In this document: piece after piece, positions 1 to 31,491 of the stretch
Layout of the letters: each line of letters begins with the position of its first letter
Position numbering within the stretch: position 1 is the first letter of the stretch
Source: Pseudorhodobacter turbinis
GTDB lineage: Bacteria; Pseudomonadota; Alphaproteobacteria; Rhodobacterales; Rhodobacteraceae
NCBI RefSeq assembly: GCF_005234135.1
Contig: NZ_CP039967.1
Span: 1-31,491, forward strand
Direction: 5' to 3'
DNA: 31,491 nt
Notes under the pieces: generated by a model
Database searches by the model: none
Told to the model about the DNA's origin: nothing
What the model saw: the letters and a program-made list of their open reading frames with translations, nothing else
Program-made: the position numbers and the translations under genes

Positions 1-677
1 GCTTGCGGATATCGCAAGGCGCCATCCAATGCGCGCACCACGCCCAGAAAGGACCGGATTTTGGACCTCTTGGCCCGTGACGCACTGCGAAACAGGTGAA
101 GTAGAGCCTGTTTTTCAGTCTCGAACACACCCTGTTCGACCGATTTCACGGCAATGCGGGCACGTTCGAAATAACTGAGACCAACGCGGATCTCGTTTTC
201 CTCGACCATGGCCAGATAGGCGTCCGAGGCATCATCCGGCCGCCGTTCAATCGCAAGGACGGTGCCATCGCCCACACCTTCACTGTGCAGCTTGGCCAAG
301 GCCGTGCAGCGCCGCCAGCCGGAAATCAGCCCGTACTCACCCTGCCCCAGCGCGACCACCTCAATCGGGGCCTGTTGCCCACGATCACGCAATGAAGCCA
401 TGAGCGTGGCCATATCGTCATCATCCGATGCCACGCGATCCCGCACCAGATGATCCAGCCGGATCTGTGACAAGGGCAGGGCGGTAATCATCCTGCCGGC
501 CTGACGTGCCGCCTGCATCTCGCGGCTCAGCTCCTCTAGGGCTGCGGTGGCAGAGGCTTGGGAGGCAACATCGGCAATGGGCGCGCGCATCCCGCCCAAA
601 GGCCCCATGGATTTGGTTTCAGGGGCCGCACCCAGAAAATCGGGGTTGGCGGGGGTCAGACGTTTGCGTTTGGCCAC
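1..677 (-). CDS. parB: ParB plasmid partition protein, N-terminal part (gene crosses the window ends)
   Basis: This is the DNA-binding adaptor of the plasmid partition system; it binds parS and stimulates the ParA ATPase. I start it at the GTG whose first base is 677, because AGGAG lies just upstream and the product opens with VAKRKRLTPANPDFLG, the usual opening of roseobacter plasmid ParB proteins. A ParB/Srx-type nuclease-like fold follows, with the segment GEYGLISGWRRCTALAKL near residues 115-132 and VEENEIRVGLSYFERARIA near 158-176 (ParB box II-like). The parA stop is 22 bp upstream, so the two genes form one operon. The frame is open at position 1 and continues without a break at 31491-31161, where the C-terminal part lies. 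The joined gene is 1008 nt (335 aa plus stop), a normal ParB length. Confidence 0.93.
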   Translation of the reverse strand, partial: MAKRKRLTPANPDFLGAAPETKSMGPLGGMRAPIADVASQASATAALEELSREMQAARQAGRMITALPLSQIRLDHLVRDRVASDDDDMATLMASLRDRGQQAPIEVVALGQGEYGLISGWRRCTALAKLHSEGVGDGTVLAIERRPDDASDAYLAMVEENEIRVGLSYFERARIAVKSVEQGVFETEKQALLHLFRSASRAKRSKIRSFLGVVRALDGALRYPQ

Positions 678-699
678 AGGCGGCTCCTTTCGGGCTGGG

Positions 700-2088
700 T
701 CATGGTGTTGCCTTCGCGGCCAGCTCATCCCGGCGCCATGCACCGATCAGCAATTGTTTGAACGCCGCATAAGTTGCATCAAATGTTTCGCGGCCCCGCA
801 CATAGGTTTCGCGGTTGAAGTCACGGTAATCGGCCTCATAGATGCCCTGCACCTGTTCCCCAGCCTGCCCGATCAAGGCGGTGAAATCCTGCCGGTGCGG
901 CGAAAGCGTGGTGCCAAGATAGCTTTGCATCAAGGCGGCCAGCTCTGCCTGCTGCGCACCGTCGTAACGCGTGACCACGGCGCGCACAGCGTCCCATTCA
1001 AAGTTCAGCCCCTCACGGCCTAAGGCCCGCGCAGCCATGTTCTCGGCATCCTCGATAGAGCCGAACGTCGCATGAAGCATGTCGAAAAACCGGCCCGTGC
1101 TGTCGAACTCCAAAAAGGACGCGCCCAGGGGCACCAGCAAGATATCAGCCGCCGCCAGCCCGTTGATGGTAAGGTAGCCAAGGGCAGGGGGCGTATCGAG
1201 AAAGATCACATCGTAATCGTCCAACACGCCATCGGCCTGAAACATATCCGTCAGCGCATCCCAAAGCTTCCAGCCGCGTGCTTGCATCCGCCAGACAGGC
1301 ACCTGAAACTCTGCCCAATACAGATTTAGCTGCGCGCCGATCAGATCGATATTGGGCCAATGGGTTTTCTGGATCAGGGCCTTGCTATGAACATCCAGCG
1401 CGCCGGTCAGCGTTTCATCCAGCGGGACGGGGGCCTCTCCTCTGTCCATTCTGCGCTGGTTTTCCATCCGCAGTTGCAAGGCGTAGTGACGCGCCATCAG
1501 CGGAAAGACGGTTTGCCATTCATCGCGGACCGTCCCGCCAAAGATCGAGGTCATGGAGCCTTGGCTATCAAGATCAACGACCAGCACCTTATAGCCATCC
1601 AGCGCCGCAGACATGGCCAGATGCGCGGCGGTAGAGGTCTTGCCAACACCGCCCTTGAAATTAGCCACAGCGACCATTTTGGCAGGCAACCCTTTGGGTC
1701 GGTAGGGCAGGTATTCTTTGGCCTTTGACCCTTCATGGCCGAAATGCGCGCGCAGGCGCTGCACCTCATCCAGCGTGAACCATTTCGCGGCGCCTGCGGT
1801 TTCACTTGTCCCTTGCGGCAGATCAGGGTTCTGTTTGAGCACACGGCGGAAGTGGCCGGTAGCGACTGGGATCAGATAGCGGGTAATTTCCCATGTGGAG
1901 AATCTGCGCAATTTACGACCTTGCCGGTCTTGCAGCCCACGGCTTTGCAGATCCTGACGGCCAGTGTCACAGGCCCGCGCGATTGCCTCAAAGGCGGCGG
2001 TGGTGGTTGGCGCGCCCAAGGCGGCACTGGCCTGATCCGGGTCTATATTGAAATAAGGGGGCAAGTGCCCTTGGGTCTCGGATGCCAT
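700..2088 (-). CDS. parA: ParA partition ATPase (large type with N-terminal DNA-binding region)
   Basis: This Walker-type ATPase drives plasmid segregation together with ParB and parS. The deviant Walker A motif KGGVGKTS is at about residues 145-152, VVDLDSQGS at 170-178, and the FLDTPPALGYL segment follows later. The roughly 130 residues before the ATPase, including STWEITRYLIPVATGHFRRV, resemble the N-terminal helix-turn-helix region of large (type Ia) ParA proteins, which often repress their own operon. An in-frame start exists further upstream at 2139. I prefer the ATG at 2088 because AGGAG sits 8 bp before it and MASETQGHLPPYFNID is a typical opening; this gives 462 aa. parA is transcribed away from the origin and divergently from repA. 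parB follows after 22 bp. Confidence 0.95.
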   Translation of the reverse strand: MASETQGHLPPYFNIDPDQASAALGAPTTTAAFEAIARACDTGRQDLQSRGLQDRQGRKLRRFSTWEITRYLIPVATGHFRRVLKQNPDLPQGTSETAGAAKWFTLDEVQRLRAHFGHEGSKAKEYLPYRPKGLPAKMVAVANFKGGVGKTSTAAHLAMSAALDGYKVLVVDLDSQGSMTSIFGGTVRDEWQTVFPLMARHYALQLRMENQRRMDRGEAPVPLDETLTGALDVHSKALIQKTHWPNIDLIGAQLNLYWAEFQVPVWRMQARGWKLWDALTDMFQADGVLDDYDVIFLDTPPALGYLTINGLAAADILLVPLGASFLEFDSTGRFFDMLHATFGSIEDAENMAARALGREGLNFEWDAVRAVVTRYDGAQQAELAALMQSYLGTTLSPHRQDFTALIGQAGEQVQGIYEADYRDFNRETYVRGRETFDATYAAFKQLLIGAWRRDELAAKATP

Positions 2089-2331
2089 GACTGCTCCTGA
2101 TGTGCCGTATTTTGCCAGATATACCACAAAAGCGCGCACATGGAAGAAAAGAGATCACATCGCAGGGATTTCTAAGCAAACTATAGGGTATTGCGGGGTG
2201 AGAGGCTCGTATTTTTTCGTGTCGCCAAATCTTTTTTGGTTATTTATATGTTATTAGAAGGTTACAGGTTTTTTTAAGGTCGAATAAGTTGTTGGTAAAA
2301 AAAGGAAATCCGGCACCTTCAAAGCCTGCTG

Positions 2332-2403
2332 TGAATCTGAACCCCCGATAAGGCGACTCTGAACCCCCGCTGAAGCGACTCTGTTCCCCCGATAGGGCTT
2401 CTG
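2332..2403 (+). repeat. Three 22-bp iterons plus a partial fourth
   Basis: The related octamers TGAATCTG (2332), CGACTCTG (2354) and CGACTCTG (2376) recur at exactly 22 bp, each followed by A/T-A/T-CCCCCG and a variable tail (ATAAGG, CTGAAG, ATAGGG). A truncated fourth copy (CTTCTG) starts at 2398. These should be the binding sites of the RepA initiator and set copy number and incompatibility. Confidence 0.88.
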
Positions 2404-2412
2404 GACGCAAGC

Positions 2413-2421
2413 TGTGGATAA
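2413..2421 (-). promoter_or_regulatory. DnaA box
   Basis: TGTGGATAA on the plus strand is TTATCCACA on the minus strand, a perfect match to the DnaA box consensus TTATNCACA. It lies 9 bp after the last iteron, as expected for an origin that recruits host DnaA. Confidence 0.8.
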
Positions 2422-2541
2422 CTCTAGGGTGAGTGTCACTGAAACCCCGAAAGAATCGGGAGCCGTCGAAACTTGATCCGGGCATTGCAGCGCGGGGCAA
2501 GCAAAGGCAGGGAAAAGGGCGGCACTGCCGATGCGATTGTC

Positions 2542-3561
2542 ATGACAGCTATTACCGCACCGACCCTGTTGCCCGACCGGCACCCCACGCCGGATTTCTT
2601 TATCTGCGATGTGTTTGATGCCTCGCCCAAGGATGATCTGGGCACGATGGAGCATCCGGTGTTTTCGCTCTCGACCCGCCCTGACAAACGCATCCTGTCC
2701 TATGCCCATAATGGCACCACCATCGAGGTGGTCCCCTCAGTCAAGGGCCGAGCGACCATTCACGACAAGGACATCCTGATCTTTTGTATCAGCCAGCTGA
2801 TGTCGGCGTTGAATGCCGGGCGGGTGATCTCACGCAAGCTGACGCTTAAGGCGCATGATCTGTTGGTGGCCACCAATCGCGATACATCGGGCGATGCTTA
2901 TACCCGCCTGAAGGACGCGTTTGAGCGGCTTGCCGGCACGCGCATCACCACCAATATGACCACCGGTGGCATCGAGACCACGCAGGGGTTCGGCCTGATC
3001 GACAGTTGGGAAATCCGCCGCCGGTCCCGTGGCGGGCGGATGATCTCGGTGCAGGTCACCTTAAGCGAATGGCTGTTCCGTGCGGTTCAGACGAAATCGG
3101 TGCTGACGCTGAGCCGGGATTATTTCCGCCTGCGCAAACCGCTTGAGCGGCGCATCTATGAATTGGCCCGCAAGCATTGCGGTCGTCAGCCGGAATGGGG
3201 CGTCAGCGTGGCCACCCTGCATAAGAAATCTGGATCGGCGGCACCGCTGAGGGTGTTTCGCGCCGCCCTGCGCAAGATGACAGGGCCGGACCATCTGCCG
3301 GAATATGACATAACCGAGGCCCCCGGTGATCTGATGTTGTTCACGCGCCGGTCGCGTGTGGTTGAGCCGGGGCAGGCGCCCTTGCTAAGCGTGGAGGCGC
3401 TGGAGGCGGCCCGCGCGATCCTGCCGGGGACAGATATCTATGCGCTGCATGCACAGTGGCAGGCCTATTGGGATCGCTCGGGGCAGGCGGTGTTGCGCAA
3501 CCCTGATCAGGCATTCCTGGGATGGTTGCGTAAACAGGCAGAAGGCCCCGCCCGATCTTGA
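2542..3561 (+). CDS. repA: Replication initiator protein RepA (RPA family)
   Basis: This is the plasmid replication initiator, expected to bind the iterons just upstream and open the origin. The protein (339 aa from the ATG at 2542) matches the RPA/RepA type found on Rhodobacterales plasmids. It contains TPDFFICDVFDASPKDDL, then MEHPVFSLSTRPDKRILSYAH, a central winged-helix region (KGRATIHDKDILIFCISQL, TRLKDAFERLAGTRITTNM) and a second one around RDYFRLRKPLERRIYELAR. The frame is open upstream, and non-ATG starts exist at 2473 and 2485 (TTG). I chose 2542 from the resemblance to family openings, but the ribosome binding site is weak, so the start is uncertain. It is divergent from parAB, the usual arrangement for this replicon type. 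A GC hairpin follows directly at 3561. Confidence 0.93.
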   Translation: MTAITAPTLLPDRHPTPDFFICDVFDASPKDDLGTMEHPVFSLSTRPDKRILSYAHNGTTIEVVPSVKGRATIHDKDILIFCISQLMSALNAGRVISRKLTLKAHDLLVATNRDTSGDAYTRLKDAFERLAGTRITTNMTTGGIETTQGFGLIDSWEIRRRSRGGRMISVQVTLSEWLFRAVQTKSVLTLSRDYFRLRKPLERRIYELARKHCGRQPEWGVSVATLHKKSGSAAPLRVFRAALRKMTGPDHLPEYDITEAPGDLMLFTRRSRVVEPGQAPLLSVEALEAARAILPGTDIYALHAQWQAYWDRSGQAVLRNPDQAFLGWLRKQAEGPARS

Positions 3562-3587
3562 ACCGGGCCGCGGCCCGTTGCCCGGTT
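3561..3587 (+). terminator. Hairpin directly after repA
   Basis: The arms AACCGGGC (3561-3568) and GCCCGGTT (3580-3587) form a perfect 8-bp stem at the repA stop codon. The loop holds part of a second perfect palindrome, GGGCCGCGGCCC (3565-3576). Only three T residues follow, so this is a weak or Rho-assisted terminator at best. Confidence 0.45.
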
Positions 3588-3792
3588 TCGCGGGCGTAAT
3601 GCGCAATCGGGGAACAGGTCCGACAAATCAACCTGTAGTGGTTTACCTAAGCGTGAGGATACCTTAGGCCGGAACAATATGGGCTAGATTTCGACTATTG
3701 TGCTAGCACAAGGCGTGAGGGGGACTTACGATTATAGCTTAACCCATTAAGACATGTTTCGGCGCTAACCGGTTTATCTTAGGACTAAGTTC

Positions 3793-5241
3793 ATGACCTC
3801 CAGCATTCATCCTGTCATTCTATGTGGCGGATCGGGGACGCGGCTTTGGCCGTTGTCGCGCAAGTCCTTTCCCAAACAGTTTTCGTCCCTAACCGGTGAT
3901 GAGAGCCTGTTTCAAGCCTCGGCGCGCCGCTTGTCCGGGGGCGGCTTTGCGGCGCCGGTGATTGTGACCGGTTCTGATTTTCGCTTCATCGTGACAGAGC
4001 AGCTGGCGCAGGTGGAGATATCCCCGGCGGCAATCCTGATCGAACCTGCAGCGCGCAATACCGCGCCGGCCATTCTGGCAGCAGCCCTGAACGTGCATGC
4101 CCGCGATCCGGGCGCATTGATGCTGGTGGCACCTTCGGACCATGTGATCCCCGATGTGGCGCAATTTGTTGCGGCCGTTGAGGCGGCAACCGCGACCGCC
4201 CGTGCGGGCAATCTGGTGACCTTCGGGGTGCGGCCCGACCGCGCCGAGACGGGCTATGGCTGGCTTGAATTGAGCACGCGCCCGAATGAGGCTTTTACCC
4301 CTGTTGCCCAACCGCTTGTCCGTTTTGTTGAAAAACCGGATATGGCGATGGCGCAGGCCATGCTGGCCGGCGGGCAACACCTGTGGAATACGGGGATCTT
4401 TCTATTCTCGGTGGATGCGCTGATCACAGCCTTTGAGGCGCATCAGCCCGAGATGCTGGCACAGACCCGCATCGCCGTGGCCGAGGCCAAGCAAGACCTT
4501 GGCTTTTCAAGGCTGGACCCGACCGCCTGGGGCGCATTGGAAGATATCTCTATCGACTATGCCGTGATGGAGAAGGCCCGCAACATCAGTGTGGTACCCT
4601 ATAGCGGTGCGTGGTCCGATCTTGGGGGCTGGCAAGCCGTTTGGCGCGAGGCGGGGCAGGATGCGACGGGGGTTGTCACCAGCGGGGCGTCCACGGCGAT
4701 CGAGTGCTCCAACACGCTGCTCCGCTCTGAAAGTGAGGGGCTGGAACTGGTCGGCATCGGGCTGGACGGGATCGTTGTTGTTGCCATGTCCGATGCGGTG
4801 TTGGTGGCCCATAAGGACCGCGCGCAGGATGTGAAAAAGGCCGTAGCCGCGCTGCAGGCCAAAGGGGCCGTGCAGGCCGAAACCTTTCCACGCGATCACC
4901 GCCCTTGGGGCTGGTTTGAAAGCCTTGCGATTGGCTCGCGGTTTCAGGTCAAGCGGATCGTGGTGCGTCCGGGGGCTGCCCTTAGCCTGCAATCACACCA
5001 TCACCGCGCCGAGCATTGGGTTGTGGTTGAAGGCACGGCAAAGGTGACAATCGACAATGAGGTCAAGCTGGTGACGGAAAACCAGTCTGTCTATATCCCG
5101 CTGGGCGCGGTGCACCGGATGGAAAACCCCGGCAAGGTGCCAATGGTGCTGATCGAGGTGCAAACCGGCAGCTACCTCGGTGAGGATGACATCATCCGCT
5201 ACGAAGACATCTATTCCCGCGGGCAGGGCGCCAAAGGGTAG
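3793..5241 (+). CDS. manC: Bifunctional mannose-1-phosphate guanylyltransferase / mannose-6-phosphate isomerase
   Basis: This type II enzyme has two activities: mannose-1-P plus GTP gives GDP-mannose, and fructose-6-P and mannose-6-P are interconverted. The N-terminal nucleotidyltransferase carries the signature CGGSGTRLWPLSRKSFPKQF at residues 11-30 and FVEKPD near 177-182. The C-terminal cupin (about 365-480) has RPWGWFESL and the isomerase metal-binding stretch QSHHHRAEHWVVVEG. The 482-aa length is normal for the two-domain form (ManC/XanB/AlgA type). It is a single gene between repA and the convergent iclR gene. About 230 bp precede it, with a small inverted repeat (CCTAAG at 3646, CTTAGG at 3663). 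On the circle it lies near ugd and glmM, separated from them only by the rep/par block. GDP-mannose would feed glycan synthesis. Its mannose-6-P could also feed the NeuB-like synthase (inference). Confidence 0.95.
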   Translation: MTSSIHPVILCGGSGTRLWPLSRKSFPKQFSSLTGDESLFQASARRLSGGGFAAPVIVTGSDFRFIVTEQLAQVEISPAAILIEPAARNTAPAILAAALNVHARDPGALMLVAPSDHVIPDVAQFVAAVEAATATARAGNLVTFGVRPDRAETGYGWLELSTRPNEAFTPVAQPLVRFVEKPDMAMAQAMLAGGQHLWNTGIFLFSVDALITAFEAHQPEMLAQTRIAVAEAKQDLGFSRLDPTAWGALEDISIDYAVMEKARNISVVPYSGAWSDLGGWQAVWREAGQDATGVVTSGASTAIECSNTLLRSESEGLELVGIGLDGIVVVAMSDAVLVAHKDRAQDVKKAVAALQAKGAVQAETFPRDHRPWGWFESLAIGSRFQVKRIVVRPGAALSLQSHHHRAEHWVVVEGTAKVTIDNEVKLVTENQSVYIPLGAVHRMENPGKVPMVLIEVQTGSYLGEDDIIRYEDIYSRGQGAKG

Positions 5242-5269
5242 GGGCCACGCAAACCACCCTTGCCGACCG

Positions 5270-5292
5270 CCCGATCGCCCGAGAGTATCGGG
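5270..5292. terminator. Possible bidirectional terminator between manC and iclR
   Basis: CCCGAT (5270-5275) and ATCGGG (5287-5292) can pair; the alternative CCCGA/TCGGG (5278-5282/5288-5292) is tighter. It lies in the 52 bp between the convergent manC and iclR stops, followed by TTT on the plus strand. It is a short stem, so the call is weak. Confidence 0.3.
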
Positions 5293-5293
5293 T

Positions 5294-6064
5294 TTAGGGC
5301 GAAATGGCATTGGCGGTATCCTGCAGCCAAGGCAGGATTTCGGACCGGATGCGCGCGTCGTCCCAATGATGCGCCGAGACCGAGCAATGTACCGCCGCGC
5401 CGGCCCGCCCGTCCGGCCCGCGAATGGCGCAGGCAATTCCGACCTCGCTCAGGATCATCTGATCTTGCGTCAGCGCATACCCCCGGCTGGCAGTCTCGTC
5501 GATCTGGTCTGCGATGATGGCGCGGTCCATCGTGGTGCGCGGTGTGTGGGCGTGCAGGGGCCAGCCCTCAATTGCTGCCGCGCGTTCGTCGTTGGGGAAG
5601 GTGGCCAGAATGGCCTGTCCGGCAGAGGTGCAAAGTGCCGGAACCATGCGCCCCGGAACCATTGCACCGAACACCGTGCGCGTGCAGGGCAGGCGCGCGG
5701 CATAGATGACGTACTGGCCCGAAAGTTCCGCCAGATTCACCGTTTCCCCCAAGCGTTGCGACAGCTCGATCAGCTTTGGCATCGCGCGCGCAACCAGCGG
5801 GTCTGACCAGTAATAGGCATAGGTCATGCGCAGCCAGGCATGCGACGGGCGATAGCGGCGCGTCACCGGATCCTTGTCCAGCATCCCTTCGATATGCAGC
5901 GTATTGGCCAAACGCTGTACCGCGCTTTTGTCCAGACCCGTGATTTGTACCAGCGCGCCCAACGACAGCTCGGTGTTGGTTTCATCAAAGGCGTGCAGCA
6001 CACGCAGCCCTTTTGCCAAAGCGCCGACAAAAAGTGTGTTTTGCTTGGTTTGGGTCATTTTCAT
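5294..6064 (-). CDS. IclR-family transcriptional regulator
   Basis: This cytoplasmic DNA-binding regulator has the IclR layout: an N-terminal winged helix (LSLGALVQITGLDKSAVQRLANTL segment, about residues 33-56) and a C-terminal effector domain (about 80-250). The effector domain includes the typical stretch VPALCTSAGQAILATFPNDE and a later region around ILSEVGIACAIRGPDGRAGAAV. The 256-aa length is normal. It is divergent from the ABC importer operon across 172 bp that hold two inverted repeats (6155-6171 and 6171-6186). It is therefore the obvious candidate to control that operon and its own gene in response to a substrate or breakdown product. The ligand cannot be told from sequence. It converges on manC with 52 bp between them. 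Confidence 0.93.
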   Translation of the reverse strand: MKMTQTKQNTLFVGALAKGLRVLHAFDETNTELSLGALVQITGLDKSAVQRLANTLHIEGMLDKDPVTRRYRPSHAWLRMTYAYYWSDPLVARAMPKLIELSQRLGETVNLAELSGQYVIYAARLPCTRTVFGAMVPGRMVPALCTSAGQAILATFPNDERAAAIEGWPLHAHTPRTTMDRAIIADQIDETASRGYALTQDQMILSEVGIACAIRGPDGRAGAAVHCSVSAHHWDDARIRSEILPWLQDTANAISP

Positions 6065-6154
6065 TCGCTGGATTGAAATGAATTGAAAAAATCGGCGGTT
6101 CGGGCTTGATTTTGCGAAGGTCTAAGGGTTCAATTAATCATATGGCGATGTGTC

Positions 6155-6171
6155 ATATCATAATGTGATAT
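6155..6171. promoter_or_regulatory. Inverted repeat, candidate IclR operator 1
   Basis: ATATCA-TAATG-TGATAT is a perfect 6-bp inverted repeat with a 5-bp spacer in the iclR/importer divergent region. Size and position fit a dimeric regulator site; binding by the neighbouring IclR protein is inference. Confidence 0.45.
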
Positions 6172-6186
6172 TTACGCTGCCGTAAA
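6171..6186. promoter_or_regulatory. Inverted repeat, candidate IclR operator 2
   Basis: TTTACG-CTGC-CGTAAA is a perfect 6-bp inverted repeat. It shares its first base with the preceding repeat and is followed by another GGTAAAC half. Its left arm coincides with the proposed -35 element of the importer promoter. Confidence 0.45.
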
Positions 6187-6199
6187 CGGTAAACATAAA
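6171..6199 (+). promoter_or_regulatory. Putative sigma70-type promoter of the importer operon
   Basis: TTTACG (6171-6176, 4/6 to the -35 consensus) is separated by 17 bp from CATAAA (6194-6199, 4/6 to the -10 consensus), 37 bp before the first gene. A regulator bound at the overlapping inverted repeat would block it. Confidence 0.3.
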
Positions 6200-6236
6200 A
6201 ATTGTTGCAGAACGTCTGCCGCAGGGGGAATCATAA

Positions 6237-7763
6237 ATGAAAGCCGCATTTCTGAAGACAAGCTCATTGGCGCTGGCCATGTCGATTGCCGCCACCGGCG
6301 TCGTGCTGGCCGATAAGGCCAACGACACGCTAAGCGTTGCCTTCACCAAAGAGCTTGAGAACGTCGACAGCTTCTTCAACTCGTCGCGTGAGGGTGTTGT
6401 GATGCAACGCGCGGTCTGGGATGGCCTGATCTATCGGGACCCGGTCACCAATGAATATAAGGGTAACCTTGCCACCAGCTGGACCTGGATCGACGATAAG
6501 ACGCTTGAGCTGAAACTGCGCGAAGGCGTCAAGTTCCACAACGGGGCCGACTTTACCGCCGATGACGTGGTCGCAACCGTTAACTTTGTTGCCAAGGAAG
6601 AAAACGGCGTCAAGACCCAGCGCAACGTGAACTGGATGGAATCGGCCGAGAAGGTCGACGATTTCACCGTGCGCATCACAACCAAGGAAGTGTTCCCCGC
6701 CGCGATCGAATTTCTGTCCGGTCCGGTATCGATCTATCCGGCTGATTACTATGCCGAGGTCGGCCCGTCGGGCATGGGCCTGAAGCCTGTGGGCACCGGC
6801 CCCTACAAGGTTGTCGAGGTTGTTCCCGGCCAGCATTTCGTTCTGGAAAAGAACGAGAATTATCATGACAGCCCCAAAGGTCAGGCAACGATCAACAAGA
6901 TCGATATCCGCACCATTCCGGACGTAAACACCCAGCTGGCCGAGCTGTTCTCGGGGTCGCTCGATCTGATCTGGCAAGTGCCGGCGGATCAGGCGGAAAA
7001 GATGTCTGCTATGGATGACCGGTTCACCGTGCTGAACGAATCCACCATGCGTGTCGGCTATCTGGCGATGGATGCGGCAGGTCGTTCGGGGATGGACCCC
7101 AACCCGTTCACCGATCTGAAGGTGCGCCAGGCTGTTAACCACGCCATCGACCGTGATGCGCTGGTCGACAACCTGCTGAAAGGAAAGTCCAAGGTCATAT
7201 CGACCGCCTGTTTCCCCAGCCAGTTCGGGTGTGTGCAGGACGTGACCAGCTATGAGTATGACCCGGAAAAGGCCAAGGCCCTGCTGGCCGAAGCCGGCTA
7301 TCCTGATGGTTTCAGCACCCCGTTTTACGCGTATCGCGACCGTGAATATGGCGAAGCGATCAGCAGCTATCTGAACGCGGTCGGTATCCAGACCGATTTC
7401 AAACTGTTGCAGTATTCGGCCCTGCGGGAGCTGAATATGAAGGGCGAAGTGCCGATGTCATTCCAGACTTGGGGCAGCTATTCGGTCAACGATGCCTCGG
7501 CAATGGTCAGCCAGTTCTTCAAGCACGGTAGCCTGGACGACGCACAGGATGACCAGACCAAGGAATGGCTGGATATTGCTGACAGCTCAACCGACGATGC
7601 GACGCGGGTCGAGTATTATACCAAGGCGCTGCAGCGGATCGCGGATCAGGCCTATTGGGCGCCTATGTTCAGCTACAACACCAATTATGTCATGACCAAA
7701 GAGGTGGAATACACCCCGACGGCGGACGAGGTGCTGCGCTTTACCAACATGACCTGGAACTAA
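6237..7763 (+). CDS. ABC importer periplasmic substrate-binding protein, peptide/nickel (family 5) type
   Basis: This is the secreted periplasmic receptor of the importer encoded downstream. The first 25 residues form a signal peptide (MKAAFLKTSSLALAMSIAATG, likely cut after VLA). The mature part has the SBP_bac_5 fold hallmarks: LATSWTWIDDKTLELKLREGVKFHNG near residues 78-103, then VGTGPYKVVEVVPGQHFVL and VRQAVNHAIDRDALV. The 508-aa length is normal for DppA/OppA/GsiB-like proteins. The ATG at 6237 has an AGGGGG site 8 bp upstream. It is the first gene of a seven-gene operon ending with two hydrolases. A strong hairpin follows the stop and may raise its expression over the permeases. Dipeptide, glutathione-like or other amide-linked substrates are all possible. 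Confidence 0.93.
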   Translation: MKAAFLKTSSLALAMSIAATGVVLADKANDTLSVAFTKELENVDSFFNSSREGVVMQRAVWDGLIYRDPVTNEYKGNLATSWTWIDDKTLELKLREGVKFHNGADFTADDVVATVNFVAKEENGVKTQRNVNWMESAEKVDDFTVRITTKEVFPAAIEFLSGPVSIYPADYYAEVGPSGMGLKPVGTGPYKVVEVVPGQHFVLEKNENYHDSPKGQATINKIDIRTIPDVNTQLAELFSGSLDLIWQVPADQAEKMSAMDDRFTVLNESTMRVGYLAMDAAGRSGMDPNPFTDLKVRQAVNHAIDRDALVDNLLKGKSKVISTACFPSQFGCVQDVTSYEYDPEKAKALLAEAGYPDGFSTPFYAYRDREYGEAISSYLNAVGIQTDFKLLQYSALRELNMKGEVPMSFQTWGSYSVNDASAMVSQFFKHGSLDDAQDDQTKEWLDIADSSTDDATRVEYYTKALQRIADQAYWAPMFSYNTNYVMTKEVEYTPTADEVLRFTNMTWN

Positions 7764-7776
7764 ACACCAGATCACG

Positions 7777-7809
7777 GGCCCGGCGTATCCTTTTGCGATC
7801 CGCCGGGCC
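7777..7809 (+). terminator. Strong intergenic hairpin after the binding-protein gene
   Basis: GGCCCGGCG (7777-7785) and CGCCGGGCC (7801-7809) pair perfectly over 9 bp, followed by TTTC. It lies between the binding-protein stop and the first permease start. Such elements usually act as partial terminators or 3' stabilisers that give more binding protein than permease. Confidence 0.55.
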
Positions 7810-7864
7810 TTTCGCGTCTTGATGTTCCAGACACTCGCCAAACCCGGAAGAGGGACAGCCTTTC

Positions 7865-8782
7865 ATGCTGCCATATATACTCAAGCGGCTGGGTCTTGCC
7901 CTGCTGGTGGCCTTTACGGTCAGTTTTATCAGTTTTTCCCTATTGTTCCTGTCCGGTGATCCGGCCGCCGCACTGGCGGGCGAGACGGCCAGCGGCGAGG
8001 ACATCGAGGCGCTGCGCCATCTGTACGGTTTTGACCGGCCCATGTTGGTGCAATATGGCGATTGGCTGTGGCAGGCGCTTCAGGGCAATTTCGGCGAAAG
8101 CTATTATTTCAAGCTGCCGGTTTCCACGCTGATCGGGGACCGCCTGTCGGTCACGATGATACTGGGCGTGTGCGGCATTACCTTTGCGCTGCTGACTGCG
8201 GTGCCGCTGGGGGTTGTGGCTGCCATCCGGCCCAATTCGATCATCGACCGTCTTGCGCTGTTCTTGTCGGTCGCCGGACAGGCGATGCCCAGTTTCTGGT
8301 TCGGCCTGATCCTGATTGTGGTCTTTGGTATCCAGTTGGGATGGCTGCCGCCGTCCGGGGCCTCGACGTGGAGGCATTTCATCATGCCCACCATTGTGCT
8401 GGGCTATTACGCCATGCCTGCCATCATGCGCCTGACGCGTGCGGGCATGCTGGAGGTACTGAATTCTGATTACATCCGCACCGCCCGCGCCAAGGGCGCC
8501 GGCGAAGGGCGCGTTTTGTTCAAGCACGCGCTGCGCAACGCGATCATCCCGGTGGTCAGCCTGGCTGCCGTTCAGATGGGGTTCATGCTGGGCGGGTCGA
8601 TCGTGGTTGAATCCGTCTTTGCGCTGCACGGCGCGGGCTATTTGGCGTGGGAAAGCATTGCGCGCAACGATTTGCCGACAGTGCAGGCGCTGATCCTGAT
8701 CTTCTCGATGTTCTACATCATCTTTACCTTTCTGGCGGACGTGCTGAACGCATGGCTCGACCCCCGCATGAGGAGTTCGTAA
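7865..8782 (+). CDS. ABC importer permease, DppB/GsiC type
   Basis: This is the first inner-membrane subunit of the peptide-type importer. It is 305 aa with about six membrane segments, the first at residues 9-31 (LGLALLVAFTVSFISFSLLFLSG). The family's periplasmic loop includes LRHLYGFDRPMLVQYGDW. The EAA loop that contacts the ATPases reads RTARAKGAGEGRVLFKHALR near residues 205-224. The segment VVESVFALHGAGYLAWESIARNDLPTVQA close to the C-terminus is typical of the DppB branch. GAGGGACAG precedes the ATG. The next permease gene starts one base after its stop (TAAGATG), so the two are translationally linked. Confidence 0.94.
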   Translation: MLPYILKRLGLALLVAFTVSFISFSLLFLSGDPAAALAGETASGEDIEALRHLYGFDRPMLVQYGDWLWQALQGNFGESYYFKLPVSTLIGDRLSVTMILGVCGITFALLTAVPLGVVAAIRPNSIIDRLALFLSVAGQAMPSFWFGLILIVVFGIQLGWLPPSGASTWRHFIMPTIVLGYYAMPAIMRLTRAGMLEVLNSDYIRTARAKGAGEGRVLFKHALRNAIIPVVSLAAVQMGFMLGGSIVVESVFALHGAGYLAWESIARNDLPTVQALILIFSMFYIIFTFLADVLNAWLDPRMRSS

Positions 8783-8783
8783 G

Positions 8784-9686
8784 ATGTCTGTTCACCCCAC
8801 AATCGATCCGCTGCTAGAGGAAATTCAGGGCCCGACGCCCCGCCAGATCCTGCGCAAGCGCGTCACGGGGCATACCGGCCTGCTGTTTGGCCTTGGTGTG
8901 GTCCTGTTGCTGGTGATTGTCGCCATCCTCGCGCCGCTGCTGTCGCCGCATGATCCCTATATTCAGGACTTGACCAACCGCATGGTCAAGCCGGTCTTTA
9001 TGGGTGGCACATGGGAGCATCCGCTGGGCACCGACCATCTGGGCCGCGATTACCTGTCACGCCTGATCTATGGCGCGCGGGTGTCACTGTTGATCGGGGC
9101 GGTTGCCGCGTTGATTTCCGGCGTGATCGGTACAGCGATGGGCGTGGCCGCCGGATATTTCGGCGGCAAGGTCGATGCTGTGGTGACCTTTCTGATCAAC
9201 GTGCGTCTTGCCATGCCTGTCGTACTTGTCGCGCTGGCGGTGGTCGCCATCCTTGGCGGGTCGCTTCAGGTGGTGATCGGGGTGCTGGGCCTGCTGTTGT
9301 GGGACCGGTTTGCCGTGGTCATGCGCGCCTCGACCCTGCAGGTGCGCCGACGCGAATATGTCGCTGCCGCACAGGCCATTGGCGCCTCCACCCCGCGGGT
9401 GATCCTGTCGGAAATCATGCCGAACATCGTCAACAACCTGATCGTGATCGTCACACTGGAAATGGCCCACGCGATCTTGCTAGAGGCCGCGCTGTCCTTT
9501 CTGGGGCTGGGTGTGCAACCGCCAACGCCCAGTTGGGGCCTGATGGTCTCCGAGGGCAAGAACATGATGCTGTTCGAGCCGTGGCTGGTGCTGATCCCGG
9601 GTATTGTCCTTTTCATTCTAGTGCTGGCGATCAACCTGATGGGCGACGGCCTGCGCGACGTCACCGCCCCCGAAAACCGGAGCTGA
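8784..9686 (+). CDS. ABC importer permease, DppC/GsiD type
   Basis: This is the second inner-membrane subunit and partner of the preceding permease. It has 300 aa with a cytoplasmic N-terminus of about 35 residues, a first membrane segment at about 33-55 (LLFGLGVVLLLVIVAILAPLLSP), and the family motif HPLGTDHLGRDYLSRLIYGARVSL. The EAA loop reads YVAAAQAIGASTPRVILSEI, followed by MPNIVNNL. The FLGLGVQPPTPSWGLMVSEG signature of DppC-like permeases is present near the end. It starts one base after the previous stop and is followed 4 bp later by the first ATPase gene. Confidence 0.94.
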   Translation: MSVHPTIDPLLEEIQGPTPRQILRKRVTGHTGLLFGLGVVLLLVIVAILAPLLSPHDPYIQDLTNRMVKPVFMGGTWEHPLGTDHLGRDYLSRLIYGARVSLLIGAVAALISGVIGTAMGVAAGYFGGKVDAVVTFLINVRLAMPVVLVALAVVAILGGSLQVVIGVLGLLLWDRFAVVMRASTLQVRRREYVAAAQAIGASTPRVILSEIMPNIVNNLIVIVTLEMAHAILLEAALSFLGLGVQPPTPSWGLMVSEGKNMMLFEPWLVLIPGIVLFILVLAINLMGDGLRDVTAPENRS

Positions 9687-9690
9687 TGCC

Positions 9691-10698
9691 ATGACAGACG
9701 CAATTACCAAACCGCTGCTGTCGGTGCGCGGCCTGACGCTGGACATTCCACTGGCCAACGGGATGTTGCACGCCGTGCGCGGCATTGATTTCGATCTGCA
9801 CAGGGGCGAAACGCTGTGCATCGTGGGTGAATCCGGATCGGGGAAATCCCTGACCTCACTGGCGATCATGGGTCTGCTGGACCGCAATATCCGCCGCAGC
9901 GCCACGCGTATGGATTTCGACGGGACCGAGCTGACCACCGCCTCCAAGCGGCAGATGCGCGCGCTGCGCGGTGACCGGATCGCGATGATCTTTCAAGAGC
10001 CAATGACCTCGCTGAATCCGGCCTATACGATCGGGGATCAGCTGATCGAGGCCCTGCAGCTGCACCGCTCGGTCAGTCACGACACCGCCCGCAAGCGTGC
10101 CATCGAATTACTGGAAAAGGTCGGTATCACGGCCGCAGCCAGCCGGCTAAGCCAGTATCCGCATCAGTTGTCAGGCGGGTTGCGCCAGCGCGTTGTCATC
10201 GCAATGGCCCTGATGTGCGAACCGGAGCTGATCATCGCGGATGAGCCCACGACGGCGCTGGATGTGACCATTCAGGCGCAGATCCTGCGTTTGCTGGTGG
10301 ATCTGACCAAGGAAATGAACGTGGCGATGATCCTGATCACCCATGATCTGGGCGTGGTCGCGCGCGTCGCGGACAATGTCGGTGTGATGTATGCGGGCGC
10401 GTTGGTGGAAACCGGCCCCGCGTCGGATGTATTCGGCATGCCGATGCATCCCTATACACGCGGATTGTTGCACTGCATTCCGCAACCCGGCAAGACCCAA
10501 CGCGGCACGCCCTTGGGCACCATTCCGGGGATTGTGCCGTCACTGGTGGGCGAGGTGCAGGGCTGCGCATTTCGCACACGGTGCCCGCATACGGTGGCGG
10601 ACTGTCGCGCGGCGATCCCTGAGCGCGGCACGCCGCCCCATCAATTCCTGTGCGTGCATCCTGATGGCGCCCGTGCTGCCGAAGGAGAGCCCGCATGA
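9691..10698 (+). CDS. ABC importer ATPase, DppD/OppD type
   Basis: This cytoplasmic ATPase energises the importer as a heterodimer with the next gene product. Walker A is GESGSGKS at residues 47-54. The Q-loop reads [11 protein letters not shown], the signature is LSGGLRQRV (G in place of the more common M), and Walker B is [12 protein letters not shown]. The C-terminal oligopeptide-transporter extension starts around [12 protein letters not shown] and contains the cysteine pattern seen in family members that carry an Fe-S-like cluster ([14 protein letters not shown] plus a later C). The 335-aa length is normal. Its stop overlaps the next start as ATGA. Confidence 0.94.
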
Positions 10699-11684
10699 CC
10701 GCCCCCGTTCTCGAACTGAAAAACGTCACCAAGACCTATCACGTCAAGCAGGGCCTGTTCGGCAAGCCCAAGCCCCTGACGGCGGTCAACGACGTGTCGC
10801 TTACGCTGGGCCGGGGCGAGGTTCTGGGCCTTGTCGGTGAATCCGGCTGTGGCAAGTCCACGTTGGCCAAGATCCTGTTGGGGCTGGAGATGCCCACATC
10901 CGGGCAGGTTCTGGTTGATGGCGAGGAAATCAATGGTCAGGACCGTCTTGCGCTGGCGCGGCGCATCCAGCCGATCTTTCAAGACCCCTATTCATCCCTG
11001 AATCCGCGCAAGACGATTGCTGATATCGTCTCGCTTCCCCTGCGGGTGCATGGCGTCGGGGATGCGGCCAGTCGCGCCAAATCGGTGCGCGAAACGCTGG
11101 ATCTGGTCGGCTTGCCTGCGCGCGTGCTGAACACCTATCCCAGCCAGATGTCCGGCGGGCAGCGTCAGCGCGTGGCCATTGCCCGCGCCCTGATCATGCA
11201 CCCCGAAATTGTCATTTGTGATGAGCCGACATCCGCGCTGGATGTCTCTGTCCAAAGTCAGATCCTGAACCTACTGAATGATTTGCGCACCGAATTCGGG
11301 CTGACCTATCTGTTCATCAGCCATGATCTGGCGGTGGTCGAACATCTGGCAACCCGCGTTGCGGTTATGTATCTGGGCCGCATCGTCGAAGAGGCACCCG
11401 TGGCCACGCTGTTCGAGGCGCCGCGCCACCCCTACGGGCGTGCGCTGCTTAATTCGGTGCTGACACCTGACCCGTCGCTGGGCGTGCCTGACACGCAGCT
11501 GGGCGCGGCCTATCCCAACCCGATCGCGCCGCCCTCGGGCTGTCATTTCCATCCGCGCTGCCCCTTCGTGCAGGATCATTGCCGTGCTGTCGCCCCGCGT
11601 CCGGTGCCGATTGGCGAGGGTCACGTGGAATGTCACCTGCACGACCCGGACAGCCCGATGTACCGCGCCGATTTCACCGTCTAA
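10695..11684 (+). CDS. ABC importer ATPase, DppF/OppF type
   Basis: This is the second ATPase subunit of the importer. Walker A is GESGCGKST at residues 49-57, the Q-loop is FQDPYSSLNPRKT, the signature is MSGGQRQRV, and Walker B is IVICDEPTSALD. The D- and H-loop regions (SHDLAVVEHLATRVAVMYLG) are intact. The C-terminal extension has HPYGRALLNSVL and the cysteine stretch CHFHPRCPFVQDHC. The 329-aa length is normal. It overlaps the previous gene by 4 bp, so expression is coupled. The hydrolase gene follows after 18 bp with its own AAGGAG site. Confidence 0.94.
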   Translation: MTAPVLELKNVTKTYHVKQGLFGKPKPLTAVNDVSLTLGRGEVLGLVGESGCGKSTLAKILLGLEMPTSGQVLVDGEEINGQDRLALARRIQPIFQDPYSSLNPRKTIADIVSLPLRVHGVGDAASRAKSVRETLDLVGLPARVLNTYPSQMSGGQRQRVAIARALIMHPEIVICDEPTSALDVSVQSQILNLLNDLRTEFGLTYLFISHDLAVVEHLATRVAVMYLGRIVEEAPVATLFEAPRHPYGRALLNSVLTPDPSLGVPDTQLGAAYPNPIAPPSGCHFHPRCPFVQDHCRAVAPRPVPIGEGHVECHLHDPDSPMYRADFTV

Positions 11685-11702
11685 TCTTCAAGGAGCGATC
11701 AC

Positions 11703-13280
11703 ATGGCCTCGTCCCTGTCACGCACAATGCAGACACGAAAAACCGTCGTCGAGACGAAGGGCGGGGTTGTCGCCTCACAGCACCGCTTGGCGGCCGAGGC
11801 GGGGGCCGAGGTCCTGCGCGTCGGCGGCAATGCGGTGGATGCAGCCGTTGCCACATCCTTTGTCGTTGGCGTGCTAGAGCCGTGGATGAGCGGCCCGGCC
11901 GGCGGTGGTGCAATGATGCTATGGCGCGCGGATGAGGGAAAAGCCGTAGCGGTGAACCACGGCATGCGGTCGCCCAAAGAGTTGCGGGTTGGGGATTACC
12001 CCTTGTCCGGGCGCGGCATGGCCAGCGATCTGTTCCCGTGGGAGCATGTGACAGGCGATGTAAACGTTCAGGGCGCCAAGGCGATTGCCGTGCCGGGGGT
12101 TGTCGATGGTCTGGGGCAGGCGCACGCACAATATGGGCGTATGCCTTGGGCCGATTTGCTGGCCCCCGCGATTGCGCATGCGCGTGAGGGGATGCTGGTT
12201 GATTGGTATGCCGCGCTGATCATCGCCTCAGCCACCCGCGCGCTGGCGCTGGACACGGATGCGGCGGCGCTTTTCCTTGAGGAGGGGCAATGGCCAACCA
12301 TCTCGGGGTGGACGGCTCTGGCAGAAAAGCGGCTGGACCAGACCCGCATGGCCGACAGTCTGGCCATCATCGCGCAGGACGGCCCGCGCGCGCTGTATGA
12401 TGGCGATCTGGGTGCCGCGATGGCGCGCGATGTGCAGGACAAGGGCGGATATCTAAGCGTGGATGACCTGCGCGCCTACCGCGCACAAATGCAGGCACCG
12501 CTTAGCATGACCTACCGCGATGCGCGGTTCCACCTTGTTGACGGGCTGACCGCCGGCCCGACCTTTGCGCATGCGATGGGCGATCTGGAAACCCGCGACA
12601 TGGGCACCAAACCCGATGCGTTCGCCGCCTATGCGGGCGCGCTGAACGGGGCCTATGCCGCGCGGCTGGGACAGATGGGCGACACCGGCGAATCCCCCGA
12701 GGCGCCCGGATGCACCACGCATTTTTCGGTCGTTGACCGCGACGGCAACATGATCAGCCAGACACAAACGCTGTTGTCGATCTTTGGTAGCCGGGTGGTA
12801 TCGCCCTCAACCGGTTTTTTGATGAACAACGGCATCATGTGGTTCGATCCGGTGCAGGGGCGGCCGAACTCGCTGGGTCCGGACAAGCGCTGTTTGATGA
12901 ATGTCTGCCCCGTGATCGGGGAACAGGGCGACCGTCGCTTTGCCTTTGGCGCGTCGGGCGGGCGCAAGATCGTATCAACGATGACCCAGATGGCATCCTT
13001 CGTCACCGACTTCGGCATGGACATAGAGGCGGCATTCCACCATCCGCGCATCGACGTTTCCGGCGGCCCTCGCGTGGTCGCCGATGAGGCGCATACCCCT
13101 GAGGTTCTGGCGCATCTGCGCGCGGATCATCAGGTGGTCACCACGCCGCGCACCGTCTTTCCCTATGCGTTCGGCTGCCCTGCCGGCGTTATGCGCAAGG
13201 GTGACACCAACACCGGATGCACCGAAATCATGTCGCCTTGGGGCGATGCCGCGCTGGAAGATGAAGGAACCACTGCATGA
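11703..13280 (+). CDS. Gamma-glutamyltransferase-like Ntn hydrolase, no signal peptide
   Basis: This family makes a self-cleaved two-subunit enzyme that hydrolyses or transfers gamma-glutamyl groups (for example from glutathione). The nucleophile region [13 protein letters not shown] puts the catalytic threonine at T338, predicting subunits of about 337 and 188 residues. The N-terminal pattern [19 protein letters not shown] and [10 protein letters not shown] and the small-subunit glycine motif [13 protein letters not shown] also fit. There is no signal peptide, unlike periplasmic E. coli Ggt, so it should act in the cytoplasm on imported substrate. The E. coli-type Ser-Ser substrate pair (PLSSMSP) appears here as CLMNVCP, so the true substrate may differ from glutathione. 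AAGGAG precedes the ATG, and the stop overlaps the next start (ATGA). Confidence 0.9.
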
Positions 13281-14662
13281 GCCGCGATACAGCCATTGAC
13301 ACCGTGACCGCTTATTTCGATCAGGGCGCGTTCAAATCCGAACTGGCCGATCTGGTCACCTACCGCACCGAAAGCCAGAAAGAGGGCACCGGCCCCGAAC
13401 TGACCCGCTATCTGGCCGAGGCAATGCAGCCCCGGCTGGCGCGTATGGGCTTTGCCTGCGAAATCATCGCCAACCCCGATCCGCGTGGCGGCCCCCTGTT
13501 GATAGGTGAGCGACACGAAGGCGACGACCTGCCGACCATCCTGACCTATGGGCACGGTGACGTGATCCGCGCCCAAGAGGGCATGTGGCGCGAGGGGTTG
13601 GCCCCGTTCGAGCTGATCGAAGAGGGCGACCGTCTTTATGGGCGCGGCAGTGCCGATAACAAGGGTCAGCACCTGATCAACATCGCCGCGCTGGAAACGG
13701 TTCTGAAGGTGCGTGGCAATCTGGGGTTCAACACCCGGATCGTTCTGGAGATGAGCGAAGAAGTCGGATCAAGCGGGCTGGCCGAAGTGTTCCACACCTA
13801 CAAGGACCGGTTGGTTGCCGATGTTCTGATCGCCTCGGACGGGCCGCGTTTGCAGCCTGAGGTCCCGACCGTCTTTATGGGATCGCGCGGCGGCGTGACC
13901 TTTGATCTGGCGCTAACCCTGCGTGAGGGCGCGCATCATTCGGGCAACTGGGGTGGTCTTTTGGCCGATCCGGCAATGATCATGGCACATGCGTTGGCGT
14001 CGATCACGGATGTGCGCGGCCAGATCCAGATCCCTGAATGGCGGCCCGACAGCCTGACCGACGCGGTGCGCGCAGCACTGGACGGCTTGCCTGTCACCGG
14101 CGGCAACGGCCCGTCCGTGGATGAGGATTGGGGCGAGGAAAGCCTGACCCCTGCCGAACGTGTCTATGGCTGGAACAGCTTTGCAGTGCTGGCGATGACC
14201 AGCGGCGTGCCCGAGGCGCCCGTCAACGCCATTTCCGCCAGCGCGCGGGCCACTTGCCAGCTGCGCTATGTCGTCGGCACCGACCCTGCCGATATCCTGC
14301 CCGCGCTGCGCCGCCATCTGGATCAGCATGGGTTCGACGCGGTTGAGATCGTGCCGCATGATCGCGGATTCTTTGCTGCGACACGGTTGGACCCGTCGCA
14401 CCCCTGGGTCAAATTTGTGACCGGTTCGATAGAGCGCACAGCAGGCCAGCCCCCGCATGTGCTGCCCAATCTGGCAGGCTCGCTCCCGAATGACAGCTTT
14501 GCCGACATTCTGGGCCTGCCGACTGTCTGGGTGCCGCATTCCTATCGCGGTTGCTCGCAGCATGCGCCGGATGAACATGTGCTGAAATCCCTTAGCCGCG
14601 ATGCGTTGCGGGTGATGGCCGGCCTGTTTTGGGACGTAGGCGCAGGCGGCACACCGGGCTAA
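13277..14662 (+). CDS. M20-family metallopeptidase (dipeptidase/deacylase type)
   Basis: This cytoplasmic di-zinc hydrolase cleaves dipeptides or N-acyl amino acids. The metal and catalytic residues are visible in order: H93 in YGHGDV, D127 in [10 protein letters not shown], the E161-E162 pair in [10 protein letters not shown]188 in IASDGPR, and H429 in [10 protein letters not shown] dimerisation lid lies in between, starting near [22 protein letters not shown]. The 461-aa length fits the longer M20 enzymes. It overlaps the gamma-glutamyltransferase-like gene by 4 bp and is the last gene of the importer operon. A plausible division of labour is removal of a gamma-glutamyl group by the first enzyme and cleavage of the remaining dipeptide by this one (inference). 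Confidence 0.92.
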
Positions 14663-14683
14663 GGCCCGCCCCCTGCGTAACCC

Positions 14684-14705
14684 GGTCAGATGATATCTGC
14701 TGACC
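14684..14705 (+). terminator. Possible hairpin after the M20 gene
   Basis: GGTCAG (14684-14689) pairs with CTGACC (14700-14705), and a competing inner palindrome CAGAT-GAT-ATCTG lies within (14687-14699). It sits 21 bp after the operon's last stop but lacks a T run, so termination is uncertain. Confidence 0.3.
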
Positions 14706-14718
14706 CGCCAGAAAGGAT

Positions 14719-14743
14719 TTAACACTATGGATAATAGTGTTAA
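14719..14743. repeat. Inverted repeat IR1 upstream of the recombinase
   Basis: TTAACACTAT (14719-14728), the 5-bp spacer GGATA and ATAGTGTTAA (14734-14743) form a perfect 10-bp inverted repeat. Its outer TTAAC/GTTAA is shared with IR2 60 bp later. Architecture and spacing resemble core sites of tyrosine recombinases (about 10-11 bp arms around a 5-8 bp spacer). It could instead be an operator. Confidence 0.6.
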
Positions 14744-14802
14744 ATAATTCGGTGCCCTTTTATACCGGCAGAGGCGGCAAAGCATGGTTTTCGCTTCATT
14801 GC

Positions 14803-14828
14803 TTAACAGTATTCCTGTAAACTGTTAA
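14803..14828. repeat. Inverted repeat IR2 abutting the recombinase start codon
   Basis: TTAACAGTAT (14803-14812), the 6-bp spacer TCCTGT and AAACTGTTAA (14819-14828) form a 10-bp inverted repeat with one mismatch; the outer 8 bp are perfect. It ends two bases before the recombinase ATG and leaves no room for a normal ribosome binding site, so protein bound here would also block the gene. Confidence 0.55.
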
Positions 14829-14830
14829 AT

Positions 14831-15436
14831 ATGTCCGAAATGACCCTCTTTGATCCCAACGGGAACCGCCTTTACCTGAACGCCGAGGAGCGGGCGGCAT
14901 TCTTGAAACTGGCCCGCCAGCGCCCGGCCCGGGACCGCACAGTTTGCGAGACATTGCACTATACCGGTTGCAGGCCCTCAGAGCTGATCGAGATCACGCC
15001 GGCGCGCATAGACCTATCGGGAACAGCCGTTACCATCAGATCGCTGAAGAAACGCAAGGACAGCTCCGGTGAGCAGAAAGCCGTCTACCGCTCGGTTCCG
15101 GTGCCGCCAGAGTATCTTGATACCCTCAACACCGCCCATGGCATCAGAGAGGCGCAAAAATCTCGCAGGCTGGCGCATGTGCCTATCTGGGCGCTGTCCC
15201 GTGTCCGGATCTGGCAGATCGTCAAGGGCGTGATGATTGAGGCGGGCATTGCCGACGCGCCACACCGCAGCCCCAAAGGCCTGCGGCACGGGTTCGGGGT
15301 CAATGCCGTCGTAAAAGGCATTCCACTGCATATGCTGCAAAAATGGATGGGCCATGCCCAGCTTTCCACCACGACGATCTATGCCAATGCCATCGGCAAA
15401 GAAGAGCAGGACATCGCAGCCAGAATGTGGAGCTGA
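14831..15436 (+). CDS. Short tyrosine recombinase (integrase catalytic domain)
   Basis: This is a site-specific DNA recombinase of the phage-integrase/Xer fold. At 201 aa it has essentially only the catalytic domain, with R48 in TGCRPSEL, K149/R152 in SPKGLRHGFG, H175 in KWMGHAQLS and the nucleophile Y184 in STTTIYANA. The first histidine of the usual HxxR box is a lysine (KGLR). The full core-binding N-terminal domain is missing, replaced by a short segment (residues 1-30). No ribosome binding site precedes the ATG; a second ATG is at 14840. Two related inverted repeats lie directly upstream. It sits exactly between the nutrient module and the glycan module. Roles to consider are plasmid multimer resolution or cassette integration. 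Confidence 0.88.
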   Translation: MSEMTLFDPNGNRLYLNAEERAAFLKLARQRPARDRTVCETLHYTGCRPSELIEITPARIDLSGTAVTIRSLKKRKDSSGEQKAVYRSVPVPPEYLDTLNTAHGIREAQKSRRLAHVPIWALSRVRIWQIVKGVMIEAGIADAPHRSPKGLRHGFGVNAVVKGIPLHMLQKWMGHAQLSTTTIYANAIGKEEQDIAARMWS

Positions 15437-15547
15437 ACCACGCTTACAGTGACTGGAAAACGGGGTTTTTGTCTATTGAGAGGCAACAATGCGCATGTTA
15501 GGAATGCCATAGCGTGCGCTAAAGTCGCCTTAAAAGGGTTATAGAAA

Positions 15548-16459
15548 ATGCCTGAAACCATCCAACCTGTTAAAGTTATTGCTGAAATTGGATGCAATCA
15601 TAAGGGTGATCTTGACCTTGCCAAAGAGCTGATCCGCGTTGCGGCGGCTATTTGCGGTGCTGATATTGCCAAGTTTCAAAAACGTCATAACCGCGAATTG
15701 ATGTCCAAAGAGCAATATGAAACGCCGCATCCGGTGTCGGCAAACTCATATGGTGATACTTACGGCGCACACCGCGAATTTCTTGAATTTGACAGCGACC
15801 AGCATAAAGAGCTGATCGAATGCTGCCGGGAGAATGGCATCGCCTATTCCACCAGCGTTTGGGATCTGACCTCGGCCAAAGAAATGGCTGCGTTGAATCC
15901 GCCCTTGCTGAAAATCCCTTCGGCCACAAACCAGCATTACGAATTGCAGGGCTATCTCTGTGAACATTATGCGGGTGAAATCCATGTATCGACCGGCATG
16001 TCCACGGGCGACGAGATTGCCAAGCTGATTGCCTTTTATGCCGAACGGGGGCGCGCCAAGGATCTGGTGGTCTATAGCTGCACCTCCGGATATCCGGTGG
16101 CGTTCGAGGATATCTGCCTATTCGAGATCCGCAACCTGATGGAAAAATTCGGCGCCACCGTTAAGGGGATCGGCTTTTCCGGTCACCACCTTGGCATTGC
16201 CGCAGATGTTGCCGCCCTGGCAATCGGCCGCACCATGCAGGCCGACGGAAAAGGCCGCTTCACCCATATCGAGCGGCACTTCACATTGGACCGGACCTGG
16301 AAAGGTACCGATCACGCCGCCAGCCTGGAACCCGACGGGCTGCGCCGTCTTTGCCGCGACCTGAAGAACGTCGATCGCGCGCTGACCTATAAGGGCCAAG
16401 AGGTTCTGCCTGTTGAACAAGTTCAGCGCGACAAGCTGAAATGGGTCAAATCCGCCTAA
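15548..16459 (+). CDS. NeuB-like nonulosonic (sialic) acid synthase, barrel only
   Basis: NeuB enzymes condense phosphoenolpyruvate with an N-acylmannosamine or a related 6-phosphate to make a nine-carbon acid. The TIM-barrel motifs are clear: IAEIGCNHKGDLDLAKEL near residues 12-29, AKFQ, KIPSATNQHYEL, STGMSTGDEI, YSCTSGYPVAFED, GFSGHHLGIAADVAALAIG (metal-binding His; usual SDH is SGH here) and IERHFTLDRTWKGTDHAASLEPDGL (second metal His). The protein stops at 303 aa, in the linker after the barrel (LPVEQVQRDKLKW), so the antifreeze-like SAF domain that helps bind the sugar in NeuB/NANS is absent. AAAAGGG precedes the ATG. It is convergent with the CMP-synthetase fusion, the stops overlapping by 4 bp. 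Sialic acid, KDN or another nonulosonate cannot be distinguished. Confidence 0.9.
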   Translation: MPETIQPVKVIAEIGCNHKGDLDLAKELIRVAAAICGADIAKFQKRHNRELMSKEQYETPHPVSANSYGDTYGAHREFLEFDSDQHKELIECCRENGIAYSTSVWDLTSAKEMAALNPPLLKIPSATNQHYELQGYLCEHYAGEIHVSTGMSTGDEIAKLIAFYAERGRAKDLVVYSCTSGYPVAFEDICLFEIRNLMEKFGATVKGIGFSGHHLGIAADVAALAIGRTMQADGKGRFTHIERHFTLDRTWKGTDHAASLEPDGLRRLCRDLKNVDRALTYKGQEVLPVEQVQRDKLKWVKSA

Positions 16460-17646
16460 CCGGGGTTGCGGCCTTGCGCCGCGACCAGCGTATCACAAAG
16501 ATGCCGCAGCGCCCCGCGTCCGCCGGGCTGCGGCAAGATCCATTGCGCGAGCCGCAAGATATCACCGTGCGCATCACTGGGGCAGGCTGACAGCCCCGCT
16601 TTGCGCATCGCCGCCGCATCATTGATGTCATTGCCGATATAGAGCATCTGCGACCACTCAAGCCCCTGTTCCATGAGCCAAAGATCAAGCGCCGCAACCT
16701 TGTCGTCAATGGCTGATTGCACCTCGATCCCCAGCTTGGCCGCCCGCGCCAGCACAACCGGATTACGCTCTTTGGAGACGATCAGCCGCTTGATATCCGT
16801 ATGCCAGGCCAGCTCTGCCAGTCCCATGCCATCCCCGCGCGAGGTGCGCACCGTTTCGCGCCCGTCCTGATCGGTCAGCACCATATTATCGGTATGCACC
16901 CCGTCAAAATCCATCACCAAGGCGCGAATGTTTTTCAAAGCTGCCGGATCAACGCCGTTTTGGTCAATGGATTGCGCCATGACGCTTGCCAGATCCAGAT
17001 CGGCAAGGCTGTCGATCTCCAAGGCGGGTTGATCCACCGGGCAAAGCGCAACGGTGCCGCAAAAGCGCTGGCCCGTGGCCTCAAAGGCGGCGGCATCCAC
17101 GCAATAGATCGCGCCATTTTCGCGGTACTGTGGCGGCAGGTCTTGCCGCCGTTTGCGTTGTTTGGTGTGGTCGTGGTTCTGGCCGATGCCGCGCCCCTGC
17201 GCGTCCAGCCCCCATAAAAAGCTGTGATCCTCTACCACCGACAGCGCACAGGCGGCCCCCGCCTCCAGCATCGCCTGCACACAGGCATCAATGTCGGACC
17301 CTTTGATAAAGGGCGATGTGCATTGCAAGAACACAAGCTGCCCAAGCTCTGGGAAATCGGCGCGGATCAGGGGCAGGGCATGCAACCACCCCGCCTCGGA
17401 GCTGGCCCCGTCACCGGACAGATCCGCAGGGCGGTCAATGATGCGCGCACCGTGCAGCCTGGCCTCATCCGCGATGGCGCGATCATCGGTCGAGACATAG
17501 ACCGCCGCCTGACTTTGGGCCTGTAGCCCCGCGCGCACCGCCCGCCCGATCAAGGAGACACCGCCCACGACCCGCAAGTTCTTGTGGGGCACCCCTTTGG
17601 AACCGCCACGGGCCAGGATCACTGTCGCAGATTGCGCGGATGACAT
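16456..17646 (-). CDS. Fusion: CMP-nonulosonate cytidylyltransferase + KdsC-like HAD phosphatase
   Basis: This is predicted to activate a nonulosonic acid with CTP and to remove a phosphate from the 9-phosphate precursor. Residues 7-228 are a NeuA-type transferase: VILARGGSKGVPHKNL (9-24), VYVSTDDRAIADEA (49-62), FLQCTSPF (106-113), RQDLPPQYRENGAIYCVD (167-184). Residues 240-390 are a KdsC-like HAD domain with intact catalytic D246 and D248 (MDFDGVHTDN), S291-K292 and GNDINDAAAM (338-347). The start at 17646 has GAGG about 7 bp upstream; another ATG at 17664 adds six residues. The order NeuA-HAD resembles animal CMP-sialate synthetases and the separate KDN enzymes of Bacteroides. The glycosyltransferase gene lies 75 bp upstream on the same strand. 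The stop overlaps the neuB-like stop by 4 bp. Confidence 0.9.
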   Translation of the reverse strand: MSSAQSATVILARGGSKGVPHKNLRVVGGVSLIGRAVRAGLQAQSQAAVYVSTDDRAIADEARLHGARIIDRPADLSGDGASSEAGWLHALPLIRADFPELGQLVFLQCTSPFIKGSDIDACVQAMLEAGAACALSVVEDHSFLWGLDAQGRGIGQNHDHTKQRKRRQDLPPQYRENGAIYCVDAAAFEATGQRFCGTVALCPVDQPALEIDSLADLDLASVMAQSIDQNGVDPAALKNIRALVMDFDGVHTDNMVLTDQDGRETVRTSRGDGMGLAELAWHTDIKRLIVSKERNPVVLARAAKLGIEVQSAIDDKVAALDLWLMEQGLEWSQMLYIGNDINDAAAMRKAGLSACPSDAHGDILRLAQWILPQPGGRGALRHLCDTLVAAQGRNPG

Positions 17647-17721
17647 ATTCGACCTCGATATCATTTGCGTGTTGTCAAAGATGTTTCACAGCTTGCCATG
17701 TCCTGCAATCCAAATCCCTGC

Positions 17722-18498
17722 TTAGCCCTTGGCGGTCAGGAACCGCCACGCATCCCGCCACCCACCCAAGTGTTTACGGTGGCGCAAGGCATAGGCCAGC
17801 AACACAGGCACCGCAGCCGAACCAAAGCAGCGCGACAACACCGCACGCCGCGCCACCAGCAGGCCCGCGTCATGCCAGTTATCCCCCGTAGACAGGTGCG
17901 GATGCGCCCCGGTGACAATTGGAAACGCCGCCCCGCACAGCCCCGCATCCAGCATGTCACAGGTAAAGATATAATCCTCTCCCACTGGGTATTCGGCCCC
18001 TACGCCAAAGCGCGTATCAAACGTTATGCCGTGGCGGCGCAGGGGGGCTACGCACACCATCAATTCAGGCGCGCAGATGCGCCCCGCATTCAGCTTGCGC
18101 AACCTATATGCCCCCGCACGCGGCCCCGTCACGGGCAGGCGCCCCGCCCTCCAACCGGCAGCAAAGGCCAGATCGGGCGCCCGTGCCAGTTCCGCCGCCA
18201 AAGCCTTTAGGCCTACGACATCCAATTCCATGTCGTCATCGGCAAACACCAGAAAGGGCGTCTCACATTGCGTCAAAGCGCTATTGCGGCTGTGTGACAG
18301 GCCACGCGTGTTTATCGCAGTATAGCGTAGATCCGGTCTGTCATTGATGGGCAACACGTCTGGCGGCATTTGCACCAGCACCTCATAGCGCAACCCATCC
18401 GTCGGCGCGGGCAGTATGATACCATTAATCCGCGCCCCAATCGTAGCGATCGCAACGGTGATACCCGATGGCAAAGAGGGGGTGATATCTGCGGTCAT
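17722..18498 (-). CDS. GT-A (family 2-like) glycosyltransferase
   Basis: This is a cytoplasmic transferase using an activated sugar to extend a glycan; donor and acceptor are unknown. The GT-A core is visible: TVAIATIGARINGI (14-27), LSHSRNSALTQC (67-78), the metal-binding acidic motif VFADDDMEL (84-92), and a later acidic VGEDYIFTCDMLDAG that fits the catalytic/acceptor region. The 258-aa length is modest. No membrane segment is evident. It heads a two-gene minus-strand unit with the NeuA-HAD fusion (75 bp apart), linking it to nonulosonate glycan synthesis. It is divergent from the next GT2 gene across 95 bp. The ATG has no clear ribosome binding site, and a promoter-like element lies only 7 bp before it, so the message may be leaderless. 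Confidence 0.85.
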   Translation of the reverse strand: MTADITPSLPSGITVAIATIGARINGIILPAPTDGLRYEVLVQMPPDVLPINDRPDLRYTAINTRGLSHSRNSALTQCETPFLVFADDDMELDVVGLKALAAELARAPDLAFAAGWRAGRLPVTGPRAGAYRLRKLNAGRICAPELMVCVAPLRRHGITFDTRFGVGAEYPVGEDYIFTCDMLDAGLCGAAFPIVTGAHPHLSTGDNWHDAGLLVARRAVLSRCFGSAAVPVLLAYALRHRKHLGGWRDAWRFLTAKG

Positions 18499-18505
18499 AT
18501 GCGCC

Positions 18506-18533
18506 AGTATCCAAGAAGCGCCCGAGCGGTCAA
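18506..18533 (-). promoter_or_regulatory. Putative promoter of the GT/NeuA-HAD unit
   Basis: On the minus strand TTGACC (18533-18528, 5/6) is followed after 16 bp by GATACT (18511-18506, 4/6). The -10 element ends 7 bp before the glycosyltransferase ATG at 18498, so transcription would begin at or near the start codon. Confidence 0.35.
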
Positions 18534-18593
18534 GGGCGATTGCCCTTGCAGCCCGGTCTGTGCCAGAAACACCGGAAAGAGACAGGAGGCAGG

Positions 18594-19349
18594 ATGACCG
18601 AAACCGCGAATTTTCCTGTAACAGTCTCTGTTATCACGCCTGCCCGCAATGCGGCCGATGTTCTGGCCCGTGCGGTTGCCAGCGTACAAGCCCAGACATT
18701 TGCGGATTGGGAGATGATCATCGTCGATGACGGCTCCTCGGATATGACCGCCGCGCTGGCCCAAACCCTTGCCCAAAGTGATCCGCGCTTGCAGGTTCTG
18801 TGCCATGCCACAGGCACGGGGGCGGCAAAGGCCCGCAACACCGCGATCAAAGCCGCGCGGGGCCGTTATATTGCTTTTCTGGATGCCGATGATGCTTGGG
18901 TACCGGAAAAACTGGCGCAACAACTGCGCGTGATGCGCGACCGGCAGGCGGGGCTAAGCTATACCGGTTTTATGCGTCTGTCGGCATCAGGGCAGCGGCA
19001 AGTGCAGGTACCAAAGCGCGTTACACGGGCTGAATTACTGCTGGGAAATTGCATCGGCTGTTCAACCGTGATCTATGATCGGGCCATGTTAGGCACTGTT
19101 TTGATGCCCGATCTGCCCATGCGACAGGATTATGCGCTGTGGCTAACGCTGCTGGCGCGGCTTCCTTATGCGGTGGGGGTCGATGCCCCTTTGGTCAGCC
19201 TTTACACCACCCCCGGATCGCTATCGTCAAACAAATGGCGGGCGATGCGGGCGACTTGGGCAATGCACCACCGGCATTTCGAAACTGGGCCGTTTCTATC
19301 GGCGTTATATGTGGCATCCCACACCCTGCGCAGGCTGCGGCGCGGGTGA
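18594..19349 (+). CDS. GT2 family glycosyltransferase
   Basis: This classical GT-A family 2 transferase has VSVITPARNAADVLARAVASV at the N-terminus (11-31 contains the nucleotide-binding start), ADWEMIIVDDGSSD (37-50), AKARNTAIKAARGRYIAFLDADDAW (78-102) with the DxD at D97-A-D99, and the later MRQDYALWLTLLA acceptor/catalytic segment. It has 251 aa and no clear membrane anchor. The frame is open further upstream, but the ATG at 18594 follows a perfect AGGAGG site, so I use that start. It is transcribed away from the other glycosyltransferase. A terminator-like hairpin follows 65 bp after its stop. Donor and acceptor are unknown; the context points to the capsule or other sialylated surface glycan. 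Confidence 0.92.
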   Translation: MTETANFPVTVSVITPARNAADVLARAVASVQAQTFADWEMIIVDDGSSDMTAALAQTLAQSDPRLQVLCHATGTGAAKARNTAIKAARGRYIAFLDADDAWVPEKLAQQLRVMRDRQAGLSYTGFMRLSASGQRQVQVPKRVTRAELLLGNCIGCSTVIYDRAMLGTVLMPDLPMRQDYALWLTLLARLPYAVGVDAPLVSLYTTPGSLSSNKWRAMRATWAMHHRHFETGPFLSALYVASHTLRRLRRG

Positions 19350-19413
19350 AGGGTGGCCCTTCATATGTCCCCGATTGATACTTGAGCGGTATTTGGCCGC
19401 ATGCTAGGTTCGA

Positions 19414-19441
19414 CAGACGCCTTCAGTCTGGCAATTTTTTT
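19414..19441 (+). terminator. Rho-independent-like terminator after the GT2 gene
   Basis: CAGAC (19414-19418), a 7-base loop and GTCTG (19426-19430) form a short stem, followed by GCAA and seven T residues (19435-19441). The stem is only 5 bp, but the T run and position support the call. Confidence 0.5.
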
Positions 19442-19540
19442 AAAAAGGTTCTCAAATACCTATAGTTTCCAACCTGTTCGGGCCATTGATGAAACTGGCC
19501 ACAACCATAAAGGCGCCTGAACACAGGTGATCGTTCAGAT

Positions 19541-20533
19541 ATGTTTGACAAAATACTCAAGCGATTGAAGCGCAAGGCGAGATCATTCTTTAAAGCAGAG
19601 CCTCCCCGCCCTGAAGTCAAACCAGCCGAGCCCGCCCCCCCAAAAACCAGACCCAAGCCGCCTGCCCCCAAGACCGAACCATCCAGCTTTGCGCCTTGGG
19701 TGGGCGCAGATACACCATGTCCCGCCTGTGGGGCACGCGCCACACATCAAAGCGATTACCCTTCGCGGGTGCAGCCATTTGCGTCCTGCACCATGCTTTA
19801 TTGTAGCGCCTGCGGCTTGGGCTTTGTGCCCGATATAAGCCGCGAAACACTGACCCAATACTACCAACAGGATTATGGCAGTTCCAACCGTGGTGACAGG
19901 CAAGTTGAGCCTGAACGGTATTTCCGAGAACAACTGGCAAGTAATAGCCCCGCCTTTAAACGATATACCACCCGGGCACAGCGCCAGATTGATCTGTTGA
20001 AAAAACATGGCGCCGCCTTGGAAAAGGTGCTCGATTACGGCAGTGGGCCAGGGTATTTCTTGCATGCCTGCAAGGCACCGCAAGCCAGCGCGGTCGAACC
20101 CGATGAACTAAGCCATAAATACCTGACCTATCTGGGTGCCACCATCCACAGTGATTTCCGCAGCCTGCCAAAGGCTGAATTCGACACTATTGTTGCCTCT
20201 CATTCCATCGAACACGTCCCCGCCGCAGATCTGCACGAAACCTTGACCGCCCTGATTTCGGCACTGAAGCCACAGGGGCGGTTGCTGATTGAAGTGCCAC
20301 AAGGCGGGCACAGCTATTTGCATCTGGCAGGCCACCGCCAAGACCCGCACACGCTGTTTTTCACCGGCCAAGCGCTTGTAGAGGCCTTGAAGGCCGCGGG
20401 GGCAGAGATTTTGTTTCAGCAAGCCATGAGTCGTGTGGACAGCCCCCGGCGCATAGATCCGATCTATACCGGCACGGGTGATCCCTTCTTTGAAACCGCG
20501 CGCGGGTCGCTGACGGTGATTTGCCGCCCCTAA
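19541..20533 (+). CDS. SAM-dependent methyltransferase with Pro/Lys-rich N-terminus and zinc ribbon
   Basis: Residues 1-50 start with a basic amphipathic stretch (MFDKILKRLKRKARSF) and continue as a proline-rich, probably disordered linker. Residues 60-91 hold a CxxC...CxxC zinc ribbon (C60, C63, C88, C91). Residues 160-310 form a class I methyltransferase fold: motif I VLDYGSGPGYFLHAC (163-177), acidic post-I VEPDE, and FDTIVASHSIEHVPAADLHETL with LLIEVPQGGHS. The zinc ribbon plus methyltransferase arrangement is known in sugar C- or O-methyltransferases of glycan clusters. A methylated residue in the surface glycan is therefore a fair guess. The gene is convergent with the sialyltransferase, the stops overlapping by 4 bp. 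Length is 330 aa. Confidence 0.88.
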   Translation: MFDKILKRLKRKARSFFKAEPPRPEVKPAEPAPPKTRPKPPAPKTEPSSFAPWVGADTPCPACGARATHQSDYPSRVQPFASCTMLYCSACGLGFVPDISRETLTQYYQQDYGSSNRGDRQVEPERYFREQLASNSPAFKRYTTRAQRQIDLLKKHGAALEKVLDYGSGPGYFLHACKAPQASAVEPDELSHKYLTYLGATIHSDFRSLPKAEFDTIVASHSIEHVPAADLHETLTALISALKPQGRLLIEVPQGGHSYLHLAGHRQDPHTLFFTGQALVEALKAAGAEILFQQAMSRVDSPRRIDPIYTGTGDPFFETARGSLTVICRP

Positions 20534-21318
20534 CCTTTCGGCCCCCCCCAAACGCGGCGCAACCGTCGCAAAAGCTTTAGCGCCGCGATCGGATAAAGCC
20601 CCGCCCAAGAAGCCCAATCTGTCGGCGGGGTGGTCGGCACAATATCAGGGCCCGCCCCCTGCCGGTTTTCGGCCAAATCCATCACCGCATCCAGCCTTGA
20701 CCCAGAGGTCGTGCGCCGCAATGCACCGCCCGTATGCTCTTGCACCAATGTCAGGATCTCCAGATCCAGATCGATGTTATGCTGCCGTATATCCAGCCCG
20801 CGATAGTTCAGATCCTGCCCCAAAAGCGCGCTTTGGTTCTTGCCGGCATCATAGCTGTAACGTTTCTGGCTGTCGTAGAAATCGATCCCCGTCAGAATGA
20901 TCCTGCCCGCCCCCTGACCATAGGCGGCCAGCACCGCATAGGTGCCAGTCATAGGCTTACAGCCATAGCACGCGATCAAACCCTGCACCTGCGCCGCCAG
21001 CCCGTCATCGCCATAGCAAAGCGGCTGGAACAATGCCCCGAAACGGCGGCGACCAGCACGGATCACGGCCGGGTTATGGCTGGTCCACGCCCGCAAATCA
21101 TAGGTGCCGCGACACTGCCACAGGGTCTCGAACATGAAAGGCGCGACCCTTGGATCACCGCCCATCACGGCCAGATCCACACGGCGGCCTAAAAAGCTTT
21201 GGGGTTCAAAAAAGAAGTTATTGCTGCGCACCATGAAATCACTGGCAAGGATGCTGCCTGCGGTCGGATGTGCGATTGAGGTGCCGTTGCCTGCAACAAC
21301 ATAGGTGGGGCCCGTCAT
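20530..21318 (-). CDS. GT42 (CstII-like) sialyltransferase
   Basis: This is predicted to transfer a nonulosonic acid from its CMP form to a glycan acceptor. From memory of Campylobacter CstII the two align along most of their length. YVVAGNGTSI at residues 6-15 matches IIAGNGPSL, FMVRSNNFFFEPQSFLGRR (28-46) matches FDVFRCNQFYFEDKYYLGKK, ILTGIDFYDSQKRYSYDA (141-158) matches YLSGIDFYQNGSSYAFD, and H180 in RQHNIDLDLEIL sits where CstII has its catalytic His188. N33 matches CstII Asn31. The CstII Arg129 position appears to be K121. The 262-aa length is close to the family's. It is convergent with the methyltransferase gene and divergent from the small-protein gene 150 bp away. Together with the NeuB-like and NeuA-HAD genes it completes a make-activate-transfer route. 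Confidence 0.86.
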   Translation of the reverse strand: MTGPTYVVAGNGTSIAHPTAGSILASDFMVRSNNFFFEPQSFLGRRVDLAVMGGDPRVAPFMFETLWQCRGTYDLRAWTSHNPAVIRAGRRRFGALFQPLCYGDDGLAAQVQGLIACYGCKPMTGTYAVLAAYGQGAGRIILTGIDFYDSQKRYSYDAGKNQSALLGQDLNYRGLDIRQHNIDLDLEILTLVQEHTGGALRRTTSGSRLDAVMDLAENRQGAGPDIVPTTPPTDWASWAGLYPIAALKLLRRLRRVWGGPKG

Positions 21319-21467
21319 CTGTTGCCTGATCTCTTGCCTGTCTGTGGATCACCGCTATGTGTGCTGCCCGAAATTCGCACATTCTGCCCCCTGCCACAAG
21401 TGAGCGAGCGCCGCGCCCGTTTACAAGCCAAGGTGGTGCGGGGTAAGCAACCTATAAAGGGGGCCCT

Positions 21468-21671
21468 ATGTTTGACCGTATAAAGAAAATGTATGTTGGC
21501 AAAGTTATATACCGGATAGCCCGCCTTCCGGTTATCGGCGTTCCGGTCCTTATTCTGTCACGCTTCGTGCAGTATGAAATCTTTCAGATCGTGCATCTTT
21601 TGCCGTCCAACATTGCCCATAACAAACGTGCCCGCACGGCATTGGAAGAGTTCGAGGCAAAGCTGAAATGA
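21468..21671 (+). CDS. Small basic/hydrophobic protein, unknown function
   Basis: This is a 67-residue protein that I do not recognise. It begins with a basic segment (MFDRIKKMYVGKVIYR), continues with a hydrophobic or amphipathic stretch at about 18-45 (PVIGVPVLILSRFVQYEIF inside), and ends charged (RARTALEEFEAKLK). I consider it real because a strong purine-rich AAAGGGGG site precedes the ATG and its stop overlaps the next gene's start by 4 bp (ATGA), which implies translational coupling. It could be a peripheral membrane anchor or partner for the putative glycosyltransferase that follows. Its opening MFDRIKK echoes the basic start MFDKILK of the methyltransferase, though this may be chance. 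Confidence 0.7.
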   Translation: MFDRIKKMYVGKVIYRIARLPVIGVPVLILSRFVQYEIFQIVHLLPSNIAHNKRARTALEEFEAKLK

Positions 21672-22795
21672 ACATCCCCCAAGACCAATATCCAGCAGCC
21701 GACCCCAACGCCAGAAAACCAGTAATTGTGCTGTTTAGTGACGATTCAACGCTGATTTTTGCGCAACGTATGCGGGCCGCACTTTTGGCCGCCGATCCCG
21801 ATTGCCCTGTCCAGATGACATGGTTCGCGGATGAAAGCGTGCTCTCTTACCGCCAGATATCACAGCTGTTGCCCGAAGGTCCCAGCAGGATCGTTACGCG
21901 CCAAGACCTGATCGCCTTGATGCAGGATCCCGATGTCTCGGCCATTCTGACCAGCCGGATTTACCGTGCCATGCTTGCCCGGCTCAAAAACCCTGTGGCG
22001 CGCTGGTCGGGCAACCGGCCCTGTGTTGTCAGCTTTCTGGGCGGGCTGGACTTCTTTCCTGAGCAAGGCTTCATGCGCCGCCTGCATTGTGACGGGGTCT
22101 ATTTGTTTCCACGTGGGGCGATCAAGGACTACAACGCCTTGGCCGCCGATCTGGATGCAGGCTGGCAGGATGTCGGTTTTGGGCACCCCTCGGCCCTGCT
22201 GCCGCAAGGGGCACCTGCGGATCTGGATCAACGCCGTGATATCTTCTTTTTTACCCAAGCGCTTAGCCCCTCCACGAAGCGCGGGCGGATACATATGCTG
22301 CGGATGATGGCCGCCATTGCGCGCGCCAATCCTGACCGCAAAGTGTTTATCAAACTGCGCCATCTGCCCAATGAGAACCGCAAACACCTGCATCTGGAAC
22401 GCTATGACTACCCCTCACTGATGAAGGCTTTGGGGACGGTTCCCGAAAACCTGCACCTGACCGATATCACCATGGAAAAGGCGCTGGAAACGGCCGCCCT
22501 TGGCATCACCTGCACCTCCACGGCTGCCATAGACCTGCTGCGCGCGGGGCTGCCCTCTATGGTCCATCTTGATTATGTCGATGCCTACCGCGACCCATTG
22601 GTCGAACCGATGCGCCGCCTGTTTGCAAACAGCAACCTGATCACCCCGACAGAGCGCGTTCTGACGCTGGACCCCCCTTCCCCCGATCCGCGCTGGATGG
22701 AGGATATGTTCTGTCCCCGCGATCTGGGCACCCGCGTGCTGGATACTGTGGCGCGGTTCCATGACCGGGAATTCCAGATCCGCCAGACCCTTTAA
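21668..22795 (+). CDS. Putative GT-B-like glycosyltransferase of unknown specificity
   Basis: This 375-aa soluble protein resembles poorly characterised glycan-cluster proteins with a GT-B-like outline. The N-terminal half opens with a Rossmann-like strand (VIVLFSDDSTLIFAQRM). A middle segment reads PCVVSFLGGLDFFPEQGF. The C-terminal half holds KVFIKLRHLPNENRKHLHLE and, most tellingly, LGITCTSTAAIDLLRAGLPSMVHLDY, the nucleotide-sugar or acceptor loop pattern seen in several GT-B enzymes (S/T-S-T..DLL..G.P). It may belong to a DUF6716-like family, but I cannot confirm this. It is coupled to the upstream small gene by ATGA overlap. It runs into kpsM from the opposite side with a 4-bp stop overlap. 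Context suggests a transferase for the exported glycan. Confidence 0.68.
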   Translation: MNIPQDQYPAADPNARKPVIVLFSDDSTLIFAQRMRAALLAADPDCPVQMTWFADESVLSYRQISQLLPEGPSRIVTRQDLIALMQDPDVSAILTSRIYRAMLARLKNPVARWSGNRPCVVSFLGGLDFFPEQGFMRRLHCDGVYLFPRGAIKDYNALAADLDAGWQDVGFGHPSALLPQGAPADLDQRRDIFFFTQALSPSTKRGRIHMLRMMAAIARANPDRKVFIKLRHLPNENRKHLHLERYDYPSLMKALGTVPENLHLTDITMEKALETAALGITCTSTAAIDLLRAGLPSMVHLDYVDAYRDPLVEPMRRLFANSNLITPTERVLTLDPPSPDPRWMEDMFCPRDLGTRVLDTVARFHDREFQIRQTL

Positions 22796-23637
22796 AGGTA
22801 CAAAATGCTGCGCCCGTATTTGCGCAGCAGCAACACACCGAAAAAGGCCGGGATCAACCCGCAAGCAAGCACGAAAGGGATGCTGATATAAGACGGGCTA
22901 TAGGTTGAATAAAACCCCATGCGCGACAGCCCGATGATATGCACCAACGGGTTGAACCAAAGGTACTCTTGCGCAAAAAGTGGCGTATCCTCATAAAGAT
23001 AAAGCACCGCCGAGATCAGGATGATCGGGCCCGTTGCGATCCCCCAGATCAGCCGCCAAACTGGCATAAGCGTGAACAAGAAACAGTTGAACGTGCCGAT
23101 ACCTATCCCCAGAACGATTGCCAGAGCATAGCTTTCAATGATGATCTCATAGGTATTGATGGCGCTGCTATGTGTCCACAGATTGACGGCAGTAAAGATA
23201 ATCAGCGACACGGTGAACTGCGTCAAGGCCGTCAAAATCGCCCGCCCCAGGATCGCATCGACAAAGGTCACGCGTGGATAGCCCAACAAGGGTTTGCTGA
23301 ATTGCAACGCCCCGCCCACATTGATCGACAGGGTTTGAAACATGCGCAGCGGCATCAAGCCCGTGGCATAAAACAGGATAAAATCGGTGCCCAAAGGCGG
23401 GCTGCGCAGCAGCATGGAAAATGCCAATGACAGCACCACAATCAGCGCGACCGGCTGTGCCACCGCCCAAAAATACCCCCCCGGAGAGCGCCCGTAGGTG
23501 GTCGCCATCTCCCGGATGATCAACGCCGTAACCGCCCGCCCTGTACGGTAGTGCAGCTTGGGCACTGCCGCCGGCCGGATTGCAGATATCCCTGCATTTT
23601 CTAAGGGCGGTTTGGTCATTGCTGCACCATGGCTCAT
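22792..23637 (-). CDS. kpsM: Capsular polysaccharide ABC exporter permease, KpsM/CtrC type
   Basis: This is the inner-membrane subunit of an ABC-2 exporter that moves lipid-linked capsule polymer out of the cytoplasm. It has a cytoplasmic N-terminus (HYRTGRAVTALIIREMATTYGRSPGGYFWA, the family opening) and then about six membrane segments, including VAQPVALIVVLSLAFSML and the long AIVLGIGIGTFNCFLFTLMPV. The end, WFNPLVHIIGLSRMGFYSTY, is typical of KpsM-like proteins. From the ATG at 23637 it is 281 aa; the ATG at 23619 would give 275. Neither has a good ribosome binding site, and the frame extends open to 23784. It is divergent from kpsE (49 bp between starts) and convergent with the upstream glycosyltransferase, so it is not co-transcribed with its ATPase partner, which is unusual. 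Confidence 0.9.
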   Translation of the reverse strand: MSHGAAMTKPPLENAGISAIRPAAVPKLHYRTGRAVTALIIREMATTYGRSPGGYFWAVAQPVALIVVLSLAFSMLLRSPPLGTDFILFYATGLMPLRMFQTLSINVGGALQFSKPLLGYPRVTFVDAILGRAILTALTQFTVSLIIFTAVNLWTHSSAINTYEIIIESYALAIVLGIGIGTFNCFLFTLMPVWRLIWGIATGPIILISAVLYLYEDTPLFAQEYLWFNPLVHIIGLSRMGFYSTYSPSYISIPFVLACGLIPAFFGVLLLRKYGRSILYL

Positions 23638-23686
23638 GTTATACAAATACGAAACCAGTATATCTGAATTTAGGCCGGAAACTGCA

Positions 23687-24886
23687 ATGACATCTTCTTC
23701 TGCGTCGCCGCAACCATCTGGCAAGCCAGCCCCCCCCCAAAAACCGAAAACACCCGTTCCCCCGGTTGCAGGCCCTGCCCGCATGAAGAAACGCCATTAC
23801 GGGCTGATCCTAAGCTTTATCATCCTCGTTCTGCTGCCGATGGGCGGCGTTGGCGGCTATCTTTATCAGGTCGCCAAGGACCAATATGTCTCCAAAATCG
23901 GCTTTACCGTGCGCCGCGAAGAGGCGCCTTTGGTATCGACCCTGATCAGCTCTTTGGGGCAGGTCTCATCCGCCTCCTCCAGCGATAGTGACATATTGTT
24001 CGAATTTGTCCGCTCGCAAGAGCTGGTGCAACGTATTGATGCGCAGCTGGATTTGCGCCGCCTCTATGCCGTAAATCACGACGCGGATCCAGTCTTCAGC
24101 CTGCGCCCCGGCGCCACGATTGAGGAACTGGTAGATTACTGGCAGAAAATGGTCCGGGTGTCCTATGCGCCCGGCACCGGCCTGTTGGAGCTGGAAGTGC
24201 GGGCCTTTGACCCCGCCACCGTCAACCGGATCGCCACGCTGATATTTTCCGAAAGCTCGGAGATGATCAACCAGCTGTCCAGCATCGCGCGTGAGGATGC
24301 CACACGCTATGCCCGCGAGGATCTGAGCAAGGCCGAGATTGCCCTCAAGAACATTCGCGCCACATTGACCCGGTTCCGCCTGCGCACCCAGATTGTGGAC
24401 CCGCAAGCCGCCATTCAGGGCCAGATGGGTTTGCTCAATTCCTTGCAGCAACAATTGGGCGAGGCGCTGATTGAATTTGACCTGATGGGGCAAAACACCC
24501 GCGAAAACGACCCGCGGCTGACCCAGATTTCCAGCCGGATCAGCGCCATCGAGGCCCGCATCAAGCAAGAGCGCCAACAGTTCGGACAGGGCGGGAATAT
24601 CGCCGACGGACAAAACTATGCCACCGTGGTTGCCGAGTTTGAACGGCTGATCGTGGACCGTGAATTTGCCGAACAGCAATATGCAACCGCACTTGCCAGT
24701 TTCGACCGCGCCCAGACCGAGGCGCAACGCCAGAGCCGCTATCTGGCGGCCTATGTCGGCCCGACCATGGCCGAAAGCGCCGAACATCCACGCCGGATGC
24801 TTTTGTTTTTGCTCTGCGCGTTCTTTGCGACAATCAGCTGGGCCATTCTTGCCTTGGTCTTTTATTCCTTGCGGGACCGCCGGTAG
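23687..24886 (+). CDS. kpsE: Capsule export inner-membrane/periplasmic protein, KpsE/CtrB type
   Basis: This polysaccharide co-polymerase-like protein spans the periplasm and links the ABC exporter to the outer-membrane channel. It has a Pro/Lys-rich cytoplasmic tail (1-35), a first membrane segment at about 38-61 (YGLILSFIILVLLPMGGVGGYLY), a periplasmic domain with long coiled-coil stretches (for example ARYAREDLSKAEIALKN-like and SRISAIEARIKQERQQFG regions), and a second membrane segment near the C-terminus (MLLFLLCAFFATISWAILALVF). The 399-aa length matches KpsE/BexC/CtrB. The open frame extends upstream to 23558, but the ATG at 23687 gives the normal family opening and avoids overlap with kpsM. 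kpsT follows after 9 bp. Confidence 0.9.
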   Translation: MTSSSASPQPSGKPAPPQKPKTPVPPVAGPARMKKRHYGLILSFIILVLLPMGGVGGYLYQVAKDQYVSKIGFTVRREEAPLVSTLISSLGQVSSASSSDSDILFEFVRSQELVQRIDAQLDLRRLYAVNHDADPVFSLRPGATIEELVDYWQKMVRVSYAPGTGLLELEVRAFDPATVNRIATLIFSESSEMINQLSSIAREDATRYAREDLSKAEIALKNIRATLTRFRLRTQIVDPQAAIQGQMGLLNSLQQQLGEALIEFDLMGQNTRENDPRLTQISSRISAIEARIKQERQQFGQGGNIADGQNYATVVAEFERLIVDREFAEQQYATALASFDRAQTEAQRQSRYLAAYVGPTMAESAEHPRRMLLFLLCAFFATISWAILALVFYSLRDRR

Positions 24887-24895
24887 GGGCCACCC

Positions 24896-25558
24896 ATGAT
24901 AGAGCTGCGCAACCTGACCAAAAGCTTTCCCACCCGCTGGGGGCGCAAATATGTGCTCAAAGACGTCAACCTGACCTTTCCAGCAGGCATGTCTGTGGCC
25001 TTGATGGGGCGCAACGGGGCCGGCAAATCGACGTTGCTGCAAATCATCGCCGGCAATATGAACCCGGATTCCGGCCAGATGATCACCCGTGGATCGCTGT
25101 CTTTTCCGGTCGGCTTTGCCGGCAGTTTCCACCGCGATCTAAGCGGTGCGCAAAACACCCGTTTCATTGCCCGCATCTATGGGATCGACACTAAGGAACT
25201 TACTGATTTCGTGCAGGAATTCACCGCCTTGGGCCGGAATTTCTATTTGCCGGTGCGGGGCTATTCCTCGGGCATGAAGGCGCGTCTGGCCTTTGGTGTG
25301 TCGATGGGCATCCAGTTTGATACCTATCTGGTGGATGAGGTTACTTCCGTCGGCGACCGCGCCTTTCGCACCCGCAGTGCCGAGGTGTTCAAGGACCGGA
25401 TGGCCCATTCCGGCGCCGTGGTGGTGACCCATTCCATCCCCGAAATGCGCAATCTGTGTCAGGCTGGCGTTGTGCTGGAAAACGGTCATGCGCGGTTTTA
25501 CGACGACATCGAAGAGGCCTTGGATGTCCATATCCGGACCATGGATAACTCCAAGTAA
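24896..25558 (+). CDS. kpsT: Capsular polysaccharide ABC exporter ATPase, KpsT/CtrD type
   Basis: This ATPase powers capsule export with KpsM. It is short (220 aa), as usual for KpsT, and has Walker A GRNGAGKST near residues 39-47. The family segment SFPVGFAGSFHRDLSGAQNTRFIARIYG follows. The signature YSSGMKARLAFG, Walker B TYLVDEVTSVGD and the H-loop VVVTHSIPEM are intact. There is no long C-terminal carbohydrate-binding extension, which separates it from the Wzt O-antigen type. It lies 9 bp after kpsE, with TAGGGG serving as ribosome binding site, so the two form an operon. The outer-membrane KpsD and the Kdo-linker enzymes KpsC/KpsS are absent from the plasmid. Confidence 0.93.
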   Translation: MIELRNLTKSFPTRWGRKYVLKDVNLTFPAGMSVALMGRNGAGKSTLLQIIAGNMNPDSGQMITRGSLSFPVGFAGSFHRDLSGAQNTRFIARIYGIDTKELTDFVQEFTALGRNFYLPVRGYSSGMKARLAFGVSMGIQFDTYLVDEVTSVGDRAFRTRSAEVFKDRMAHSGAVVVTHSIPEMRNLCQAGVVLENGHARFYDDIEEALDVHIRTMDNSK

Positions 25559-25676
25559 AGATCTATTTTAAAGCTTCTGTAAAAACGGCAGCATTGTCCA
25601 CCATCCCAACACAATACAGCCACCCTAACTGCATGACAGTGGTGCAAATTATCCTCGGGATATCTTGGGGGATATT

Positions 25677-28208
25677 GTGGGTAAGATCATTAGCGCATCG
25701 CGCATATCATGGGATAACGACGGTGCAGATGCGGAAGGGCCGGTACAGGGCGCAACGCAACCGTGGTTTGAAATAGACGGTAGTGCCAAGGATGGCATTG
25801 AGTTCCTGCTGCATGCCGGGCGGGGTCTGTGGGCGGGGGCCTTCAGCCTGTCAAACGGCACAATACAGCATAACAGCACGACCTATACCGCGGACAGCTT
25901 TGTCCAGCTCGGCTCGGCACGAGTCGTGCGCGATCTGTTTGATGTACTGGAACGCGACAGCACAGGGCAAACCGCCACATCGCGCGGCTATTTCTCGGGG
26001 CAGTCGGGGCAGGCCGGTGATGCAGGGCAACTGTTGCTGACACAGGTGGGTGGCCTTACACTGGCGGTCGCTGCATTGCCCGGACAAGCGGGGCTTTCAA
26101 CCTTTGAATACAGCCCCGGCACGCAGCCCGTTCTGCGCGATACCCTTGGCGACAGTGATACGCTTTATCTGGCTGACCCCGTGGGGCTGGCCAGTGTTAC
26201 GCTTGACGGGGATACCTATGTCTACGCTGCATCCTCAAGCGAACCGGGGATCAGCGCATTCCAGCTGAGCGCCACAGGAAAGCTGACCGAGGTCGGGACC
26301 TTGACGATCGAGGACGGGCTATGGGTGTCTAACACCACCAATATCGTCTCTGTTACGGCGGCAGGGCAGCCATTTTTGCTGGTCTCGGCCGCAGGCAGCA
26401 ATTCCCTATCGGTCGTAAAGCCCGGCCCTGACGGCCAGATGGTGGTCGTGGATCATATGCTTGATGATCTAAGCATGCGCTTTGACGATGCCACCTTGAT
26501 GGAAACGCTGGTGGTCGGTGACCGCACCTATATCGCGGTCAGCGGCAGTGATAACGGGATTAGCCTGTTTTCGCTTTTGCCGAACGGGCAACTGCTGCAC
26601 CTTGAAACACTGGAAGATACACAAACGCTGGGGCTGGACAGCCTCAGCGCATTGTCTTTAAGCGCACAAAGCGGCCTGATACATCTGGTTGCAAGCTCCG
26701 AAACCGAAGCGGGCCTGACCCATATCGTTTACGATCCGGGTGAAGGGTTGCAGCTTGCGGGCAAGAACGGAGGCGCCGCCCTGACCGGCGGTGCGGCCGA
26801 TGATATCTTGCTGGACGGCGACGGCGAGGACCAGCTGACCGGCGGCGCGGGTGCCGATTTGTTTGTGCTGCAAGCCGACGGCAAAAAAGACACCATCACC
26901 GACTTTCAGATCGCGACCGACCGCATTGATGTCAGCGCATGGAAGGGCCTGTATTCGACATTGCAGCTTAACGTCGTCAGCCAGTCTTATGGTGTCGACA
27001 TCCGCTATGGCGACGAGCTGCTGATCCTGCGGTCCGCCAATGGCAGCCGTCTTAGCCTTGACGACCTGCTGGATATTGATGTGCTGGGCATTGCCAGACT
27101 GTCCCCGCCTTCCCCACCCGCCGGAATAGAGCTGGATTTCCAAGGCACCGATGATGACGATTCCATGGAGAGCGACGCAAACGACAACACTTTGTGGGGC
27201 CTCGCCGGCGACGACAGCCTTTTCGGCTGGGACGGCAACGATACATTATTCGGCGGCGACGACAGCGATATGCTGTTTGGCGGTTATGGCAACGATATCC
27301 TCGATGGCGGTGCAGGGCATGACGTGCTTCGGGGCGGCGAGGGCCATGATGCGCTTTACGGTGGGACGGGCGCAGATAGCCTTTATGGAGAGGGTGGCGA
27401 TGATGCGCTTTGGGGCGATAGCTCCACCGATGTCCTATATGGCGGCAACGGCAATGATACGCTGACAGGCGGCACGGGCGCAGACACGCTTTATGGTGGC
27501 GACGGCGACGACCGGCTCTTGTCCAACACCGGCGTTGATCTGCTTTATGGTGGGGCCGGAGACGATTGGATCAGCCCCGGCAATGGGGCCGATCTTGCCT
27601 ATGGCGGTAGCGGCAATGACACGATCATCGGGCGCACCGGCTGGGATACGCTTTATGGCGGCGAAGGCGATGACGAGCTTTACGGCAGCGAAGGCGTGGA
27701 TCTTCTATATGGTGATGCTGGGGATGATTTCCTGTCGGGCGGCTTTGGCTATGATGAGATTTATGGCGGCGACGGCAATGACGAAATCTATGGCAACATC
27801 GGCAATGATGACCTTTATGGCGGGGCCGGTAATGACGCGCTTTATGGCGCCACAGGGGATGATCTTTTGGAGGGCGGCGATGGCGACGACGTGCTTTACG
27901 GCGCACAAGGGGTGGACACGCTGATCGGCGGCGCGGGCAATGACTTTTTGCGCGGCGGCACGCTGGCCGATACCTTCATCTTTGATCGCGGCCATGATCA
28001 GGACACGATCTCGGGGCTGGAAACCCAGGACGAGATATACCTGTCCACGGAGTTGACCGGCGGGCTAACGGATGCGGCCGATATCGTGGCCCGTTTCCGG
28101 ACAGAGGTCGACGGGCAGTTAGCGCTATCTTTTGATCAAGGTGACATGATCATCTTTGATGAAGACCTCAGCAGCGCCGAGCTGATCGAAACGATCTTTA
28201 CGTTCTGA
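25677..28208 (+). CDS. Large secreted RTX calcium-binding protein with beta-propeller-like N-terminal part
   Basis: This is predicted to leave the cell through a type I secretion system and fold on calcium, as adhesins and matrix proteins do. The start is probably GTG 25677 (GGGGGA 6 bp upstream, 843 aa); TTG 25665 is an alternative. Residues of about 55-365 show repeated WD/lactonase-like blades (LADPVGLASVTLDGDTYVYAAS, AGQPFLLVSAAGSNSLSV, VGDRTYIAVSGSDNGISLF). A first short RTX patch is near 370-400 (GAADDILLDGDGEDQLTGGAGADLF, as on M10-type C-domains). An uninterrupted block of 29 nonapeptides occupies residues 506-766. The acidic C-terminus ends in the hydrophobic ETIFTF, as type I signals often do. 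There is no N-terminal signal peptide. No secretion ATPase, adaptor or TolC is on the plasmid. It follows kpsT by about 118 bp. Confidence 0.9.
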   Translation: MGKIISASRISWDNDGADAEGPVQGATQPWFEIDGSAKDGIEFLLHAGRGLWAGAFSLSNGTIQHNSTTYTADSFVQLGSARVVRDLFDVLERDSTGQTATSRGYFSGQSGQAGDAGQLLLTQVGGLTLAVAALPGQAGLSTFEYSPGTQPVLRDTLGDSDTLYLADPVGLASVTLDGDTYVYAASSSEPGISAFQLSATGKLTEVGTLTIEDGLWVSNTTNIVSVTAAGQPFLLVSAAGSNSLSVVKPGPDGQMVVVDHMLDDLSMRFDDATLMETLVVGDRTYIAVSGSDNGISLFSLLPNGQLLHLETLEDTQTLGLDSLSALSLSAQSGLIHLVASSETEAGLTHIVYDPGEGLQLAGKNGGAALTGGAADDILLDGDGEDQLTGGAGADLFVLQADGKKDTITDFQIATDRIDVSAWKGLYSTLQLNVVSQSYGVDIRYGDELLILRSANGSRLSLDDLLDIDVLGIARLSPPSPPAGIELDFQGTDDDDSMESDANDNTLWGLAGDDSLFGWDGNDTLFGGDDSDMLFGGYGNDILDGGAGHDVLRGGEGHDALYGGTGADSLYGEGGDDALWGDSSTDVLYGGNGNDTLTGGTGADTLYGGDGDDRLLSNTGVDLLYGGAGDDWISPGNGADLAYGGSGNDTIIGRTGWDTLYGGEGDDELYGSEGVDLLYGDAGDDFLSGGFGYDEIYGGDGNDEIYGNIGNDDLYGGAGNDALYGATGDDLLEGGDGDDVLYGAQGVDTLIGGAGNDFLRGGTLADTFIFDRGHDQDTISGLETQDEIYLSTELTGGLTDAADIVARFRTEVDGQLALSFDQGDMIIFDEDLSSAELIETIFTF
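27192..27974 (+). repeat. Block of 29 in-register 27-bp RTX repeats
   Basis: Twenty-nine nine-residue repeats of the LxGGxGxDx type run without any insertion. Examples are LFGGYGNDI, LYGGNGNDT and LYGGAGNDA. In the second half complete repeats alternate with degenerate ones (LYGGEGDDE then LYGSEGVDL; LYGGDGDDR then LLSNTGVDL), giving an 18-residue, 54-bp higher-order unit. Confidence 0.9.
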
Positions 28209-28247
28209 CCCCTTCCCCCTGACGGGCGCATTTTTACTCTAAATTCT

Positions 28248-28268
28248 CATGGCAATTGAATTGCCATG
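28248..28268. promoter_or_regulatory. 21-bp palindrome upstream of glmM, possible operator
   Basis: CATGGCAATT (28248-28257), a single central G, and AATTGCCATG (28259-28268) form perfect 10-bp arms. It lies between the RTX gene stop (28208) and the glmM ATG (28323). No T run follows, so an operator is more likely than a terminator. The protein that would bind it is unknown. Confidence 0.5.
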
Positions 28269-28322
28269 GCTGAAATTGTAGGAGGACGCATCGCGATAGC
28301 AGCACCCACGGGAAGGAATGAC

Positions 28323-29663
28323 ATGTCCAAAGATTTGTTCGGCACTGACGGGGTGCGCGGTCAGGCAAACAGTTGGCCCATGACCGCAGAGGTGGCTTTG
28401 CGCCTCGGGGCGGCAGCGGGGCGGCATTTCCGGCGCGACAAGCAAGAGCATCGCGTCGTAATCGGCAAGGATACACGCCTGTCCGGCTATATGATCGAAA
28501 CCGCGCTGACGGCGGGTTTTACCTCTACAGGGATGAATGTTTTTGTGCTGGGGCCCGTGCCCACGCCGGCCATCGGTTATCTGACGCACTCATTGCGGGC
28601 TGATGTCGGGGTGATGATTTCGGCCAGCCACAACCCTGCCATCGACAATGGTATCAAGTTTTTCGGGCCGGACGGCTTCAAGCTTAGTGACGATGACGAA
28701 GCCAGCATCCAGAACCTTCTGGGACAGGACATCGCCCTTGCCGCGCCTGAAAACATCGGGCGCGCCCGGCGGCTGGATGATGCCCGCGGGCGCTATATCG
28801 AATATGCCAAGACCACCTTTCCGGGCCGTAAACGGCTGGACGGGCTGCGCATTGTGATCGATTGCGCCAATGGTGCCGCATATCGCACTGCGCCCGCCGT
28901 TTTGTGGGAATTGGGCGCCGAAGTGATCCCGATCGGGGTGGAGCCGGACGGCTTCAACATCAATGCCGAATGCGGATCCACCTATCCCCAAACCGCAGCG
29001 CGCAAGGTGCGCGAAAGCCGCGCCGATATTGGCATCTGCCTTGACGGGGATGCCGACCGCGTCATCCTGATCGACGAGACCGGCCATATCATCGACGGTG
29101 ACCAGATCATGGGGCTGATTGCCTCGCATTGGGCGCGTGAAGGGCGACTTCAGGGCAATGCCTTGGTGGCAACTGTCATGTCCAACCTCGGGCTGGAACG
29201 CTTCTTGGAAAGTAAGGGCATCGGGCTGGAACGTACCGCCGTGGGCGACCGCCATGTGGTGGAGATGATGCGCGCCAAAGGCCACAATCTGGGCGGCGAA
29301 CAATCGGGCCATATCGTGATGACCGATTACGCGACCACCGGCGACGGGGTTATCGGGGCGCTGCAGTTTTTGGCCGCCATGGTCGAAACCGGCAAAAAGG
29401 CCAGCCAATTGGGCCGGGTGTTTGACCTGGTCCCGCAAAAGCTGGTCAATATTCGCTATGCCCGCGACAAGGCCCCCTTGGACAGCGACGAGGTACAACA
29501 GGCCATCGCAGACGGTGAGGCCACCCTTGGCACAAGCGGCAGGCTCTTGATCCGCAAATCCGGCACCGAACCTTTGATCCGTGTTATGGGCGAGGCTGAA
29601 GATCAGGCCCTGCTTAACGAAGTTGTCGATAAAATCGTGGATTGTGTGAACCGCGCCTCTTGA
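28323..29663 (+). CDS. glmM: Phosphoglucosamine mutase
   Basis: GlmM converts glucosamine-6-P to glucosamine-1-P on the way to UDP-N-acetylglucosamine. The protein (446 aa, normal length) opens with [16 protein letters not shown], has the phospho-serine loop [18 protein letters not shown] near residue 100, the metal-binding loop CLDGDADR near 240, the sugar-binding GGEQSGHIV and the phosphate-binding [12 protein letters not shown] near the end. The start at 28323 follows GGAAGGAA; an in-frame ATG at 28266 lies inside the palindrome and is less likely. glmM is normally an essential chromosomal gene, so this is probably an extra copy that raises amino-sugar supply for the glycan. A ugd-type gene follows on the same strand after 81 bp. 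Confidence 0.94.
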
Positions 29664-29744
29664 TTTAAAGGGGCTTGCGTCCCTTTCCCACTCCAAACCT
29701 TTGGCCCCGCCCTGCGCCCAAAACAGTAACAGGAAGAACGACCC

Positions 29745-31073
29745 ATGAAAATTGCAATGATCGGAACTGGATATGTCGGGCTTGTATCAGGTGTGTGTTT
29801 CTCCGATTTCGGGCATGAGGTGGTCTGCGTCGACAAGGACCCGCGCAAGATTGATATGCTCAACCGTGGCGAAGTGCCTATCTATGAGCCCGGCCTAGAA
29901 GACTTGCTGGCCAAAAACGTCGCTGCAGGGCGGCTGACATTCACACTGGATCTGGCGCAAGCGGTGGCCGATGCCGACGCCGTGTTCATCGCCGTAGGCA
30001 CCCCCACACGCCGCGGCGATGGCCATGCGGACCTGACCTATGTGATGGCCGCCGCCGAAGAGATCGCACAAGCCGCAAAAGATTACGTGGTGATCGTCAC
30101 CAAATCCACGGTTCCGGTCGGCACCAACCGCCAAGTGCAACAGGTCGTCGCCAAGGCCAATCCGGGCTTGGATTTCGACGTGGCCTCAAACCCTGAGTTC
30201 CTGCGCGAAGGGGCCGCCATTGATGATTTCATGAAACCGGACCGCGTGGTCGTGGGCGTGCAATCGGACCGTGCCGCCGAGGTAATGTCCGATATCTACC
30301 GCCCGCTCTATCTGCGTGATTTCCCGATTGTCATCACCGATCTGGAAAGCGCCGAGATGATCAAATATGCCGCCAATGCGTTCTTGGCGACCAAGATCAC
30401 CTTCATCAACGAGATTGCCGCCCTTTGCGAAAAAGTCGGTGCCGATATCAAGCAGGTGTCCAAGGGCATGGGCATGGACAACCGCATCGGCAACAAGTTC
30501 TTGCACGCGGGTCCCGGCTATGGCGGATCTTGTTTTCCCAAAGATACGCGCGCGCTTGCCCGTATGGGCCAAGATCATGCCGTACCGATGCAGATCACCG
30601 AAACCGTGATCAAGGTGAATGATGAAACCAAACGCCGGATGGTCGACAAGCTTTTGGATATGTGTGACGGCAGCTTTAACGGCAAAACCATCACTATTTT
30701 GGGCGTAACCTTCAAACCCAACACCGATGACATGCGCGACGCCCCCAGCCTGACAATCATCCCGTCACTGGTCGGTGGCGGGGCCCGCGTGCATGTGGTG
30801 GACCCGCAAGGCCGCCATGAGGGTGAGGCGCTCTTGCCCGGTGTGACGTGGAATGATGACCCTTATGATGCCGCCCGCAACGCAGACCTGCTGGTGATCC
30901 TGACCGAATGGAACGAGTTCCGCGCCTTGGATCTGACACGTCTGGCAGGCTCTATGGCCAAGGCGCGGCTTGCCGATCTGCGCAACATCTATACCGCCCA
31001 GGATGCACGCCGTGCCGGGTTTGAAGCCTATGACAGCATTGGCCGCAAACAACTTGGTGCCGATGGCGCCTAA
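29745..31073 (+). CDS. ugd: UDP-glucose 6-dehydrogenase
   Basis: This NAD-dependent enzyme oxidises UDP-glucose twice to UDP-glucuronic acid, a common capsule precursor. The Rossmann motif MKIAMIGTGYVGLVSGVCFSD covers residues 1-21. Other motifs are VPIYEPGLEDLL, VGTPTRRGDGHADLTYV and TKSTVPVGT, followed by SNPEFLREGAAIDDFMKPDRVV. The catalytic cysteine lies in GPGYGGSCFPKDT, and the C-terminal domain has GVTFKPNTDDMRDAPS. The 442-aa length is normal. CAGGAAG lies upstream of the ATG. It is the last glycan-supply gene before the partition genes; a hairpin and the parS-like palindrome follow. Confidence 0.96.
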   Translation: MKIAMIGTGYVGLVSGVCFSDFGHEVVCVDKDPRKIDMLNRGEVPIYEPGLEDLLAKNVAAGRLTFTLDLAQAVADADAVFIAVGTPTRRGDGHADLTYVMAAAEEIAQAAKDYVVIVTKSTVPVGTNRQVQQVVAKANPGLDFDVASNPEFLREGAAIDDFMKPDRVVVGVQSDRAAEVMSDIYRPLYLRDFPIVITDLESAEMIKYAANAFLATKITFINEIAALCEKVGADIKQVSKGMGMDNRIGNKFLHAGPGYGGSCFPKDTRALARMGQDHAVPMQITETVIKVNDETKRRMVDKLLDMCDGSFNGKTITILGVTFKPNTDDMRDAPSLTIIPSLVGGGARVHVVDPQGRHEGEALLPGVTWNDDPYDAARNADLLVILTEWNEFRALDLTRLAGSMAKARLADLRNIYTAQDARRAGFEAYDSIGRKQLGADGA

Positions 31074-31090
31074 AGCGATTTTATAAAACC

Positions 31091-31119
31091 GGCAGGGCGC
31101 ATCATGCGTGGGCCCTGCC
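31091..31119 (-). terminator. Terminator hairpin between ugd and parB ends
   Basis: GGCAGGGC (31091-31098) and GCCCTGCC (31112-31119) form a perfect 8-bp stem. On the minus strand it is followed by GGTTTTATAA, so it best fits termination of the parAB message; on the plus strand it could also stop ugd transcription. Confidence 0.6.
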
Positions 31120-31130
31120 CCTACCCTCAA

Positions 31131-31150
31131 ATGTTTCGCGCGCGAAACAT
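31131..31150. other. parS-like centromere palindrome
   Basis: ATGTTTCGCGCGCGAAACAT is a perfect 20-bp palindrome, 10 bp beyond the parB stop. It keeps the TGTTTC...GAAACA outer arms of canonical parS (TGTTTCACGTGAAACA) but has a CG-rich 6-bp centre, making it 2 bp longer between the arms. Its place next to parAB makes it the best ParB-binding site on the plasmid. The exact left half also occurs alone inside parA (783-792). Confidence 0.75.
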
Positions 31151-31160
31151 TTTGACCGGA

Positions 31161-31491
31161 TCACGATGTCGGGGTTTCCAGCCAAAGCAACAGACGCGCG
31201 CGCAAATCAGGTGTCAGGGCTGCGCCGCTTATCTCTACCCGGCCATCCCCTTTATGCACACGCACCGTCAGACCCGAACGCGGGATATGCGTGGAAAACG
31301 GCTCTTCAGTCACTGTTTTCGCTTTAACAGAGCCTGTTTTCACATTTGGCGCGACGGCATCTGCCAAGATCTTCAGCTCTGCCTCAGTGCCTTGCGGGGC
31401 GGAATTTGTAAGGTTCTGGCACAAACGCGGCCCTAAATCTGCATCTTGGTCCAAAGCGGCCGAGAGCTGCAGCCCCAACCGTTCCCCGATC
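31161..31491 (-). CDS. parB: ParB plasmid partition protein, C-terminal part (continues from position 1)
   Basis: This is the 3' part of the parB gene that begins at 677 on the minus strand. Taking bases 2 and 1 and then 31491 gives one codon (GCG, Ala), after which the frame runs on as IGERLGLQLSAALDQDADLG to a TGA at 31161-31163. The protein across the join reads SKIRSFLGVVRALDGALRYP, QA, then IGERLGLQ, as expected for the helical middle of plasmid ParB/RepB proteins. The end, SGLTVRVHKGDGRVEISGAA followed by LTPDLRARLLLWLE, is a typical ParB/RepB C-terminus used for dimerisation. A start codon inside this fragment (TTG 31478) is not a real start. The hairpin and parS-like site lie just after the stop. 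Confidence 0.92.
   Translation of the reverse strand, partial: IGERLGLQLSAALDQDADLGPRLCQNLTNSAPQGTEAELKILADAVAPNVKTGSVKAKTVTEEPFSTHIPRSGLTVRVHKGDGRVEISGAALTPDLRARLLLWLETPTS

Follow-up and report, generated by a model that had tools for sequence, protein, structure and literature searches.

Gene content of the plasmid

The window, meaning the whole 31,491-base alphaproteobacterial stretch analysed here, is an entire contig (C4), and the presence of a RepA-type initiator together with ParA marks it as a plasmid, in agreement with the location claimed in an earlier note on this DNA. Three core genes, encoding a NeuB-like synthase, a CMP-transferase/phosphatase fusion and a GT42 transferase, were named in that note, and all three are confirmed by profile matches and have open frames (Table 1). 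They do not form one operon, as neuB is on the plus strand and the other two are on the minus strand. The fusion gene converges with neuB, the two 3' ends overlapping by 4 bases, and is separated from the GT42 gene by two glycosyltransferase-like genes and one methyltransferase gene.

The further glycosyltransferases and the capsule exporter described beside the core are also present, comprising two GT2-type genes (one a weak match), a DUF6716 gene and KpsM-, KpsE- and KpsT-like genes. The divergent GT2-like gene occurs in 15 and the DUF6716 gene in 28 of 30 module loci, the window counted in both. KpsM and KpsE are homologous to Kps proteins, yet both score below the curated cut-offs; the true start of the former probably lies inside its ORF and that of the latter downstream of the TTG. 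The nucleotide-sugar dehydrogenase probably supplies UDP-glucuronate for the same glycan, and ManC/PMI is the predicted source of mannose-6-phosphate (Man-6-P).

Table 1. Features of the 31,491-base window, with coordinates, strand and supporting matches
Feature	Coordinates	Strand	Basis
ParA and RepA-type initiator (partition/replication)	700..3561	ParA -, RepA +	PF13614 3.8e-29; PF10134 1.3e-96
Bifunctional mannose-1-P guanylyltransferase/mannose-6-P isomerase (ManC/PMI)	3793..5241	+	TIGR01479 576.9 bits, over 372.95
SAF-less NeuB-family synthase, 303 aa, predicted Kdn-9-phosphate synthase	15548..16459	+	PF03102, clade, metal/PEP columns
CMP-nonulosonate synthetase/HAD phosphatase fusion, 402 aa	16456..17664	-	PF02348; HAD domain
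Divergent GT2-like glycosyltransferase	17722..18498	-	PF00535 E 0.0015, 19 bits, below cut-off 23.3
GT2 glycosyltransferase, TuaG-like	18540..19349	+	PF00535 6.7e-34; NF047683 217.9 bits, below cut-off 400
Methyltransferase, possibly acting on a glycan sugar	19541..20533	+	PF13489 1e-17
GT42 sialyltransferase-like, 262 aa	20530..21318	-	PF06002, Cst-II fold, aligned residues
DUF6716 putative GT-B glycosyltransferase	21668..22795	+	PF20471 2.2e-33; GT-B-type fold model, pLDDT 91.4
KpsM-like capsule ABC permease	22792..23784	-	NF050053 6.3e-19, 68.9 bits, below cut-off 300
KpsE-like export protein	23558..24886	+	TIGR01010 4.4e-63, 213.5 bits, below cut-off 437.5
KpsT-like ATPase	24896..25558	+	PF00005 7e-16; TagH/Wzt-type NCBIfam matches below cut-off
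RTX calcium-binding protein adjoining the exporter	25665..28208	+	PF00353 3.6e-69
GlmM-type hexosamine phosphomutase	28266..29663	+	TIGR01455 617.8 bits, over 447.55
Nucleotide-sugar dehydrogenase	29745..31073	+	TIGR03026 469.1 bits, over 189.8

The three core enzymes

Searches against the NeuB, NeuA and GT42 families, suggested in the earlier note, gave matches above the cut-off in each case. The synthase matches PF03102 with an E-value of 1.1e-61 (208.8 bits, cut-off 22.1), and no match to the C-terminal SAF domain of classical NeuB/PseI was found in it by Pfam at E<=1, whereas the chromosomal NeuB of the same host has this domain (6.8e-12). Its scores are below the cut-offs of the equivalogs NeuB_NnaB (TIGR03569, 182.6 bits against 399.65) and pseudaminic acid synthase PseI (TIGR03586, 132.1 bits against 340.25), and the SAF-bearing chromosomal NeuB (339.4 bits) is below the TIGR03569 cut-off as well. 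In the tree the SAF-less synthases form their own clade (100/98), with SAF absence established by Pfam for the window, S. meliloti, Maritalea and Nonomuraea proteins and from the C-termini for 13 tree rows. Alignment with Nm NeuB revealed conservation of E25, K53, Q55, K129, H215, E234, H236 and D247, columns that serve metal and PEP binding. Two columns differ, E134 being changed to T and F112 to W; these changes were counted against Kdn as the product.

The CMP-transferase half of the fusion matches PF02348 at residues 14-187 (E 8.9e-16, 58.8 bits, cut-off 22.6), its best score being with PseF (91.1, cut-off 205.7). The HAD half, of the KdsC/KDN-9-P-phosphatase type, occupies residues ~243-399, and D252, D254, S297, K298, G344, N345, D346 and D349 are invariant in 19 aligned sequences. 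It scores 84.8 with KdsC, slightly above the 79.8 bits with the KDN-9-P phosphatase equivalog NF058599 (cut-off 180), both far below cut-off, and the KdsC (Kdo-8-P phosphatase) family TIGR01670 gives 77.9 bits, below its cut-off of 106.95.

For the transferase, placement outside GT42 had been set beforehand as the outcome that would count against the first interpretation. The protein lies inside the family, both by PF06002 (CST-I; E 4.4e-10, 39.9 bits, cut-off 25) and by its predicted fold (pLDDT 93.0), for which Foldseek returned 16 chains with E<=0.001, all of them Cst-I, Cst-II or a Pasteurella enzyme (E from 9.6e-14, for Cst-II, to 1.2e-10). H188, Y156 and Y162 of Cst-II, which have catalytic roles, correspond in the alignment to H180, Y148 and Y154, with H180 and Y154 invariant and Y148 conserved in at least 90% of 29 aligned sequences. 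The GT42 assignment thus holds, and sialyl transfer from a CMP-sugar is predicted from profile and model.

Co-inheritance, mobility and integrity of the module

Among 295 genomes of the family, each representing one genus, the same five contain all three genes; in a sixth, G194, the only match is a NeuB of 39% identity. Among named genomes carrying GT42, 28 of 28 have a window-type synthase (77-90% identity), and in all 28 loci the GT42 gene is preceded by the fusion gene at a distance of 0-60 nt, measured between aligned ends; on p4 of T. mobilis the distance is 54 nt. In Sinorhizobium, Ensifer, Billgrantia and Pelagibacterium, neuB immediately precedes the fusion gene, and a single ORF of Nonomuraea contains CMP-transferase, HAD and NeuB regions, with blastp covering the window fusion to residue 391. 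S. fredii CCBAU 25509 encodes both a window-type NeuB (71.5%) and the fusion (46.9%). Since sequence, fold, strict co-inheritance, gene fusion and conserved catalytic residues all point the same way, the earlier proposal that the cassette makes, activates and attaches a nonulosonic acid is well supported as a prediction; its second part, on plasmid mobility, fared differently.

A Pfam scan took 29 window ORFs from 98 ORFs of at least 90 aa, many of them overlapping, and no relaxase or conjugation protein was found among the 29, so that transfer of the trait by this plasmid is not supported. The five plasmid records bearing GT42 all have the type non-mobilizable; two come from Pasteurella and encode a distant enzyme. 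Nine plasmid records carry a window-type synthase, two typed conjugative and one mobilizable, and the rows beyond Tritonibacter, Marinovum and Maritalea are all rhizobial megaplasmids. Because the module is also present in rhizobia and in the gammaproteobacterium Billgrantia, its spread over evolutionary time is likely.

An AGE-family gene comes after the GT42 gene in 27 of 30 loci and is missing from the window and from loci L034 and L045. Where it is missing, a mannose-phosphate enzyme is encoded: ManC/PMI in the window, a PMI-domain gene in the L045 cluster and ManC elsewhere in the L034 genome. This missing gene, together with the separation of the fusion and GT42 genes, which sets the window apart from 29 other loci, could indicate a decayed or silent plasmid remnant whose intact genes make no sugar. 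Such a remnant is highly improbable, as the three frames are open, the GT42, HAD and metal/PEP residues are kept and ManC can stand in for AGE as a source of Man-6-P.

The candidate sugar and its relation to known pathways

The earlier note did not say which sugar is made; the evidence favours Kdn, formed through phosphorylated intermediates. The cassette thus appears to encode the synthesis of a sugar of the sialic-acid type, probably this rare form without nitrogen, for a surface polysaccharide. In the proposed route, ManC/PMI would convert fructose-6-P to Man-6-P, which the SAF-less NeuB would condense with PEP to Kdn-9-P; the HAD half of the fusion would dephosphorylate Kdn-9-P and the other half would form CMP-Kdn. 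GT42 may then add Kdn to a polysaccharide made by the adjoining GT2 and DUF6716 enzymes, for export by KpsMTE. Family membership, catalytic residues and co-inheritance come from sequence and fold, and from them we infer substrate identity, step order and target glycan; the pathway as a whole is held with moderate confidence. The full set (Man-6-P source, synthase, phosphatase and CMP-synthetase) is encoded at the level of domains. A phosphorylated intermediate is indicated by the invariant HAD catalytic residues, and mannose is favoured over ManNAc because, among the 28 carriers, NeuC is over cut-off in one (one more below cut-off) and NanE in four, whereas ManC/PMI is over cut-off in 26. The AGE-family gene common in the loci also speaks for mannose, one such protein being 34% identical to an S. 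meliloti gene that carries the annotation 'pmi: mannose-6-phosphate isomerase Pmi'. Absences among these carriers are soft, since several are, by their titles, MAGs of unstated completeness, and ManC presence is weak evidence because ManC also serves GDP-mannose. Kdn-glycoconjugates are known from S. fredii SVQ293, a different strain from the one compared here, and from Streptomyces, as excerpted in PMC7845648, and Serratia capsules with neuA/neuB contain KDN over Neu5Ac at ~20:1, according to an excerpt of PMC9000132.

The same enzymes could instead yield Neu5Ac if the synthase acts on ManNAc-6-P or ManNAc, which in most relatives the AGE-family enzyme would form from GlcNAc and which here would come through the chromosomal NeuC. 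No NeuC was found among the 29 scanned window ORFs, but the host chromosome encodes one over cut-off (344.8 against 235.9) as well as the SAF-bearing NeuB, and the host may therefore have ManNAc at its disposal. For the AGE-family gene, GlcNAc 2-epimerase is a possible identity, as the Pfam name of PF07221 and the annotation of the Marinovum copy have it; the match to NF052547 is weak (33 bits, cut-off 600), and in the PDB it matches cellobiose 2-epimerases best. Kdn is not singled out by the profile scores, and GT42 relatives with solved structures are sialyltransferases, including one whose name specifies CMP-Neu5Ac. Synthase specificity can be loose, the human enzyme making both Neu5Ac and Kdn (PMC7845648, in excerpt), and for Leptospira a route resembling that of animals, through Neu5Ac-9-P and with a phosphatase fusion, has been proposed (PMC3438082, in excerpt). 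Neu5Ac is nevertheless unlikely, given the scarcity of NeuC and NanE in module genomes and the two genomes, those of L034 and L045, in which no PF07221, NeuC or NanE match was found.

Another ulosonic acid, such as an O-methylated or acetylated Kdn or one made from a different aldose phosphate, is improbable. It would account for the methyltransferase gene between the fusion and GT42 genes and for the 10-residue insertion and substitutions relative to classical NeuB, and 5-O-methyl-Kdn from S. fredii appears in a reference title within the excerpt of PMC7845648. The methyltransferase is nevertheless present in only four of 30 module loci (the window, L034, L035 and L045), placing it outside the core, and the metal- and PEP-site residues are those of ordinary NeuB.

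If Kdn is the product, the NeuB/fusion pair would allow Kdn producers among Rhodobacterales, rhizobia and actinomycetes to be recognised from sequence, and would supply candidate genes for the Sinorhizobium fredii Kdn polysaccharide. One bacterium would then hold two nonulosonate pathways, NeuC-dependent on the chromosome and through a 9-phosphate on the plasmid, and database labels, for instance 'N-acetylneuraminate synthase' and 'N-acyl-D-glucosamine 2-epimerase', would be corrected. At its widest, the proposal would have a small plasmid lead from fructose-6-P to an exported Kdn polysaccharide via the fusion and SAF-less Kdn-9-P synthases of a clade that had gone unrecognised, marine roseobacter carriers thereby wearing the same rare sialic acid as reported from haptophyte algae; this whole is quite unlikely, and the idea that such carriers would resemble algae at their surface in the phycosphere is speculation.

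The bacterial NeuC-NeuB-NeuA-sialyltransferase capsule pathway of the Neisseria and E. coli K1 type has in common with the window a PEP-dependent NeuB-family synthase, a CMP-transferase, a dedicated sialyltransferase and an ABC capsule exporter. Different from that type, the window has no NeuC in the scanned ORFs, a synthase lacking SAF and a CMP-transferase fused to a phosphatase. Its GT42 shares the fold and aligned catalytic residues with Cst-I/Cst-II of Campylobacter and the Pasteurella enzyme 9c08, at 15-21% identity in the structure match. Animal NANS has a SAF domain, unlike the window synthase, and the C-terminal domain of vertebrate CMAS is inactive, in contrast to the intact HAD residues of the window fusion. 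The animal NANS-NANP-CMAS route has the 9-phosphate intermediate in common with the proposed pathway, and CMAS with a C-terminal domain occurs in vertebrates and some bacteria, as excerpted in PMC13214540.

Few bacterial Kdn genes were found in the literature searched. In Serratia marcescens KL1/KL2, neuA and neuB lie in the capsule locus and KDN is in the capsule, but NeuB has an extra sugar-phosphate isomerase/epimerase domain, unlike the window synthase; the word phosphatase is absent from the text of PMC9000132, and its excerpt does not mention GT42. The route from Man-6-P and PEP through Kdn-9-P and Kdn to CMP-Kdn is, as proposed here, that of Bacteroides thetaiotaomicron and the haptophyte Prymnesium parvum, for which the excerpt of PMC6200933 mentions no linked GT42 or capsule exporter. 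According to the same excerpt, the Kdn-9-P phosphatase was used as a separate protein for B. thetaiotaomicron and was not found in P. parvum, whereas in the window it would be fused to the CMP-transferase.

Plasmid and gene layout

The host genome comprises four contigs (4.25 Mb), one of which, C4 with 31,491 bases, is the window in full. It encodes a RepA-type replication initiator and ParA, which identify the contig as a plasmid on gene content; its ends were checked for overlap and none was found. The earlier note had recognized a NeuB-like synthase, a CMP-transferase/phosphatase fusion and a GT42 transferase, and all three frames are open within the range it gave. They are spread over two strands rather than forming a single operon: neuB and the fusion gene are convergent with a 4-base overlap, and a divergent GT2-like gene, a GT2 gene and a methyltransferase gene separate the fusion from GT42. 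Past GT42 follow DUF6716, KpsM-, KpsE- and KpsT-like genes, an RTX protein, a mutase and a nucleotide-sugar dehydrogenase, while a bifunctional mannose-1-P guanylyltransferase/mannose-6-P isomerase (ManC/PMI) is encoded near the replication genes. The mutase is of GlmM type by NCBIfam (617.8 bits, above cut-off) and not a phosphomannomutase.

Features of the plasmid window and of related loci
Feature	Coordinates	Strand	Remark
IclR regulator, dipeptide-type ABC importer, gamma-glutamyltranspeptidase, M20 peptidase	window 5294-14662		separate cassette, probably for peptide uptake and unrelated to the three genes
Short tyrosine recombinase ORF (201 aa)	window 14831-15436		directly before neuB; 79-83% DNA identity to integrases of Roseobacter and Octadecabacter plasmids
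NeuB-family synthase	window 15548-16459	+	open frame
10-residue insertion in synthase	window 16238-16267		ahead of IERHF motif
CMP-transferase/HAD fusion	window 16456-17664	-	open frame
Methyltransferase	window 19541-20533		
GT42	window 20530-21318	-	open frame
RTX protein	window 25665-28208		adjoins exporter; matches in 16/30 module loci including window (E 1e-10), some possibly repeat matches only
Phosphohexomutase	window 28266-29663		
Pseudaminic acid genes pseB, pseC, pseF, pseI (by annotation)	L003:4416-18132		T. mobilis p4, beside module
Second nonulosonate locus of host	L004:9534-15478		chromosome (contig C1)
GT42 domain followed by GT8 domain in one protein	L048:12475-14145		S. meliloti pSymB; neighbours NeuB, fusion, DUF6716
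CMP-transferase, HAD and NeuB regions in one ORF	L052:7836-10028		Nonomuraea gerenzanensis

The three enzymes

In a profile search the product of the transferase gene scored 39.9 bits with PF06002 (cut-off 25). It lies within GT42, as the earlier note had proposed, and the outcome outside GT42 that the note had named as refuting did not arise. Its predicted model (mean pLDDT 93.0, pTM 0.91, 29 sequences) resembles Cst-II (Foldseek E 9.6e-14, TM 0.71), and all 16 chains at E<=0.001 are Cst-I, Cst-II or the Pasteurella enzyme. H180, Y148 and Y154 align with the catalytic residues H188, Y156 and Y162 of Cst-II; among 29 aligned sequences H180 and Y154 never vary, and Y148 reaches at least 90% conservation. 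The family is already annotated, since public records give the name alpha-2,3-sialyltransferase to several of the 120 listed relatives (129 found by protein search).

The first half of the fusion matches CMP-sialic acid synthetases and the second half KdsC/KDN-9-P-type HAD phosphatases, with no NCBIfam cut-off reached (KdsC 84.8/208, KDN-9-P phosphatase 79.8/180, PseF 91.1/205.7). Residues D252, D254, S297, K298, G344, N345, D346 and D349 of the HAD half are invariant in 19 aligned sequences, a pattern that favours a functional phosphatase.

As a NeuB, the synthase is atypical. It matched PF03102 strongly and fell below the NCBIfam cut-offs for both NeuB and PseI, and the Pfam scan found no SAF domain, in contrast to the host chromosomal NeuB (SAF, 6.8e-12). 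Of the functional positions of N. meningitidis NeuB, E25, K53, Q55, K129, H215, E234, H236 and D247 are kept, while E134 is replaced by T and F112 by W. The 10-residue insertion may contribute to a phosphate site. GKG lies within it in all six aligned SAF-less rows, Maritalea has GVG there, and the Nonomuraea NeuB region is without the insertion. In a tree of 21 rows, where long branches meet and the Nonomuraea row is long, all 13 rows that lack SAF at their end share one side of a branch (support 100/98), and the host chromosomal NeuB pairs with N. meningitidis NeuB (100/99).

Co-inheritance and mobility

The three genes travel together. In a family survey of 295 genomes, one per genus (GT42 E<=1e-10, fusion E<=1e-30, synthase E<=1e-40), GT42 and the fusion occur in the identical five genomes, a coincidence with a chance of 1 in 1.8e10 if genera are independent, which they are not quite; the synthase is present in the same five (77-100% identity), and a sixth genome, G194, has it at 39%. 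Scanning named genomes, including that of Phaeobacter sp. B1627 (G307, locus L031), yielded 28 GT42 loci, most of them from Rhodobacterales judging by title, besides Pelagibacterium and Billgrantia, a gammaproteobacterium. The host's family includes Phaeobacter, as its member G293 and G307 show an identical match at identical coordinates. In 28/28 the fusion ends 0-60 nt before GT42 (aligned ends) on the same strand, and all 28 carrier genomes have this synthase at 77-90% identity. T. mobilis p4 is arranged alike, with the fusion 54 nt before GT42; among the 30 module loci (these 28, p4 and the window), the two genes are split only in the window. DUF6716 is found in 28/30, and an AGE-family gene (PF07221) in 27/30, missing from the window, L034 and the Billgrantia locus L045. 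Homologues of the window methyltransferase occur in L034 and L045, and also in L035, which has the AGE gene; the cases are few.

Megaplasmids of Sinorhizobium, Ensifer and Rhizobium carry NeuB at 69.5-71.7% and the fusion at 46.1-47.1% identity, which in S. meliloti adjoin DUF6716 and a GT42-GT8 fusion. The single Nonomuraea ORF, without SAF, aligned with the window fusion over residues 15-391 (45%) and with the window NeuB over residues 6-300 (35%), its Pfam HAD match being below cut-off. PF02348 and PF03102 are both present in the best 120 of at least 6,482 homologues (649-712 aa), those listed coming from Nonomuraea, Streptosporangium and kin, with the HAD Pfam domain given for part only. 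This gene fusion ties the CMP-transferase, HAD and NeuB steps together.

Regarding mobility, no relaxase or transfer protein was detected by Pfam among the 29 window ORFs scanned. This GT42 occurs in three plasmid records from alphaproteobacteria, those of T. mobilis p4, Marinovum algicola and Maritalea, all typed non-mobilizable, and among nine plasmid records with the synthase two are conjugative and one mobilizable. In three relatives the module lies on contigs of 0.8-1.0 Mb and is likely chromosomal.

Identity of the sugar

Since the CMP-synthetase is joined to a phosphatase, the product is implied to be a 9-phosphate and hence the substrate a 6-phosphate, either Man-6-P (giving Kdn) or ManNAc-6-P (giving Neu5Ac). 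NeuC scored above cut-off in 1/28 carrier genomes and below it in one more, NanE was found in 4/28, and 22/28 matched neither. ManC/PMI was above cut-off in 26/28, the others showing a partial match (G302) or the PMI end only (G321).

The AGE-family gene could be a substrate source in its own right. The family bears the Pfam name GlcNAc 2-epimerase, one module copy is annotated N-acyl-D-glucosamine 2-epimerase, and most of the PDB matches are to cellobiose 2-epimerases. When one copy was searched against plasmids, 64 records matched; among the 25 listed, module copies came first, and outside the module an S. meliloti gene (34%) carries the annotation 'pmi: mannose-6-phosphate isomerase Pmi'. 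Each locus without the AGE gene has another Man-6-P source encoded: ManC/PMI on the same plasmid for the window, a PMI-domain protein inside the Billgrantia cluster (PF01050, 1.2e-24), and ManC elsewhere in the L034 genome. PF07221 gave no match in the L034 and L045 genomes, and the host genome contains one such gene, which is unlinked and shares ~26% identity with a module copy across 227 columns.

Three points count against Kdn: the host has NeuC on its chromosome, the profile scores are ambiguous, and synthases of this sort are known to be loose, as with the human one, which produces both Neu5Ac and Kdn according to passages of PMC7845648. Kdn nevertheless is most likely the product. The chromosomal locus of the host, which encodes a hexapeptide acetyltransferase, SAF-bearing NeuB, NeuC (above cut-off), two WaaA-like Kdo transferases and a CMP-transferase, possibly serves the LPS core.

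The haptophyte E. huxleyi reportedly has a Kdn-linked sphingolipid (passages of PMC6200933) and its blooms are rich in roseobacters (passages of PMC5371807); mimicry of the alga by Kdn-bearing roseobacters is only an idea. The earlier note's observation is confirmed, and its interpretation, a compact plasmid-borne sialic-type pathway with glycan attachment and plasmid spread, is borne out in part.

In favour of Kdn, glycoconjugates containing it are reported from S. fredii SVQ293 and Streptomyces in passages of PMC7845648, and passages of PMC9000132 report a Serratia neuA/neuB locus that gives KDN capsules. The pathway is of a known kind, that of bacterial nonulosonic acids, and its combination of SAF-less synthase, synthetase-phosphatase fusion, GT42 and a probable PMI-type supply is a variant not previously known.
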